A stretch of 64,000 bases of DNA. It comes from Lutibacter oceani. Lineage in GTDB: Bacteria > Bacteroidota > Bacteroidia > Flavobacteriales > Flavobacteriaceae. The notes beneath the pieces were generated by a model. The model saw only the letters and a list, made by a program, of their open reading frames with translations. It did not search any database and had not been told where the DNA came from. The stretch lies in the NCBI RefSeq assembly GCF_003384935.1, contig NZ_QTTQ01000011.1, positions 616,718 to 680,717 of the forward strand, given 5' to 3'. The translations under genes and the position numbers were made by a program. Positions 1 to 64,000 of this stretch are shown one piece after another. Positions within the stretch are counted from its first letter, which is position 1; the number at the start of each line of letters is the position of its first letter.

Positions 1-824
1 TGTGCATCAAAAGCACCTACAGCAACTACTACTTTTGTTGATAAACCTAATATATTTGCCCATTCATCAGATAAAGTTCCAGCTGAAACATCTGATGTAA
101 AAGTTTCTGTAAATAATCGATCTTTCAGTCCATCTAAAATTGGATCTAACGCAACAAAAAACTCATTTGCTGGCAACCCGCCATAAGATTCGTGCCATAA
201 AGCTTTATGACCTGCAGCACATCTACTGCGTTTCATTTGTGAAACATCAGTTCCTCCCGTTAATAAAAAAGGCACCCAATCGCAATGTTCTACCCAAGAA
301 TATGCTTTTTCTAAAACGCTTTTATCTTCTCTGGAAACATGTAATATTTTTGACCAAAACCATTCTGATGAATAAATTCCACCTTCAAATTGTGAATAAT
401 CAATATCCCATTTTTTACACAATTCGTTAATTTCATCTGCTTCTTTAATACCAGTATGATCTTTCCAAAGAACAAACATAGCATTTGGATTTTCTTCAAA
501 ACCATTTAACAAAGCCAAAGGAGTTCCTGTTTTGTCAACGGCTACCGGGGTTGAACCTGTTGTGTCAATACCAATTCCAACAATATTATCAACAACATTT
601 TTATCAACTTCAGCTATAACTTCTTTAATTGTGTTTTCAATTCCTTCAATGTAATCTAAAGGATGTTGTCTGAATTGATTTTTTGAAGGGTCACAAAATT
701 TCCCCTCTTTCCATCGTTCATAATAATGAACTGCAGTTGCTAATTCTTCACCAGTTACTGTATTTACTAACAAAGCTCTAACCGAATCAGATCCAAAATC
801 CATTCCTATTGCATATTTTTCCAT
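1..824 (-). CDS. araB: Ribulokinase AraB, C-terminal part cut by window edge
   Basis: Cytoplasmic FGGY-family kinase that phosphorylates L-ribulose to L-ribulose 5-phosphate in arabinose catabolism. The start is the ATG at 822-824; about 274 codons are in the window and the frame stays open to the left edge. The N-terminus (MEKYAIGMDFGSDSVRAL) carries the FGGY ATP-binding loop. GIDTTGSTP, NAMFVLWKDHT, GGIYSSEWFW and AGHKALWHES are nearly identical to what I recall of E. coli AraB, which separates it from xylulokinase. It is the last gene of the leftward arabinan train, 94 bp after the GH51 stop, and a candidate AraR palindrome (871-889) lies in that gap, so it may have its own regulated promoter. 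The remaining arabinose genes (araA, araD) would be expected beyond the window. Confidence 0.95.
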   Translation of the reverse strand, partial: MEKYAIGMDFGSDSVRALLVNTVTGEELATAVHYYERWKEGKFCDPSKNQFRQHPLDYIEGIENTIKEVIAEVDKNVVDNIVGIGIDTTGSTPVAVDKTGTPLALLNGFEENPNAMFVLWKDHTGIKEADEINELCKKWDIDYSQFEGGIYSSEWFWSKILHVSREDKSVLEKAYSWVEHCDWVPFLLTGGTDVSQMKRSRCAAGHKALWHESYGGLPANEFFVALDPILDGLKDRLFTETFTSDVSAGTLSDEWANILGLSTKVVVAVGAFDA

Positions 825-870
825 CTAATAAATCTTTATGTATATGACAAATATAACATTTTTATTTTAT

Positions 871-889
871 AAGTGTGTAAAAAACACTT
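871..889. promoter_or_regulatory. Candidate AraR operator, site 1
   Basis: Perfect palindrome AAGTGT-N7-ACACTT in the 94-bp gap upstream of araB, centred 56 bp before its ATG. The same 19-bp layout recurs twice between susC and araR (17421-17439, 17485-17503). The sharing of one spaced palindrome by the araB and susC upstream regions is direct observation; binding by the Nudix regulator is inference. It could form an RNA hairpin, but no T-tract follows in the direction of transcription, so it is not a convincing terminator. Confidence 0.6.
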
Positions 890-918
890 CTTTTATTTTT
901 ATAGTTATTAATTAACAT

Positions 919-2946
919 TTATTTTATTTTAAATTTTAAAATAGTAAAAGAGTTTGGTTTCAAACTCACCACTGTTTTTTCACCTTCTAATATAAAATCC
1001 GATTCATTAGGGCTAATTTTATTTGGTGATTCAAACGAATTTCCATCAACCAAGTTATCACTAGTTAAAATTGTAATTATTCCTTTTGATTTAACTTTTT
1101 TTCCAGATATATTAACCGTAACATTCTGAGAATTACTTGATGTATTTACCAATTTAATAATCACCTCTTCTTTCTCTAAATCTTTTGCAGCAGTTGCATA
1201 CAAATCTCCTTGACCAGTTAAAGGTTTTCCTTCTTTAGTTATTGAAAGTAAATCAGTTCCCTTATTAGTTGCATACATTTTTTGCACTTGATAATTGGCC
1301 GTTCCGTATGATTCTAAGTTATTGAACCAAATCATATCAGGAGCCCATTGAAACGCATCAATATGTGCCATTAATGGCGCATATGATGTTAAATGAACTA
1401 CTTCAGCATTACGCTCTAAACCTGTCATAAATGCAGCTTCAGAAAGTGCTGCTTCCCAATTATTTTCCTTCGGACCATCTTCTATCTCTTTTGGATGAGC
1501 GGCATATTCACCTGCAAATATTTTTGGTCCATTTCTATCATAACTATCATAACGTGCAGCATTTTCTCTAAACCATTCAGGACTTCTGTAATAATGTTCA
1601 TCAATAATTTCAGCATTTAATTTTTTCAATTCCTCCATTCCATATTCAAAATAATCTCCATCAGGAAAAGGGCCGCTTCCCGAAACAATAATTATTTCTG
1701 GATATTTAGCTTTAATTGCTTTTTCAAATACTTTATATCTTTCAATATAAGCCGGACCCCATTGCTCATTACCAACTCCAATATATTTTAAATTGAACTT
1801 TTCCGGGTGTCCCATTTCGCTTCTAACTTTACCCCAAGGAGTATTAATTGAACCATTTGCAAATTCAATTAAGTCCAGCGCATCTTGCACATAAGGATCT
1901 AATTCTTCCATTGGAACTAATTCACCTGTGTTAAACTGACAAGCAATTCCGCAGCTTAAAATTGGCAATGGTTCTGCTCCTAAATCTTCAGAAAGTTGAA
2001 AATATTCAAAAAAACCTAATCCAAAACTTTGAAAATAATCGGGAGTTAATTTATGTTTAAACTCCGTATTCCATCTATTTACTAAAATCTCTCGATCTTC
2101 AATTGGCCCAACAGTTTTTTTCCATTGGTAACGACGCGCTAAGGTTCTTCCTTCAACAATACATCCTCCAGGAAATCTTAAAAATCCAGGATCCATATCA
2201 TCTAATAATTGTACTATATCTTTACGCAATCCGTTTTTTCTTCCTTTCCAAGTATCTACAGGAAATAAAGAAATCATATCCAAATCAATTTCTCCAGTGC
2301 CTTCAAAAGTGATTTTAATTTGTGCTTTTGCTTCGGTTTTTAAAGCTGTAAGTTGCGCTGTATAATTTTCCCAATCTGTTGATGTTGGAACAATATTAGT
2401 TTCACCTAAAACAGTTCCTTCTTTATCAATAAATTGAATATTTATTTTTTTAACATTTCCACTTTTTTTTGAAGCTGATAGATAAAAATTATAAGAAGCA
2501 TCTTTATGAATTCCCATTCCTCGGAAACCTTCATTAATTAATACGTAACCTTTATCATCATTTATTTTAACTCTTATATAATTCTTATTACTTGGGTTGC
2601 CTGCATATTTTACTGCTGAAGCTATTCCAGACTCATTATTAAAAGAATGTTTGTTACTATTTGGTTGGCTCCAACCCATTAACGGATTTGTAAATTCAAA
2701 AGATCTGTTCTTTATCATTTCTGCATATAAACCTCCATCCGCTGCAAAGTTGATATCTTCGAAAAAGACACCATACATTGTTGGTTGAATTTTTATGCCG
2801 GAATCTTTTAAATCTACATGCAAATTAACTATTTCGTTAGAAATTGATTTGGCTTCAGAAGTTGTTACTTCTTTTTCCTTACAACTTAATAATGCAGCGA
2901 TTATAAAAGCAACTAAAAATGTGTATGTAAAAAATGGTTTCTTCAT
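919..2946 (-). CDS. GH51 alpha-L-arabinofuranosidase lipoprotein with CBM-like domain
   Basis: Predicted retaining alpha-L-arabinofuranosidase removing arabinose from arabinan or arabinoxylan fragments. 675 aa. The N-terminus has a lipoprotein signal (hydrophobic stretch then LLSC, Cys22), so it is probably membrane-anchored in the periplasm or at the surface. Residues about 95-230 look like a CBM4_9-type beta-sandwich inserted before the catalytic barrel. Acid/base is Glu394 in VGNEQWG and the nucleophile Glu480 in FAGEYAAHP; the C-terminal beta domain follows (about 560-675). It lies 27 bp after the GH43 gene 2974-3924. It differs from the second GH51 at 11107-12666 (NEM/DEW motifs, shorter), so the two probably attack different linkages. 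Substrate is inferred from context. Confidence 0.88.
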   Translation of the reverse strand: MKKPFFTYTFLVAFIIAALLSCKEKEVTTSEAKSISNEIVNLHVDLKDSGIKIQPTMYGVFFEDINFAADGGLYAEMIKNRSFEFTNPLMGWSQPNSNKHSFNNESGIASAVKYAGNPSNKNYIRVKINDDKGYVLINEGFRGMGIHKDASYNFYLSASKKSGNVKKINIQFIDKEGTVLGETNIVPTSTDWENYTAQLTALKTEAKAQIKITFEGTGEIDLDMISLFPVDTWKGRKNGLRKDIVQLLDDMDPGFLRFPGGCIVEGRTLARRYQWKKTVGPIEDREILVNRWNTEFKHKLTPDYFQSFGLGFFEYFQLSEDLGAEPLPILSCGIACQFNTGELVPMEELDPYVQDALDLIEFANGSINTPWGKVRSEMGHPEKFNLKYIGVGNEQWGPAYIERYKVFEKAIKAKYPEIIIVSGSGPFPDGDYFEYGMEELKKLNAEIIDEHYYRSPEWFRENAARYDSYDRNGPKIFAGEYAAHPKEIEDGPKENNWEAALSEAAFMTGLERNAEVVHLTSYAPLMAHIDAFQWAPDMIWFNNLESYGTANYQVQKMYATNKGTDLLSITKEGKPLTGQGDLYATAAKDLEKEEVIIKLVNTSSNSQNVTVNISGKKVKSKGIITILTSDNLVDGNSFESPNKISPNESDFILEGEKTVVSLKPNSFTILKFKIK

Positions 2947-2973
2947 TTAATAAGTAATTTTCAATAATTCATT

Positions 2974-3924
2974 TTAATAATATTCAAAAACTGGTCTTCC
3001 ATTATTATCAAATTTAACTTGCATAACTCTAGCATGTCTGTTTGGATCGTATAAAGGATCACCTACAATTTTTTCATAATCTCTGGCATGATAGATACTT
3101 AATGGTGTTTGACCATCTTCAGCAACAGTAAAACTGTTATGTCCTGGTCCATATATATTTTTGTTATAATCTGACTCTAAAACTGGATATCTAGATTTTT
3201 TCCAAGAATTCCTATCTAATAAATCAGAAGCTGAATCTGCTTCCATCATTCCCATACAATAACAAGCACCTGTTGCGCTTGCAGAAAATGTGATATAAAT
3301 TTTGTCATTATTTTTTATTACAGCTGGACCTTCATTTACCCAAAAATCAATTCTTTCCCAATCATAATCAGGTGTGGTAAGCATAAACTGAGCTGTTTTT
3401 AATTTAATTGGCGATTCCATTTCCGCTAAATATAAATTTGAAGCAGCAAATTGTCCACCCGTTTTTTCAGCCCAACAGAAGTATCTTTTTCCATTATTTT
3501 CGAAAACTGTTCCGTCTAAAGAAAAATCGACAAATGTTTTGTTATCACCATCCGCAGGTTGCATCTGCCCAAGTTCAATCCATTCGTCTTTTAAAGGATC
3601 CTGACCTTTACATTCAAGAACATAAGGTCTTAATTTCCAAATATCATTAACTTCGCTAGCTGCAAAATAAACATACCATTTTCCATCTAAATAATGTATT
3701 TCTGGAGCCCAAATATGCTGACTCATTGGTCCTGTTTTGTGCTTATGCCATACATTAAATGTTTCTGCTTCTTGTAATCCTTTTATTGTTTTAGCTCTTC
3801 TAAGTTCTATAGAATCATATGATGGTACTGAACCCGTAAAATAATAATAACCGTCGGTATGTTTATAAATAAACGGATCGGCACGTCGCTCAACAATAGG
3901 AGTATTTTTTCCAGTTGTACCCAT
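2974..3924 (-). CDS. GH43 enzyme without signal peptide
   Basis: Inverting five-bladed beta-propeller glycoside hydrolase, probably an exo-acting alpha-L-arabinofuranosidase or 1,5-arabinosidase; the exact subfamily cannot be assigned by eye. 316 aa. Catalytic triad positions are visible: Asp16 in RADPFIY (base), Asp137 in SLDGTVF (pKa modulator) and Glu198 in VNEGPAV (acid). Unlike the other three GH43 proteins of the locus it has no signal peptide or lipobox, starting MGTTGKNTP, so it should be cytoplasmic. Its stop-to-start neighbour is the symporter gene, 2 bp upstream in the transcript, which suggests it hydrolyses short arabino-oligosaccharides after import. GH51 follows 27 bp downstream. 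Confidence 0.88.
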   Translation of the reverse strand: MGTTGKNTPIVERRADPFIYKHTDGYYYFTGSVPSYDSIELRRAKTIKGLQEAETFNVWHKHKTGPMSQHIWAPEIHYLDGKWYVYFAASEVNDIWKLRPYVLECKGQDPLKDEWIELGQMQPADGDNKTFVDFSLDGTVFENNGKRYFCWAEKTGGQFAASNLYLAEMESPIKLKTAQFMLTTPDYDWERIDFWVNEGPAVIKNNDKIYITFSASATGACYCMGMMEADSASDLLDRNSWKKSRYPVLESDYNKNIYGPGHNSFTVAEDGQTPLSIYHARDYEKIVGDPLYDPNRHARVMQVKFDNNGRPVFEYY

Positions 3925-3926
3925 TT

Positions 3927-5267
3927 TTATATGTTCAGTTTAGTTTTTATAGTTTCATAATATTTGTCAGTAATTTTGTAGCGAAACATTAGTAAACCCA
4001 TAATTACATGAAAAACACCAGGAATGATTGTTAACATAAGTGCAAGACCAATCAATGCTGTTTCACTTTGTACAGTATCTGGAATGTAGCCAAAAAAGTC
4101 TAACAAATAACCAACGGTTGCACCAGCTACTCCCATACCTGCTTTTTGAGCAAATGAAATACCTCCAAAGGATAGTCCAGAAACACGTTTTCCAGATTCT
4201 GCATGTCCGTAATCTACCGCTTCCGCAATAGCTGACCAGAATACTGGCGCATGTAAATCAACAATAAAGGATAGTATAAAATACAATACATATGCTAAAA
4301 ACATATCTCCGGGTTTCACCACAAAAAACATTACTAAACTGATTGCGCCAACTGCAAGCTGCGTATATTTAAAGAGTTTTACTTTACAGTAACGCTTCGT
4401 TATAAATGTAGACGCGGGCATTGCTAATATTGCGGCAATAACGCCCGTTGCCATAAAAGTAGACTGGACGCTAGCATCGCCTCCAAGAAAATATTTTGCA
4501 TAAAAAATAGCTACAGAACCACGAATTACATACCCTACTGTTCCTGTAAAACATACACCGAATAAAAGTGTCCATTGACCATTTTTGAAAAGCAGTTTGA
4601 ATTGTTCTAATAACGGTGTTTTATCTACAACATGTTCAACACGTTCTTTTGTTGTAAAGAAACTAAATAAGAAAAGAAGCGTACCTAAAAGTGCCATTAA
4701 GCCCATAGCAAGCTGGTAACCTTTAGCAATATCATTTTTACCTAAAGATTCTGCCATAATTGGAACTACAATTGAAACTAGAAAGGCCGCTATTTTTGCA
4801 AAAAAAAGTCGATATCCATTTGCAGATAAGCGTTCCTTTGGATCACTTGTTAATACTCCAATTAAGGATATATAAGGAATTGTTACCGAAGTAAACATAA
4901 TTGTTACAAAAATATAAGTAATGTAAGCGTAAATTAATTTACCCGAATAATCGAATCCTGGAGTTGTAAAGGTTAAAAAAACGGAGATACCAAAAGGTAC
5001 AGATAAAAACAAAAAATAGTGTCTGTAACGCCCCCACTTTGTTGTAATTTTATCGGTTATAAGTCCCATAAGTGGATCGGTTATAGCATCTATAAGCCTA
5101 ACCAAAAGAAATAATACCGCCATGTCTTTAGGTTTTAGACCATAAACATCGGTATAGAAAAAAGTAATAATTAGAAACATTGAGGAAATAACCACGTTTA
5201 CTGCTGCATCTCCTGAACCATAACCGATTTTTTCAAGTATGCTTAACTTTTGATTGTTAGATTTCAT
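3927..5267 (-). CDS. GPH-family sugar:cation symporter (MelB/XynT type)
   Basis: Inner-membrane importer of the glycoside-pentoside-hexuronide:cation family within the major facilitator superfamily. 446 aa with about twelve hydrophobic segments. The signature of the family is seen near the N-terminus: GYGSGDAAVN, then DPLMGLITDK with KWGRYRHYF shortly after, equivalent to the MelB cation-binding and loop 2-3 motif. It sits inside the arabinan operon and is followed after 2 bp by a cytoplasmic GH43, so the likely cargo is arabinose or short arabino-oligosaccharides with H+ or Na+. The 166-bp gap to the upstream GH127 gene is the largest inside the operon and contains a small hairpin. Confidence 0.9.
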   Translation of the reverse strand: MKSNNQKLSILEKIGYGSGDAAVNVVISSMFLIITFFYTDVYGLKPKDMAVLFLLVRLIDAITDPLMGLITDKITTKWGRYRHYFLFLSVPFGISVFLTFTTPGFDYSGKLIYAYITYIFVTIMFTSVTIPYISLIGVLTSDPKERLSANGYRLFFAKIAAFLVSIVVPIMAESLGKNDIAKGYQLAMGLMALLGTLLFLFSFFTTKERVEHVVDKTPLLEQFKLLFKNGQWTLLFGVCFTGTVGYVIRGSVAIFYAKYFLGGDASVQSTFMATGVIAAILAMPASTFITKRYCKVKLFKYTQLAVGAISLVMFFVVKPGDMFLAYVLYFILSFIVDLHAPVFWSAIAEAVDYGHAESGKRVSGLSFGGISFAQKAGMGVAGATVGYLLDFFGYIPDTVQSETALIGLALMLTIIPGVFHVIMGLLMFRYKITDKYYETIKTKLNI

Positions 5268-5323
5268 ATATGTAAAATTTATTTGTTAGAAGTCATATAT
5301 GTTATCGCTTTTTAGTTATTGGT

Positions 5324-5339
5324 GTTTGCTTAGGCAAAC
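5324..5339. other. Small inverted repeat in operon gap
   Basis: GTTTGC-TTAG-GCAAAC, a perfect 6-bp hairpin in the 166-bp gap between the GH127 and symporter genes. No T-tract follows on the minus strand. It could mark mRNA processing or a regulator site; function unknown. Confidence 0.3.
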
Positions 5340-5433
5340 TTGTTGTTAATGACGATTTCATAAATTATTTTCTAGATGTTTTAATTAGTTAACAGTAATG
5401 CTAAACTCACGCCTGTCATATTATTTGGTTTAA

Positions 5434-7413
5434 TTATTCTTTATTTTCAAGCCACACTTTCATTTTACCCACACCTCTATTTGACCAAGTGTAGTAAGGA
5501 ATCGCTTTTAATTTATTATTAGTTATTGTATTAACTCCTTCTAAAATTGGTTCTTTTTGAACTGTAAATTCATCTGAAGTCGAAATTGTAATTGCATCAA
5601 AATTTGGATTGTCAATTTCCTCAACTGCATACACTAAAGGACCATACTCTAAAGATAATTTTCCCCTGTTTTCTTCAACCTTATCATTAGCTTTTACGGT
5701 TCTCACTTCCATTGGAAAATTAAGCTCAATTTTATCAGCTGCTTTCCAATTTCTGTTCACTTCAAAATAACCATCTTTTATTGAAACCTCCACTTTTTCA
5801 CCATTAATGGTTAAAGTTGGTTGGGCTTTAGATGAATCTGTATACCTATACAAATCACCTGGTAAAACTTCATTTCTAGACCAGCCCGGAATTCTAAATT
5901 TTACAGTAAATTCTGATTCTTTTTCTGGTTTTAAAGCGATAGTTACAGCTCCATTCCAAGGGTAATTTGTTTGTTGTGAAATTTGAATAGAATTATTATC
6001 TAATGCTACAACAGCTTCATTTGAAGCATATAAATTAACATAAAGTTCATTGTTAGTTTTTGAGTAAATTAAACCTGGTAGTGAAGGAATAAAACGAATT
6101 ACATTAGTTGGACAACAAGAACAATCAAACCAAGATTGGCGCGTACAAGAACCTCTGTTAGATTTATAAACACCGTCTGATTCTAATGCGTTTGGATAGA
6201 AAAAGTTAGTTCCATCTAAAGATAATCCTGAAATTAACCCGTTGTATAAAGTTCTTTCGATTACATCAAAATATTTTACATCTCCAGATAAATTATGCAA
6301 TCTATGATTCCAATAAACGTCACCAATTGCTGCGCAGGTTTCATTGTACGCAGTTAGGTTTGGTAATTCATAATTATCACCAAAAGCTTCACCATCATGT
6401 CTGGCTCCAATACCTCCTGTGATATACATTTTTTTATTTACCATATTGTCCCATAATTTTTGAACAGCTAAATTATATGCTGTATCTTTTTTTATGGCAG
6501 CAATATCTGTCATAGCCGCATACATATAAACAGCTCTTACAGCGTGCCCAACAACTTCATCTTGTTGTATAACCGGAATATGATCTTGTGAATAAGGGCC
6601 GAATAATTCGTGATTTTTAGGATTCCCTCTATTATCTAAAAAATATTTTGCTAAATTTAAATAGGCTTCATTTTTAGTAATTTGATATAATTTTATCAAA
6701 CCTGATTCTATAATTTGATGCCCCGGAACTGCCTGAATTTTACCTTCTCCTTCACCAAATGTTTTCACCATTAAATCGGCATTTTTTAAAGCAATGTCTA
6801 AGAAATTTCTCTTTCCTGTTGCTTCATAATGTACCGCTGCCGCTTCATACATATGTCCAGCGTTATACAATTCATGGCTCATAAATAAAAATTCCCAGCG
6901 TTTCCCTTCATCCACTTTTACCCAAGGCGCAGGTGGTTTAGCCGGATTAATAGTTCTCCATGTTGTTAAATACCCATCGCTTTCCTGACCTGTTTTTACT
7001 ATATTAATTAGAGAATCTAGTAGTTTTTCCAATGGTTTATTTGGAGCGCTAATTAAAGAATTAGATGCGCCTTCAATAATCTTATAAACATCCGAATCAT
7101 CAAAAGGCATTGCTCCTTTTACGGTTCCTTCCATTTTACCACCAGCCATTAAAAAATTGTCAAAGCGTCCTTCTTCCTCACATTTTGTGATAGCGTATTC
7201 TATTGTTTTTTCCTGAACAGTTTTAATAATAAGCAACCAAAATTCATCTGTAAGCTTTACATTTTGAATGTTAACAGGTTTAATAGGGTATCCTTTTTGT
7301 TCATTATTATTAATACTTTTTGAATTATGGGATGAACCTTCTCCAGTACATCCCATAAATACCAAAAAAAATATACTACCACTAACAAGTAATATTTTGT
7401 AAATACGTTTCAT
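5434..7413 (-). CDS. GH127 beta-L-arabinofuranosidase lipoprotein
   Basis: Predicted retaining beta-L-arabinofuranosidase (DUF1680 family, HypBA1-like), releasing beta-linked L-arabinofuranose found on plant glycoproteins and some pectin side chains. I use the ATG at 7411-7413, giving 659 aa, because it begins a proper lipoprotein signal (KRIYKILLVSG, then FMGC) and lies 5 bp after the upstream GH43 stop; the longer frame to 7449 would overlap that gene. With this start, Glu342 (GEAFG), Glu358 and Cys360 (NETCAA) and the Cys433-Cys434 pair (CSCCPTN) match the zinc-cysteine active site known for HypBA1, whose nucleophile is the first Cys of the CC pair. The (alpha/alpha)6 barrel is followed by C-terminal beta-sandwich regions. 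Confidence 0.9.
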   Translation of the reverse strand: MKRIYKILLVSGSIFFLVFMGCTGEGSSHNSKSINNNEQKGYPIKPVNIQNVKLTDEFWLLIIKTVQEKTIEYAITKCEEEGRFDNFLMAGGKMEGTVKGAMPFDDSDVYKIIEGASNSLISAPNKPLEKLLDSLINIVKTGQESDGYLTTWRTINPAKPPAPWVKVDEGKRWEFLFMSHELYNAGHMYEAAAVHYEATGKRNFLDIALKNADLMVKTFGEGEGKIQAVPGHQIIESGLIKLYQITKNEAYLNLAKYFLDNRGNPKNHELFGPYSQDHIPVIQQDEVVGHAVRAVYMYAAMTDIAAIKKDTAYNLAVQKLWDNMVNKKMYITGGIGARHDGEAFGDNYELPNLTAYNETCAAIGDVYWNHRLHNLSGDVKYFDVIERTLYNGLISGLSLDGTNFFYPNALESDGVYKSNRGSCTRQSWFDCSCCPTNVIRFIPSLPGLIYSKTNNELYVNLYASNEAVVALDNNSIQISQQTNYPWNGAVTIALKPEKESEFTVKFRIPGWSRNEVLPGDLYRYTDSSKAQPTLTINGEKVEVSIKDGYFEVNRNWKAADKIELNFPMEVRTVKANDKVEENRGKLSLEYGPLVYAVEEIDNPNFDAITISTSDEFTVQKEPILEGVNTITNNKLKAIPYYTWSNRGVGKMKVWLENKE

Positions 7414-7418
7414 AAATT

Positions 7419-8429
7419 TTAATCTAATTCGTTTCCTAAAACGGGCCAAAGCTCAGCATCCCATGCTATTTCAGCAACCCTCAATTTTGGCAATCCTTTA
7501 TCATTAGCATCATATCCGTGGAAAAAAATATAATCTTTACCATCAAAAGTATAAGCACTGTTATGCCCAGCGCCATACCAGTTTTTATCTCCTTCTATTA
7601 TTAAAGTTCCACCTCCCTTATTGAGTTCTTTTCCTTCTTTATCTACATAAGGCCCTGTTACTTTTTTTGAACGACCAACCACCACTTTATAAGTACTATT
7701 TTCTCCACGACAACAGAAATCCCAAGACAAAAATTGATAGTAATAATCACCTTTTTTAAAGATAAAAGGTCCTTCTAACGCTGCATTTCCCGGTTCGTCA
7801 TCTTCTAAATCGCTATCTCTATCTCGTCTAGCAATGGTATGCCATTCTTCCGGCTGTGCAATCGATTTTAAATCTGAATTTAATTTTACCATTTTTAATC
7901 CGCTCCAAAATGAGCCAAATGATAACCAAGGTGTATTATTTTCATCAAAAATTAAATTAGGGTCAATCGCATTCCATAAATCTCTGTTTGGAACTGATTG
8001 AATTACAATTCCTTGATCCTCCCATTTGTAATTTTCATCAGTTGGGTTTAGTGTTTTATTTGTAGTTACACCAATTGCTGAAGTGTTTTTTCCAAATGCT
8101 GAAACAGAATAATATAAGTAATAGGTATTGTTATGAAATGAAATATCTGGTGCCCAAATATGACCATTGAAACCCGGTGCTACATCAAGAGCCCATTCTG
8201 GATATTCCGCAAAAACAGGAGCTGCCTGTTTCCATGTTTTTAAATCTTTAGAAATAAATCTTGTAATTCCAGGTCCTGTACAAAATAAGTAATAAGTATC
8301 CCCTTGTTTAGCTACCACAGGATCGTGTGTAATTGGCCTTTCTTGAGCGCAAGAAGCCGATACCATGAAAATTGAAATTAAAAATAAAATACTTTTAAAA
8401 GCGATTTGTATGTTATTAATTTGTTTCAT
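7419..8429 (-). CDS. GH43 endo-1,5-alpha-L-arabinanase
   Basis: Predicted endo-arabinanase cutting the alpha-1,5 arabinan backbone. 336 aa, single five-bladed propeller with no C-terminal extension. The exported N-terminus ends SASCAQERP, which is compatible either with a lipobox (Cys27) or with signal peptidase I cleavage after CAQ. Catalytic residues: Asp36 in THDPVVA, Asp156 in NAIDPNL and Glu219 in LEGPFIF. GHIWAPD, NAIDPNL and GSFWSG are the set typical of characterised arabinanases. It sits between another GH43 (15 bp upstream) and GH127 (5 bp downstream), clearly co-transcribed. Confidence 0.88.
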   Translation of the reverse strand: MKQINNIQIAFKSILFLISIFMVSASCAQERPITHDPVVAKQGDTYYLFCTGPGITRFISKDLKTWKQAAPVFAEYPEWALDVAPGFNGHIWAPDISFHNNTYYLYYSVSAFGKNTSAIGVTTNKTLNPTDENYKWEDQGIVIQSVPNRDLWNAIDPNLIFDENNTPWLSFGSFWSGLKMVKLNSDLKSIAQPEEWHTIARRDRDSDLEDDEPGNAALEGPFIFKKGDYYYQFLSWDFCCRGENSTYKVVVGRSKKVTGPYVDKEGKELNKGGGTLIIEGDKNWYGAGHNSAYTFDGKDYIFFHGYDANDKGLPKLRVAEIAWDAELWPVLGNELD

Positions 8430-8444
8430 ATCCTAACTTTTAAA

Positions 8445-9437
8445 TTATTGAATTCCTTCTGAAGTCATTATAATCCGCTGCATAGTTCCATCTTCATTAT
8501 AATATAGATTATCTATACAAATAGAACGTCTAAAACTTCCTCCATTCGGTTGAATACTTCCATTATGATAAATAAAATAATCTTTCCCTTTAAACTCTAT
8601 AATCGCCTGATGGTTGGTATTACTGTTTCCAGCAACTTCATTTAAAATACCTTTAAATTCCCAAGGACCAGTAATCGATTTGCTCATAGCATAGGCTATT
8701 TTTTCAGGAAATTGATATGCATATGATAAATAATACCAATCTCCTTTTTTATGAATCCAAGGTGCTTCTGTAAAATTTGGCAAGTCAATGGTTTCTATTG
8801 GGCCGTCCAATTCAATCATATTTTCTTTTAATTTCGCATAATGACATACTGTATTCCCCCAAAATAAATAAGCCTGCCCATCATCATCAATAATAACTGT
8901 TGGATCAATATCATCCCAGCTAATATCAGTTTGAGTTGTCATATTATTGGTAATTAATGCTTTTCCTAAGGCGTCTTTAAAAGGTTCTATTGGACTGTCA
9001 GCAACTGCAACACCTATTGCTTTTCCATGAATACTACCATGTTCAACCGTTACATACCAATAAAATTTTCCATTTCTTTCAATTACTTGAGCAGCCCAAG
9101 CATCTCCAGATGCCCAAGAAAAATCTGAAGTTTTTAAAGGAACGGGATGTTCTTTCCAATTAACCATATCTGATGAAGAATATACCAACCACTCATTCAT
9201 TTTATAAAAATTGAAATCGTCCGGAGCTTCATCATGACCAGCATATAAATAAACACTATCGTTATAAACAATAGCAGCAGCATCCGCAGTAAATTTATCC
9301 TTAATAATAGGATTGTTTATTTTTAAAGGTTTAACAGCCGTTCCAGAAACTTTAGAAACTTCAACTTTATCTGTTTTATTTATTGTACAGCTTATAATAA
9401 GCGAGGCGAGTATTGTACTTAAAAATATTTTTCTCAT
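8445..9437 (-). CDS. GH43 family lipoprotein, probable arabinofuranosidase
   Basis: GH43 propeller enzyme of 330 aa with a clear lipoprotein signal (LASLIISC, Cys17). Putative catalytic residues are Asp52 in FTADAAA, Asp178 in DDIDPTV and Glu224 in NFTEAPW. The acid motif TEAPW and the KMNEWLVYSSSDMVNW segment place it with the exo-acting xylosidase/arabinofuranosidase-like branch rather than with arabinanases, which carry NAIDP and EGP. It is therefore likely to remove arabinose side chains or chain ends made by the endo-arabinanases next door. Operonic: 54 bp after the GH43 at 9492 and 15 bp before the one at 7419. Confidence 0.85.
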   Translation of the reverse strand: MRKIFLSTILASLIISCTINKTDKVEVSKVSGTAVKPLKINNPIIKDKFTADAAAIVYNDSVYLYAGHDEAPDDFNFYKMNEWLVYSSSDMVNWKEHPVPLKTSDFSWASGDAWAAQVIERNGKFYWYVTVEHGSIHGKAIGVAVADSPIEPFKDALGKALITNNMTTQTDISWDDIDPTVIIDDDGQAYLFWGNTVCHYAKLKENMIELDGPIETIDLPNFTEAPWIHKKGDWYYLSYAYQFPEKIAYAMSKSITGPWEFKGILNEVAGNSNTNHQAIIEFKGKDYFIYHNGSIQPNGGSFRRSICIDNLYYNEDGTMQRIIMTSEGIQ

Positions 9438-9449
9438 AATTTATGTTTT

Positions 9450-9492
9450 AAATTTCTTCTATTTTAAAGAATAAAAAAAGGTGAAGAAATTT
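9450..9492. other. Intercistronic inverted repeat
   Basis: AAATTTCTTC and GAAGAAATTT form a 10-bp inverted repeat with a 23-nt loop between two GH43 genes, touching the upstream gene's stop codon. In mRNA it would make a stem-loop at the junction. A role in mRNA stability is inference. Confidence 0.35.
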
Positions 9493-11096
9493 TAATAAAC
9501 TTTTTTAGCCCAAACAGTGCGTCCTGACGGAGTAAAACCTGAATAAGTTATAGTTCTTTTTCTAGGTGAAGCTTCCCAGTCCCAAGCATTTTCTACATTA
9601 AACTTATCATTATTTATGGTAAGAATTTTATTTGAACTATCATAAGACCAAGAACCCGAACCACTTATTTTGTTATCACTTGCTAAATTAATATAAATAG
9701 AATTTTGTATTGTTTTGTATTGATATTCCATTGTAATTTGCTCCCAAGTACCAACCAAATCTTCTTCTGTAATGTTAGTATCTGGAACACCTGCAAATCT
9801 TTCAGGAGAAATTGTTGGCCAACCATCTTCAGTCCATTGTATACTTCTAACATGCCCCATCATTATTGCATTTGAAACATTTATTCCTGGAACATTTTCA
9901 GGTAAACGAGCCTGAGATGCATAATACCATTCTTTAGTTTGAGGATCTTGAAATACTGAACAATGCGAAAACCCAACCCAACCTGTGTGGTTATAAAATT
10001 TGTATGGATGTGTTAGCATTGGCCAAGATTCAGCACCATTAGAAACGTTACCACCATCAATTCCATAATACGGGCCAGTAATACTTGTAGAGCGCGCTAC
10101 ACGTGTATTATAGGCAACAGACAATTCATCATAAGCTAAAAATAAATAATAATATCCTGTGTCTTCATTGTAAATAATTTCAGGACCTTCAGAGGCTTGC
10201 CAGCGACTATTTCCTCTATGTGCTATTTTAATTCCATAATCATCAATAGTTTCTAATTTGTCTGGTTTACCTGTTTCCGGATTTAATTTCAATGCAGCAA
10301 TCCCTGAATGCCAGGAACCATAAACTAACCAATGTTCTCCTTCTGGTGTAATCACCATACTTGGATCAATAGCATTGAATTTAAAATATCCACTCCAATC
10401 TCCGCCTCCAGTTCTTGTATAGGTTTCTAGGCCATCTGGTTCAGAACAAACCACCATTCCTTTGTCTTCCCAAACATTTGAAGCTAAATCATCTGATTCA
10501 GCCAATCCAATAAATGCACGTTCGGACCATGACGTATTAAAATCAGTTCCAACAATAGGATTTATTACAACAATGCTATAATACATTCTAAATTTAGTAC
10601 CTACTTTTTGAATATATGGCGCCCAATAGCCATAATTTGGATTTTCAATTGGAGGTAAAGCTGGAATCATTCTTGCTCTTTTGTTATTTAATGAATCTTT
10701 TACCCAAGCAGGAGCATTAGTCATCGTACTCCCTCTGTATTCCCAATTTACCAAATCTTTTGATCTTCGGTGGTGAAAATGTCCGTTTCCATCATGAGCA
10801 TTTCCATAAGAAGCATCCGTTTGATACATATAATAATAGTCTCCGTCTTTTGCCACTGTTGGATCGTGTACATTTGCCAAATTCCATTGAGAACGATTAT
10901 TCCAAGATGCTATTGGTGTATAATCATCTGCATAGGTTGGCCCGGGAAATGTTTCTGGAACAACTACAACAGGATCTGGATCCGGTTCTGGATCTGGTTT
11001 TAAATTATCATCACCTGAACAACTATTTATTGAAAACATCAATAAAGAAAAAGTGAAAATTGATCCTAATTTTATATAGTAATTCAAGAATTTCAT
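9492..11096 (-). CDS. GH43 arabinanase lipoprotein with C-terminal GH43_C domain
   Basis: Predicted endo-alpha-1,5-L-arabinanase of the two-domain type. 534 aa. Signal and lipobox end at SINSC (Cys26), followed by a flexible Asp/Pro linker (KPDPEPDPDPVVVVP), a typical arrangement for a surface lipoprotein. The propeller spans about 65-430 with Asp78 (HDPTVA), Asp244 (NAIDPSM) and Glu303 (SEGPEII). Residues about 440-534 form a small beta-rich domain beginning EEDLVGTWEQ and resemble the GH43 C-terminal domain (PF16369) found in Abn2-type arabinanases. Compared with the 336-aa arabinanase downstream it probably acts outside the cell on polymeric arabinan. It starts 10 bp after the GH51 stop. 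Confidence 0.88.
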   Translation of the reverse strand: MKFLNYYIKLGSIFTFSLLMFSINSCSGDDNLKPDPEPDPDPVVVVPETFPGPTYADDYTPIASWNNRSQWNLANVHDPTVAKDGDYYYMYQTDASYGNAHDGNGHFHHRRSKDLVNWEYRGSTMTNAPAWVKDSLNNKRARMIPALPPIENPNYGYWAPYIQKVGTKFRMYYSIVVINPIVGTDFNTSWSERAFIGLAESDDLASNVWEDKGMVVCSEPDGLETYTRTGGGDWSGYFKFNAIDPSMVITPEGEHWLVYGSWHSGIAALKLNPETGKPDKLETIDDYGIKIAHRGNSRWQASEGPEIIYNEDTGYYYLFLAYDELSVAYNTRVARSTSITGPYYGIDGGNVSNGAESWPMLTHPYKFYNHTGWVGFSHCSVFQDPQTKEWYYASQARLPENVPGINVSNAIMMGHVRSIQWTEDGWPTISPERFAGVPDTNITEEDLVGTWEQITMEYQYKTIQNSIYINLASDNKISGSGSWSYDSSNKILTINNDKFNVENAWDWEASPRKRTITYSGFTPSGRTVWAKKVY

Positions 11097-11106
11097 ATTA
11101 AATATT

Positions 11107-12666
11107 TTATTTTGCTTCTAAAACTACAACTGAAAAAGGTGGTAATTCTATTTCAAGAACCCCTTTTTTAACTTTGAAGTTTTTAAATTCTTTTGGCTGA
11201 ATTTTAGCTGGATTATCAAATGTATTATGGTCTTGTAATTTTGAAGAACTTAATATACTTCCAGTAATGTTTTTAACTCCTAAATCTTTAATATTGATTT
11301 CAATTTTGTTTTCTTTTTTGGAATCAATATTAACTAATGATATATGAACTAATCCATTTTTATCTTTTGAAGCTGAAGCGGATATTGCTGGTAAAGTTTC
11401 ATTATTATAAGTGTATAATTCCGATTCAAAAGTTAATGGTAATAACTGTGCATCATGATGAACCGTGTACATTTTCATAATATGGTATGTTGGTGTTAGC
11501 AACATTTTTTCACCTTCAGTTAAAATTACAGCTTGTAAAACGTTGACAGTTTGGGCAAGATTTGCCATTTTTACTCTGGAACTGTGGTTGTTAAAAATAT
11601 TTAATGTTGTTCCAGCTATCATAGCATCTCTCATTGTATTTTGTTGGTATAAAAACCCTGGATTTGTTCCTTCTTCAACGTCGTACCATCCACCCCATTC
11701 ATCAACTATTAAAGCAACTTTATTATTAGGATCGTACTTATCCATAATAGCAGTATGCTTATTAATAAGTTCGTCCATTTTTAAAGCTGTTTGCATTGTA
11801 GAAAAATACTGAGCTTCATCAAATTTTGTTGAAGAGCCTTTTTTCTCCCATTCAACAAAAGAATAAGAATGTAAGGCAACGCCTTCAATTAAATTTTTAG
11901 GAATATCACGCATTAATACTTCCGTCCAATGATAATCTGCAACATTTGCTCCAGAAGCAATTCTAAACATTTTGTCACTATTAGTCCAATCCGTCATAAA
12001 AGTAGCGTATTGTCTATAGAGGTTCGAATAATATTCTGGTGTCATGTTTCCACCACATCCCCACATTTCATTTCCAACACCCCAAAATGTTACGTTCCAA
12101 GGTTCTGGTCTTCCATTTTCTTTTCTTAAATCGGACATTGGGCTTCCTTCTTTATGTCCTACATATTGCAAATAATCAGTAAATTCCTGTACAGTACTAC
12201 TTCCAACATTTGCAGCTAAGTATGGTTCTGTACCTAAGATTTCGCATAAATCTAAAAAATCATGGGTTCCAAAACTATTATCTTCTGTTACTCCTCCCCA
12301 CCATCTATTTACCATTTCTGGCCGGTCTTCTTTTGGTCCAATACCATCTTTCCAATGATATGTATCGGCAAAACAACCTCCTGGCCAACGTAAATTAGGT
12401 ATTTTTAATCCTTTTAAAGCATCAATAATATCATTTCTAACACCATTCGTATTAGGTATTTTACTATCTTCTCCAACATAAATACCATCATAAATACATC
12501 TTCCAAGATGTTCTGCAAAATGACCGTAAATATGTTTACTTATTATTGGAGCTGTTTCATCCAAATTAATTTTTACAGTTGTTGTATTGTTTTGTGAATA
12601 ACCCATAAAAGTTATAAATAGAAATACAAAAACTTTTAGAAACTTAAAGTGCCTTTTATTTAACAT
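11107..12666 (-). CDS. GH51 alpha-N-arabinofuranosidase, exported
   Basis: Retaining alpha-L-arabinofuranosidase of classic GH51 type. The first ATG (12664-12666) gives 519 aa and follows an AAAAGG-like ribosome site; the longer frame to 12693 needs a TTG start inside a leader hairpin and is less likely. The N-terminal hydrophobic stretch ending GYSQ is a signal peptide with no lipobox, so the protein is probably periplasmic. Using the ATG numbering, Glu200 in GVGNEMWG is the acid/base and Glu323 in LIVDEWGGWY the nucleophile. LRWPGGCFADTYHW is the conserved substrate-binding loop. It is the first enzyme gene after susCD, 89 bp downstream of susD, with a 9-bp stem-loop in that gap. Confidence 0.92.
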   Translation of the reverse strand: MLNKRHFKFLKVFVFLFITFMGYSQNNTTTVKINLDETAPIISKHIYGHFAEHLGRCIYDGIYVGEDSKIPNTNGVRNDIIDALKGLKIPNLRWPGGCFADTYHWKDGIGPKEDRPEMVNRWWGGVTEDNSFGTHDFLDLCEILGTEPYLAANVGSSTVQEFTDYLQYVGHKEGSPMSDLRKENGRPEPWNVTFWGVGNEMWGCGGNMTPEYYSNLYRQYATFMTDWTNSDKMFRIASGANVADYHWTEVLMRDIPKNLIEGVALHSYSFVEWEKKGSSTKFDEAQYFSTMQTALKMDELINKHTAIMDKYDPNNKVALIVDEWGGWYDVEEGTNPGFLYQQNTMRDAMIAGTTLNIFNNHSSRVKMANLAQTVNVLQAVILTEGEKMLLTPTYHIMKMYTVHHDAQLLPLTFESELYTYNNETLPAISASASKDKNGLVHISLVNIDSKKENKIEINIKDLGVKNITGSILSSSKLQDHNTFDNPAKIQPKEFKNFKVKKGVLEIELPPFSVVVLEAK

Positions 12667-12683
12667 ACCTTTTAATTTAATAT

Positions 12684-12715
12684 CATAAGGCAAGTTATAA
12701 AAAACCTGCCTTATG
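12684..12715. other. Stem-loop between susD and GH51
   Basis: CATAAGGCA and TGCCTTATG form a perfect 9-bp inverted repeat with a 14-nt loop, in the leader of the GH51 gene. The T-run is in the loop, not after the stem, so it is not a simple terminator. A hairpin after susD could protect the susCD message and set a lower level for the enzymes; that role is inferred. Confidence 0.5.
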
Positions 12716-12755
12716 AAAAATTAACTCAATTTAAAATTCAAATAATATAATATTT

Positions 12756-14318
12756 TTAATATCCCTCATTTTGAATAGTTCCAGGATTGTTATCCATTTC
12801 TAACTGTGGAATTGGGAAATATTCTCTTCCAGCTTTATAAGTATCATACTCATAATCTCTAGATTTTAACCAATCTACTTTTGAAGAATTTTGTAACCAT
12901 CCCCATCTTCTAATATCATCAAAACGGTGACCTTCTAATGCAAACTCTAACAACCTTTCATGTGCTATTTGATCTCTCATTTCTTGTTGAGTCATTCCAG
13001 GCTTAGTGGTTTCTAAATCAGGCAAATTAACACGGTCTCTTACCATTTGAATGTATTGATATGCATTACCAGTAGCTCCAGTTTCATTTAAACTTTCGGC
13101 GTACATTAACAATACATCTGCATAACGCATTATGCGCTCATTAATTCCTGATCTCCAATCAAATTCATCTGGTTGACCTCCATCTGAATTTTGGTATTTC
13201 CTACAAAATAAATCATTTAAATCTTGTTGATTTCCTCCATAAAAAGTTGCAAAATCTTGTCCATACAACATCATACCTCCTGGTTTGTTATAAAACATGG
13301 TAGCATCTAACCTTGGATCTACTTCATCATTTACTGTTTTTTCAATATGGAAATCATTAAATAATGATTGCGTTGGTTGTACATCAGTCCAACCAAATCC
13401 TCTAGGTCCATAAGTAATTGCTCTTGCAGAAGTTTTTCCCCATCCAGATGCTGGAGCACCACCCCAACCTAAATCTACACCACCTGCATCTCTACTAAAT
13501 TGAACTTCAAATACAGATTCTGAATTATTTTCATTTGCATCAGTAAAGTTATCTCTATAGTCTGCAACTAAAGAATATACATTTAAATCTATCACTTTTT
13601 TAAAGTTATCTCTTGCGTTTGGAAAATCTTGAGTGAACAAATATGCCTTCGCTAAATATGCTAGTGCAGCACCTTTTGTTGCTCTCCCAACTTGACCTGC
13701 GTCTAAACCTGAAACACTTGTATAAGATGTTGGAAGCATTTCTGAAGCTATTTGAAAATCTGAAATAATTTGTGCCCAACCCTCTTCATTAGATTTTTGT
13801 GCACTATAAATTTCACTATTATCTGTTGGTAAAGGAACACTTTTAAACAACTTTACTGCATGCATAAAAAACAATCCTCTCATAAAATGAGCCTGACCTA
13901 TTATTCTATCTTTTAAAGCTTGATCCATTTCAATTTCTGGAACATTTTCTAATACTTGGTTCGCACGGTAGATTCCTTGATAATAGGTTTCAAAAGCCCA
14001 TCCATAAATTGCAGCATCAGAAACACTGGAGTTAAATCTTCCTACATTAAACATTGCTCCCCAAGGACTTTGACTTCTTGTGTCGTCGCCTTTTAAATCT
14101 AATAATAAAGGAGTACTTCTCATGTAGGTACCATCTGTTAATAAACTACCATAAGCAGCATTTACACCTTTAAGTGCATCTTCGTCTGTTTTCCAAAATG
14201 ATCCTTCAGTATTTACATTTGGATCAACTTGAATTAAATCTGCTTCTTCAACACAACTCGCAGTAACAAGTATTATTGAAAGAAAAACAAGTAGATAATA
14301 TAATTTGTTATATTTCAT
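12756..14318 (-). CDS. SusD/RagB family glycan-binding lipoprotein
   Basis: Surface lipoprotein that captures glycan and forms the lid of the SusC transporter. 520 aa, normal for the family. The signal ends ILVTASC, so it is lipidated. TPR-like helices and the RagB/SusD signature regions are visible, for example RANQVLENVPEI, the GQAHFMRGLFF helix, GQVGRATKGAALAYLAKAYL, and near the C-terminus LAHERLLEFALEGHRFDDIRRWG-like spacing (IAHERLLEFALEGHRFDD). It begins 33 bp after susC and precedes the arabinan-active enzymes, so arabinan or arabino-oligosaccharide is the inferred ligand. Confidence 0.95.
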   Translation of the reverse strand: MKYNKLYYLLVFLSIILVTASCVEEADLIQVDPNVNTEGSFWKTDEDALKGVNAAYGSLLTDGTYMRSTPLLLDLKGDDTRSQSPWGAMFNVGRFNSSVSDAAIYGWAFETYYQGIYRANQVLENVPEIEMDQALKDRIIGQAHFMRGLFFMHAVKLFKSVPLPTDNSEIYSAQKSNEEGWAQIISDFQIASEMLPTSYTSVSGLDAGQVGRATKGAALAYLAKAYLFTQDFPNARDNFKKVIDLNVYSLVADYRDNFTDANENNSESVFEVQFSRDAGGVDLGWGGAPASGWGKTSARAITYGPRGFGWTDVQPTQSLFNDFHIEKTVNDEVDPRLDATMFYNKPGGMMLYGQDFATFYGGNQQDLNDLFCRKYQNSDGGQPDEFDWRSGINERIMRYADVLLMYAESLNETGATGNAYQYIQMVRDRVNLPDLETTKPGMTQQEMRDQIAHERLLEFALEGHRFDDIRRWGWLQNSSKVDWLKSRDYEYDTYKAGREYFPIPQLEMDNNPGTIQNEGY

Positions 14319-14351
14319 TTTTTTATATTTTTAAATTTATTTATCGTTTAA

Positions 14352-17300
14352 TTAAAAGTCAACTTCTAATCCAAACATAAAACCTCTTGGATTTGGGAAT
14401 GAACCTAAATCAAAACCTCTTGAAAACAATCCGTCACTACTAAAATCTGGATCGTAACCTTTATATTTACTAATTGTAAGTACGTTTTGTCCTGAAACAT
14501 AAACTCTTGCTCTTTGTAATACATTTATATTGTTAACAGGAATATTGTATCCTATTTCAATATTTTGAAGTTTTAAATAATCTCCATTTTCAATAAAACG
14601 ACTAGATAATCTGTTATTTCCGTTTGGATCTCCAATTATTGGTCTAGGAATATCGGTGTCTGTATTATTCGGAGTCCAGTAATCTAACATATCTGTATGG
14701 TGATTTACATAATCTCCTAACATTAAATCGTGGTAAGTTCCATTAAGCACTTTATTTCCTCCGTGACCTTGCCAAAAACATGAAAAGTCAAAATCTTTAT
14801 AAGATGCACTCATATTTAATCCAAAGCTATATTTTGGAATTGAAACACCTTGAAAACTTCTATCTTCATCTGTAATTAAACCATCATCATTTAAATCTCT
14901 GTATTTAATATCTCCAGGAGCTGCAGAAGATTGAAATGCATGTGCGTCTATTTCTGCTTGATTTTGAAAAATACCCTCAACTTCATACACATAAATTTCA
15001 CCAATTGATCTTCCTACTTCAGTTTTAGAACCCGCTCCATAAATTGGATTTCCATCTAAACCTATTTTTAACACTTCATTTTTTAGGGTTCCTAAATTTG
15101 CAGAAACACTATATTTAAATTCATTATCTGAATTATTATATCCAATTGCAAATTCTAAACCAGTATTTTTAACCTCCGCTGCATTAGTAGTAATACTTGC
15201 TGGCCAAGATCCAGTTGAATATGGTAATGGAACATCTGCTAGTAAATTTGTAGATTTTTTCTCAAAATACTCTACTGTAAAATCTAATTTATTATTTAAT
15301 AAACCTAATTCTATAGCGGCGTTAATTGTTTCTGTATCTTCCCATTTTATATTTGGATCTTTAAGACTAACAGCTGTTGTACCAGGTGCTAATGTATTTC
15401 CAAAAGCATAACTAGCAAATCCATTTACGGTTCCTGTATATCCATAGTTAGCAATTGTATTGTTACCTAATTGTCCATAACCCCCTCTTACTTTCATAGT
15501 ATTAATTACCTCTGGAAGTGTTATAAAACTTTCATTATGTACTTTCCAAGCTCCAGACAAAGAGAAATAATCGCCCGTATTGTTTTCTGAAGGGAACAAA
15601 GAAGATTTATCACGTCTGAAATTAGCTGTTAATAAATATCTGTCATCATAAGAATAGTTTAATCTACTTATATATGAAATTGAAGTAATTGTACTTTCAT
15701 ATTCTCTGGCTGAAATATCATCAGAATATTCAATATGACTAATTTCTCCTGGTTCAAAACCAACACCTCTTGAAATATGGTTTTTATGGTCAAAACGTTC
15801 TTGAACCCAACCTAATAACACATCAAATTTATGTTTTTCTATTTCCTTTGAGTAACTTAATAAATTATCAAGAATTGTTCTTGTTTCGTTACCACTAGTT
15901 AAATCTAAAGCAGATTCTTCATTTGTAGTTAAATAATACCAACCTAAATCACTTGGTGGATTAAAAAACTTTGTTTGCCAATCTAATTGGTCAGCACTTG
16001 CCCTAATTGTATATTTTAATCCATCAATAATTTCAAGTTCTCCCCAAACATTACCAATAAATCTATTTCGGTTATTACTATTATCAATTAAGTTATTAAA
16101 TCCTATAACATTTAAGGTAATAGCTCTCTGAGTTAAGTTATCAGCACCACCATATCCTCCTAACCTATTTTCATCATAAACAGGCATAGTAGGAATTGCT
16201 TGTAGCAATTGAATTACAGATGAAGTTCCTGGGAGGTATTCATTAAAACTCTCTTTATCTGATTTTGTATATCCAATTTTTGCTCCATACTTAAACTTAC
16301 CTTTTGTACCATTTAAATTCAAGGTTGTTGATAAACGTTCGTATTTTTGAGGCGTTTTAATATAACTTGTATTGTCAAAATAGTCAATATTCATACTGTA
16401 GTTTAAATTCTCAGCACCACCTGCAAAAGTTAAAGAATGATTTTGAACAACTCCTGTTTCATAAGCTGCATCCTGCCAATCTGTATCTACATTATCAATA
16501 AATAAAGGGCTTGAAGAATCATTACCTGGCACCACTGTTAAACCTGCATTTAGTTCTGCTGCACTTGTAATGTTTTGGTAACCAACTCTATCAGTTAATG
16601 AAAGTTTTTTAGGTACATTTTGAAATCCAACAACAGATTTATATCTTAAATCAATTTTTCCTGTTTTTCCTTTTTTGGTAGTAATAATAATTACCCCATT
16701 TGCACCTCTAACACCATAAATGGCTGCAGAAGAAGCATCTTTTAAAACCTGCATAGATTCAATTTCTCCCGGTGCAAAATCATAAGGAGAATCAACAATC
16801 ATTCCGTCAATTACAAACAATGGATTGTTATTATTAAATGAAGTAATACCCCTAATTTTAATGTTTACAAAACCTCCTGGTTCACCTGAGGATTGTACGG
16901 TAACACCCGCAACTCTACCTTGCAACATTTTTCCAACATCATAAGAAACAGTTTTTTTAGCCTCATCAACATCAACAACGCTAACAGCACCTGTTAAATC
17001 AGATTTTCGTTGTGTACCGTAACCAACTACAACAACTTCATCTAAAGATTGGGTATCTTCTTGTAAAGCAACATTAACTTGAGTAACACTTCCAACTGCT
17101 ACTTCTTTTACTTTAAAACCTACATAAGAAAATACTAATACATCTGTTGCAGATGCATTAATAGAATACTTACCATTAAAGTCAGTTACAACTCCATTTG
17201 TAGTTCCTTTAACTAACACATTTACACCTGGCAATGGGATTCCCTCATTTACAGATGTAACAATTCCATCAATAACCTTATTTTGCTGAGCTAAAAGGTT

Positions 17301-17396
17301 ATTTGTACACATAAACATAATTACTAATGCCATAAGCCCTTCTTTTAGAGGCCAATGCAACTTGTAATTAAAAAATAATTGTTTAATTGCTATCAT
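14352..17396 (-). CDS. SusC/RagA TonB-dependent outer-membrane transporter
   Basis: TonB-dependent importer for glycan fragments across the outer membrane. The ATG at 17394-17396 gives 1014 aa and a normal signal peptide ending NNLLAQ; the frame is open to 17465, but that would add an unlikely AT-rich leader containing an operator site. After the signal come a carboxypeptidase-regulatory-like domain (GVNVLVKGTTNGVVTD), a TonB-box-like segment (LDEVVVVGYG), the plug domain (DLTGAVSVVD, VAGVTVQS, IKIRGI) and a large beta-barrel ending in Phe (FGLEVDF). It heads the arabinan operon and is transcribed away from the araR-like gene, with two copies of a shared palindrome in between. Confidence 0.96.
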   Translation of the reverse strand: MIAIKQLFFNYKLHWPLKEGLMALVIMFMCTNNLLAQQNKVIDGIVTSVNEGIPLPGVNVLVKGTTNGVVTDFNGKYSINASATDVLVFSYVGFKVKEVAVGSVTQVNVALQEDTQSLDEVVVVGYGTQRKSDLTGAVSVVDVDEAKKTVSYDVGKMLQGRVAGVTVQSSGEPGGFVNIKIRGITSFNNNNPLFVIDGMIVDSPYDFAPGEIESMQVLKDASSAAIYGVRGANGVIIITTKKGKTGKIDLRYKSVVGFQNVPKKLSLTDRVGYQNITSAAELNAGLTVVPGNDSSSPLFIDNVDTDWQDAAYETGVVQNHSLTFAGGAENLNYSMNIDYFDNTSYIKTPQKYERLSTTLNLNGTKGKFKYGAKIGYTKSDKESFNEYLPGTSSVIQLLQAIPTMPVYDENRLGGYGGADNLTQRAITLNVIGFNNLIDNSNNRNRFIGNVWGELEIIDGLKYTIRASADQLDWQTKFFNPPSDLGWYYLTTNEESALDLTSGNETRTILDNLLSYSKEIEKHKFDVLLGWVQERFDHKNHISRGVGFEPGEISHIEYSDDISAREYESTITSISYISRLNYSYDDRYLLTANFRRDKSSLFPSENNTGDYFSLSGAWKVHNESFITLPEVINTMKVRGGYGQLGNNTIANYGYTGTVNGFASYAFGNTLAPGTTAVSLKDPNIKWEDTETINAAIELGLLNNKLDFTVEYFEKKSTNLLADVPLPYSTGSWPASITTNAAEVKNTGLEFAIGYNNSDNEFKYSVSANLGTLKNEVLKIGLDGNPIYGAGSKTEVGRSIGEIYVYEVEGIFQNQAEIDAHAFQSSAAPGDIKYRDLNDDGLITDEDRSFQGVSIPKYSFGLNMSASYKDFDFSCFWQGHGGNKVLNGTYHDLMLGDYVNHHTDMLDYWTPNNTDTDIPRPIIGDPNGNNRLSSRFIENGDYLKLQNIEIGYNIPVNNINVLQRARVYVSGQNVLTISKYKGYDPDFSSDGLFSRGFDLGSFPNPRGFMFGLEVDF

Positions 17397-17420
17397 ACTA
17401 ATTTGGTTTAAATAATTTAT

Positions 17421-17439
17421 AAGTGTAATTTTCACATTT
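17421..17439. promoter_or_regulatory. Candidate AraR operator, site 2
   Basis: AAGTGT-N7-ACATTT, the same 19-bp layout as the site before araB, centred 34 bp upstream of the susC ATG and so probably in the leader or near the start point. The last half-site has one mismatch to the perfect palindrome. Confidence 0.6.
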
Positions 17440-17484
17440 GTAAAATAATAAAAAAAAAATAACATTTCCTAATTTTTAACAAAG

Positions 17485-17503
17485 AAATGTTTATTTCACA
17501 CTT
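17485..17503. promoter_or_regulatory. Candidate AraR operator, site 3
   Basis: AAATGT-N7-ACACTT (AAGTGT-N7-ACATTT on the minus strand), centre 64 bp from site 2 and about 81 bp before the araR ATG. It overlaps a longer inverted repeat, TGTTTATT/AATAAACA at 17488-17515, and touches a 7-of-8 match to the TAnnTTTG element for susC (17480-17487, minus strand). Occupancy could block both divergent promoters. Confidence 0.6.
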
Positions 17504-17520
17504 ATTTAATAAACAAGACC

Positions 17521-17558
17521 TTATATATTATGAATATTTTATGGAAGTTTATATATTA
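17521..17558 (+). repeat. 10-bp direct repeat upstream of araR
   Basis: TTATATATTA occurs at 17521-17530 and again at 17549-17558, a 28-bp period, just before the regulator gene. It may contain the araR promoter or be chance in AT-rich DNA. Confidence 0.3.
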
Positions 17559-17574
17559 GCGCAAAATAGCTGAT

Positions 17575-18264
17575 ATGTTAAACGGGTATAATGCCGAAGA
17601 TAAAGTTTTAGTTGCTGTAGATTGTATTATCTTTGGTTTTGACAATGAAGATCTTAAAATTTTACTTATTAAAAGGGACTTTGAACCGGAAAAAGGTAAA
17701 TGGTCCTTAATAGGTGGTTTTTTAAAAAACCAAGAAACACTAGATGATGCTGCTAGTAGAATATTACACAGGTTAACAGGTGTACATAATATTTATATGG
17801 AACAATTTTACGCATTTAGTGAAGTTGATCGAGATCCTAAAGAAAGAACTGTTTCTGTTTCTTATTTTGCGTTAATTAATATTGAAAACCATAATAAAGA
17901 ACTTATTGAGAATTACAATGCAAAATGGTTTAGCCTATCAAAAGCTCCAAAACTTATTTTTGACCATAATGAAATGCTAGCTAAAGCTATTAGAAGATTA
18001 CAAAGAAGAGCATCTATAAAACCTATTGGATTTGAGCTATTGCCTGAAAAATTTACCATGCGACAACTCCAAAAATTATATGAAGCTATTTTAAATAAAG
18101 ATCTTGATAAAAGAAACTTCATTAATAAAATAAATTCTCTGGATATTTTAATTAAATTAAAAGAAAAAGATATGACATCTTCTACAAAAGGCTCTTTTCT
18201 TTATAGATTTGATCAGAAAAAATATGATGAAAAATTAATGGATAATTTTTATTTGAAATTATAA
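17575..18264 (+). CDS. araR: Nudix-fold transcriptional regulator, AraR-like
   Basis: Predicted arabinose-responsive regulator of the flanking arabinan operon. 229 aa: a Nudix-like effector domain (about 8-145) followed by a winged helix-turn-helix (about 150-225, including FTMRQLQKLYEAIL). The Nudix box region GGFLKNQETLDDAASRILHRLTGV keeps the fold glycine and first Glu but lacks the catalytic REUXEE acidic residues (RILHRL instead), so it should sense a ligand rather than hydrolyse a nucleotide. Regulators of this build (NrtR relatives) include AraR characterised in Bacteroides thetaiotaomicron. Position divergent from susC, with shared palindromes at susC and araB, supports the arabinose role. 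The symbol rests on context and family resemblance. Confidence 0.82.
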   Translation: MLNGYNAEDKVLVAVDCIIFGFDNEDLKILLIKRDFEPEKGKWSLIGGFLKNQETLDDAASRILHRLTGVHNIYMEQFYAFSEVDRDPKERTVSVSYFALINIENHNKELIENYNAKWFSLSKAPKLIFDHNEMLAKAIRRLQRRASIKPIGFELLPEKFTMRQLQKLYEAILNKDLDKRNFINKINSLDILIKLKEKDMTSSTKGSFLYRFDQKKYDEKLMDNFYLKL

Positions 18265-18495
18265 ACATCGTAAAAAACTTCCGGCATAAAAGAACCTCAT
18301 TTGTATAAAAGAATCTTTTTATATATTTAGTTATTTTAAAATGTTGCCCTAAATTTATCATTAAAAAAAGTGATAAGAATCATTTTTTTTAATGATTATA
18401 CTCATTGAATTTTAGATTTTTTTAATCTTTTTTTGATAATTAAACTCCCCCTAAATTTTACTTTTTTAGTTCTAACAATATTTTGCAACTATAAA

Positions 18496-19356
18496 ATGAG
18501 GCAGCTTAAAATTATAAAACAACCTACAAACAGAGAAGAAGCATCTTTAGAAAAATATTTTCAAGAAATTGCAAAAGTGAAAATGATTTCAGCAGATGCG
18601 GAAGTCGCACTAGCAAAAAGAATAAAATCTGGAGATCAAAGAGCTTTAGAGAGGTTAGCATTAACAAATTTAAGATTTGTAGTATCTGTTGCAAAACAAT
18701 ATCAAAATCAAGGTTTAGCACTATCTGATTTAATAAATGAAGGGAATATTGGCTTAATTAAAGCTGCTAAACGTTTTGATGAAACGCGTGGTTTTAAGTT
18801 TATTTCTTATGCTGTTTGGTGGATACGCCAATCCATTTTACAAGCTTTAGCAGAACAATCTCGAATTATTCGTTTACCTTTAAATAAGATAGGCTCCATT
18901 AGTAAAGTTAAAAAAATAGTTGCCGTTTTAGAACAAAAAAATGAACGTAATCCATCACTTGAAGAAATTTCTGAAACTCTTAGTATTCCATTAAACGAAG
19001 TAAAAACTGCAATAAAAAATTCCTCACGTCATATCTCTATGGATGCTCCTTTAATTGTTGGTGAAAATTCAAATCTTTATGATGTTTTAAATATAAAAAA
19101 ATCTTTAGACCCAGATAAAGAATTACTTCATGAGTCTTTAAAAATAGATATTAAACGTGTTTTACAAACCCTTAAACCTAAAGAAGCAACTGTAATTGAG
19201 CTAAGCTTTGGCTTAGGAAATGTACATTCCTTAACCCTTGAAGAAATTGGAGAAATGCTTCATTTATCTCGTGAACGTGTGCGGCAAATTAAAGAAAAAT
19301 CTATTAGAAGATTAAAAAGTTTATCCAGAAGTGAAATCTTAAAAAATTATTTATAG
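18496..19356 (+). CDS. RpoD-like sigma-70 factor, divergent paralogue
   Basis: RNA polymerase sigma factor, 286 aa from the ATG at 18496 (the frame is open from 18433, but MRQLKIIKQPTNREEASLEK is the standard Bacteroidota RpoD N-terminus). Regions 2.1-2.4 (LTNLRFVVSVAKQYQNQG, FKFISYAVWWIRQSILQAL) are highly conserved. Region 3 and the 4.1 segment drift more from the Flavobacteria housekeeping sequence I remember (for example KKIVAVLEQKNERNPS, LKPKEATVIELSFGLGNVHS). Region 4.2 keeps SRERVRQIKEKSIRRLK. The drift suggests a second, possibly alternative RpoD, though it could be the only copy. It is a single gene between the arabinan locus and the gluconate fusion gene. Confidence 0.85.
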   Translation: MRQLKIIKQPTNREEASLEKYFQEIAKVKMISADAEVALAKRIKSGDQRALERLALTNLRFVVSVAKQYQNQGLALSDLINEGNIGLIKAAKRFDETRGFKFISYAVWWIRQSILQALAEQSRIIRLPLNKIGSISKVKKIVAVLEQKNERNPSLEEISETLSIPLNEVKTAIKNSSRHISMDAPLIVGENSNLYDVLNIKKSLDPDKELLHESLKIDIKRVLQTLKPKEATVIELSFGLGNVHSLTLEEIGEMLHLSRERVRQIKEKSIRRLKSLSRSEILKNYL

Positions 19357-19422
19357 GCTATTATTTTTTGATTTAGATTTTTAATAAATCATTAATCGTT
19401 TCTTCAAACCTAGTTTAATTGG

Positions 19423-21309
19423 TTAATTATTCCATTTTGTATGATAAAATACTCCTGTTTCATCATCTACTCTTTGGTAAGTGTGCGCTCCAAAATAATC
19501 ACGCTGCGCTTGGATTAAATTGGCTGGTGAATTTGCTGTTGTGTAAGCATTAAAAGAATTGACAGACTCACTAAAGCAAGAAATAGCCAATTCGTTTAAA
19601 ACGCACTCGGATACTACTTTATTAATAGATGGTTTAAACTTTTTAAGTTGTGGCTCAATTTTTTTTGCCACCAATATATTATTTGTTTCTTTTAAAACTT
19701 CAACTAAATCTTGCATTAACATAGATTTAATAATGCAACCATTTGTCCAAACTCTAGCTATTTCACTTAAATTCAATTCCCAATTATAAGCTTTTGATGC
19801 TTCAGAAATTAATTTAATTCCTTGATAATGATTTATTATTCTCGCAAATTGATAAGCCTCAAGCACTTGGTTATTTGTTAATTTTAATTTTTGAGAGTTT
19901 TTAGCACCATATATTTCTTCAAGTTTTACCCTATCTTCTTTATAAAATGAAGTATAGCGCGCAAATAATGCAGAGGAAATTAATGAACTTGGTACACCTA
20001 GTTCGGCAGTTGCAATTGTAGCCCAGTTACCAGTGCCTTTATTGCCTGCCTTATCCATTATTTTTTCAACCAACCAATCATTTCCTTCTTTTTTTTGTAA
20101 AATAGCTACCGTAATTTCTAATAAGTAACTATTTGCACTAGATTGCCAACCTTCTAAAATAGCAGCAATTTCACTAGGATTATTTCCATTTGTTCTTAAA
20201 ATATCATAAACCTCAGCCAATAACTGCATTTCTGCATATTCAATTCCATTATGAACCATTTTAACAAAATGGCCACTTCCTTCAGGTCCAATATAGGTAC
20301 AACAAGGTAAATTGTTTTTATCTTTCGCTGAAATTGCATTTAAAAATGGAGCAACCATTTTATAAACCTCTTTATCTCCTCCCGGCATAATTGAAGGTCC
20401 CTTTAAAGCTCCTTCTTCTCCACCTGAAACACCGGCTCCAATAAAATGGATGTTTTTAGATTTTAAATAACCTGCTCTTTCTTTAGTCTTTTTATAGTTA
20501 GAATTTCCACCATCAATTAGAATATCTCCTTCGCTTAAATGAGGTAATAAATCATCAATAACTAAATCAATTATTTTACCTGCATTTACCATAAGCATAA
20601 TTTTTCGTGGTGTTTGCAATGAGTTTACAAAATCGCTAATAGTATCAAATGGTTGTGCTTCCGATAGTTCTTTAAACTCATTTTTAAAATTAATAGCAAC
20701 ATTTTCTTCAACACCATCAACATGCCTATTAAACATAGAAATTTCAAAACCATTTTTAGCCAAATTTCTACACAGACTTTTCCCCATAACACCCAATCCA
20801 AATAAACCAAATTTACTTTTCATACTATCTTTTATTGTTTTAATAATTTCTAAAGGGGTTTTAGTTATACATACTTCTATGCAATTTCTTGGAGTTTCTA
20901 ATATTTCAAATTGTGATTTCAATAATTCTGGTGGCATAAAATGATTTTTACGTTTAGAAACTCTACTGTAAATTTCATTAAAAGTACCATTTAAGTATAC
21001 CCATTTTACATTTGATTCTAAGTTAGAATTTAAAATAGTCCTATAACTTTCTTTTAATGCTGAACAAGCAATAACACATCCTTTATCTTGAAATTGTGCT
21101 ACCGCAAGTTTATTAAGTATTTGCAACCATCCTTCTCTATCAGCATCATTTAAAGGCTTTCCTTCTGACATTTTTTTGATATTATTTTTAGGATGAAAAT
21201 CATCTCCATCAAAAAAAGGAAGTTTAAACTCTTCTGCTAAAAGCTTACCAATAGTTGTTTTACCACAACCCGAAACGCCCATAACGTAAATCACATATTT
21301 TTTATCCAC
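19423..21309 (-). CDS. Gluconokinase / 6-phosphogluconate dehydrogenase fusion
   Basis: Single 628-aa protein joining two consecutive steps. Residues 1-160 are a GntK-type gluconokinase: Walker A MGVSGCGKTTIG (positions 10-21), DGDDFHPKNN, and LNDADREGWL. Residues 165-628 are 6-phosphogluconate dehydrogenase: GLGVMGKSLCRNL Rossmann loop, GGNSNY, GAGVSGGEEGALKGPSIMPGG, and the catalytic KMVHNGIEYAEMQ. Together they would convert gluconate through 6-phosphogluconate to ribulose 5-phosphate, which meets the pentose route fed by arabinose. The reading frame is continuous. Met163 at the junction (SMKSKFGLFG) could also serve as an internal start for free Gnd. The gene is convergent with the sigma factor gene and is followed by no obvious terminator. 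Confidence 0.92.
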   Translation of the reverse strand: MDKKYVIYVMGVSGCGKTTIGKLLAEEFKLPFFDGDDFHPKNNIKKMSEGKPLNDADREGWLQILNKLAVAQFQDKGCVIACSALKESYRTILNSNLESNVKWVYLNGTFNEIYSRVSKRKNHFMPPELLKSQFEILETPRNCIEVCITKTPLEIIKTIKDSMKSKFGLFGLGVMGKSLCRNLAKNGFEISMFNRHVDGVEENVAINFKNEFKELSEAQPFDTISDFVNSLQTPRKIMLMVNAGKIIDLVIDDLLPHLSEGDILIDGGNSNYKKTKERAGYLKSKNIHFIGAGVSGGEEGALKGPSIMPGGDKEVYKMVAPFLNAISAKDKNNLPCCTYIGPEGSGHFVKMVHNGIEYAEMQLLAEVYDILRTNGNNPSEIAAILEGWQSSANSYLLEITVAILQKKEGNDWLVEKIMDKAGNKGTGNWATIATAELGVPSSLISSALFARYTSFYKEDRVKLEEIYGAKNSQKLKLTNNQVLEAYQFARIINHYQGIKLISEASKAYNWELNLSEIARVWTNGCIIKSMLMQDLVEVLKETNNILVAKKIEPQLKKFKPSINKVVSECVLNELAISCFSESVNSFNAYTTANSPANLIQAQRDYFGAHTYQRVDDETGVFYHTKWNN

Positions 21310-21613
21310 TACACACCTTATTTTACTGTAAAACTACTAATTACCATCTCTATTTTCAATTTTAACTTGAAATACAAATTGGTTTACCAAGTATATGTAT
21401 ATTTATTATTAAACTATATATTTTACAAAAATTTAATAAAATATCTATCAATAAAGCATTTTAAAATGAAATAAGAAAAAGAACATAACTACAAATAAAA
21501 ACACTCTTATTGAATTTGAAGCGTCGAAAAGCAAAAATTGTTTCTAGAAATAAAATTTAAAAATATTCCACAACTCTGAATCTATTTTCATCTTTTTTAA
21601 TAAAATTAAGACA
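21310..21613. other. Intergenic stretch without a recognisable gene
   Basis: AT-rich region upstream of the gluconokinase/Gnd fusion. It should hold that gene's promoter; I see no ORF, RNA gene or repeat in it and no copy of the AAGTGT-N7-ACAYTT palindrome. Confidence 0.5.
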
Positions 21614-21614
21614 T

Positions 21615-21642
21615 AAAAAAAGCCTCAGCAAAAACTGAAGCT
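21615..21642 (-). terminator. Rho-independent terminator of tRNA-fMet
   Basis: On the minus strand an 8-bp stem (AGCTTCAG/CTGAGGCT, one G-U pair) with a 6-nt loop is followed by a run of Ts. It lies 7 nt past the tRNA 3' end. Confidence 0.85.
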
Positions 21643-21649
21643 CCTATAG

Positions 21650-21722
<73 letters not shown>

Positions 21723-21732
21723 ATTTGGATTG

Positions 21733-21762
21733 CAAAGATACATCTTTTTTCAAAAAAACAAA
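21733..21762 (-). promoter_or_regulatory. Promoter of tRNA-fMet
   Basis: Minus-strand -7 element TATCTTTG (21733-21740), matching Bacteroidota TAnnTTTG, and -33 element TTTG (21759-21762) with 18 nt between. The tRNA begins 10 nt downstream of the -7 box. Confidence 0.7.
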
Positions 21763-21793
21763 CACTTAGTTCAATTAAAAAATAATTTAGTTT

Positions 21794-21801
21794 TACCTTT
21801 G
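21794..21801 (+). promoter_or_regulatory. -7 promoter element of era
   Basis: TACCTTTG matches TAnnTTTG, 17 nt before the era ATG; implies a very short leader. No good -33 TTTG seen. Confidence 0.5.
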
Positions 21802-21818
21802 CAACTTAAACACTGAAA

Positions 21819-22700
21819 ATGAAGCATAAAGCAGGTTTTGTAAATATTATTGGAAATCCAAACGTGGGTAAATCAACATTAATGAATGCATTTGTTGGTG
21901 AACGCTTATCAATAATCACTTCAAAAGCACAAACAACACGTCATAGAATTTTAGGAATTGTAAATGGCGATGATTTTCAAATTCTTTTTTCTGATACACC
22001 AGGAATCATTAAACCGGCCTATGAATTACAGGAATCTATGATGGATTTTGTAAAATCAGCTTTTGAAGATGCCGATGTGCTTATTTATATGGTTGAAATT
22101 GGTGAGAAAGAATTAAAAGATGAAAAGTTTTTCAATAAAATTACAAACTCAAAAATCCCAGTCTTACTGTTAATTAATAAAATTGACAAATCTTCTCAAG
22201 AAGAAGTTGAAGAAAAATTACTTTACTGGAAAGAAAAAGTTCCAAATGCTGAAGTTTTTTTAATTTCAGCACTTGAAAATTTTAACATACAAGGAGTTTT
22301 TGATAGAATTATTGAAGTATTACCTGAATCACCAGCATTTTATCCTAAAGATCAATTAACCGATAAACCAGAACGTTTTTTTGTAAATGAAGCTATTCGC
22401 GAAAAAATATTATTGCATTACAAAAAGGAAATCCCATATGCTGTTGAAGTAGATACAGAAGAGTTTTTTGAAAGTGATAAAATCATTAAAATTCGCTCTG
22501 TAATTATGGTTGAACGAGAAACTCAAAAAGGGATTATTATTGGTCATAAAGGTGCAGCTTTAAAACGAGTTGGCATTGAATCCAGAAAGGACTTAGAAAA
22601 ATTTTTTGGTAAAAAAATTCATTTGGAATTATATGTAAAAGTGAATAAAAACTGGAGAAATGACAAGCGTCAATTACGCCGATTTGGGTATAACGAATAA
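21819..22700 (+). CDS. era: GTPase Era
   Basis: Essential GTPase that binds 16S rRNA near its 3' end and helps 30S subunit assembly. 293 aa, normal length. G1 is [10 protein letters not shown] (residues 11-20), the G2/switch region contains TTRHRILG, G3 DTPG, G4 NKID, and G5 SALE. The C-terminal KH domain is visible around VMVERETQKGIIIGHKGAALKRVG, followed by LELYVKVNKNWRND. A single gene with its own promoter, transcribed away from the initiator tRNA. Confidence 0.97.
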   Translation: MKHKAGFVNIIGNPNVGKSTLMNAFVGERLSIITSKAQTTRHRILGIVNGDDFQILFSDTPGIIKPAYELQESMMDFVKSAFEDADVLIYMVEIGEKELKDEKFFNKITNSKIPVLLLINKIDKSSQEEVEEKLLYWKEKVPNAEVFLISALENFNIQGVFDRIIEVLPESPAFYPKDQLTDKPERFFVNEAIREKILLHYKKEIPYAVEVDTEEFFESDKIIKIRSVIMVERETQKGIIIGHKGAALKRVGIESRKDLEKFFGKKIHLELYVKVNKNWRNDKRQLRRFGYNE

Positions 22701-22782
22701 ACGCTCTTTTAATTTATTTCAAAAAAAATAATCATTTTTTTAAAATAAACCTTAATTAAATAGTATGAAAAAATTATAAACT

Positions 22783-23286
22783 TTATTTTTCCAAGGTTTT
22801 CATCATAAACTCATAAAGCTCATCCATTTGCTTATGTCCTTTTCTTTTACCAACGCTACCTAAAAAGTACATTACAATCCATAAAACCGGTAAAGCAATT
22901 ACCATAATTAAAGAAAATGTATAGTCCGATTTTAAACTCCATTGTACATATGCCATTACTGCAAAACCAATAAATGCAACTGCTACTGCAAAATGAAAAA
23001 ACATAAATAGCGTCCACACTTGGGGCTTAGGTCCAAACAATCCTTTTACAATTGTTTTTTCAGAATCAATCTTTTCTATTTCAATATTTAACTGAGGAGA
23101 CCAAAAATGATTTTCGCCCACCGGCACATCTATAACAATGTGCCCATCAACAATTTTACTACAATATTTACAATTTCCATCCTTTAAATTATCTTCAAAT
23201 TTTGAAATTAAACAGTCCTGACTTTCATCAAAACCCATTTTAAATCTTGGGCGTAAATGTATATCACTATTTTTATGTTCTTCCAT
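22783..23286 (-). CDS. Conserved-looking membrane protein of unknown function
   Basis: 167 aa, not recognised. The N-terminal half is soluble and acidic to mixed with a CKYCSKIV pair of cysteines (about 39-42) and GENHFWSPQLNIEIEKID. Two hydrophobic segments follow (about 92-112 and 122-145), separated by a short WSLKSDYTF loop, and a basic tail (GKRKGHKQMDELYEF). Topology would put both ends on the same side. It stands alone between era and der on the opposite strand, with no operon partner to indicate a role. The start ATG at 23286 is the only plausible one. Confidence 0.6.
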   Translation of the reverse strand: MEEHKNSDIHLRPRFKMGFDESQDCLISKFEDNLKDGNCKYCSKIVDGHIVIDVPVGENHFWSPQLNIEIEKIDSEKTIVKGLFGPKPQVWTLFMFFHFAVAVAFIGFAVMAYVQWSLKSDYTFSLIMVIALPVLWIVMYFLGSVGKRKGHKQMDELYEFMMKTLEK

Positions 23287-23379
23287 TCAAGTTAGTTAGT
23301 TGAGTTTTGAAATATACTAAAATTTACCAAATGTCTAATTTTGAATTAGTAATACTTTAAAATTCAAATTTAAATTGCT

Positions 23380-23387
23380 TACTTTTG
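23380..23387 (+). promoter_or_regulatory. -7 promoter element of der
   Basis: TACTTTTG matches TAnnTTTG and lies 23 nt before the der ATG at 23411. It also shows that a start at 23375 would lie upstream of the promoter. Confidence 0.55.
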
Positions 23388-23410
23388 CAAAAAATTTCAA
23401 GACGAATTTT

Positions 23411-24712
23411 ATGAGCAATATTGTAGCCATTGTAGGAAGACCTAATGTTGGAAAATCAACTTTATTTAACCGTTTAGTACAACGCAGAGAAGCTATTGTA
23501 GACTCTGTTAGTGGTGTAACACGTGACAGACATTATGGAAAAAGTGATTGGAATGGAAAAGAATTTTCTGTTATTGATACTGGTGGATATGCTGTAGGTT
23601 CTGATGATATTTTTGAAGAAGAAATTAGAAAACAAGTGCAATTAGCTATTGAAGAAGCCGATATCATAATATTTGTAGTTGATGTTGAGCAAGGTATTAC
23701 ACCAATGGATTCTGAAGTTGCTAAACTTTTACGTAAAGTAAAAAAACCAATATTAATGGCTGTTAATAAAGTTGACAATGCCATGAGAGATGCTGATGCT
23801 GTTGAATTTTACAATCTTGGATTAGGTGATTATTTTACTATTTCATCTATAAACGGAAGTGGAACTGGTGAATTATTAGATGCATTAGCTGAAAAATTAG
23901 AAGATGACGTTGAAGAAGAAAGTGTATTGCCAAGATTCGCAGTTGTTGGAAGACCAAACGCAGGAAAATCGTCATTTATAAATGCTCTAATTGGTGAAAA
24001 CAGATTTGTTGTAACAGATATTGCAGGTACAACACGAGATTCTATCGATACAAAATACAATCGTTTTGGGTTTGATTTTAATCTAGTTGATACTGCTGGA
24101 ATTCGAAAAAAATCTAAAGTTAAAGAAGATTTAGAATTTTATACGGTTATGAGAGCTGTAAGAGCCATTGAACATTGTGATGTTGCAATTTTAGTATTGG
24201 ATGCTACACGTGGTTTTGAAGGTCAAGATGAAAATATTTTTTGGCTGGCAGAAAAAAATAAAAAAGGAATTATAATTTTAGTAAATAAATGGGATCTTAT
24301 TGAAAAAGAAACCAATACAATGCGTGATTTTGAAGCTCAAGTAAGAAGAGAGATTGCACCATTTACTGATGTACCAATTATATTTATTAGTACATTAACA
24401 AAACAACGTATTTTTAAAGCAATTGAAACTGCTGTTGAAGTTTTTGAAAACAGAAAAAAACGCATTCCAACAAGTAAGTTAAATGAAACTATGTTGGAAA
24501 TTGTGAAACAAAATTCACCACCTGCATATAAAGGTAAATTTGTAAAAATTAAGTATTGCATGCAATTACCAACTCCAACACCTCAGTTTGTTTTCTTCTG
24601 TAATTTACCTCAATATATTAGAGATCCTTACAAACGCTTTGTTGAAAACAAATTACGTGAATTGTATGATTTTAGCGGAGTGCCAATTGTAATTTATTTT
24701 AGACAAAAATAA
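23411..24712 (+). CDS. der: GTPase Der (EngA)
   Basis: Ribosome-associated double GTPase needed for 50S assembly. 433 aa from the ATG at 23411; the frame extends to 23375, but [19 protein letters not shown] is the normal N-terminus and the promoter element lies between. First G domain: [17 protein letters not shown]. Second: [17 protein letters not shown]. The C-terminal KH-like domain contains [16 protein letters not shown] and ends RPKxxI-like [10 protein letters not shown]. Monocistronic. Confidence 0.97.
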
Positions 24713-24724
24713 TATTTCAGTTTT

Positions 24725-25245
24725 CTAAAAGAGTCCATTAGGTATAACATCTAACCATTTAAAGTAAGCCATTGCCATTAAAATGGATAAAAACCATGCT
24801 ATAATGGTTAGTTGAATACAGCAATAATCCAGGTTTATTATTAAATGGTAAGGTATAGACATGTGCAATTAAAAATGCAACTGGTAAAGCCAAGGAATAT
24901 CAACATCATTCCAAGCAACAATTCCAATTTTTGATAGCAATGCAATAATAGCTCCCATAAATACCACAACAAAAGGACTTATTCCGTAGTATTTATTGGT
25001 TACCCATAATGCCAAAATTGACAGAAATATAACAATAGATTTTATTTTATTAAATAAAACTTTACCCAATTTATTTAACTCAACTTTTAAAGTTTCCATT
25101 CAACCTTCTATTAAAGGTTTTTGGTTTTCTTTTTTATTTTGAAAAATAAATTTAGTCCCAAAACCCCGCCAAATATCATTAAAATAAGTGCCTCCGGAAA
25201 AGCTGCAATTAATGATCCTACCGATAAATATCAATTTATGAACTG
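24725..25245 (-). pseudogene. Decayed permease fragment, possibly SLC13/DASS type
   Basis: Minus-strand coding remnants in shifting frames. In order: a segment reading SVGSLIAAFPEALILMIFGG (about 25225-25165), a stop before METLKVE (25099), a 76-aa open piece with ALWVTNKYYGISPFVVVFMG and VAWNDVDIPW, then LPVAFLIAHVYTLPFNNKPG in a second frame and TIIAWFLSILMAMAYFKWLD in a third, ending at a stop near 24725. Hydrophobicity and the NDVDIPW motif suggest the C-terminal half of a sodium:anion symporter-like permease with deletions. Family assignment is weak; the presence of at least two frame changes and an internal stop is what the sequence shows. Confidence 0.5.
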
Positions 25246-25381
25246 GTAAAATTAAAATGTAGTTTTCTTATATTTTCATCTAATTCATTCCCAGTATATA
25301 TTATGATTTTTATTTCAAAACCAACCTTAAAAAACAGCTTAAATATGTTATTTTACTTACATAACTTCGTTTTATTAATTG

Positions 25382-25389
25382 TAATTTTG
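25382..25389 (+). promoter_or_regulatory. -7 promoter element of cydAB
   Basis: TAATTTTG matches TAnnTTTG, 37 nt before the cydA ATG. No clear -33 TTTG. Confidence 0.45.
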
Positions 25390-25426
25390 ATTAAAATTTT
25401 TATTTCAAAATTCTAAAACTTCACTA

Positions 25427-26761
25427 ATGGATGATGCTTTATTATATGGTAGATTACAATTTGCTTTCACAATAACTTACCATTACCTGTTTCCGCAACT
25501 AACTATGGGATTGGCATTAATTATTGTTTTGTATAAAGGGCTTTACCTCAAAACAAATACCCTGATTTACAATGAGTCGGCTAAATTTTGGGCTAAAATA
25601 TTTGCCATTAACTTTGGAATGGGTGTTGTAACTGGTATTCCAATGGAGTTTCAATTTGGAACCAATTGGGCACAATTTTCTGAAAAAACTGGTAACATTA
25701 TTGGACAAACTTTAGCAATGGAAGGTATGTTTTCCTTTTTTTTGGAATCCTCTTTTTTAGGGCTCTTTTTATTTGGAGAAAAATTATTGGGCAAAAAACT
25801 ACACTTTTTAACTGCTGTATTAATATTTATTGGTACTTGGGCTAGTGGATATTTAATAATTGCTACCCATTCCTGGATGCAAAATCCGGTTGGACATGAA
25901 ATTTTAGCAAATGGCAAATTTGTGTTGAATAATTTTGCTGACCTTTTTGGAAACCCTTGGTTGTTACCGTCATTTTTCCACAATCAAATGGCTTCTTTAG
26001 TTACAACTTCTTTTGTAGTTGGTGGTACTGGTGCTTTTTATTTATTAAACAAAAAGCATAAACAATTTGGGTATTTGTTTTTAAAAACAGCACTTATTAC
26101 GGGTTTAATTTCAACACTTTCAGTTGCATTTCCTACTGGAGATTTATTAGCAAAACAAGTTGCACTAAAACAACCTGTTACTTTAGCCGCAATGGAAGGT
26201 TTGTTCGAATCTGAAGAGGGCGCACCTATTGTACTAATTGGGCAACCCAATATGAAAGAACAACGATTAGATAATAAAATTGAAGTACCCAAGGTTCTTA
26301 GTTTTTTAACCTACGAACGTTGGAATGCTGAAATTAAAGGATTAAACGATTTTCCAAAAGAAGAATGGCCTACAAATATTCCCGGTTTGTATTATTCCTA
26401 TCATATTATGGTTGGATTAGGAACAATTTTTATAGGAATAATGTTTTTAGGTATTTGGCTTTTATGGAAGAAAAAACTTGAAATACAACGATGGTTTTTA
26501 TGGATTCTTCTATTTGCAATTCCGTTCCCATATATAGCTAATACAGCTGGTTGGTACACTTCTGAATTAGGTCGCCAACCTTATTTGGTTTATGGATTAT
26601 TTAAAACAACAGATGGTGTTTCTGAAAATGTTTCATCAGGAAATACATTATTTACATTACTTGGCTTTGTTGGCTTATATTTAATTTTAGGGTTTATTAT
26701 GTTAATTTTAGTTGGTAAAATTGTTCATAAGGGACCAGAATCAACTTTAAAAACACACTAA
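25427..26761 (+). CDS. cydA: Cytochrome bd quinol oxidase subunit I
   Basis: Catalytic subunit of the high-affinity bd-type terminal oxidase in the inner membrane: oxidises quinol and reduces O2 to water. 444 aa, the short Q-loop class. The axial His19 is in TITYHYLFPQLTMG, the conserved GRQP motif is seen in ELGRQPYLVYG, and about nine hydrophobic segments are present. FHNQMASLVTTSFVVGG holds the second heme-ligand region. It is followed after 1 bp by cydB. It is a likely electron sink, at low oxygen, for quinol made by the hydrogenase at 54504-58112. Confidence 0.96.
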   Translation: MDDALLYGRLQFAFTITYHYLFPQLTMGLALIIVLYKGLYLKTNTLIYNESAKFWAKIFAINFGMGVVTGIPMEFQFGTNWAQFSEKTGNIIGQTLAMEGMFSFFLESSFLGLFLFGEKLLGKKLHFLTAVLIFIGTWASGYLIIATHSWMQNPVGHEILANGKFVLNNFADLFGNPWLLPSFFHNQMASLVTTSFVVGGTGAFYLLNKKHKQFGYLFLKTALITGLISTLSVAFPTGDLLAKQVALKQPVTLAAMEGLFESEEGAPIVLIGQPNMKEQRLDNKIEVPKVLSFLTYERWNAEIKGLNDFPKEEWPTNIPGLYYSYHIMVGLGTIFIGIMFLGIWLLWKKKLEIQRWFLWILLFAIPFPYIANTAGWYTSELGRQPYLVYGLFKTTDGVSENVSSGNTLFTLLGFVGLYLILGFIMLILVGKIVHKGPESTLKTH

Positions 26762-26762
26762 T

Positions 26763-27839
26763 ATGGAACTTACTTGGTATATTATTTTATGCTTTATGCT
26801 TGTTATGTATATAGTGTTAGATGGTTTTGATTTTGGAGCTGGTATAATTCATTTATTCTTTGCGAAAACTGAAGAAGAAAAAAAACAAGTAATGCGTGCT
26901 ATTGGTCCGTTTTGGGATGGAAACGAAGTATGGTTAATTGCTGCTGGTGGTGTTTTGTTTGCTTCATTCCCTACTTTATATGCTTCAGCCTTTAGTGGTT
27001 TTTATTTACCACTAATAATGATACTTTGGTTTTTTATTTTTAGAGCTTTAGGAATTGAGTTTACACATTTGATAAATCACGAACTTTGGATAAAACCTTG
27101 GGAAAAAAGCTTTGGGATTTCTAGCTTATTATTGGCATTATTTTTTGGTGTTGCCTTTGGAAATATTATTAGAGGTGTAAATTTAGGCGGTGTAGAAAAT
27201 AATATTGCTCAATTCAGTAACAATTATTCATTTTTTACACCATTATGGGACGGGAGTTTTTCTCCGTTTGCTGAACGTCCCGGGGTTATAGACTGGTTTA
27301 CAATTACTATTGGTTTAGTTGCGGTTTTAACGTTAACTATACATGGAGCTAACTGGATTATTTTAAAAACAGAAGGTGCTTTTGTAAAAAAATTACAAGC
27401 TAAAATTTTACCACTTTGGATAGCTTTGGTAGTTTTAATTCTTATTTCTTTAATAGCTTTTATGGCATTAAAATCTTTCAATAAAGAAATTTTTACGCAA
27501 CACCCAACAATATATTTATTGCCTTTTATAGCTTTTATTAGTTTATTTGGAATGCTTTTAGCTTCAAAAAGTACTAAAAACTGGGTTGGGTTTGCAAGTT
27601 CAACTTTATTTATTATTAGCGGAATTGGAAGTGCAGTTGCCAGTTTATTCCCTGTTGTAATACCAAGTACAAATTCAATAATTGAATCTTTAACAATTTA
27701 TTCTACTTCAGCTGAAACTTATGGATTGAAAGTTGGATTGGTTTGGTGGATTATTGCATTTGTATTAATACTCGTTTATTTCACATTTGTGCACAGAGTT
27801 TATAAAGGAAAGTTAACCGAAAAACATGACCATTATTAG
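26763..27839 (+). CDS. cydB: Cytochrome bd quinol oxidase subunit II
   Basis: Second membrane subunit of the bd oxidase, required for heme insertion and stability. 358 aa with about eight to nine membrane segments. VLDGFDFGAGIIHLFFA near the N-terminus and GPFWDGNEVWLIAAGG are family hallmarks. Its ATG follows the cydA stop by 1 bp, so the two are translationally linked. No cydX-like small ORF or cydCD is seen next to it; the next gene is convergent. Confidence 0.96.
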   Translation: MELTWYIILCFMLVMYIVLDGFDFGAGIIHLFFAKTEEEKKQVMRAIGPFWDGNEVWLIAAGGVLFASFPTLYASAFSGFYLPLIMILWFFIFRALGIEFTHLINHELWIKPWEKSFGISSLLLALFFGVAFGNIIRGVNLGGVENNIAQFSNNYSFFTPLWDGSFSPFAERPGVIDWFTITIGLVAVLTLTIHGANWIILKTEGAFVKKLQAKILPLWIALVVLILISLIAFMALKSFNKEIFTQHPTIYLLPFIAFISLFGMLLASKSTKNWVGFASSTLFIISGIGSAVASLFPVVIPSTNSIIESLTIYSTSAETYGLKVGLVWWIIAFVLILVYFTFVHRVYKGKLTEKHDHY

Positions 27840-27851
27840 TTATTTAAATTA

Positions 27852-28553
27852 TTAATTTTCTATGCGTTTAATAAATTCATCTTTATAATTTAAACCTATT
27901 GGAATTCGTTTACTATCTATTAAAATTCTATTTCTTTGCACTGAATGAATGTGCTTTAATGAAACAATAAAAGAGCGGTGCACCCTAATAAAATCTTTTG
28001 TTAACTTTTCTTCAAAAGCTTTTAAACTGCATAGCGTTAAAATTGGCTTAGGAGAATCTGTATAAATTTTTATATAATCCTTCAAACCTTCAACATACCG
28101 TATTGCATCTAAATTTACCTTAAGGTTTTCATAATCAGATTTTACAAATACAAAATCTACTAGCTTAAGAGGTTTTTCAATATTAGATTCTTCAGTTTTT
28201 AAAATTAACAGTTCATGCGCCCTGTTAACTGCCTTTAAAAAACGATGAAAAGGAATAGGTTTTACTAAATAATCTACAGCATTTAAATTAAATCCTTCAA
28301 CAGCATAATGAGAATAGGCTGTTGTAAATATAAATAGTGGTTTTATATCTAAAGACTTTATAAATTCTATTCCTGAAAAATCAGGCATTTCAATATCAGA
28401 AAAAATTAAATCAACTTTATGGTTTTGAAGAATTGATGCTGCTTCAATAGCATTAGAACAGCTAGCAACTAATTGTAACATTGGTACTTTAGAAACAAAA
28501 TCTTCTAATAATTCTATTGCCAATGGCTCATCATCTATAATTAAACACCTCAT
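27852..28553 (-). CDS. LytTR-family response regulator
   Basis: DNA-binding response regulator, 233 aa. Receiver domain (1-120) with the acidic pair in IIDDEP and phospho-acceptor Asp53 in FSDIEMPDFS, plus the conserved Thr and Lys (TTAYSHYA, VKPIPFHRF). The C-terminal LytTR domain (about 132-233) includes IRYVEGLKDYIKIY and FIRVHRSFIVSLKHI. It overlaps the upstream histidine kinase gene by 4 nt (ATGA), so they form one two-component pair. The likely targets are the kelch, barrel and DUF4270 genes upstream. Confidence 0.93.
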   Translation of the reverse strand: MRCLIIDDEPLAIELLEDFVSKVPMLQLVASCSNAIEAASILQNHKVDLIFSDIEMPDFSGIEFIKSLDIKPLFIFTTAYSHYAVEGFNLNAVDYLVKPIPFHRFLKAVNRAHELLILKTEESNIEKPLKLVDFVFVKSDYENLKVNLDAIRYVEGLKDYIKIYTDSPKPILTLCSLKAFEEKLTKDFIRVHRSFIVSLKHIHSVQRNRILIDSKRIPIGLNYKDEFIKRIEN

Positions 28554-29614
28554 ATTTTTTTTAACTTTAGCAACAATTCTACAGTAAACAAATTATCTAA
28601 TTCTTCAATTGTTAGCGTATGAGAATCTGGGTACAATAATTTCAGTCTTTTTTTTATATTTTGAATTCCAATTCCTGAATTTGGATTGTTCTTTTCTTTT
28701 AATGATATATAATTAGATATATTTAAATTTAAATTACCATTCTCAACATTTATTTTTATAACAATATTTGTTTTTCCGGTATAATCTGTTCCATATTTAA
28801 AAGCATTTTCTATAAATGAAATTAACAATAAAGGCTCTATATAATAGTCTAAATATCCATGAACATTAAACCGAACTCCACTGGAATCCTTCAATCTTAA
28901 ATTTTGAAGTGATATGTAATTTTTTATATAATTAATTTCATTTTGAAGAGAAACGACATCTTTATTGGTTTCATAAATCATATATCGCATTAATTCAGAC
29001 AATGTAATAATAGCATCTGTAGTATTATCAGATTTTTTATTGGCTAAAGAGTAAATACTATTTAATGAGTTAAATAGAAAATGAGGATTTAATTGTGTTT
29101 TTAAAAATGATAATTCCGTATTAACTTTCTCATTTTTAATTAATGCTTTTATCTTTTCACTTTTATACCATTCAACCACTAATTTTATACTTGCTCCTAC
29201 AGCAAAAAGTAATGAGGCAACAAAAACTTGAACTCCCATAAAAATGCGATCATTTGACCTAAACTTTGGAACATTCTCATCAAACTTTGGAAAATCAGGT
29301 CTATTTGCCATCATTTCCTTAAAAAATGCTTCTGGAGGGGGAAACAAATTATTTAAATAAACTGAGAAAAAAATAAAAGACACTGAAGCTGCAACGTACA
29401 ACAGAATTCTTTTACTCAACAATAATTTAGGAACTAACAAACTATAATTCAAGTAAAAAATAAAAATATTTATTCCTATTTTAATATAAAAATTAACATC
29501 TTTTGGTAAAATTTGAAACCGATTATAAAAAGTAAGTAAATTAATTGAAATAAATATAGCCCAACATAAAATATGGATTATTAATGGGTTTATATTTTTT
29601 ACAAATAGTTTCAA
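28550..29614 (-). CDS. Sensor histidine kinase, LytS/YehU-like (PF06580)
   Basis: Membrane sensor kinase, 354 aa. Four predicted membrane helices (about 11-30, 42-62, 69-90, 126-147) form the sensor, with a short periplasmic or loop segment between helices 3 and 4. The His_kinase domain starts KTQLNPHFLFNSLNSIYSL with His178 as the phosphorylation site, followed by an HATPase with IENAFKYG and NSGIGIQNIKKRLKLLYP. There is no extracytoplasmic ligand domain, typical for the family. Translation is coupled to the LytTR regulator. Confidence 0.93.
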   Translation of the reverse strand: MKLFVKNINPLIIHILCWAIFISINLLTFYNRFQILPKDVNFYIKIGINIFIFYLNYSLLVPKLLLSKRILLYVAASVSFIFFSVYLNNLFPPPEAFFKEMMANRPDFPKFDENVPKFRSNDRIFMGVQVFVASLLFAVGASIKLVVEWYKSEKIKALIKNEKVNTELSFLKTQLNPHFLFNSLNSIYSLANKKSDNTTDAIITLSELMRYMIYETNKDVVSLQNEINYIKNYISLQNLRLKDSSGVRFNVHGYLDYYIEPLLLISFIENAFKYGTDYTGKTNIVIKINVENGNLNLNISNYISLKEKNNPNSGIGIQNIKKRLKLLYPDSHTLTIEELDNLFTVELLLKLKKI

Positions 29615-29710
29615 GAAAATACAATGTGGGTTAACAATTTTACAGCAAATTTACTTTAATTATTAAAAATACTTGTCGAGTTTTGTGTGCAGAACTATTA
29701 AATTAAAGTT

Positions 29711-29749
29711 AAAAAAGGAGCTGAATCATTTTTATTTTCATCCAGCTCC
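29711..29749 (-). terminator. Terminator after the kelch gene
   Basis: GGAGCTG/CAGCTCC 7-bp stem with a 19-nt loop; on the minus strand the stem is followed by TTTTTT. It separates the kelch-barrel transcript from the kinase gene downstream. Confidence 0.6.
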
Positions 29750-29785
29750 ATCTATTAAACAAACAATTTAAAAAAAACAATTATT

Positions 29786-30775
29786 TTAATCATCTTCATC
29801 TAATTCTTCATAAGGTCTAAACTCCCAGTTATCATCAAAATAATAACTTCCACTTCTGCCCATTAAAACAAATGCTTTATCTGAAAAACTAAAAGAAGCT
29901 GCATCCTGTCTTGCACTACCTTCAAAATCAGAAGCTTCTTCCCAAACATCAAGTACTGGATTATATTCCCACAAATTTGTGGAAACCCCAGAAGAAGTAC
30001 CTGTGGTAACATAGCCCAACCCATTTAATGTAAATGCTACTCCGCTTGACAATAATACGCTATAATCCTCATCTTCATCATCCAAATCTTTTAAACGTGT
30101 CCACGATTCTGTATTTCCATCAAACTCATAAAAATCATTTTGATACGCACCATTTCTTAAACCTGTACCCATATATACTTTATCATTAATTGTAAATGAA
30201 ACTGCATTTTTTCTTTTATCACCACCAAATCCAACTGCTTGAATCCATTCATCAGTTTCTGGATTGTATTGCCAAAAATCTTTTAGTTCACTTCCATCAT
30301 ATCCAGTTCCAATATATCCTTTACCCGCAACTGCAAAACCCACTGCGGCATATCTTTCGGTTCCTCCAAAATCAGCTTTTTGATCCCAAGTATCTGTTTC
30401 AGGGTTGTAACTCCAAAAGTCTTTTAACTTATTGTCTCCATCATATCCGGTTCCAAAATAGCCGATTCCATCAATTGAAAACCCAACAGCTCCACTTCGT
30501 GCAACACCAGGAAAATCAGCTTTTTGAACCCAATAATCACCTTCTTTATTATACTCCCATAAATCACTTAAATAATCGTCACCATCATATCCCGAAACCA
30601 AATACCCTTTATCTCCTATAACAAATGACACAGCATTACCCCTTGCGTCACCATCGAAAGAAGAACTTTCAACCCAATTTCCATACTCTGTATCATCATC
30701 GTCATTTGAACATCCAATACCAAATAACAGTGTTAAAATAATTAATTTAGTTATGTGCCTTTTTTTTAATTTCAT
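29786..30775 (-). CDS. Kelch-repeat lipoprotein
   Basis: Probable surface or periplasmic beta-propeller, 329 aa. The lipobox FGIGC gives lipidation at Cys22. Six kelch-type repeats of about 45-50 residues follow, each with a GYxGTGYDG-like glycine turn and an LxDFWxYNPETDxW blade (for example YIGTGYDGSELKDFWQYNPE). The tail is acidic (EELDEDD). In Flavobacteria such proteins often occur with DUF4270 lipoproteins and LytTR two-component systems, as here; the ligand is unknown. It is transcribed with the beta-barrel gene 27 bp upstream. Confidence 0.88.
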   Translation of the reverse strand: MKLKKRHITKLIILTLLFGIGCSNDDDDTEYGNWVESSSFDGDARGNAVSFVIGDKGYLVSGYDGDDYLSDLWEYNKEGDYWVQKADFPGVARSGAVGFSIDGIGYFGTGYDGDNKLKDFWSYNPETDTWDQKADFGGTERYAAVGFAVAGKGYIGTGYDGSELKDFWQYNPETDEWIQAVGFGGDKRKNAVSFTINDKVYMGTGLRNGAYQNDFYEFDGNTESWTRLKDLDDEDEDYSVLLSSGVAFTLNGLGYVTTGTSSGVSTNLWEYNPVLDVWEEASDFEGSARQDAASFSFSDKAFVLMGRSGSYYFDDNWEFRPYEELDEDD

Positions 30776-30802
30776 AATTTCCTATTTTAGTTAATCTTTT
30801 TT

Positions 30803-31645
30803 TTAATTAAATTTTAAACCAACACCAACAAAAAATTGCTGCTTAGTGTTAAATTCATAAACATCCTTATTTCCATTTTCCAAATTAAAATTAGATAACA
30901 ATTGGCATCCTGCATTTAAAGAAATTTTCCAAAAATCATCAATCTTATGATGGTACATTATTCCTGCAATTAAGGATTGATATTTGGCTTTTTTAGTTAC
31001 GCCATTTTCTAAATTCAAATTATTTGAAAGGTTTGCCACAAACCCTTTTGGCTCGACATAAAATTTGGTTTTATTCCTATTATTAAATGTAAATTGAATG
31101 GCTGTTTTTGGAACACCAATTGTGTATTGAAATTTTTCACTCACATTTTTTGAATAACTAATAATTGGGATTGGAACTGTTAAACCAAAATTTGAATTTA
31201 CTGTTACTCCAAGAGTTAGTTTACTTCTATTTTTTGTTTTAGTAAACGATAGTGTACCATTAAACAATACGTCTCTAAAACTAACATTAGATTCAAAATT
31301 AGATGAAATTGAAGGCGCTAATTCTAAATTATAATTCCAATTATTAGTTAAAATATTTAAATATTCCAAAGAATAAGAAATTGTTTTAAAGCTGGAAATA
31401 GTATTTGTATTTATAGTTTCATTAGCGTTATAATCAACCTCGTAATTTGAAAATGAAATACCATTTACAAAGGTTCCCTTTTTTAAATTTAGTGGGTATT
31501 GTATTTTTAAAGTTGAAGTATTTAATCCTACAGAATTAGATTTGTTTAACAAATTATTAAACGACAACTCTGCTATATGTATATTTTGTCCAAACATTGA
31601 TATCAATCCAATAATTAACATTAAAACCGTTATGCTTACTTTCAT
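30803..31645 (-). CDS. Outer-membrane beta-barrel protein (DUF6268-like)
   Basis: 280 aa with a signal peptide (MKVSITVLMLIIGLISMFGQ) and alternating hydrophobic/polar strands through the whole length, such as KLTLGVTVNSNFGLTVPI and the C-terminal QQFFVGVGLKFN, which ends in an aromatic-polar strand typical for barrels. It resembles small flavobacterial outer-membrane proteins classed as DUF6268, but I cannot confirm this by eye. First gene of the leftward kelch transcript and divergent from the DUF4270 gene; the 236-bp gap carries candidate operators. Confidence 0.7.
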   Translation of the reverse strand: MKVSITVLMLIIGLISMFGQNIHIAELSFNNLLNKSNSVGLNTSTLKIQYPLNLKKGTFVNGISFSNYEVDYNANETINTNTISSFKTISYSLEYLNILTNNWNYNLELAPSISSNFESNVSFRDVLFNGTLSFTKTKNRSKLTLGVTVNSNFGLTVPIPIISYSKNVSEKFQYTIGVPKTAIQFTFNNRNKTKFYVEPKGFVANLSNNLNLENGVTKKAKYQSLIAGIMYHHKIDDFWKISLNAGCQLLSNFNLENGNKDVYEFNTKQQFFVGVGLKFN

Positions 31646-31733
31646 GTTTCATTCTAAATTTCATTACAAATCTATTTCTCAAAATTCAGTTTTAGGCTAT
31701 AAAATAGACGAAGACATTCTTTTTATCTACTTA

Positions 31734-31764
31734 TAGGTTGTTAACACCTACAAACCCACAAACC
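31734..31764. promoter_or_regulatory. Operator-like repeats in divergent promoter
   Basis: Near-palindrome TAGGT-TGTTAACA-CCTA (31734-31750) is followed at once by two direct copies of ACAAACC spaced 8 bp apart (31750-31756, 31758-31764). LytTR regulators usually bind direct repeats, so this gap between the barrel and DUF4270 genes is a plausible target of the neighbouring regulator. Confidence 0.4.
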
Positions 31765-31881
31765 TATTGATTTAGAGCATTTTAACATATTTTTAACGCT
31801 TTAATCGTTACTATTTCAGTGTTCATCTATTTTATAATTCAAATCCTATTGAATTAAAATATTTTTACACAAAAAAGAAAA

Positions 31882-33213
31882 ATGAAATATTATTTACTAC
31901 TCTTATTTATAGCTTTAAACCTATTTGTTTCGTGTAATAATGATAACAACTATTATGAAGTTGGTGAAAATTTTATTGAAACAAATATACATATAGTTAG
32001 AATAGATACCCTTTCAATAAATACGGCTACAATTATTGCAGATTCATTAATAACTTCAAACACTAGCAGACTTTTAATTGGTGCCTTGCAAGATGAAATA
32101 TTTGGAAATCTTAAAGCTCAAAGTTATTTAGGATTAAATACATCAACTTTTAATATTGACAAAGAAGCCGTTTTTGATTCAATCGCATTAATTTTACATT
32201 ATGACAGGTATTATTACGGTGATACAACACAAGTTGTAACTTATAAAGTTCATGAAATAACTGAAAATTTTGAACCAAATGATGAAGAAGATGCCTTATA
32301 TTTCTACAATACTTCATCTTTAAAATACAATCCTGAAATTTTAGGCGAAACATCTTTTATAGCATTTCCAAACAAAAAAGATTCCATTTGTATTTCATTA
32401 AAAAAAGAATTTGGTCAAAATTTATTTGATAAAATTATTGATAATGACATTAATAATTTAGATGAACTTGCAAAAGAATTTAAAGGAATTACGGTAGTTC
32501 CAGATGAAAATAACAATACAATATTGGGTTTTAAGTACTCCTCAAGTGATGATAGTTATAATTTTTCTTCAATTAGATTGTATTATACTTTAAAAGATGA
32601 TGACTTTGAAAATAACAATTATCACATAAATTTTTCTATTAATGGAACAAATAAAGTATTTAACAATATTACTAGTAATAGAAGCTCAACCCAACTGCAA
32701 CAATTAAATAATAGTGATGACATTTTATTAAGTTCAAATACCTCAAATAAAATGTACATACAATCAGGCACAGGAATTAGTATGCGCGTTGAAATTCCAA
32801 ATGTTCGATTGTTAAACGAACTAGAAAATAGTGGCACAACTTTAAGTGCTATTTTAAAAATGTATCCTGATAAAAACAGTTATAATAATATTGATCTTAT
32901 AGATTCTTTAGCTGTTTATATTGTAGATAAAAAAAACAGAGTGATATCACAACTTACAAATTTTAGTGGTAATTCTGTATATGCAAATTTAAACACATCA
33001 GATACAGAATTTGATAGTAATACCTATTTCAGTACAGATATAAGTTTGTATGTTGAACAACTTCAAACAAGTTACAATGACCTAGATTATGCCTTAAGAT
33101 TTGAGTTTATAGAAAACACAAAAACAATTAATAAACTACTAATAAACGATCAAACTGGTTCAGAAAATCCAAGCTTAAAAATGGAACTTCAACTAACTTA
33201 TTTAACTTATTAA
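31882..33213 (+). CDS. DUF4270 family lipoprotein
   Basis: 443 aa, exported lipoprotein (lipobox LFVSC, Cys18). The pattern of the DUF4270 family is visible: an early TNIHIVRIDTLSINTATIIADS strand, LIGALQDEIFGNLKAQSYLGL, then VFDSIALILHYDRYYYGDT and a C-terminal SLKMELQLTYLTY. The family is almost restricted to Bacteroidota, predicted beta-rich and surface-associated; its biochemical role is not known to me. It is followed 5 bp later by an outer-membrane protein gene and divergent from barrel and kelch genes. Confidence 0.85.
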   Translation: MKYYLLLLFIALNLFVSCNNDNNYYEVGENFIETNIHIVRIDTLSINTATIIADSLITSNTSRLLIGALQDEIFGNLKAQSYLGLNTSTFNIDKEAVFDSIALILHYDRYYYGDTTQVVTYKVHEITENFEPNDEEDALYFYNTSSLKYNPEILGETSFIAFPNKKDSICISLKKEFGQNLFDKIIDNDINNLDELAKEFKGITVVPDENNNTILGFKYSSSDDSYNFSSIRLYYTLKDDDFENNNYHINFSINGTNKVFNNITSNRSSTQLQQLNNSDDILLSSNTSNKMYIQSGTGISMRVEIPNVRLLNELENSGTTLSAILKMYPDKNSYNNIDLIDSLAVYIVDKKNRVISQLTNFSGNSVYANLNTSDTEFDSNTYFSTDISLYVEQLQTSYNDLDYALRFEFIENTKTINKLLINDQTGSENPSLKMELQLTYLTY

Positions 33214-33218
33214 CACAA

Positions 33219-34448
33219 ATGAAATTAAAACTAATAACCCTATTTTTTACGCTATTCTCATTTATAATTTTCGCTCAAAGCGATTTAGACTCTCCATATT
33301 CAATATTTGGATTAGGTAAAGAAAATTCAAATTTTTTTGGAGCTTCAAGCGCATTAGGAAATACAGGAATTGGCTACAAAACAGGCACTTCTTTAAACAA
33401 ATTAAATCCAGCTTCATTAACTGCTATTAATAAAAATTCATTTTTATATGAAATTGGAATAAATAATACATTTTCAATAAAACAAGACAATAATTCAACC
33501 CAAAATAATTTTGATTTCAATTTTACTCATATTGCAATTGGTTTTTCGGCTACTGAATTTTGGAAAATGAGTTTTGGCCTAATTCCAAAAACAAAGGTTA
33601 ATTACGAAATTGATTTATTTCAACCTGTTGAAGGAACCATTAATAGTTATAATACTAACATTATTGGTTTAGGTGGTTTAAATGAAGTGTTTTGGGGACA
33701 CGGTTTAAAAGTTACAAAAAATCTTTCATTGGGTTTGGAACTACTGGCATATTTTGGCTCAATTAATCAAGAAAAAAGAATTGAATATAACGCCACATCA
33801 ATTTACCTAAATGAACATACTAATTATAAAGGATTTGGTTTAAAAGGTGCTTTTCAATATTCATTAAACAAAACCACTATTGGGGCTACTTTTAACCTTC
33901 CTTCTACTCTAAATGGAACACAAGATGTTGAAGGTATAAAAACCTATAATTCAGGTAGTGAAACCTCAATTATTGAAGAAACCGGTAATGAAATTGAAAA
34001 TTTTGAACTTCCATTAAATATAGGAGTTGGAATTTCTACAACTTTTAAAAACGTATTATTAAATATTGATTTACAAAAAAATTACTGGAGCGATTCTTAC
34101 ATTTCAAATTCAAATTTTAATTATAGAGACCAAAGTATTTACGGATTAGGAATTGAATACAAATCTTCTAAAAATTTATTCCAATATTGGAATAAAGTTA
34201 TTTATAGAATGGGGATAAATTATGATACTGGTTACTTAACTTTATCAAATACAAAAATAGATAGTTATGGTTTTTCAGCTGGGTTGGGTTTACCTATATC
34301 TAATAATAGTTTTTCAACATTAAACCTAAGTTATTCTTACGGAAAAGAAGGAACCTTAAATAAAAACTTAATAATAGATAACTTTCATAAACTATCTATT
34401 AATGTTAGTTTAAACAGCAACTGGTTTCAAAAACAAAAAATATTCTAA
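33219..34448 (+). CDS. Outer-membrane protein, FadL/OmpP1-like barrel
   Basis: 409 aa with a signal peptide ending FIIFAQ. The mature start SDLDSPYSIFGLGKENSNFFGASSALGNTGIG and NPASLTAI are typical of flavobacterial outer-membrane transport proteins related to the FadL barrel family. The rest is regular beta-strand spacing. Co-transcribed with the DUF4270 lipoprotein; the pair would be the right-hand transcript of the surface system. Substrate unknown. Confidence 0.7.
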   Translation: MKLKLITLFFTLFSFIIFAQSDLDSPYSIFGLGKENSNFFGASSALGNTGIGYKTGTSLNKLNPASLTAINKNSFLYEIGINNTFSIKQDNNSTQNNFDFNFTHIAIGFSATEFWKMSFGLIPKTKVNYEIDLFQPVEGTINSYNTNIIGLGGLNEVFWGHGLKVTKNLSLGLELLAYFGSINQEKRIEYNATSIYLNEHTNYKGFGLKGAFQYSLNKTTIGATFNLPSTLNGTQDVEGIKTYNSGSETSIIEETGNEIENFELPLNIGVGISTTFKNVLLNIDLQKNYWSDSYISNSNFNYRDQSIYGLGIEYKSSKNLFQYWNKVIYRMGINYDTGYLTLSNTKIDSYGFSAGLGLPISNNSFSTLNLSYSYGKEGTLNKNLIIDNFHKLSINVSLNSNWFQKQKIF

Positions 34449-34457
34449 GACAACAAA

Positions 34458-34919
34458 TTATTTATTGCTATTAATAATCTCATTTATAATTTTTAAATGA
34501 TGTTTGGTATGAATTGCCAAAAACCGCTGACTCTTTTTTAGTGGCAACATTCCAAAATATGGATGTGAAAAATGATTTTTAGCTGACAAAATTTTAATTT
34601 CTTGTAAATGTTTTTTTGAAATTTCTAATTGGTTTTCTAAAGCTATTTTTGATATTTCTCCATTTTCAACAACGTGTTTTGGTGCTTTTGCCTTCCCTTT
34701 TGGAATATTTCCTGTTAAAAAAATATAAAATTTTACAAAGCTTGAAGTGCCCTTGTAATTTTCTGGATTCGATTTTTTTAAAGCCTCACAAACACTATTA
34801 ATCACTTTTAATGAATGATCTATATGCCAAGCAACAGTTGTTGATGAAACCTTTTCATTTCGCAGTAAATAATGGGGTACTAATTGCTCTAAGGCATCCA
34901 AACTCTTTTCAATGTTCAT
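34458..34919 (-). CDS. DinB-like / DUF1569 protein
   Basis: 153 aa, soluble, four-helix-bundle prediction. His residues at the metal-site positions of the DinB superfamily are present: AWHIDHSLKV in helix 2, HPYFGMLPLKKSQRF before helix 4 and IHTKHHLKIINEI in helix 4. DUF1569-type proteins have this length and layout. Biochemical function unknown, possibly thiol-dependent metalloenzyme. Convergent with the outer-membrane protein gene, only 9 bp apart. Confidence 0.75.
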   Translation of the reverse strand: MNIEKSLDALEQLVPHYLLRNEKVSSTTVAWHIDHSLKVINSVCEALKKSNPENYKGTSSFVKFYIFLTGNIPKGKAKAPKHVVENGEISKIALENQLEISKKHLQEIKILSAKNHFSHPYFGMLPLKKSQRFLAIHTKHHLKIINEIINSNK

Positions 34920-34949
34920 TTATTAAATTTTTGCAGAAGTATTATATTA

Positions 34950-35774
34950 TTACCAGCCACCACCAGAACCACCACCACTAAATCCACCTCCACCAAAACC
35001 GCCGCCGAAGCCACCGCCACCAAAACCTCCACTAGATCCACTTCCAAAACCACCGCTACTTCCAAAGCCACCTCTACCGGCACGGCTTAAAATAATAGCT
35101 TTTAAAATATCTGCTGCGGTAGAATCTCTCCTAAAACGCTTGCCATTATGGCCTCCTCCTTTATTTTTCTTCGAAAAAATAATTAATAAAATGATGAAGA
35201 TTATAAAAATGATTACAAATGTTGGAATACCTCTATCACTGTTAGAGTTTTGCTTTTTTGTGTTTTTATAAGAACCATTTAAAACTTCGAAAATAGCATC
35301 AGAACCTTTATCCAAACCTCTATAAAAATCGCCTTTTTTAAATTCAGGAATAATAATATTTCTTGTAATTTCACCTCCAATACCGGCAGTTAATAAATGC
35401 TCAACACCATAACCTGGAGAAATCCATATTTTACGTTCTTTATTTGCTAATAAAATAAAAACACCGTTATCTTCTTTTGCTTGTCCAATACCCCATTCAT
35501 GTGCCCATTTTGGTGTTAAAATACCTATATCTTCACCATTTATGGTTTCAACTGTAGCAATTACAATTTGCGTTGATGTAGAATCTGAATACTTAATTAA
35601 TTTATTTTCTAAAGCTGTTTTTTGTGAAGCTGATAATAAATTGGCATAATCATAAACACTTGTTTGAAGCTTTGGTTTATCTGGAATTGTAAACTGCCCA
35701 AATACAATTTGAACAAACAAAATGGTTATAAAAAAAGTAGCGTATTTTTTAAATATGTTATTTAATCTAATCAT
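34950..35774 (-). CDS. TPM-domain membrane protein with glycine-rich tail (YgcG-like)
   Basis: 274 aa: signal peptide (ends VFGQ), TPM domain (about 40-170, YDYANLLSASQKTALENKL, NGVFILLANKERKIWISPGYGVEHLLT), one membrane helix (about 185-202, FVIIFIIFIILLIIF), a short basic segment and a tail of Gly, Ser and Phe repeats ending GGGW. TPM proteins are linked with photosystem repair in plants and are of unclear role in bacteria. Its ATG directly follows the stop of the second TPM gene, and lemA precedes that, the common LemA-TPM-TPM arrangement. Confidence 0.9.
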   Translation of the reverse strand: MIRLNNIFKKYATFFITILFVQIVFGQFTIPDKPKLQTSVYDYANLLSASQKTALENKLIKYSDSTSTQIVIATVETINGEDIGILTPKWAHEWGIGQAKEDNGVFILLANKERKIWISPGYGVEHLLTAGIGGEITRNIIIPEFKKGDFYRGLDKGSDAIFEVLNGSYKNTKKQNSNSDRGIPTFVIIFIIFIILLIIFSKKNKGGGHNGKRFRRDSTAADILKAIILSRAGRGGFGSSGGFGSGSSGGFGGGGFGGGFGGGGFSGGGSGGGW

Positions 35775-36212
35775 TTATCCTTTAGAGATTTCGTCAGATA
35801 ATTCGTTAGTATCCTTTGATTTATAAGGAAAAAATTCTTTTAATTTTTCACCTACTTCTAAAATAGCAAGTTCAATTCCTTTTGAGAATTCTCCCTTTTT
35901 AAAATGAGATAACATTAGTTCTTTTTCTGTATGCCAAAAGTTTTCTGGAACCTTATTATTTATTCCTTCATCACCTAAAATGGCTAATTTTTTACTTTTA
36001 ACAGCAATGTAAATTAAAACACCATTTCTAAGATCAGTAGTGTCCATTTTTAAAAAATGAAAAACCTCCAAAGCTCTATCCAATGGAGGTTTTTCAGTAT
36101 TTTCTTCTATGTGTACACGGATTTCTCCTGAAGTATTTTTTTCAGAAACTTTTATAGCTTCAATTAACAATTGTTCCTGCTCTGCTGTTAAAAAATCTTC
36201 AACTTGTGACAT
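35775..36212 (-). CDS. TPM-domain protein, cytoplasmic type
   Basis: 145 aa, a stand-alone TPM domain without signal peptide. Begins SQVEDFLTAEQEQLLIEAI and contains SGEIRVHIEEN, RNGVLIYIAVKSKKLAILGDEGI and HFKKGEFSKGIELAILEVGEKL, matching the second TPM protein that usually follows LemA. Its start overlaps the lemA stop by one base (TAATG), so translation is coupled. Function unknown beyond the family link to membrane-associated stress or protein quality roles. Confidence 0.88.
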   Translation of the reverse strand: MSQVEDFLTAEQEQLLIEAIKVSEKNTSGEIRVHIEENTEKPPLDRALEVFHFLKMDTTDLRNGVLIYIAVKSKKLAILGDEGINNKVPENFWHTEKELMLSHFKKGEFSKGIELAILEVGEKLKEFFPYKSKDTNELSDEISKG

Positions 36213-36820
36213 TATTCTTTTTTACCAAAATCAAACTCAACATCAGGTGCTTGGTCGGCCCCTGCTTCAGCATTAAAATAAGGTTTACCTTCAAAGTCAA
36301 AAAATCCAGCTAAAATATTATTTGGAAATGTTTTAACATGATTGTTAAACGGTTTTATTGCTTCATTATAACGTGTACGTGCCGTTAAAATCTGATTTTC
36401 TGTACTTGCTAATTCGTCTTGTAGTTTTAAAAAGTTTTGATTTGCTTTTAAATCTGGATAACGTTCAACAGTAACTAATAAACTTTTTAATGCACCACTT
36501 AAACCACCTTGCACTTGGTTAAATTGAGCCAATTGCTCTGGAGTAATATTTGAAGGATCAATATTTACTGAAGTAGCTTTTGCTCTGGCTTCAATTACTG
36601 AAGTTAACGTTTCTTTTTCAAAATCTGCTGCTCCTTGTACTGTTTTAACTAAGTTTCCTATTAAATCATTTCTACGTTGGTATGCTGTTTCCACATTCCC
36701 CCAACTCTCAGAAACATTTTCGTTTAATTGTATTCCTTTATTATAAAACCCTTTTACCCAGCTATAGCCACCAAAAGCTAATAATGCTATTATAATTAAA
36801 GGTATTAACCACTTTTTCAT
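36212..36820 (-). CDS. lemA: LemA family membrane protein
   Basis: 202 aa: N-terminal membrane anchor (WLIPLIIIALLAFGGYSWV) followed by a long helical domain. Family motifs are clear: ENVSESWGNVETAYQRRNDLIGNLV, VQGAADFEKETLTSVIEARA, SLLVTVERYPDLKANQNF and ILTARTRYNEAIKPFNN. LemA is widespread and poorly understood. First gene of the LemA-TPM-TPM operon. Confidence 0.95.
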   Translation of the reverse strand: MKKWLIPLIIIALLAFGGYSWVKGFYNKGIQLNENVSESWGNVETAYQRRNDLIGNLVKTVQGAADFEKETLTSVIEARAKATSVNIDPSNITPEQLAQFNQVQGGLSGALKSLLVTVERYPDLKANQNFLKLQDELASTENQILTARTRYNEAIKPFNNHVKTFPNNILAGFFDFEGKPYFNAEAGADQAPDVEFDFGKKE

Positions 36821-36903
36821 TTGATTTGATTTTAAATTTATTTATAATTCTATTTAATTAGTTGCCCAAACAACAATTCTGTTACTAATTTACAGAAAAA
36901 AAA

Positions 36904-37236
36904 TTAAGAAATTTGATTTTTTATTTTAATCAATTCAGCTTTAATAGTTTCTAAACGCATGATAATATCATGGTTTCCTTTTACATTTTTAGGATTTTCT
37001 TTCATTTTAGTTTTTGCACCTTCCAGAGTAAATCCTTTTTCTTTAACTAAATAATAAATAAGTTTTAAGTTTTTTAAATCTTCCTGTGTAAATAACCTAT
37101 TCCCTTTGTTGTTTTTTTTGGGCTTAAGAATCTCAAATTCTTTTTCCCAAAAACGAATATGCGAAGTATTAAGACCAAATGCTTTAGCTACTTCACCTAT
37201 TTTATAGTATCTTTTTTCGGGTAAATCTATATACAT
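36904..37236 (-). CDS. MerR-family transcriptional regulator
   Basis: 110 aa with one N-terminal MerR helix-turn-helix (KRYYKIGEVAKAFGLNTSHIRFWEKEF) and a short C-terminal helix (RLETIKAELIKIKNQ) for dimerisation; no effector-binding domain or metal-binding cysteines. Small MerR proteins of this type are common in Flavobacteria next to an M23 peptidase gene. Its ATG overlaps the upstream M23 gene stop by one base, so the pair is co-translated; a link with cell-wall or cell-division control is inferred from context. Confidence 0.92.
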   Translation of the reverse strand: MYIDLPEKRYYKIGEVAKAFGLNTSHIRFWEKEFEILKPKKNNKGNRLFTQEDLKNLKLIYYLVKEKGFTLEGAKTKMKENPKNVKGNHDIIMRLETIKAELIKIKNQIS

Positions 37237-38207
37237 TAATCTAAAGATTGTCCTTCAATTTGGGCTGCTTTTTGCATTGCTTCAAACTCTTCAGGAGATA
37301 AATTCCCATAATAGAAGTTTATAGGATTTATTTTAGTGCCGTTCTTAGTAATTTCATAATGTAAATGTGGTGCTTGAGAACGACCAGTATTACCAACAAA
37401 ACCAATTAAGTCTCCTCTTTTTACTTTTTGTCCCTTTCTAACATTGTAATTACTTAAATGGGCATATAAAGAAATATACCCAAAACCATGGTTAACTCTA
37501 ATATGTTTTCCGTAACCAGCAGAAGCTTGATCAGCTCTTTCAATTACGCCATCACCTGATGCGTAAACTGGTGTTCCTCTTGGTGCTGTAAAATCCATTC
37601 CCCAATGTTTTTTCCGTGCTTTTGTAAATGGGTCTGTTCTCCAACCATAACCTGAAGCCATGCGTGTTAAATCTTCATTTTTAACAGGTTGAATTGCAGG
37701 AATTGCTGCCAATAACTTCTCTTTATCTTCAGCTAATTTTACAATTTCATCCAACGATTTAGATTGCACATACAATTGTTTTGATAAAATATCCATGTTT
37801 TTCGTAACATCTGTAATCATTTGAGAATTGTCAAAACCTTCTAACGCTTTATAACGGTTTATACCACCAAAACCAGCAGTGCGTTGTTCTTCTGGTATTG
37901 GATTTACTTCAAAATACAAACGATAAATATTGTTATCTCTTTCCTGAAGTTCTTTTAATATTTTATCTAACTGCGTAATTTTTTTACCGTGTAATTCTTC
38001 GTTTAATTTTACAAACTCTAATTCACGTTTTAATTCTTTTTCCTTTGGTGATTCAAATATTGGTGTAAAAACAAAAAAACCTAAAATCATAAAAATAAAA
38101 CCCGCTAACAGCGTTAACAAAAAATGCTTTAATTTTTGCCCTTTTCTTGGCTTTATCTTTTGATAAGAAAGTGTATCTGAATCGTAATAATATTTTACCT
38201 TCGCCAT
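37236..38207 (-). CDS. M23 family peptidoglycan endopeptidase
   Basis: 323 aa, type II membrane protein: cytoplasmic N-terminus, one membrane helix (about 29-50), a coiled-coil-like stretch (about 55-95 and 130-165) and a LytM/M23 domain (about 185-305). Zinc ligands and catalytic residues seen: His201 and Asp205 in KHWGMDFTAP, His250 in YAHL, His281 and His283 in HLHYEI. All are present, so it should be an active D,D-endopeptidase rather than a degenerate EnvC-type activator. Followed by the MerR gene. Confidence 0.93.
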   Translation of the reverse strand: MAKVKYYYDSDTLSYQKIKPRKGQKLKHFLLTLLAGFIFMILGFFVFTPIFESPKEKELKRELEFVKLNEELHGKKITQLDKILKELQERDNNIYRLYFEVNPIPEEQRTAGFGGINRYKALEGFDNSQMITDVTKNMDILSKQLYVQSKSLDEIVKLAEDKEKLLAAIPAIQPVKNEDLTRMASGYGWRTDPFTKARKKHWGMDFTAPRGTPVYASGDGVIERADQASAGYGKHIRVNHGFGYISLYAHLSNYNVRKGQKVKRGDLIGFVGNTGRSQAPHLHYEITKNGTKINPINFYYGNLSPEEFEAMQKAAQIEGQSLD

Positions 38208-38430
38208 TGTTTATAAATTATCTTATTTTTGCATCACAAAACGCCATTTTATTAAGTAATATTGTGGTACAGATTTAACAAAATTACGAAATGTTTTACA
38301 AAATTTGTAAAACACATATTTTTTAGCATATAATTAACATGAAATAGTCTAAGGTAAAAGTTTAAATACATAAAAAAAATAATGTATAAACTATTCCCAT
38401 TTGACCTTTAAAAATAATTAAGAATTACAA

Positions 38431-41046
38431 ATGAAATCACAACAAGTTCGTCAGCATTTTTTAGACTTTTTTGCATCAAAAAAACACACTATCGTTCCTT
38501 CTTCACCAATGGTTTTAAAGAACGATCCAACTTTAATGTTTACCAACGCTGGTATGGTGCCATTTAAAGAATATTTTTTAGGTCAGAAAAATGCCACAGA
38601 CAAACGTGTTGCTGATACTCAAAAATGTTTACGCGTTTCAGGAAAACATAACGATTTGGAAGAAGTTGGTAAAGATACTTACCACCATACTATGTTTGAA
38701 ATGCTTGGTAACTGGAGTTTTGGTGATTACTTTAAAAAAGAAGCCATTGCCTGGGCTTGGGAATTTTTAGTTGATGTATTAAAAATTGACAAAGATTGTT
38801 TGTATGTAACCGTTTTTGAAGGCGCAGAAGAAGACGGATTAGGTTTTGATAAAGAAGCTTTTGACTTTTGGAAAAAATATATTAGTGAAGACCGCATAAT
38901 TAACGGAAATAAAAAAGATAATTTTTGGGAAATGGGAGCTCAAGGACCTTGCGGACCTTGTTCTGAAATTCATGTAGATATTAGGTCTGTTGAAGAAAAA
39001 GCAAAAGTTTCAGGTAAAAGCTTGGTAAATATGGATCATCCGCAAGTAGTGGAAATTTGGAATTTAGTTTTTATGGAATTTAACCGTAAAGCTGATGGTT
39101 CATTAGAAAAATTACCTGCAAAACACGTTGATACTGGAATGGGATTTGAGCGTTTGTGTATGGTTTTACAAAACAAACAATCTAATTACGATACCGATGT
39201 TTTTACACCGTTAATTAGAGAAGTGGAAACCATTACAAATAACCATTATGGTAAAAATGAGGAAACAGATATTGCCATTCGTGTAATTGCTGATCACGTT
39301 CGTGCTGTAGCTTTTGCTATTGCAGACGGACAATTACCATCAAATAATGGAGCTGGTTATGTTATTAGAAGAATTTTAAGAAGGGCTATTCGTTATGGAT
39401 TTACTTTTTTAAACACTAAAGAGCCTTTTATTTATAAATTGGTAAATACATTAAGTAAACAAATGGGTACTTACTTTCCAGAACTAAAAGCTCAAAAACA
39501 ATTAATAACCAACGTAATTAAAGAAGAAGAAAATTCATTTTTAAGAACTTTAGATCAAGGGTTGGTTTTATTAGATGGAATTATTGGAAATACAAAAGGA
39601 ACTGAAGTTTCTGGTAAAAAAGCTTTTGAATTATATGATACTTATGGTTTTCCAATAGATTTAACAGCTTTAATTCTTTATGAAAAAGGAATGACTTTAA
39701 ATGAAGAAGGCTTTAAAAGTGAACTAGAAAAACAAAAAAATAGATCCAGAGCTGCTGCAGTTGTAGAAACAGACGATTGGGTTGTTTTATATGAAGATGA
39801 CGATGAAGAAGAATTTATTGGTTACGATACCCTTGAAGCTAAAGTAAGAATTACAAGATACAGAAAAGTCTCTTCAAAAAAAGATGGAGAATTATTCCAG
39901 TTGGTGTTTAACATGACTCCTTTTTACCCTGAAGGTGGTGGACAAGTTGGTGACAAAGGGTATATTGAAGTTAGTAATGGTAACGTTATTTATATTGTAG
40001 ATACTAAAAGAGAAAACAATTTAATTTTACATTTTGCAAAGAATTTACCAAAAGATCCATCCCAAATAATAAAAGTTGTTGTTGATGAAAAACAACGTTT
40101 TAAAACAGCTTGTAACCACAGTGCAACCCATTTATTACACCAAGCATTGCGTGAAGTTTTAGGAACACATGTTGAGCAAAAAGGCTCTGCAGTACATTCT
40201 AAAAATTTACGCTTCGACTTTTCACATTTCGCTAAGCTAACTGTTGATGAATTGAGCCAAGTTGAAGATTTTGTTAATGCGCGTATTGATAGTAAAATTC
40301 AATTACAGGAATTTAGAAATATCCCAATGGAAACTGCCTTAGAAAAAGGTGCAATGGCTTTATTTGGTGAAAAATATGGCGATACTGTTCGTGCAATTCA
40401 ATTTGGGCAATCTGTTGAACTTTGTGGTGGTTGTCATATTCAAAATACTGGTGATATTTGGCATTTTAAAATAATTTCTGAAAGTGCTATCGCTGCAGGT
40501 ATTAGACGTATTGAAGCTATAACTGGTGATGCTGCTAAAGATTTCTTTTTTGAGAATAACAGGGTGTTTTTTGAAATAAAAGACATTTTAAAAAACCCTA
40601 AAAATCCGCAAAAAGCAATACTCGATTTACAAGAAGAAAATTCAACTTTAAAAAAACAAATTGAGACCTTATTAAAAGATAAAGCAAAAAACTTAAAAGG
40701 TGATTTAATTAATGAAGTTGAACAAGTAAACGGTATTAATTTCCTCGCTAAAAAATTAGATTTAGATCAAAATAGTATTAAAGATTTATGCTTCGATTTA
40801 GGAAATGCAGTGGATAATTTATTTGTGTTATTTGGCACAGAAAAAGAAGGAAAAGCTTTTTTAACTTGTTTTATTTCAAAAAATTTAGTTGAAGAAAAAC
40901 AATTAAATGCTGGAAAAGTAGTACGAGAACTAGGAGCATTAATACACGGTGGTGGTGGTGGACAGCCATTTTACGCAACTGCAGGTGGTAGAAATCCTGA
41001 AGGCATTGAAAAAGCCTTAAGTGAAGCAAAAAGATATATTGTTTAA
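38431..41046 (+). CDS. alaS: Alanine--tRNA ligase
   Basis: Charges tRNA-Ala. 871 aa, full length. Aminoacylation domain starts [18 protein letters not shown] and has the class II motifs ([35 protein letters not shown]). Editing domain carries [11 protein letters not shown] and [10 protein letters not shown], the four zinc/active-site positions. The C-Ala domain ends [14 protein letters not shown]. The ATG gives the standard N-terminus. Monocistronic; a mosaic of intergenic repeats follows. Confidence 0.98.
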
Positions 41047-41082
41047 TTTTGTTGAATTGTTGAACCGTTGAAAAACAACGAT

Positions 41083-41149
41083 GGCTGAGCAGAGTAGAAG
41101 CCAATTTAAAAAACACTGTAATAGGTAATTTCGACTCCGCTCAATCACC
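41083..41149. repeat. Intergenic inverted-repeat element, family A
   Basis: Imperfect ends GGCTGAGCAGAGTAGAAGCC and (41124-41149) a copy of TTTCGACTCCGCTCAA point towards each other around an AT-rich centre. A related element lies at 52969-53035. Non-coding, probably a small dispersed hairpin repeat. Confidence 0.6.
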
Positions 41150-41168
41150 TAAAAATGAATTTTACGTT

Positions 41169-41233
41169 GTCATTCCTGCGTAGGTAGGAATCTATTTTAA
41201 TAACGTATGGATTCATGTTTTCACAAGAATGAC
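41169..41233. repeat. Intergenic inverted-repeat element, family B
   Basis: GTCATTCCTGCGTAGGTAGG at the left and a degenerate AAGAATGAC at the right, with GGAATC/GGATTC inside. This is the common GTCATTCC...GGAATGAC hairpin type found between genes in many bacteria. Confidence 0.6.
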
Positions 41234-41270
41234 AGAAAACTTAATCAGTGTTACCTTTAAAAAAGAATAC

Positions 41271-42218
41271 ATGAATTTTAGAACCAACATACAGCTACAA
41301 AAAGAGCGTAATCAAATTGATTACAATTCTAAATTATTGTTAATTGGTTCATGTTTTTCTGAAAACATTAATAAAAAATTAAACTATTTTAAATTTAATA
41401 CAAACAGCAATCCTTTTGGTATTTTGTTTAATCCAAAAGCAATTGAAACTTTAATTACTAACGCAGTAAATTTGAAAGAATATACTGAAAAGGATATTTT
41501 TAATTTAAATGAACGTTGGCATTGTTTTGATGCACATTCCGATTTAAGCAATTCAAACAAAAATGAATTATTAAATAGTTTAAATTCTGAAATTAAAGAA
41601 AGTAACAAAAATTTAAAAGAAGCTTCACATATAATAATTACTTTAGGAACTGCTTGGGTTTATCGTTTTATTGAAACCGATACTATTGTTGGAAACTGTC
41701 ATAAAGTTCCTCAAAAAAAGTTTTTAAAAGAATTACTTTCAGTTAAAAAAATAATTGAAAACCTTGATAACTTAATTGCTTTAATTAAAAGTGTAAATCC
41801 AAAAGTAAACATCATTTTTACAGTAAGTCCGGTAAGGCATTTAAAAGATGGTTTTCTTGAAAATTCCCAGAGCAAAGCTCATTTGTTAACTGCAATTCAT
41901 CAAATCACAGATAAAAAAGCACAGTTATACTACTTTCCTTCCTATGAAATTATGATGGATGATTTGCGTGATTATCGCTTTTACAATTCAGATATGGTGC
42001 ATCCAAATGAAACTGCTATTAATTATATTTGGGAACAATTTAAAAGCGTTTGGATGGATGATAAAACATTCCCAATATTAAAGCAAGTTGATACTATTCA
42101 AAAAGGATTGTCACATAAACCTTTCAATCCAAATTCGGAGCAACATCAACAGTTTTTAATTTCTCTTCAAGAAAAAATTCATCATTTACAAAAACAATTT
42201 CCTTACATAGTTTTCTAA
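41271..42218 (+). CDS. GSCFA-domain protein
   Basis: 315 aa from the ATG at 41271, which follows a purine-rich site; the frame is open from 41229 but the extra residues run into repeat DNA. The GSCFA family motif is seen as LIGSCFSENI, and the SGNH/GDSL-hydrolase-like fold is suggested by ITLGTAWVYR and the C-terminal DMVHPNETAINYIW with the Asp/His pair. No signal peptide, so cytoplasmic. Common in Bacteroidota next to alaS; function not established. Confidence 0.9.
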   Translation: MNFRTNIQLQKERNQIDYNSKLLLIGSCFSENINKKLNYFKFNTNSNPFGILFNPKAIETLITNAVNLKEYTEKDIFNLNERWHCFDAHSDLSNSNKNELLNSLNSEIKESNKNLKEASHIIITLGTAWVYRFIETDTIVGNCHKVPQKKFLKELLSVKKIIENLDNLIALIKSVNPKVNIIFTVSPVRHLKDGFLENSQSKAHLLTAIHQITDKKAQLYYFPSYEIMMDDLRDYRFYNSDMVHPNETAINYIWEQFKSVWMDDKTFPILKQVDTIQKGLSHKPFNPNSEQHQQFLISLQEKIHHLQKQFPYIVF

Positions 42219-42302
42219 ATTTAAAAAATAGGGCATTTGCCGTATTGTTTTATTTTTTCATGAATGTGACTTTTGATTTATCAACTTTTAAAATTCACCT
42301 TT

Positions 42303-44219
42303 ATGAAAACTAAAAAAATTAAATTAAGTAAATCACTACTAATTATATTTATAAGCATTACTTCAATTTTAAATGCTCAAAAAGCAGAAACACCAAATAA
42401 CACCTATGATTTAGGAGCTACAATAAACGAAATGACACTTACCGTTGGTGGTGTTTTAGTAGTTGCTACAAATGATGGTTTAGTTGGAATTAAACCTACT
42501 GAAAGTAAGCCTGTATTTACCTTTAATGCATTTGGACAATTAAAACCCGAAGAAACAGAATTTGTACCTAACTCACCGTACATAATTGTTTCACAAGGAG
42601 CAAATTCAAAGTTTGCTGGTATTGCAAAAACAAAACGTGCCGTAATAGATTATATAACAGGTGATGTAATTTTTAATACTGATGAAGCTAATTGGAATCA
42701 AATTTATACGTGTAATATTATACTTCCTGAAAACAAATTAGTTGTTAGCGGTATTCAAAAAGAAGGAGATAAATTTGAAAAAATGACTCCAAAGGTAGCT
42801 GTGTACGATTTAAGCTCAAGAAAGTTAGATTATAGTTTCTTTTTAGATAAACCAGGAAGAGTTGGTATTGCAAGAGACGTTAGTGTAACTGGAACTCCTT
42901 TATTAATGAAAGATTTTATTATTGTTCCAACCGCGCAAGGTTTAATTGCAAAATCACATACTGGCGCAGATGTATGGGAAAACAAAGTTAAGGATATCAA
43001 CTGGATGGTTGCCGATAAAACCGGTAATGAAATTTATGGTTTTGAAACTACTAGTAACGGAAAAAACACCAGAATTCATAAAATTGGTAAAGATGGTTCT
43101 GAACTATGGAATGATGACAGAAAAGTAAAAGGAAACGTCTCTAATTTCGAAATAACTTCACAAGGATTAGCAGTTGTTAGCGATAAAAACGATGGAGGTA
43201 GTTCAAGTGTTTTCGCAACTAAAAATGAATCTGAAATTGCCTTTTTAAGTGCTGCAACTGGTGAAGATGTTTGGGAAAAAGCTCCGAAAACAAAAGGCTA
43301 TGTACAACATTTTTATATACAAGATGATGGTATATTATTTGGTATTCAACAAGGTGGTATCAACAAAATTTCTTTTGATGGTCAAGCATTATTTAAAAAG
43401 CCCCTAAAAACTGGAGAAAATATTATGATAATGGCTGAAACTCCACAGGGTTTAATTTACATTACTAGTGAGGATGCTAATATTGTAGATTTAAAAACTG
43501 GAGACCAAGTTTGGAGCAAACCATTAAAATATAAAAATTCTGCTGCTGTAGCTTCAACATATGACGATGCTAAAAACAGGTTTTTAATTGCAGCAAATGA
43601 AACTGTATTTGCTATTGATGCTGATTCTGGAGATGTATCGGAATTAGCTGATACTAAATTTGATGAAAAAGAAGAGCCAAATACTATGCAAATGAAGAAT
43701 GGAAATATATTTTTAAGTTCCTCGCAAAATATGATGCTATTAGGCAGTAATGGAAATGAATTGTACCACGAATACTTTAAATCCCCTGGGCAAAGTGGTT
43801 TTGTAAAAGTACTTGCAGGTGTTGTTGCTGTTGCTTCAACCGCCATGGCAATGTCCACCGCAGCAAGAGCCGGTGCTAACAGATCGGCTTTTGGAAATTC
43901 GAATGATTTAAGTAGTTATAATTCTTATGGTAAAGAAGCCAAAAGAGCTTCTGATATGTTTGCTGCTATTGGCGATGCATCATTTGCTTTAATGTCTCAA
44001 CGATTTAAAGCAACTGCAGCCACAGAAAATTCACAATTTATTTTAACAAAATTAGATGATGGTGTTGGCTTAGTTAAAGTAAATAAAGAGACTGGGAAAA
44101 TTGATAAAGAAATAGTATTAAAAGATAAAAAACCTGAATATCAGGTTGATGAATTTGGTGGTATTTTATATTACAAAGCAAATAAAAGTACCATAAATGC
44201 ATACGATTTAAAAAAATAA
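42303..44219 (+). CDS. PQQ-like beta-propeller protein, exported
   Basis: 638 aa from the ATG at 42303, which starts a clean signal peptide ending SILNAQ. Repeats with the tryptophan-docking pattern of PQQ/quinoprotein propellers are spread through residues 30-520, such as GADVWENKVKDINW, GSELWNDDRK, GEDVWEKAPKT and GDQVWSKPLK. A small Ala-rich hydrophobic stretch (AGVVAVASTAMAMSTAARA) breaks the last part. No catalytic motif is visible; it may be structural or a sensor of another protein. A terminator follows it. Confidence 0.75.
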   Translation: MKTKKIKLSKSLLIIFISITSILNAQKAETPNNTYDLGATINEMTLTVGGVLVVATNDGLVGIKPTESKPVFTFNAFGQLKPEETEFVPNSPYIIVSQGANSKFAGIAKTKRAVIDYITGDVIFNTDEANWNQIYTCNIILPENKLVVSGIQKEGDKFEKMTPKVAVYDLSSRKLDYSFFLDKPGRVGIARDVSVTGTPLLMKDFIIVPTAQGLIAKSHTGADVWENKVKDINWMVADKTGNEIYGFETTSNGKNTRIHKIGKDGSELWNDDRKVKGNVSNFEITSQGLAVVSDKNDGGSSSVFATKNESEIAFLSAATGEDVWEKAPKTKGYVQHFYIQDDGILFGIQQGGINKISFDGQALFKKPLKTGENIMIMAETPQGLIYITSEDANIVDLKTGDQVWSKPLKYKNSAAVASTYDDAKNRFLIAANETVFAIDADSGDVSELADTKFDEKEEPNTMQMKNGNIFLSSSQNMMLLGSNGNELYHEYFKSPGQSGFVKVLAGVVAVASTAMAMSTAARAGANRSAFGNSNDLSSYNSYGKEAKRASDMFAAIGDASFALMSQRFKATAATENSQFILTKLDDGVGLVKVNKETGKIDKEIVLKDKKPEYQVDEFGGILYYKANKSTINAYDLKK

Positions 44220-44237
44220 GGTTAAACCCTTTAAAGG

Positions 44238-44272
44238 CTGCTTCAATTTTCCACACGTTGAAGCAGTCTTTT
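44238..44272 (+). terminator. Rho-independent terminator
   Basis: CTGCTTCAA and TTGAAGCAG form a perfect 9-bp stem with an 11-nt loop, followed by TCTTTTATC. Ends the propeller gene. Confidence 0.75.
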
Positions 44273-44330
44273 ATCAATTTTTAGAACATCATAAAACGTT
44301 TTAAAATTATTTTAGTTAAAATCTAAAACC

Positions 44331-45398
44331 ATGAAAAAAAAACTGCTAACCTCCATTTCAATAATAATTTCAATTTGTATAAATGCCCAATGCATTTCAG
44401 GAGATTGTGAAAATGGATTTGGAAAAATGCAGTATAACGATGGCTATTTTGAAGGATTTTTTATAAACAGTCAACCAAATAAATTGGGTTTAATGCACTA
44501 TTCAAACGGTAATTATTATTTTGGACAACTTTCTAATAGTAAGTTCAATGGGTTGGGTTTTATTCAATATAAAAATGGTCAAAGTTATGTTGGAAATTGG
44601 TTTAATGGAAATCTTCATGGGCAAGGCATTTATAGTGATTCAAAACAAAATCCTATAGCTGGAGTTTGGGAAAACGGACAGTTTAAAACAGCTAAAAATA
44701 CGGAAGCACAAACTACAAACCCAGCTAATTGTTTAGGTAATTGTATGAATGGTTATGGCAGAATTACCAATACTGATGGCTCTCAAATTCAAGCCATATT
44801 TGAAAATGGAATAGCAACTTATGGACGTATTAATAACGTATCATTTTCTTATGATGGTGAAATTAAAAATAATTTACCAAATGGATATGGTCAAATAGGA
44901 TATACAAATGGCGATCATTATTTTGGATTTTTTAAAAATGGAAAAAAACATGGTTCTGGAATTTTTACGCCAAAAGGAAAACAAAGAGTTTATGGCACAT
45001 GGAAAAATGATGAATTACTTCAACTAAATGAAGTAAAATTTTGCAATGAAATAGAAAAACTTACTAACTTAACCTTAAAAGAAGTTAATGCATTATCAAT
45101 AGAAAAAAAAGATGCCTTTTCAAGTAAAAAATTACTAAAAGATAAATTTTTAATAGATTATGAATTAACACTAAAAAAAGCTCCCTTTAATAATGATTAT
45201 GACCTAACTATTACATTTCCAAAAGGTGAATTAAACACTCCAAATGTATCAAAACAGCAATTAAATGAAATCTTATCTAAATGCAATAATTTTGCTAAAA
45301 TAAAAGACTATTATTTTACTTTTGAAAATAAATTTATTAGTATAGATGAAAAAGATTCAAATAAAATTATCACAATAAGATATCCCGATAAACTATAA
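44331..45398 (+). CDS. MORN-repeat exported protein
   Basis: 355 aa with a signal peptide (ends INAQ). Residues about 22-230 hold roughly eight MORN-type repeats, for example GFGKMQYNDGYFEGFF, GLMHYSNGNYYFGQL, GLGFIQYKNGQSYVGNW and GYGQIGYTNGDHYFGFF. Two CISGDCENGFG/CLGNCMNGYG copies suggest disulfides. The C-terminal third is a different, Lys-rich domain of unknown fold. Function unknown; often found with surface or sensor proteins in Flavobacteria. Confidence 0.85.
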   Translation: MKKKLLTSISIIISICINAQCISGDCENGFGKMQYNDGYFEGFFINSQPNKLGLMHYSNGNYYFGQLSNSKFNGLGFIQYKNGQSYVGNWFNGNLHGQGIYSDSKQNPIAGVWENGQFKTAKNTEAQTTNPANCLGNCMNGYGRITNTDGSQIQAIFENGIATYGRINNVSFSYDGEIKNNLPNGYGQIGYTNGDHYFGFFKNGKKHGSGIFTPKGKQRVYGTWKNDELLQLNEVKFCNEIEKLTNLTLKEVNALSIEKKDAFSSKKLLKDKFLIDYELTLKKAPFNNDYDLTITFPKGELNTPNVSKQQLNEILSKCNNFAKIKDYYFTFENKFISIDEKDSNKIITIRYPDKL

Positions 45399-45516
45399 TG
45401 AAGTGAAATAATTAAGTATCCATTTATGATTAAAATAAGTGTTTAAGGTCCTTACAACGTCGCCAAAAGTTAGATTTTAATTTTGTATTTTTTGTATATT
45501 GCTTTAAAAATATACC

Positions 45517-47466
45517 ATGAAACTAAAACTAACCATCTTATTTTCATTTATTAGTCTTTGTTCTATTGCACAAAGCAAAGTTTTAGATAGTCTTTTAGAG
45601 GTTTCCAAAAATCAATCAGGTGAAATTTTTGTTAAAACTTTAAATGAAATTTCATGGGAATATAAAAATTCTAATATTGATAGCGCATTTTCTTATGCAC
45701 GAAAATCTTTAATTGTTTCAAAAAAAACAGATAGTAAAAAATCGATCGCTTCTTCATACAACAGCTTGGCCAATTGTTTTGAAGCAATTGGAAAGTTAGA
45801 TAGTGCAACAGTATATCATCAAAAAGGACTTGATTTAAAACTGGAAATTGGGTATAAATTAGGTGCTGCGGATTCTTATAATAACCTTGGAATTGTATAC
45901 GATTTAAAAGGTGATTTTGCACTGTCTTTAGAAAACTATTTCAAAGCTTTAAAAATTTACGAAGAAGAAAAAGATGTGCCATTGGAAAGTTTACCAATGG
46001 TATTAGGAAATATTGGCATTGTTTATAAAAAACAAAAAGAGTACGATAAAGTTTTGGACTATTATAAAAGAGCACTAAAAATATATGAAACAAACAATAA
46101 TAATTTTGGAATTGTAGTTATAAAAGGGAATATTGGTTCTGTATTAATCAATACTAAAGATTTTGAAAATTCAATAAAATATTCTGAAGAGGCGAAAAAA
46201 TTATATGTTAAATTGGGTTACGATCGTTACGTTCCCTATATGTTAAACAATATTGCAATTGCAAAAGATAGCTTAAAACTTTATAATGAATCACAAAAAG
46301 ATTACAAGGAAGCAATTCGACTTTTTAAAAAAGACCAAAATTTATACGAGTTAACTTTTGCACAAATTGGTTTGGCCAGAAGTTTAATAAAAGAAAAACG
46401 ATTTTCTGAAGCTAAAGTAATAGCCAAAGATGCATTAAAAATTATACAAGAAAAAGGATTTAAGGAGTTTGAAATAGATGCTAATAAAATACTAGCTATT
46501 GTTGAATCAGAGGCTGGAAATTACAAGCAAGCCTACAAATACTTTGAAGAATATGCTATTGGCAAAGACAGTTTATTTGAAGATCATAAAACAAAAACTA
46601 TTTTTGAACTTGAAACTAAATACGAAACAGTTAAAAAAGAAAAAGAAATTGCCCAACAAAAAGAAGAACTATTAAAAAATGAACTAGAAATTAAAAATAA
46701 AAACTTTTACACTGTTTTACTTGGTTCAGGATTTTTAATTTTCAGTATTATTTCATTCGGTTTATTTAAACGTCAACAACATAAAAAAAGAGAATATACA
46801 AATCAGTTGGCGCTTAAAGAAGCTCAATCGTATAATAAATTACAAGATCAACGCTTACGAATTTCACGTGATTTACATGATAATATTGGCTCTCAATTAA
46901 CCTTTATCATTTCATCCATTGATAATTTAAAATTTTTATCCGATTCAACTAATGAAAAACTACAAAATAAGCTTTCTGAAATAAATAATTTTGCAAGTAC
47001 AACAATTTCACAACTAAGAGACACTATTTGGGCAATGAATAAGAATGAAATCTCATTTGATGATTTACAAGGTAGAATTTTGGCATTTATTGAAAAAGCA
47101 AAATTAGCTACAAATAATACAATTATATTTAAGTTTAATTCTACAATAACCTATGAATTAAACTTTTCTTCAATAAAAGGGATTAATATTTTTAGAGTAA
47201 TTCAAGAAGGTTTAAATAATAGTATAAAATATGCAAACGCAACAGAAATATCTGTTAACATTACAGAATCAGATTCAAAAATAATCTTTGAAATATCAGA
47301 TAATGGAAATGGTTTTAATATTAATACTACAGAACTAGGAAATGGTTTAGAGAACATGCAAAAACGCATTGCTGAAATAAATGGTGAAATTTTAATTCAA
47401 TCTGAAATTAATAAAGGAACTGTCATAAAAATTACTTGCAATAAAAATAAGACAAATGCCCTATAG
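45517..47466 (+). CDS. TPR-containing sensor histidine kinase (NarL-type partner)
   Basis: 649 aa. Signal peptide (ends SIAQ), then about six tetratricopeptide repeats (about 45-350, such as SYNNLGIVYDLKGDFALSLENYFKALKIY) in the periplasm, a coiled coil, one membrane helix (about 395-415), a HisKA_3 domain with His454 in ISRDLHDNIGSQL, and an HATPase_c with IQEGLNNSIKYA and GNGLENMQKRIAEING. It pairs with the LuxR-type regulator 53 bp downstream. The ligand or partner bound by the TPR part is unknown. Confidence 0.94.
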   Translation: MKLKLTILFSFISLCSIAQSKVLDSLLEVSKNQSGEIFVKTLNEISWEYKNSNIDSAFSYARKSLIVSKKTDSKKSIASSYNSLANCFEAIGKLDSATVYHQKGLDLKLEIGYKLGAADSYNNLGIVYDLKGDFALSLENYFKALKIYEEEKDVPLESLPMVLGNIGIVYKKQKEYDKVLDYYKRALKIYETNNNNFGIVVIKGNIGSVLINTKDFENSIKYSEEAKKLYVKLGYDRYVPYMLNNIAIAKDSLKLYNESQKDYKEAIRLFKKDQNLYELTFAQIGLARSLIKEKRFSEAKVIAKDALKIIQEKGFKEFEIDANKILAIVESEAGNYKQAYKYFEEYAIGKDSLFEDHKTKTIFELETKYETVKKEKEIAQQKEELLKNELEIKNKNFYTVLLGSGFLIFSIISFGLFKRQQHKKREYTNQLALKEAQSYNKLQDQRLRISRDLHDNIGSQLTFIISSIDNLKFLSDSTNEKLQNKLSEINNFASTTISQLRDTIWAMNKNEISFDDLQGRILAFIEKAKLATNNTIIFKFNSTITYELNFSSIKGINIFRVIQEGLNNSIKYANATEISVNITESDSKIIFEISDNGNGFNINTTELGNGLENMQKRIAEINGEILIQSEINKGTVIKITCNKNKTNAL

Positions 47467-47519
47467 TATCATTTATTAAATACCGCTATTTTTACTAAAA
47501 TATAAAACTACTAACTATT

Positions 47520-48170
47520 ATGAATCTTAAAATTGCCATAGCTGAAGACAACAGTTTTTTAGCAAAATCAGTTATTGAAAAATTATCTTTTTTTAACGAT
47601 TTAGATTTTAAATTTAAAGGTGTTAATGGTGCAGAATTAATTGGAAAATTAGAAGCAAATCATAATATTGATGTAATATTAATGGATATAAAAATGCCTG
47701 AAATGGACGGTATTATGGCAACCGAAATTATTAAAAATAAATACCCTCATATTAAAATAATAATGCTAACTGTTTTTGATGATGATGAAAACCTATTTAA
47801 AGCTATTAAGGCTGGAGCAAATGGCTACTTATTAAAAGAAATTGATGCCGAAAATTTACATAAATGTATTCTTGAAGTTATGAATGGTGGAGCTCCAATG
47901 ACACCAAATATGGCATTGAAAACTTTAAAATTACTTAGAAACCCATTAAATATTAACGACTTTGAAGAATTAGAACAAATTAAATTAACAAACAGAGAAA
48001 CTGCTATTTTAGAACACCTAAGTAAAGGTTTAAACTACAACGAAATTGCTGAAAATTTAATAATCTCACCTTCAACTGTTAGAAAGCATATCGAAAATAT
48101 TTATAAAAAATTACAGGTTCATAATAAAATGGAAGCTGTAACCAAAGCCAAAAAACATAACCTTATTTAG
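47520..48170 (+). CDS. LuxR/NarL-family response regulator
   Basis: 216 aa. Receiver domain with Asp56 in DVILMDIKMPEMDG and the Lys in YLLKEIDA; C-terminal LuxR-type helix-turn-helix (LTNRETAILEHLSKGLNYNEIAENL, STVRKHIENIYKKL). Partner of the TPR kinase upstream. A strong terminator follows 20 nt after the stop. Confidence 0.95.
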   Translation: MNLKIAIAEDNSFLAKSVIEKLSFFNDLDFKFKGVNGAELIGKLEANHNIDVILMDIKMPEMDGIMATEIIKNKYPHIKIIMLTVFDDDENLFKAIKAGANGYLLKEIDAENLHKCILEVMNGGAPMTPNMALKTLKLLRNPLNINDFEELEQIKLTNRETAILEHLSKGLNYNEIAENLIISPSTVRKHIENIYKKLQVHNKMEAVTKAKKHNLI

Positions 48171-48190
48171 AACTAATAGTTAATAAAAAA

Positions 48191-48220
48191 AAGAGAAGCA
48201 TTTAGCTTCTCTTTTTTTTA
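48191..48220. terminator. Bidirectional terminator
   Basis: AAGAGAAGC-ATTTA-GCTTCTCTT, 9-bp perfect stem with A-run before and T-run after; serves the LuxR-type regulator on the plus strand and the rhodanese gene on the minus strand. Confidence 0.85.
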
Positions 48221-48238
48221 TTAACTATTTAAGTAATA

Positions 48239-48550
48239 TTAATTTACAAACTTAGCTACATTTTGCCAAGGACCGCCATTAATTACATCAATTCCATTTT
48301 GCTTTAAAAATGCTGTAGCCTGCCCACTTCTTGCTCCGCTTCTACAAACAGCTATAACTTTTTTATTCATTGCTTTTATTGCTGCAACTTTTGTTGGAAT
48401 AGTATTTAATACTATATTTTTAGAACCATTAACATGCCCACTTTGGTATTCTTCAACTGTTCTTACATCTATAACAACAGCTCCTTCTTTTAAATATTCT
48501 TCAATTGATGATTCTTCATTACCACCACCAAATAATCCGAAAAAACTCAT
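48239..48550 (-). CDS. Rhodanese-like sulfurtransferase
   Basis: 103 aa single rhodanese domain, cytoplasmic. Catalytic Cys69 is in the loop VIAVCRSGARSGQAT, with DVRTVEEYQSGHVNGSKNI upstream. Short stand-alone rhodaneses transfer sulfane sulfur from thiosulfate or persulfides; the physiological acceptor is unknown. The unusual N-terminus FFGLFGGGNEESS precedes the domain. Convergent with the response regulator. Confidence 0.92.
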   Translation of the reverse strand: MSFFGLFGGGNEESSIEEYLKEGAVVIDVRTVEEYQSGHVNGSKNIVLNTIPTKVAAIKAMNKKVIAVCRSGARSGQATAFLKQNGIDVINGGPWQNVAKFVN

Positions 48551-48782
48551 TCTTTTATATTTTAAATTTTGCGCAAATATAAGCTATATTATATGAATTA
48601 TCGTAACACTAGTTACCATAAAATTTTAAATAACAACTTTAAACATTTATTAATTAAATAGTTACAACTAATTTTAATTAGTAAAATATATATTTTAAAA
48701 TATTATTAGTATGTTAAAATGGTCCGCTATAATTTAAAAGTAAATTTCTTTTGTATATTTAGCCGATTGAAAAAAGTTAAAA

Positions 48783-49553
48783 ATGAGAAGGAGAAATACA
48801 AAAATAAAACTATTAATTGGTGCAGCAATTTTATTGTTTTCACTTTTTAAATACTACTCTAACAGTGAAATAAATGAATTTACTGGAAAAAAACAACATA
48901 TTTCAATTTCTACCGATGAAGAAGTGGTTATTGGTTTACAAAGTGCACCGCAAATGGCACAACAACATGGTGGATTATATCCAGACCAAAATTATCAAAA
49001 ATTAGTTGATCAGGTTGGTCAAAAATTGGTAAACAATAGTGTTGCAAAACAAACAAGTTATAGATACGATTTCCACTTATTAAGAGATCCTAAAACCATT
49101 AACGCCTTTGCATTACCTGGCGGACAAATATTTATTACTTACGCCTTATTTGCAAAGTTGGAAAATGAAGACCAATTGGCCGGAGTTTTAGGGCACGAAA
49201 TTGGACATGTAGTTGGTCGCCATTCTGCAGAACGCATGGCAAAACAAGGATTAACACAAGGTGTTTTAAGTGCTGTTTCTGTTGGTTTTGACCCAAGTAC
49301 CGCACAAGGAGCTGCTGGATTAGCCAATGTTATAAATATGAGCTATGGAAGAGATGACGAATTAGAGAGTGATGAATTAGGTGTAAAATTTATGATGGAT
49401 GCAGGTTACAATCCAAATGAATTAATTGGTGTTATGGAAATATTAAAAGCCGCTGCCGGACCAAACAGAACCCCTGAAAGAATTAGTACACATCCAGATC
49501 CTGAAAACAGAATTGAAAAAATTAAAGAAGCTATTGAAAAGTATAGAAAATAA
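48783..49553 (+). CDS. M48-family zinc metallopeptidase
   Basis: 256 aa, one N-terminal membrane helix (about 8-22, LLIGAAILLFSLF), then an extracytoplasmic M48 domain. Zinc ligands His138 and His142 with catalytic Glu139 in GHEIGHVVGRHSAERM; the third ligand is the Glu in DDELESDELG. INAFALPGGQIFITYALF is a family hallmark. Similar to the LoiP/BepA-type quality-control proteases of the envelope. Monocistronic. Confidence 0.94.
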   Translation: MRRRNTKIKLLIGAAILLFSLFKYYSNSEINEFTGKKQHISISTDEEVVIGLQSAPQMAQQHGGLYPDQNYQKLVDQVGQKLVNNSVAKQTSYRYDFHLLRDPKTINAFALPGGQIFITYALFAKLENEDQLAGVLGHEIGHVVGRHSAERMAKQGLTQGVLSAVSVGFDPSTAQGAAGLANVINMSYGRDDELESDELGVKFMMDAGYNPNELIGVMEILKAAAGPNRTPERISTHPDPENRIEKIKEAIEKYRK

Positions 49554-49790
49554 GGCTCTTTTTACAAGTGTTAAAGAATGTTAAATATTTGGCTTTTAAA
49601 ATAAAACCTGTATATTGATTATATGATACACACAGAAAATTACTTCAAAATTAATGTTATTTAGACTTTAATAAGGTCTAACTACTTCTTACTCAAACTT
49701 TTTAATTTACCACTTCAAAAAATATTTTAGCATTTATACCACCTTAATTTAGGTGTTTTAAATAGCGTTCATTATTAAACACTATAAAAC

Positions 49791-50304
49791 ATGGAAATAC
49801 TTACAAAAAATACAAATACATCACCAAAAAAAAACATATAGAAAACTAGGATTTACTTATTTAGAAACCGCAGAAATTGTAGTTCATTTAAATGAATTAA
49901 TTGCAAATTATATTGTGCATTATCACAAATTAAGAAATTTTCATTGGAATATTGAAGGTCCTGATTTTTTTGAACTTCATCAAGAGTTTGAAGACGAATA
50001 TAACACCGTTAAAGAAAATATTGATATACTTGCCGAAAGAGTGCGAGTATTTGGAATTAAACCTTCAATGACAATGACAGAAATTTTATCCGTTTCTGAA
50101 ATTAAAGAAGCTAAAGCAGCTAAAATGACACCAATTGAGATGGTAACCCAGCTGCTTAAAGATTATGATATTTTACACCATAAAATGCTAAATGTTGTAA
50201 ATGCTGCATTAGACACTGGAGATAATGTAACCGAACAAATAATAACTGATTTTATGAGAACACTAGAAAAGAGAAATTGGATGTTTACCTCTTGGACTAA
50301 GTAA
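49791..50304 (+). pseudogene. dps: Dps ferritin-like protein, frameshifted in an A9 run
   Basis: The gene begins with ATG at 49791 (MEILTKNTNTSPKKN) but meets a stop after 16 codons because of a nine-A run at 49826-49834. With eight As the frame runs without interruption to 50304, giving 170 aa, normal for Dps. The rest is intact: HKLRNFHWNIEGPDFFELHQEFEDEY holds the ferroxidase ligands (His51, His63, Glu67 in restored numbering). The open piece from 49915 alone would start at a GTG and lack helix A, so it is not a likely protein. Role: iron storage and DNA protection in stress. The shift may be a sequencing error, a real mutation, or slippage-based variation. Confidence 0.85.
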
Positions 50305-50341
50305 TACTAGTAATTTCTCATACATATATAACCTAGAAAAT

Positions 50342-50380
50342 CTCAGATCAATTTTTGATCTGAGGCTTTTTATTTATTTA
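50342..50380 (+). terminator. Rho-independent terminator of dps
   Basis: CTCAGATCAA-TTT-TTGATCTGAG, a perfect 10-bp stem followed by GCTTTTTATTTATTT. Confidence 0.9.
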
Positions 50381-50478
50381 TTTTAACCCGGTGTTAAAAT
50401 TAACCATACCGCAATCGTTTTAGTAATTTTAAGACGAATTTAATACCTAATAGTAAGGCTCTTACCGTTAATACTTTG

Positions 50479-50486
50479 TATATTTG
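50479..50486 (+). promoter_or_regulatory. -7 promoter element of gpmI
   Basis: TATATTTG matches TAnnTTTG, 26 nt before the gpmI ATG. Confidence 0.5.
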
Positions 50487-50512
50487 ACCTTCAAAATTAA
50501 ACACATTTTAGA

Positions 50513-52030
50513 ATGAACAAGAAAGTAATATTAATGATATTAGATGGATGGGGAATTACTCAAGATCCTGAGGTTTCAGCTATTTTTAATGCAAAAACTT
50601 CATACATAGATAGTTTATATAATATTTATCCAAATGCCAGTTTACGTACCGATGGAGAACATGTAGGTTTACCTGAAGGTCAAATGGGAAATAGTGAAGT
50701 TGGACATATGAATTTAGGTGCCGGTAGAATTGTATACCAAAACTTAGTTAGAATTAATATGGCTGTTAAAAATAAAACTTTAGGTCAGGAAAAAGTTTTA
50801 TTAGATGCGCTAAAATATGCTAAAGAAAATAATAAAAATATTCATTTATTGGGCTTGGTTTCTAATGGTGGTATTCACTCTCACATAGATCATTTAAAAG
50901 GATTGTTAGATGTTGCTGCTGAAAATAATGCCAAAAATGTGTATTTACATGCATTTACTGATGGTAGAGATTGTGACCCAAAATCTGGTAAATTCTTTAT
51001 CAATGATATTCAAGAACATATGGCTAAAACAACTGGTGAATTGGCTTCAATTACCGGTCGTTATTTTGCAATGGATCGTGATAAACGTTGGGAACGTGTA
51101 AAAATTGCTTATGATGCTTTGGTTAATGCAACTGGTTCAACATCTACCAATGCAATTGAAAGTATTGAAAACAGTTATGCAAATGATGTAACTGATGAGT
51201 TTATTCAGCCAATTATAATGATAAATGCTGATGGAACTCCAAAAGCACCAATAAAAGCTGATGATGTTGTAATTTTCTTTAACTACAGAACAGATAGAGG
51301 TCGTGAATTAACAGAAGTGCTTACACAACAAGATTTTCCTGAGTTTGGTATGAAAACATTACCATTACACTATGTAACAATGACCAATTACGATGAAACT
51401 TTCAAAAACATAAATGTAATTTATAATACTGATAATTTGGAAGAAACTTTAGGTGAAGTGTTAGAAAAAGCAGGCAAAAAACAAATTCGTATTGCTGAAA
51501 CTGAAAAGTATCCACATGTAACATTTTTCTTTTCAGGAGGAAGAGAACAAGAATTTGAAGGTGAAAAAAGATTATTATGCCCATCTCCAAAAGTTGCTAC
51601 GTACGATTTAAAACCAGAAATGAGTGCCTATGAAATTAAAGACGCAATTATTCCTGAATTAAAAAAAGGAGATGTTGATTTTGTGTGTTTAAACTTTGCA
51701 AATGGTGATATGGTTGGACATACTGGAGTTATGGAGGCTGCTATAAAAGCTTGCGAAGCAGTTGATGAATGCGTTAAAGATGTTGTTTCTGTTGCTAATG
51801 AAAACAATTATACAACTATTATAATTGCAGACCATGGTAACTGTGAAACTATGAAAAACCCTGATGGTTCACCTCATACGGCACATACAACCAATCCTGT
51901 TCCATTTATTGTTGTTGATAAAGATGTAAAAAATATTAAAGATGGTGTTTTAGGTGATATTGCTCCAACAATTTTAAAATTAATGGGGATTGAACAACCT
52001 AAAGAAATGACCAGACATTCATTAATTTAA
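50513..52030 (+). CDS. gpmI: 2,3-bisphosphoglycerate-independent phosphoglycerate mutase
   Basis: Interconverts 3- and 2-phosphoglycerate in glycolysis and gluconeogenesis, using two Mn ions. 505 aa. N-terminal metal motif ILDGWGI (Asp11), phosphoserine Ser61 in MGNSEVGHMNLGAGR, FTDGRDCDPKSG, NYRTDRGRELTE, and the C-terminal ADHGNCETM and HTTNPVP. Standard length and start. Followed 33 bp later by a thioredoxin-like lipoprotein gene. Confidence 0.98.
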   Translation: MNKKVILMILDGWGITQDPEVSAIFNAKTSYIDSLYNIYPNASLRTDGEHVGLPEGQMGNSEVGHMNLGAGRIVYQNLVRINMAVKNKTLGQEKVLLDALKYAKENNKNIHLLGLVSNGGIHSHIDHLKGLLDVAAENNAKNVYLHAFTDGRDCDPKSGKFFINDIQEHMAKTTGELASITGRYFAMDRDKRWERVKIAYDALVNATGSTSTNAIESIENSYANDVTDEFIQPIIMINADGTPKAPIKADDVVIFFNYRTDRGRELTEVLTQQDFPEFGMKTLPLHYVTMTNYDETFKNINVIYNTDNLEETLGEVLEKAGKKQIRIAETEKYPHVTFFFSGGREQEFEGEKRLLCPSPKVATYDLKPEMSAYEIKDAIIPELKKGDVDFVCLNFANGDMVGHTGVMEAAIKACEAVDECVKDVVSVANENNYTTIIIADHGNCETMKNPDGSPHTAHTTNPVPFIVVDKDVKNIKDGVLGDIAPTILKLMGIEQPKEMTRHSLI

Positions 52031-52063
52031 TTTTGTAAGTTTACTTGATAAAATTCACAAATA

Positions 52064-52636
52064 ATGAAAAACATATTTTTTTGCTTAATCTTAATTGCAA
52101 CAATTAGTTGTTCAACTTCAAAAAAGACTGTATCAAATCCTGTTAAAGAAGATACAACTCCAGTAAAAGTTGTTGTAACAGCTTCTAAAGATGCTTCAGG
52201 AAATTTAATTGGTATTGCCAATAAAGACAGTTTTCTTCAAGAACCTTATAACAATTGGTTCACACCAAATTATGAGGGTTATACTTTAAATGAAGAAGTT
52301 ATTTCAGCATTGAAACCACTTCTAAAAAATATAACAATTAAAGCATTTATGGGAACTTGGTGTGGTGACAGTAAACAGCAAACTCCTATTTTATATAAGA
52401 TTTTAGATAATACTGATTTTAATTATAATAATTTAGAATTAGTTACAGTTAATAGAAGTAAAAAAACCCCTGATAATTTACAGGAAGGTTTCAATATAAT
52501 AAGAGTACCTACCTTTATTTTTTATAAAAATGGAAAAGAGATTGGTCGCTTTGTTGAATACCCAAGAGAAACCGTTGAGGAAGATATGTTAAAAATTGTT
52601 AGCGGAGAGTTGTATAAACATTCTTACGAAGATTAA
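52064..52636 (+). CDS. Thioredoxin-like lipoprotein with CGDS motif
   Basis: 190 aa, lipobox ATISC (Cys16), then a thioredoxin-like domain (about 80-185). The active-site region is AFMGTWCGDSKQQTP: only the first Cys (Cys100) remains and the resolving position is Ser103, so it is unlikely to be a normal disulfide reductase; single-Cys variants can act as monothiol exchangers or peroxidase-like proteins. The cis-Pro loop RVPTFIFYKNG is intact. Probably anchored in the periplasm. Confidence 0.88.
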   Translation: MKNIFFCLILIATISCSTSKKTVSNPVKEDTTPVKVVVTASKDASGNLIGIANKDSFLQEPYNNWFTPNYEGYTLNEEVISALKPLLKNITIKAFMGTWCGDSKQQTPILYKILDNTDFNYNNLELVTVNRSKKTPDNLQEGFNIIRVPTFIFYKNGKEIGRFVEYPRETVEEDMLKIVSGELYKHSYED

Positions 52637-52650
52637 ATTTTAACACTATA

Positions 52651-52690
52651 AAAAAAGGGGGGGGTAATTAAAAAATTACCCCCTTTTTTT
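52651..52690. terminator. Bidirectional terminator
   Basis: GGGGGTAATT-AAAA-AATTACCCCC, 10-bp stem flanked by an A-run on the left and a T-run on the right; ends the thioredoxin-like gene (+) and hypC (-), and overlaps the hypC stop. Confidence 0.9.
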
Positions 52691-52943
52691 ATTTATTATC
52701 CTCTAAGTCATTAAGTTCTCCTAACTGTTTTAAAAGGTCAAATGTTTTTATAGCTTCTTCTTCATCAATTGTAGAAATAGCTGCACCAACGTGAACTAAT
52801 ACATAATCTCCAATATTAGCCTCAGGAACCAAGGTTAAACTCACTTCTTTTATAATTCCATCAAAAGATACTTTTCCTACTCTAAAAGTTTCATCTAACT
52901 GAGATGTAATTGCTACTAATTTTCCTGGAATTGATAAACACAT
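52689..52943 (-). CDS. hypC: Hydrogenase maturation chaperone HypC
   Basis: 84 aa. Starts MCLSIPGKL with the essential Cys2 that carries the Fe(CN)2CO unit together with HypD and delivers it to the large subunit; the OB-fold segment GDYVLVHVGAAISTIDEEEA is conserved. Last gene of the hypA-hypB-hypC transcript, separated from hypB by about 110 bp holding a repeat element. Confidence 0.97.
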   Translation of the reverse strand: MCLSIPGKLVAITSQLDETFRVGKVSFDGIIKEVSLTLVPEANIGDYVLVHVGAAISTIDEEEAIKTFDLLKQLGELNDLEDNK

Positions 52944-52968
52944 AATTAGTTGTTTGTTGTTGGTTATT

Positions 52969-53035
52969 GGTCATTGAGTGGAGTAGAAATGACTTTTTTA
53001 ATTACATTATATTATGGTTTCGAATCCGCTCAACC
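52969..53035. repeat. Intergenic inverted-repeat element, family A
   Basis: GTCATTGAGTGGAGTAGAAA at the left and GGTTTCGAATCCGCTCAACC at the right, inverted around an AT-rich centre. Related to the element at 41083-41149. Lies between hypB and hypC and would form a hairpin in their mRNA. Confidence 0.6.
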
Positions 53036-53052
53036 ATCCATTTTTTTACTTT

Positions 53053-53904
53053 TTACTTTATACTTTTTAACCATTTATACCAAGCGTCCATTCCATCACC
53101 ATTTGTAGCAGAAACTTCAAAAAATTTCAATTTTGGATTTACTTGCAAAGCATAATCTTTTAATTTTTGAACATCAATATTTACATAAGGTAACAAATCA
53201 ATTTTGTTTATAATACAAATATCTGATGTATGAAACATATCTGGATATTTTATTGGTTTATCTTCACCTTCGGTGGTACTAATAATTACAACACGCTTAC
53301 TTTCACCCAAATCAAACATAGATGGGCAAACTAAATTTCCAACATTTTCAATCATTAAAATTGAATTGTCTTTCATTTCCAATTCCTTAACCGCATCATA
53401 AACCATATCACTTTCTAAGTGACAACCTTTGCCTGTATTTATTTGAACAACTGGAATTTTTAAAGCATCTATTCTATTTGCGTCATTTAATGTTTGTTGA
53501 TCACCTTCTATTACATAAAAAGGAATTTCATCTTTTAAATCTGCCAAAGTACGTTCTAAAAGAGATGTTTTTCCTGAACCTGGTGAACTTACTAAATTTA
53601 AAGCAAAAATATTTTTAGCTTCAAAATAACCTCTATTTCTAGCTGCCAATATTTGATTATTTTGTAAAATATCCTGTTCAATTTCTAACACCTTGTGTTT
53701 GTGATCATGTGAATGACTGTTGTGCGTGTGAGTATGTTCAGGGTGCGCATGTGAGTGCCCATCGTGATGATGTTCATGATGTGAACGACTGTGATGATTA
53801 TGATGATGCTCATCGTGAGAATGCAAATGAACATGTTCATTTTCTCTAGGTTTCGAAATTACAGGACCATTAGAATCTGATCCGCAGCCACAAGTTCCAC
53901 ACAT
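53053..53904 (-). CDS. hypB: Hydrogenase nickel insertion GTPase HypB, His-rich
   Basis: 283 aa. MCGTCGCG at the N-terminus is the high-affinity nickel site. Residues about 24-70 hold some 25 histidines, a nickel storage/buffer tract not present in E. coli HypB but known from other bacteria. G domain: Walker A SSPGSGKTS (about 106-114), Cys161-His162 and Cys193 (GCHLES, LVCPSM) at the GTPase metal site, NKIDLLPY. It works with HypA in nickel insertion into the large subunit. 12 bp after hypA. Confidence 0.97.
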   Translation of the reverse strand: MCGTCGCGSDSNGPVISKPRENEHVHLHSHDEHHHNHHSRSHHEHHHDGHSHAHPEHTHTHNSHSHDHKHKVLEIEQDILQNNQILAARNRGYFEAKNIFALNLVSSPGSGKTSLLERTLADLKDEIPFYVIEGDQQTLNDANRIDALKIPVVQINTGKGCHLESDMVYDAVKELEMKDNSILMIENVGNLVCPSMFDLGESKRVVIISTTEGEDKPIKYPDMFHTSDICIINKIDLLPYVNIDVQKLKDYALQVNPKLKFFEVSATNGDGMDAWYKWLKSIK

Positions 53905-53916
53905 AATAATAACCTT

Positions 53917-54258
53917 TTAAATTACTTCTAACGATTTTACTTTTAGTTCTTTTCCTTTTAATATACCCTTAAAATTACTGCCACATTTTGGACAACAATC
54001 ATAAATATTTTCCATATAAAATTCGGTATCACAATCTATACATTTGCCTTTTCCTTCAATTACAATAATTTCTTTTTCAGCATGTTCCAAAACAGTTTCT
54101 TCCACAGCTGAGCTCCAAACAAAATTTAAAGAATCAATTTCCACACCAGCTAAAACACCAATTTCCAATTCAATTTTAGAAACCTTTTTGGCATTTGCTT
54201 TTTTAGTTTCATCTTCGGCAATTTTAACAATACCTAATGCAATTGATAATTCGTGCAT
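53917..54258 (-). CDS. hypA: Hydrogenase nickel chaperone HypA
   Basis: 113 aa from the ATG at 54256-54258, which gives the invariant MHELSIALGI start with the nickel-binding His2; the longer frame to 54345 passes through the promoter region. The zinc-finger has two CxxC pairs (CIDC, CPKC; CC in DCCPKC). Delivers Ni to HypB or the apo-large subunit. First gene of the leftward hyp transcript, divergent from the structural genes. Confidence 0.96.
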   Translation of the reverse strand: MHELSIALGIVKIAEDETKKANAKKVSKIELEIGVLAGVEIDSLNFVWSSAVEETVLEHAEKEIIVIEGKGKCIDCDTEFYMENIYDCCPKCGSNFKGILKGKELKVKSLEVI

Positions 54259-54281
54259 TTCTTTTAAAATAGTTATACTCT

Positions 54282-54289
54282 CAAAGTTA
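54282..54289 (-). promoter_or_regulatory. -7 promoter element of hypABC
   Basis: Minus-strand TAACTTTG matches TAnnTTTG and lies 23 nt before the hypA ATG. Confidence 0.5.
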
Positions 54290-54338
54290 CAAAATATATA
54301 AAAAGAAAAGGTATGATATAAGTCACTAAAAAATGTAT

Positions 54339-54352
54339 GTAACAATTGTTAC
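54339..54352. promoter_or_regulatory. 14-bp perfect palindrome between hypA and hydrogenase genes
   Basis: GTAACAATTGTTAC, fully symmetric, near the middle of the 245-bp divergent region and 50 bp upstream of the hypA -7 box. Size and form fit a CRP/FNR-family or other dimeric regulator. Confidence 0.5.
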
Positions 54353-54383
54353 CATTTTAAGATTATATAGTCTTATTTTAAAA

Positions 54384-54400
54384 CATTCTAAATTAGAGTG
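54384..54400. promoter_or_regulatory. Near-perfect palindrome upstream of hydrogenase genes
   Basis: CATTCTAA-A-TTAGAGTG, 17 bp with one mismatch pair, about 104 bp before the small-subunit ATG. Candidate operator, different from the site at 54339. Confidence 0.35.
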
Positions 54401-54465
54401 TTACACTTGCTTTAATCAATTTTTATTGTAAATTAGATAGGCGCTTTTTTAAATATAAAAGCAAA

Positions 54466-54479
54466 AGATTAATTAATCT
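54466..54479. promoter_or_regulatory. Palindrome in the hydrogenase leader
   Basis: AGATTAATTAATCT, 14 bp perfect, 24 bp before the small-subunit ATG. AT-only symmetry is common in such DNA, so weight is low. Confidence 0.25.
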
Positions 54480-54503
54480 CTTTTATTACTTAAAACTTAA
54501 CCT

Positions 54504-55628
54504 ATGTCTACCAATAATGAAAAACGCAAAACCTATTATGAAAGTATCATAAAACAAGGTTATAGCCGTAGAGATTTTATGAAATTTTCTACATATATGG
54601 CTGCTTTTATGGGCTTAGAATCTTCAATGGTTGGACAAATAGCTCAATCTTTGGAAAACACACCAAGAATGCCTGTTATTTGGGAACATTACCAAGAATG
54701 TACTTGTTGCAGCGAGTCATTTATTAGATCTGATCATCCTATTGTGGCTGATATAATATTAGATCGTATCTCTCTAGATTACACTTTAACATTAATGGCA
54801 GCATCTGGTCATCAGGCTGAAGCGGCAAAACAAGAAACAATGAAAAAATACAAAGGAGAATACATTCTTTGCGTTGAAGGTTCTATTCCTTTAGGAGATG
54901 ATGGAAATTATTGTTGTATTGCCGGAAAAACTGCTAAAGAATCATTTTTAGAAGCTGCTGAAGGCGCAAAAGCAATTATTGCCTGGGGAAGTTGTGCTTC
55001 AAATGGTTGTGTACAAGCTGCAAAACCAAATCCAACGGAAGCAACACCTATTCATAAAATAGTTAAAAACAAACCTATAATTAGAGTTCCGGGTTGCCCA
55101 CCTATTGGTGAAGTTATGGCAGGTGTTATTGTTCATGTTGTTGCTTTTGGGCGTTTACCTGAATTAGACAGGTTAGGAAGACCTAAAGCTTTTTATGCAA
55201 AACGTGTACATGATAGTTGTTATAGACGACCATATTATGATGCAGGATTGTTTGCAGAAACTTTTGATGATAAAAATGCCAAAGATGGTTATTGTTTATA
55301 CAAATTAGGTTGTAAAGGACCTATGACTTACAATTCTTGTGGAACCATAAAATGGAACAATGGAGTTAGTTATCCTATTCAATCAGGTCATGGATGTATT
55401 GGTTGTAGTGAAGCTAATTTTTGGGATAATGGACCTTTCTATGAAAGGGCAACCAAAGTTCCAGGCTTAACAGAAGAAGGTCTTGCTGATGATATTGGTA
55501 AAGTTGCAGCTGGAGTTCTTGCCGGCGGACTTGCAGTACATGCTGTAGCTGCAAATATTTCTAAACGAAAAGAACTTATGAGCAGAATAAATCGCGGTAA
55601 AAGCAACGAGAAAAATATTGATTCTTAA
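54504..55628 (+). CDS. [NiFe] hydrogenase small subunit, oxygen-tolerant type
   Basis: Electron-transfer subunit of a membrane-bound uptake hydrogenase (group 1d-like). 374 aa with a Tat signal, YSRRDFMKFSTYMAA. Proximal cluster ligands: Cys66, Cys69, Cys164, Cys198, plus the two extra cysteines Cys68 (ECTCCSES) and Cys169 (GSCASNGC). These six align at a constant offset of 49 with the [4Fe-3S] ligands of E. coli Hyd-1 as I recall them. Distal: His236, Cys239, Cys264, Cys270. Medial: Cys279, Cys298, Cys301. A C-terminal membrane helix (about 330-352) anchors it. First gene of the rightward operon; the large subunit begins 11 bp on. Confidence 0.97.
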   Translation: MSTNNEKRKTYYESIIKQGYSRRDFMKFSTYMAAFMGLESSMVGQIAQSLENTPRMPVIWEHYQECTCCSESFIRSDHPIVADIILDRISLDYTLTLMAASGHQAEAAKQETMKKYKGEYILCVEGSIPLGDDGNYCCIAGKTAKESFLEAAEGAKAIIAWGSCASNGCVQAAKPNPTEATPIHKIVKNKPIIRVPGCPPIGEVMAGVIVHVVAFGRLPELDRLGRPKAFYAKRVHDSCYRRPYYDAGLFAETFDDKNAKDGYCLYKLGCKGPMTYNSCGTIKWNNGVSYPIQSGHGCIGCSEANFWDNGPFYERATKVPGLTEEGLADDIGKVAAGVLAGGLAVHAVAANISKRKELMSRINRGKSNEKNIDS

Positions 55629-55639
55629 AACTTAAAACA

Positions 55640-57373
55640 ATGGCAAATAGAATAGTAGTTGATCCTGTTACACGTATTGAGGGTCATTTAAGAATAGAGG
55701 CAGAAATAAAAGACGGAATAATTGTAGATGCTTTTAGTTCCAGTACCATGGTTAGAGGTATTGAAAATATTGTAAAAGGTCGTGATCCTAGAGATGTATG
55801 GGCCTTTGTACAACGTACTTGCGGTGTTTGTACTACGGTACATGCATTAGCTTCAGTTAGAGCTGTTGAAGATTCTTTAGGAATTGCAATCCCTCAAAAT
55901 GCTGAAATGGTTCGTAATATAATGGAAGGAGCTTTGTATATGCATGACCATGCTGTACATTTTTATCACTTACACGCATTAGATTGGGTTGATGTTGTAA
56001 ATGCGTTAAAAGCTGACCCTAAAAAAACTTCTGAATTAGCGCAAAGTATTTCTAAATGGCCAAAAAGTTCACCTGGTTATTTTTCAGACATTCAAAAAAG
56101 AATTCAAAAATTTGTTGAAAGCGGTCAGTTAGGAATTTTTGCCAATGGTTATTGGGGACATCCACAAATGAAATTACCTGCTGAAGTTAATTTATTAGGT
56201 GTTGCACATTATTTAGAAGCATTAGAATGGCAAAAAGAAATTGTTAAAGTTCATACTATTTTTGGTGGTAAAAACCCACATCCTAACTATTTGGTTGGTG
56301 GAATGGCCTGTGCAATTAATACTGAAAACCCTGGAGGACTAACTGCTGAAAGATTAGCCTATGTTGGGCAATTATTACAAGATGGAAAAGAATTTATAGA
56401 ACAAGTTTATATTCCCGATTTATTAGCAATTGCTTCATTCTATAAAGATTGGGGAGCTATTGGAAAAGGATTTGGTAATTATATGAGTTATGGCGATTTT
56501 CCAACAAATGGTTATGCTGATATTTCAAACTTTAAATTTCCACAAGGTGTAATAATAGGAAGAGATTTATCAAAAGTACATGATGTAGATCATAGAAATG
56601 ATGATATTGAAGAATTTGTAAACAATTCTTGGTACGATAATTATGCAGAAGGAAAAGATACAGGTAAACATCCTTGGGAAGGTGAAACAAATATTAAATA
56701 TTCTGGTCCAAAACCACCTTATACTCATTTAAATGTAGAAGAAAAATATAGTTTTATAAAAACTCCTCGCTGGAAAGGAATGCCAATGGAAGTAGGACCA
56801 CTTGCTCGTTTATTAGTAGGTTATGGAAGAGGCAATAAAGAAATTCAAGATGCAGTAAATGGCGCATTATCTCATTTAAATGTTCCTGTAGATGCATTAT
56901 TTTCAACTTTAGGACGCACTGCAGCACGTGGTATAGAAACACAATTAGTTGCCGGTTGGACATTGGAATTCTACAACACATTAATGAATAACATTAAAAA
57001 CGGTGATGAGCGTATGGCCAATATGGAAAGTTGGGATCCTAAAACTTGGCCTGCTGAATCAAAAGGTGTTGGGTTTATGGAAGCTCCAAGAGGTGCATTA
57101 GCACATTGGATTAAAATTAAAGATGGTAAAACAGAAAATTACCAACAAGTTGTACCAAGTACATGGAATGCTTCACCACGTGACCCAAAAGGTCAACGTT
57201 CTGCGTATGAATCTGCCTTAATTGGAACACCAGTTGCCGATCCTGAATTGCCGTTAGAAATTATTAGAACTATCCATTCGTTCGACCCTTGTTTGGCGTG
57301 TGCGGTACATTTATATGATGAACACGGAAATCATATTTCAAAAGTTCAAAATATAGCAAGTTGTGAAAGCTAA
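55640..57373 (+). CDS. [NiFe] hydrogenase large subunit
   Basis: Catalytic subunit: H2 oxidation at the Ni-Fe(CN)2CO centre. 577 aa. N-terminal nickel ligands Cys61 and Cys64 in RTCGVCTTVHALASVRAVE, C-terminal Cys551 and Cys554 in DPCLACAVH; the maturation protease should cut after His557, removing a 20-residue tail. GHLRIEAE at the start is the L0 motif. Exported with the small subunit through Tat. Flanked by the small subunit (11 bp) and the cytochrome b gene (10 bp). Confidence 0.98.
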   Translation: MANRIVVDPVTRIEGHLRIEAEIKDGIIVDAFSSSTMVRGIENIVKGRDPRDVWAFVQRTCGVCTTVHALASVRAVEDSLGIAIPQNAEMVRNIMEGALYMHDHAVHFYHLHALDWVDVVNALKADPKKTSELAQSISKWPKSSPGYFSDIQKRIQKFVESGQLGIFANGYWGHPQMKLPAEVNLLGVAHYLEALEWQKEIVKVHTIFGGKNPHPNYLVGGMACAINTENPGGLTAERLAYVGQLLQDGKEFIEQVYIPDLLAIASFYKDWGAIGKGFGNYMSYGDFPTNGYADISNFKFPQGVIIGRDLSKVHDVDHRNDDIEEFVNNSWYDNYAEGKDTGKHPWEGETNIKYSGPKPPYTHLNVEEKYSFIKTPRWKGMPMEVGPLARLLVGYGRGNKEIQDAVNGALSHLNVPVDALFSTLGRTAARGIETQLVAGWTLEFYNTLMNNIKNGDERMANMESWDPKTWPAESKGVGFMEAPRGALAHWIKIKDGKTENYQQVVPSTWNASPRDPKGQRSAYESALIGTPVADPELPLEIIRTIHSFDPCLACAVHLYDEHGNHISKVQNIASCES

Positions 57374-57383
57374 ACTTTAAATT

Positions 57384-58112
57384 ATGGAAACTAGGAATTT
57401 TAAAAGAGTAATGGTATGGGAACTTCCTGTTAGAATTTTTCACTGGATAAATGTTCTTGCAATAATTGTACTTACTGTTACCGGATTTTTAATTGCGAAC
57501 CCTCCTGCACTACTTTCAAGTGCAGAGGCAACCAACTTACATACTTTTGGAATAATTAGGTTTATACATTTTACAGCTGCTTATATTTTCTTTTTTGTAA
57601 TGATTTTAAGAGTTTATTGGGCTTTTAATGGAAATCAATTTGCAAGCTGGAGAGCGTTTTGGCCTTTCAGTAAAAAAAATTGGAACAACTTTTGGCATGT
57701 ACTTAAAATTGATATTTTCCTTTTAAATGAAGAAAAACGAAATGTAAAAAATATTAGTATTGGTCATAACAGCGTTGCAACTTTGTCATATTTAGTCATG
57801 TTTTTTATTGCCTTAATACAGATAGCTACGGGTTTTGCATTGTATGCTGACATGTCTGGCTGGTGGTTGCCAAAATTATTTAGTTGGGTAATTCCAATTT
57901 TTGGAGGCGACTTTATGGTAAGAACCATACATCATATTTCAATGTGGCTATTTATTTTCTTTAGTATGGTGCATATTTATTTGGTGTTTTATCATGATTA
58001 TATTGAAGGAAGAGGAGAAGTTTCATCAATGTTTGGAGGTTTTAAATTTGTAAGTGAAACGCGATTAAAAAAAGCAGCTAAATTTCATGACAAAGAAATA
58101 GAAGAAAAGTAA
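57384..58112 (+). CDS. Hydrogenase cytochrome b subunit (HyaC/HupC type)
   Basis: 242 aa, di-heme b-type cytochrome that passes electrons from the small subunit to the quinone pool. Four membrane helices; histidines in VRIFHWINVLAI, IIRFIHFTAAYIFF, RTIHHISMWLFIFF and MVHIYLVFYHDY are the expected heme ligands. Follows the large subunit after 10 bp. Confidence 0.95.
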   Translation: METRNFKRVMVWELPVRIFHWINVLAIIVLTVTGFLIANPPALLSSAEATNLHTFGIIRFIHFTAAYIFFFVMILRVYWAFNGNQFASWRAFWPFSKKNWNNFWHVLKIDIFLLNEEKRNVKNISIGHNSVATLSYLVMFFIALIQIATGFALYADMSGWWLPKLFSWVIPIFGGDFMVRTIHHISMWLFIFFSMVHIYLVFYHDYIEGRGEVSSMFGGFKFVSETRLKKAAKFHDKEIEEK

Positions 58113-58165
58113 TAGATTAGTTTAGTTAAAAGTAAATTCATTTTGTCACTGCATTTAAAGGCATC

Positions 58166-58726
58166 ATGAATTTACTTTTTAAACCTTATAATATGAATAT
58201 AAAAGAAAGACCACCTGTTGCTATTTGTAGCGACTCCCATTTTTTTGAAAAAGATAAATCTAACAGCATTTTAGTAATGGGTGTTGGTAATTATTTAATG
58301 GGAGATGAAGGAATTGGAGTACATATTATTCAAGAAATGTCTAAAAACCAATTACCTGAATATATAGATATTTTAGATGGTGGTACCGGTGGTTTTCTAT
58401 TATTAAACTGTTTTGAAGCTTATAAAACCATTATTTTTGTTGATGCCACAATGGACGGAAAACCTGCTGGAACAATTTCGCTTATTCGACCAAAATTTGC
58501 ATCTGATTTTCCATCAGCATTAAGTGTGCACGATGTAGGATTAAAAGATATGATTGAAGCGGTTTATTTAATGGAAGAAATTCCTGACATTCATTTATTT
58601 ACGGTTTCTATTGAAGAATTAAATCCAATGACCATTGAGTTAAATGAAAAAGTTAGTGCAGCAATTCCTGAAATAATTAAGCAAATTTTAAATCATTCAG
58701 CCGAACTTCACCTAAAAAAATCGTAA
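58166..58726 (+). CDS. Hydrogenase maturation protease (HyaD/HupD)
   Basis: 186 aa endopeptidase that removes the large-subunit C-terminal tail. VMGVGNYLMGDEGIGVHII has the nickel-binding Glu, followed by the Asp in LDGGTGGF and the His in SVHDVGLKD. The ATG at 58166 follows AAAGG and is used here, but it leaves a 35-residue N-terminal extension; Met10 (58193) is an alternative start. It lies 53 bp after the cytochrome gene in the same operon. Confidence 0.93.
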   Translation: MNLLFKPYNMNIKERPPVAICSDSHFFEKDKSNSILVMGVGNYLMGDEGIGVHIIQEMSKNQLPEYIDILDGGTGGFLLLNCFEAYKTIIFVDATMDGKPAGTISLIRPKFASDFPSALSVHDVGLKDMIEAVYLMEEIPDIHLFTVSIEELNPMTIELNEKVSAAIPEIIKQILNHSAELHLKKS

Positions 58727-58758
58727 ATTTATAGTACGTTTTTAAAGCTATAAATTGA

Positions 58759-61011
58759 ATGTTAAAAACCTACAAAATTACAATATCAGGTCAAGTACAA
58801 GGCGTAGGTTTTAGACCGCATGTTTATAGTTTAGCCCATAAATTCAACCTAAAAGGCAATGTTTCAAATAACGAAGAAGGTGTTATAATTTTTATTTCTG
58901 GGGCTGAAAATACCGTGTATAAATTTTATAAAAAATTACTTCAATTTCCACCACCCGTTTCTCTTATAAAAGAAAGCTCAATTATTGAAATTGATATTCG
59001 AAATTTTGAAGATTTTAAAATTATCCCTTCAAATAAAAACAGACCGTTAAATTTACCTCTAACACCTGACTTTGCCATTTGTGAAGATTGCAAAAAAGAA
59101 ATTGAAACTGTAGATAACAGGCGTTATAATTATGCTTTTACTACGTGTGTTAATTGCGGTCCACGTTGGTCTATTACTAAAACTTTCCCCTTTGAAAGAA
59201 CCCATACAAGTATAGATGATTTTCCAATGTGTGATACATGTAAAAACGAATATACAAATCCTAATAACAGACGCTTTCATTCACAAACAAATACCTGTTC
59301 AACTTGTGGCATAAACTTGATATTAATTTCTTCCGAAGGGAAAAAAATTAAAACTTCAAAAGAAAAAATATTTCAAAAAATAGTACAACTTTTAAAAGAG
59401 GGAAATATAATTGCAATTAAAAACACCAGTGGTTACTTATTATGTTGTAATGCTGAAAATGAATCCGTTATTCAAAAATTAAGAACCACAAAAAACCGAC
59501 CTAATAAACCTTTTGCAGTTTTATTTCCTTCTTTAGCTTTTCTTAAAAATGAATTAGATTTAAATACAAATGAAGTTAAATCTCTTACTTCAAAAGAAAG
59601 ACCAATTACCATTATTTCATCAAAAAACTATTACGGGAAAATTGCTTTAAATAAAGTTTCTCCAGGTTTAAATCAACTAGGTGTTATGTTACCTTATTCG
59701 GGAATTTTGCAATTATTAGCCAATCAATTAAATTTTCCAATTATTGCAACAAGTGGAAATATTCATGGGTCACCAATAATTAATGAAAATGAGGACGCTT
59801 TAGATAAATTAAAAAATATAACCGATTATTTTTTACAGCATAATTTAAAAATTACACATCCTCAAGATGATTCTGTAATTAAATTCAGCTATAAATTTCA
59901 GCAAGAAGTATTGTTTAGAAGATCTCGTGGTTTTGCTCCAAATTATTTGAATGTTAAAATAAATTCCACTGAAAAAATAATGGCTTTAGGAGCAGATTTA
60001 AAAAGTAGCATTGCTTTTTATCCAAATCAATGTTTGTATGTGAGTCAATATATTGGAAATCTCGAAAATTTTGATGTTTACAATCGTTTTATTTCAACAA
60101 TAAATTCATTTATAAACATATTTGAGCAAGAACCAAATGTAATTTTAGCAGATAAACATCCTAGCTATTACAGTTCACGATTTGGGAAAGAAATAGCTCA
60201 AAAAAATAACATAAAATTACTTGAAATTCAACATCACAAAGCACATTTTACAGCTATTTTAGGTGAACATAATTTATGGAGTGAAAAAGTTTTAGGAATT
60301 GTTTTTGATGGAACCGGTTACGGTGATGATTCTAATATTTGGGGTGGAGAATTCTTTAATTATGAAAAAAATACTATTGAAAGAATACACCATTTATCGT
60401 ATTTCGATTGGTTACTAGGTGATAAAATGTCTAAAGAACCACGCATTTCTTTATTATCGTTGGCTTCTTTAGAAATGCATGAAATCTTAAGCGAAAAATT
60501 CACAAAAAACGAATTAAAAACCTATCAAAATTTAAAAAAATCAAACACTTTAAAAACCTCTTCAATTGGAAGGTTATTTGATGCTGTTGCATCTTTACTT
60601 AATATTACAGATTATAATTCTTATGAAGGAGAAGCTGCAATTTTATTAGAAAATTCAATAGATTCTTACAAATTAAATACGTGTAAAAGTTATTTAAATT
60701 CTACAGAAAGTGGAATTTCAGCAAGAGAGATCATTCAAAATATGTTTACTGATATTAAAAATGGCGTTTCAAAAGAAAAATGTATTCTTAATTTCTTATT
60801 TACGTTGGCAGATTCAATCCTTAAAATAGCTAAACAAACTGATTATAAACATATTGCTTTTAGTGGTGGGGTTTTTCAGAATACTACTTTGGTAGATTTA
60901 TTATTAAAATTGGCTCCCAAAGAAATAAAGTTGTATTTTCATACAGATTTACCTCCTAACGATGAAAATATTTCCTTTGGACAATTAATGTATTATTTAA
61001 ATATAAAATGA
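58759..61011 (+). CDS. hypF: Carbamoyltransferase HypF
   Basis: Makes the thiocarbamate on HypE from carbamoyl phosphate, the source of the CN ligands. 750 aa. Acylphosphatase domain (about 1-90, GQVQGVGFRPHVYSLA), zinc-finger region (CEDC, CVNCGPRW, CDTCKNEY, CSTCG), YrdC-like domain (about 195-385) and Kae1-like C-terminal part (HHKAHFTAIL, VFDGTGYGDDSNIWGGEF, AFSGGVFQNT). Full length. Followed by a 160-bp gap holding a repeat, then hypD. Confidence 0.97.
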   Translation: MLKTYKITISGQVQGVGFRPHVYSLAHKFNLKGNVSNNEEGVIIFISGAENTVYKFYKKLLQFPPPVSLIKESSIIEIDIRNFEDFKIIPSNKNRPLNLPLTPDFAICEDCKKEIETVDNRRYNYAFTTCVNCGPRWSITKTFPFERTHTSIDDFPMCDTCKNEYTNPNNRRFHSQTNTCSTCGINLILISSEGKKIKTSKEKIFQKIVQLLKEGNIIAIKNTSGYLLCCNAENESVIQKLRTTKNRPNKPFAVLFPSLAFLKNELDLNTNEVKSLTSKERPITIISSKNYYGKIALNKVSPGLNQLGVMLPYSGILQLLANQLNFPIIATSGNIHGSPIINENEDALDKLKNITDYFLQHNLKITHPQDDSVIKFSYKFQQEVLFRRSRGFAPNYLNVKINSTEKIMALGADLKSSIAFYPNQCLYVSQYIGNLENFDVYNRFISTINSFINIFEQEPNVILADKHPSYYSSRFGKEIAQKNNIKLLEIQHHKAHFTAILGEHNLWSEKVLGIVFDGTGYGDDSNIWGGEFFNYEKNTIERIHHLSYFDWLLGDKMSKEPRISLLSLASLEMHEILSEKFTKNELKTYQNLKKSNTLKTSSIGRLFDAVASLLNITDYNSYEGEAAILLENSIDSYKLNTCKSYLNSTESGISAREIIQNMFTDIKNGVSKEKCILNFLFTLADSILKIAKQTDYKHIAFSGGVFQNTTLVDLLLKLAPKEIKLYFHTDLPPNDENISFGQLMYYLNIK

Positions 61012-61042
61012 AAATAGATTTAAAAAATATAACTTACGTTCG

Positions 61043-61120
61043 TTAACCTGAACTTGTTTCAGGTTCTCATAATCATTGGATGTAAGTTTGATGAGGTTCT
61101 GAAATAAATTCAGAATGACG
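61043..61120. repeat. Intergenic inverted-repeat element, family C
   Basis: Left part AACCTGAACTTGTTTCAGGTT is itself a hairpin; right part (about 61094-61120) contains TTCTGAAATAAATTCAGAATGACG, a second hairpin. The CTGAA...TTCAG...AATGACG pattern is a common dispersed non-coding repeat type. Lies between hypF and hypD. Confidence 0.6.
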
Positions 61121-61172
61121 CTTTTTAAAACTTTTTGAATGCCTTTTTGAAAGGTGTAAAAAGAACATAAAA

Positions 61173-62264
61173 ATGAAATATTTAAGTGAATATAGAAACT
61201 TAGAAGCTACTAAAAAAGTCTTGGATGAAATTCATAAAATAACAACTTGTGAATGGAACATTATGGAAATTTGTGGTGGACAAACACACGGCTTAGTAAA
61301 AAATGGAATTTTAGAATTATTACCCGAAAAAGTGCGAATGATTCATGGTCCTGGTTGTCCCGTTTGTGTTACCCCTTTAAATTTAATTGATAAAGCCATT
61401 GAATTGTTAGAACAAGGAGTTATTGTATGTTCTTTTGGTGATATGATCCGTGTTCCTGGAAGTAAAAAAAGTTTATTAGAAGCCAAAGCATTAGGTGGAG
61501 ATTTACGCATTTTATATTCTCCCATTGAAGCAGTTTCAATAGCCAAACAGAACCCTGATAAGGAAGTGGTGTTTTTTGCGGTTGGCTTTGAAACTACAGC
61601 TCCAGCAAATGCATTGTCGGTTTTACACGCAGAAAAAGAAGGTGTTTCTAATTATTCCATTTTAGCTTCACATGTATTAGTTCCACCAGCAATGGAAGCA
61701 ATTTTAGATGATAAATTTTGTACTATAAATGCCTTTTTAGGCGCTGGACATGTATGTGCAATTATGGGAACGCAAGAATATGTTCCTTTGGTGAACAAGT
61801 ATAAAATTCCGATTGTAATTACAGGTTTTGAACCATTGGATTTGGTACAAGGAATTTATTTGGCTATAAAACAATTGGAAGAAGGGAAATACAAATTAGA
61901 AAATCAATATTCGCGCATTGTAAAAACTGAAGGAAATATAGCTGCTATTAATGTTATTCAAAAGATATTTGAAATTGGCACAAGAGAATGGCGTGGCATT
62001 GGTGAAATTCCAAATAGTGGTTATGTAATAAAAGAAGCTTACAGAAAATATGATGCTGAAGCAAAATTCAATATTAGTTATATAAATGTACCTGAAAATG
62101 CTAACTGTATTGCTGGTGAAATTTTACGAGGCTTAAAAAAACCGAATCAATGTGAACAGTTTGGAAAAACGTGTAAACCTTCCAATCCATTAGGAGCACC
62201 AATGGTTTCTTCCGAAGGTGCGTGTGCGGCATATTATCATTTTTCAAACAATTTAATCAAATAA
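61173..62264 (+). CDS. hypD: Hydrogenase maturation protein HypD
   Basis: 363 aa iron-sulfur scaffold for Fe(CN)2CO assembly with HypC. MEICGGQTHGLVKNGI (Cys34), HGPGCPVCVTP (Cys61, Cys64) and the C-terminal cluster ligands in CEQFGKTCKPSNPLGAP and SEGACAAYY are all present. GFETTAPANA and GAGHVCAIMGT are family motifs. Its stop is 1 bp before the hypE ATG. Confidence 0.97.
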   Translation: MKYLSEYRNLEATKKVLDEIHKITTCEWNIMEICGGQTHGLVKNGILELLPEKVRMIHGPGCPVCVTPLNLIDKAIELLEQGVIVCSFGDMIRVPGSKKSLLEAKALGGDLRILYSPIEAVSIAKQNPDKEVVFFAVGFETTAPANALSVLHAEKEGVSNYSILASHVLVPPAMEAILDDKFCTINAFLGAGHVCAIMGTQEYVPLVNKYKIPIVITGFEPLDLVQGIYLAIKQLEEGKYKLENQYSRIVKTEGNIAAINVIQKIFEIGTREWRGIGEIPNSGYVIKEAYRKYDAEAKFNISYINVPENANCIAGEILRGLKKPNQCEQFGKTCKPSNPLGAPMVSSEGACAAYYHFSNNLIK

Positions 62265-62265
62265 C

Positions 62266-63291
62266 ATGGATATAGAAAACATAGGATTTGAAACTATAAA
62301 CTTGGGACACGGAAGTGGGGGAGAATTAACAAGGAATTTATTAGATAAAATAATTTTTAAGACTTTTAGCAATCCTTTTTTAGATCAAAAACACGATGGT
62401 TCTATTGTAAAAATTGAAGGAGAAATAGCTATTTCAACAGATAGTTTTGTAATAACGCCAATATTTTTTAAAGGTGGAAATATTGGAAGTTTAGCAGTTC
62501 ATGGAACTGTAAATGATGTTGCTATGTGCGGTGCAATACCAAAATACTTATCATTAGCTTTTATTGTTGAAGAAGGTTTAAAAGTTTCCGAATTTATAAA
62601 AATAGTGCAGTCTGTAAAAAAAGCAGCTGATGAAAGTGGTGTTTTAATTATTACTGGAGATACAAAAGTTGTTGAACGTGGAAAAGGTGACAAAATTTTT
62701 ATAAACACTACTGGTTTTGGAGCTGTACATGCTAAAGCTACTATTTCAGTTAACAACATTAAAGAAGGTGATAAAATTTTGGTAAACGGATTTATTGCAC
62801 AACACGGAATGGCAATTATGAGTGAACGTGAAGGTTTAGAATTTGAATCGACTATTGAAAGTGATTCAACCAATTTAAATTTTTTAGTTACTGATTTATT
62901 AGATGCTTTTGGTGATAAAATCAAACTATTTAGAGATCCTACACGTGGTGGTTTAGGAACCGTTTTACATGAAATTGCTAATGATATTAATAAAGGAATT
63001 TTTATAAAAGAGATCTATATTCCTTTAGAAAAACAAGTGGCTGCAGCTTGTGAAATGTTAGGCCTAGACCCAATGTATGTTGCTAATGAAGGTGTGTTTT
63101 TAGTAATTGTTGATCCAAGTATTGAACAGGAAGTTTTAGCATTAATGAGAAATCATAAAAAAGGGAAAAACGCTGCTTTAATTGGTGAATTTACAAACGA
63201 ACACCCAAACAAGGTGGTTATGCAAAGTTTAATTGGAGGTAAACGAATTGTAAGTCCGCTAGTTGGTGAACAATTACCTAGAATTTGTTAG
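62266..63291 (+). CDS. hypE: Hydrogenase maturation protein HypE
   Basis: 341 aa, PurM-like ATPase that dehydrates the C-terminal thiocarbamate to thiocyanate for CN ligands. The mobile C-terminus ends PRIC with the essential terminal Cys341. LGHGSGGELTRNLL, STDSFVITPIFFKGGNIG and RDPTRGGLGTVLHEIA match the family. Last gene of the rightward operon; a hairpin follows. Confidence 0.97.
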   Translation: MDIENIGFETINLGHGSGGELTRNLLDKIIFKTFSNPFLDQKHDGSIVKIEGEIAISTDSFVITPIFFKGGNIGSLAVHGTVNDVAMCGAIPKYLSLAFIVEEGLKVSEFIKIVQSVKKAADESGVLIITGDTKVVERGKGDKIFINTTGFGAVHAKATISVNNIKEGDKILVNGFIAQHGMAIMSEREGLEFESTIESDSTNLNFLVTDLLDAFGDKIKLFRDPTRGGLGTVLHEIANDINKGIFIKEIYIPLEKQVAAACEMLGLDPMYVANEGVFLVIVDPSIEQEVLALMRNHKKGKNAALIGEFTNEHPNKVVMQSLIGGKRIVSPLVGEQLPRIC

Positions 63292-63303
63292 TAACAAAAA
63301 AAA

Positions 63304-63330
63304 CCTCACAAAATTGTGAGGCTTATAGTT
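63304..63330 (+). terminator. Terminator after hypE
   Basis: CCTCACAA/TTGTGAGG stem (8 bp, 2-nt loop minimum, so effectively 7 bp with AAAT loop) followed by CTTATAGTTTTAT. The T-tract is weak. Confidence 0.6.
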
Positions 63331-63419
63331 TTATAGCACTATACACAAGTACTAAAAATTTGCACTTGATTATGAGTACTATAAGTTATAAATAACTTTA
63401 TTTTTTGTATTGTACTCCA

Positions 63420-64000
63420 TTAGTTCAAATTTCTATATTCACTAGGTGTTTGACCAATAGCCTTTTTAAACATCCGATTAAAATGTTGTGGATATTTAAA
63501 TCCTAGTTCATATGCTATTTCCGAGATACTTTTTTCAGTATCATATATAAGGTTTTTCGCTGCATTAACCAACTTCAGTTGAATGTGTTCTTGTGCTGAT
63601 TTTCCAGTTTATTTCTTTATTAAATCACCAAAAAATTGGGAGAAAGATGTTGTTCATTAGCAAAATAACTAACGTTAGGAGTTCCCATTTCTTTTATTTT
63701 CCCTGAGAGTATATAGGTATTCAGTGACGATTCAAATTTTTCAATAATCCCAACGTTTACCAAGTCTCTTGTAATAAACTGCCTGCCATAGAAACGCGTG
63801 CAATAATTTAAAAAAAGTTCGATATTAGATACAATAACACTTTTGCTGTATTTATCTATTCCTTGCGTTAATTCAAATCGAATTTTATCAAAGCAATCCA
63901 ATACAATTTGTCGCTCACGTTCTGACAAGTGTAGCGCCTCATTCAATTCATAAGAAAAGAATGAATATGTATCAATATTATTTCCAAGATTCGTTCCGCG
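63420..64000 (-). pseudogene. AraC-family regulator, frameshift plus stop, cut by window edge
   Basis: The frame is open from the right edge (RGTNLGNNIDTYSFF...) through an N-terminal region to LSPNFLVI, where it stops at 63620. Shifting one base in the T6 run near 63633 restores the family sequence LSPNFFGDLIKK, which then meets TAA in place of an expected sense codon (KK-stop-TGKSAQEHI). The rest is a good AraC helix-turn-helix pair: SAQEHIQLKLVNAAKNLIYD, SISEIAYELGFKYPQHFNRM, GQTPSEYRN, ending at 63420. Two separate lesions argue for a real pseudogene. Target unknown; it is not obviously tied to the hydrogenase genes. Confidence 0.85.

Follow-up and report, generated by a model that had tools for sequence, protein, structure and literature searches.

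Palindromes at the arabinan and arabinose genes of Lutibacter oceani as probable AraR operators with counterparts across Flavobacteriaceae

The window analysed here, a 64-kb stretch of Lutibacter oceani DNA, carries an araR gene divergent from susC, a run of arabinan utilisation genes lying 3' of susC and, at the window edge, the beginning of araB (Table 1). The GH51 assignment within this run is our reading of arabinofuranosidase domains. Beyond the edge, araB is followed by araD, araA, an aldose epimerase gene and a sodium symporter gene of the SSF transporter type (L096). An exact scan of the whole window for the 19-bp palindrome AAGTGT-N7-ACAYTT on either strand returned three copies only, one of them located between a GH51 gene and araB, 46 bp from the araB start codon, and the other two in the gap between susC and araR. 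The same exact scan of the window found no AAGTGT/ACAYTT half-site pair at any spacer of 0-30 bp except 7. Under a first-order Markov model of the window 0.05 copies are expected, and at least three palindromes were reached in none of 400 simulated windows. The earlier note had described three such copies with an unvarying 7-bp spacer, confined to the front of araB and the susC-araR gap, and both statements were borne out by the scan.

All three palindromes are intergenic, provided that susC starts at the revised in-frame ATG, the context of which is similar in Lutibacter flavus (L016); this start, rather than that of the longest ORF, places operator 1 outside the coding sequence. Operator 1 lies 24 bp ahead of the likely susC start codon and just downstream of the degenerate susC -7 region. 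Operators 1 and 2 are 64 bp apart, centre to centre, and show a mirror-image asymmetry, with AAGTGT/ACACTT facing outward and the A-bearing halves facing inward. An exact TAnnTTTG was not found for the window araR, for which a possible -7 element is listed in Table 1.

Table 1. Features of the araB-susC-araR region in the window, and further palindromes elsewhere in the Lutibacter oceani genome
Feature	Position	Strand	Remarks
araB (L-ribulokinase)	1..824	-	cut by the window edge; goes on in L096
araB -7 promoter box, TATATTTG	848..855	-	perfect TAnnTTTG, 15 bp after the operator
araB AraR operator (predicted)	871..889	.	perfect AAGTGT-N7-ACACTT
Arabinan utilisation genes 3' of susC	919..14318	-	susD, two GH51, four GH43, GH127, GPH transporter
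Terminator-like hairpin	950..967	-	near the 3' end of the last GH51 gene, ahead of the araB promoter
susC, revised start 17396	14352..17396	-	in-frame ATG; longest-ORF start at 17465
AraR operator 1 (predicted)	17421..17439	.	outer half AAGTGT, inner half ACATTT
susC -7 region, TTATTTTA	17441..17448	-	degenerate
AraR operator 2 (predicted)	17485..17503	.	inner half AAATGT, outer half ACACTT
Possible araR -7 element, TATATTAG	17552..17559	+	similar text by eye in several relatives
araR	17575..18264	+	Nudix-like sensor and NrtR/AraR winged helix (Pfam)
Extra site 1	8.9 kb past the window edge		upstream of a GH97 gene
Extra site 2			82 bp upstream of the transaldolase start
Extra site 3			between two genes read by eye as lpxD and topB

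The araR product matches the Pfam families NUDIX (6.4e-13), NrtR_WHD (4.1e-25) and AraR_C (4e-10), all above the cut-offs, and since a 51% paralogue with the same domains is encoded in the Lutibacter oceani genome, the domains alone do not decide its identity as AraR. Its best PDB match is BtAraR (BT0354) from Bacteroides thetaiotaomicron (structures 5bs6/5dd4/5ddg/5deq, E 1.4e-70), with 103 of 217 residues identical (47%), and its nearest named araR genes are two from Lutibacter, at 87-88%. In the structural work on BtAraR, arabinose is held by R34, R86 and H131, and DNA is contacted by K179, R180, N181 and K184 of the recognition helix together with K204 and R205 of the wing (PMC4666351, excerpts). 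Across 81 araR genes, comprising that of the window and those of 80 named loci, the three arabinose-contacting residues and the recognition-helix residues D178-K179-R180-N181 are invariant; K184 is replaced by N or S in all 81, K204 by T or R in 80 with K kept in one, and R205 by K in all 81. Because Flavobacterium stands in the titles of 42 of the 80 named loci, such locus counts are not independent. The six DNA contacts of BtAraR were called absolutely conserved, the orthologues being from Bacteroides and Prevotella (PMC4666351, excerpts), and the replacements at 184, 204 and 205 mean that this claim does not extend to the 81 homologues. These changes limit how far structural details and the strict family claim can be carried over; the reading of an AraR-like function is not affected. 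In the sequence tree the window protein belongs to a clade of 34 rows (96/86) and BtAraR to a clade of 6 rows (100/99), and the deep forks between them are left open.

The palindrome itself also has a counterpart, as the gel-shift oligonucleotide BT0365 carries AAGTGTAAAAAAGACACTT, i.e. AAGTGT-N7-ACACTT, and the BtAraR-DNA structure reads the GTGT core (PMC4666351, excerpts). According to the excerpted descriptions, BtAraR and the window AraR share the NrtR family, R34/R86/H131, the helix DKRN, a common GTGT-N7-ACAC core with AAGTGT half-sites as in BT0365, tandem sites, and the control of araBAD-type genes, GH51, GH43 and SusCD, a control that for the window protein is predicted. Unlike in the BtAraR system as excerpted, araR and the arabinan susC diverge in the window, araB is preceded by an operator and promoter of its own, several flavobacterial genomes have separate operators for tal or tkt, AAATGT inner halves occur in flavobacterial sites, and residues 184, 204 and 205 differ. 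XylR (BT0791) and the NAD-sensing NrtR of other phyla have the same Nudix-like and winged-helix family with a different effector; DNA motifs are highly variable in the NrtR family, BtAraR and XylR being 33% identical (PMC4666351, excerpts). AraR of Bacillus subtilis has the same name and L-arabinose-relieved repression but is GntR/LacI-type, another family (PMC4666351, excerpts). No report of an AraR motif, its binding or expression in Flavobacteriia was found in the open-access PMC literature, and the palindrome would thus extend a known type of operator to a lineage for which no earlier report was found.

The link between motif and regulator was examined in 199 Flavobacteriaceae genomes (198 genera), 28 of them with AraR (best match of at least 63% identity, a cut chosen after the identity distribution had been seen), 27 with only a 46-58% relative and 144 with neither. 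Strict sites (AAGTGT-N7-ACACTT) numbered 57, 19 and 31 in these groups, i.e. 2.04, 0.70 and 0.22 per genome, and the reversed-pattern control gave 7, 2 and 19. AraR genomes differed from all others with a Mann-Whitney p of 2e-14, the genomes being treated as independent. Strict sites are absent from five of the 28 AraR genomes. Among the 81 loci, which were chosen by the presence of araR, a site with at most one mismatch occurs within 600 bp upstream of araR in 74 and is absent from seven, and 40 permuted half-sites reached at most 2 loci. The spacer is 7 in 73 araR loci, and spacers of 0-6 and 8-20 were found upstream of araR in none of the loci scanned. With two mismatches the motif occurs in 80 of 81 loci and one permuted control in 42, so only the one-mismatch count was used. 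The proposal of the earlier note that the palindrome defines an AraR regulon motif for Flavobacteria thus stands in that site number follows AraR and that most araR loci carry it; its claim to a new motif does not, as the operator had already been published for Bacteroides AraR (PMC4666351, excerpts).

By our tally, 41 of the 57 strict sites in the 28 AraR genomes could be assigned to a target gene, namely araB (16), tkt (6), GH97 (5), GH51 (4), araR/susC (3), tal (3), a sodium symporter (2), another susC (1) and GH43 (1). Here tkt was recognised by eye, and elsewhere by comparison with the copy in L142. The other 16 sites match nothing in the reference set, consisting of the window and neighbouring proteins, and two of them lie inside genes. 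The 80 named loci contain 173 sites with no more than one mismatch, and by our tally 162 of these adjoin a gene of the araR, susC/susD, ara, GH or tkt/tal groups. This and related genomes had been named in the earlier note as the place to look for the motif beside arabinose genes and araR orthologues, and it is found there, as the assigned strict sites and the 74 araR loci attest. In the Lutibacter oceani genome outside the window, three further AAGTGT-N7-ACAYTT sites occur (Table 1), of which that between lpxD and topB is probably a chance match. In this genome the wider pattern AARTGT-N7-ACAYTT matches 11 times and its reversed control 5 times; 5 of the 11 sites carry AAATGT in both halves. 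The restriction of the motif to araB and susC-araR applies to the window, and the predicted regulon is wider.

The sites at transketolase and transaldolase genes extend the predicted regulon to the pentose phosphate pathway. Among 30 tal loci of the 28 AraR genomes (30 of 33 matches covered), 6 have an upstream site with at most one mismatch, as against 0 of 30 from 30 genomes without a match, tal alone being a weak test. Five loci were checked for gene order (L166, L189, L190, L192 and, in part, L142/L202); in these tkt is followed by tal, and one operator before tkt may thus serve both. In all seven BtAraR-like loci examined (L284-L290), tkt is in the same gene run as araA, araD and araR, and a GTGT-N7-ACAC site lies before araM in five and between araR and araD in two; this shared gene run suggests that the link of AraR to the pentose phosphate pathway is probably of long standing. 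No mention of such a tie was found in the excerpts of the Bacteroides papers. As far as sequence can tell, both transketolase and transaldolase belong to the AraR regulon.

Promoter elements are placed consistently around the sites. In the excerpted literature TAnnTTTG is given as the -7 box of Bacteroidota, accompanied in Bacteroides fragilis by TTTG near -33. Of the 28 AraR genomes, 16 have a strict site ahead of araB, and in 14 of these 16 regions an exact TAnnTTTG starts 11-16 bp after the operator, so the operator would cover the -33 region. The window has the same geometry with a perfect TATATTTG, which agrees with the prediction of the earlier note that araB has its own promoter inside the operon; such a promoter is very likely from the sequence, and araB may be a separate transcription unit. 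The hairpin scan found one terminator-like hairpin against a shuffle mean of 0.0, which is consensus evidence, and an E. coli-type promoter scan gave 2 matches against 2.0 in shuffles, i.e. no excess. At tkt and tal, an araB-like TAnnTTTG lies 10-16 bp after the operator in 3 of 6 and 1 of 3 sites, respectively. On the strand divergent from araR the register is different: 52 of 74 loci have a TAnnTTT(A/G) whose first base lies 9 bp ahead of the first operator, TTTG stands at -36 to -30 in 41 of these 52, and the operator would accordingly cover the start site. The divergent gene is susC or GH51 in most loci and araB in some; by eye, GH97 and some GH51 sites resemble this susC-type register. 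Pairing of sites is also common, with 36 pairs 63-66 bp apart (start to start) in the 81 loci and a second common spacing of 99 bp found 29 times, mostly in Flavobacterium. Tandem sites in B. vulgatus/B. dorei have a 42-nt gap between 21-bp sites, equal to 63 bp start to start (PMC4666351, excerpts).

Taken with the conserved sites, promoter boxes and residues and the co-occurrence with AraR, the palindromes are, with high confidence, operators of the AraR encoded beside them, an arabinose-sensing repressor of the NrtR family; its binding, repression and response to arabinose would, by analogy, be those of BtAraR. With apo-AraR bound as a dimer, each AAGTGT half-site would receive one winged helix. 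At araB, the bound dimer over the -33 region would block RNA polymerase, and at susC operator 1 would lie over the start site, just after the -7 region. Operator 2 is 64 bp away, about six helical turns, and two dimers could perhaps cooperate or loop across the pair. L-arabinose in the Nudix pocket would move the winged helices out of register and free the DNA, by which the arabinan genes and the araBDA operon would be induced together, with araB, downstream of the arabinan genes, under its own AraR-controlled promoter.

It is improbable that another regulator, such as the galactose-linked sister of AraR or a Crp-like protein, binds the palindrome and that the nearness of araR is incidental. 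The 51% paralogue of Lutibacter oceani precedes galT and galK, 5 of 8 related paralogue loci adjoin galT and/or galK (the eight were examined by tblastn), and BtAraR scores 238.9 bits against the paralogue and 238.2 bits against the window AraR. Two paralogue loci (L294 and L297) have an exact AAATGTA-N5-TACATTT upstream, in which the 7-bp spacing is kept, L292 has a near match and L293 has AAACGTA-N5-TACGTTT; no such site was found at the other four, Lutibacter oceani included. Against the sister, all eight family members have K179 replaced (by D, A, G, P or S), and strict sites average 0.70 in genomes with only a relative, as against 2.04 where AraR is present. Three of these relatives (46-58%), those of L189, L190 and L192, adjoin tkt and tal and in two cases araB as well; they are probably AraR proteins in their own right. 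A Crp-like palindrome does co-occur with AraR sites in Bacteroides, but its consensus, TATGTT-n-TA-n-AACATA, has another half-site and spacing (PMC3878776, excerpts).

Still less probable is that the inverted repeats act as RNA hairpins, i.e. terminators or attenuators, rather than as protein sites. They could pair in RNA, and 871-889 folds at -4.2 kcal/mol, but the three repeats fold no better than shuffles (z -0.47, -0.34 and 0.03), the loop length is fixed at 7 while the loop bases vary, and the araB repeat lies upstream of the -7 box and so would be left out of a transcript from that promoter. The chance of three accidental matches in AT-rich intergenic DNA is close to negligible: although a relaxed scan of the window with 3 mismatches gave 217 matches against 248.5 expected, no excess and no signal, and although one of the six Lutibacter oceani sites lies between apparently unrelated genes, copies of the near-exact motif in the window far exceed the chance expectation, and the same places are conserved across genera. 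The 200 of 217 relaxed matches listed are consistent with the exact scan, and among them two one-mismatch matches, 4566-4584 and 16602-16620, lie inside coding sequence.

With the AraR operator reading preferred, a broader joint reading is put forward tentatively, and as a whole it is rather doubtful. The Flavobacteriaceae AraR would be a pentose switch whose operators take one of two standard positions relative to the Bacteroidota promoter: over -33 for araB and some tkt, or over the start site for susC and, judging by eye, for GH97 and GH51. It would use pairs six helical turns apart and have tkt and tal under its command; the galactose sister would have arisen by loss of the lysine that reads the G of the operator, as AAGTGT became AAATGT.

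The analysis extends to Flavobacteriaceae a repressor-operator pair whose structure was solved in gut Bacteroides, with promoter positions that can be checked by a few gel shifts. The paralogue, with its altered recognition residue, lends itself well to testing how operator preference shifts among NrtR regulators, and 848-889 at araB is a candidate arabinose-inducible promoter for genetics in Flavobacteriaceae.

The paralogue of AraR (the predicted arabinose-sensing NrtR-family repressor) encoded in the same genome belongs to a clade in which galT and/or galK are adjacent in five of the eight loci, and the recognition-helix lysine K179 (BtAraR numbering) is absent from all eight. The exact palindrome AAATGTA-N5-TACATTT lies upstream of the paralogue in two of these loci, with a near match in one further locus, and was not found upstream of the Lutibacter oceani copy.

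Features at individual loci (L handles; C1 and C3, contigs of the L. oceani genome)
Feature	Locus	Contig position	Remark
AraR paralogue	L099:8825-9505	C3:68827-69489	51%; directly 5' of galT and galK
Third NrtR-type regulator	L100:8426-9193	C1:646440-647138	36-38% identity to AraR over two stretches
Y_Y_Y/LuxR-type SusR-like regulator	L096:6787-9597		divergent from GH97 gene preceded by a predicted AraR site
LigB-type dioxygenase gene	L096:11790-12620		after araBDA-epimerase-transporter run
Strict operator (AAGTGT-N7-ACACTT), tkt, tal, second AraR-like gene (51%)	L166:5030-10001		arranged consecutively; AraR genome G118

Besides the AraR-like gene in the tkt-tal row, G118 carries an 80% AraR, hence two AraR-type regulators in a single genome. 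The third NrtR-type regulator gene adjoins a palindrome, TTGTGT-N7-ACACAA (L100:9247). In the window, a shikimate-kinase-like domain and 6-phosphogluconate dehydrogenase share a single frame (19423-21309), which adjoins a sigma-70 family gene.

Beyond the window edge, the GH97 gene is possibly under dual control by AraR and the SusR-like regulator. The galT/galK-linked paralogue is perhaps a galactose regulator with an altered operator.
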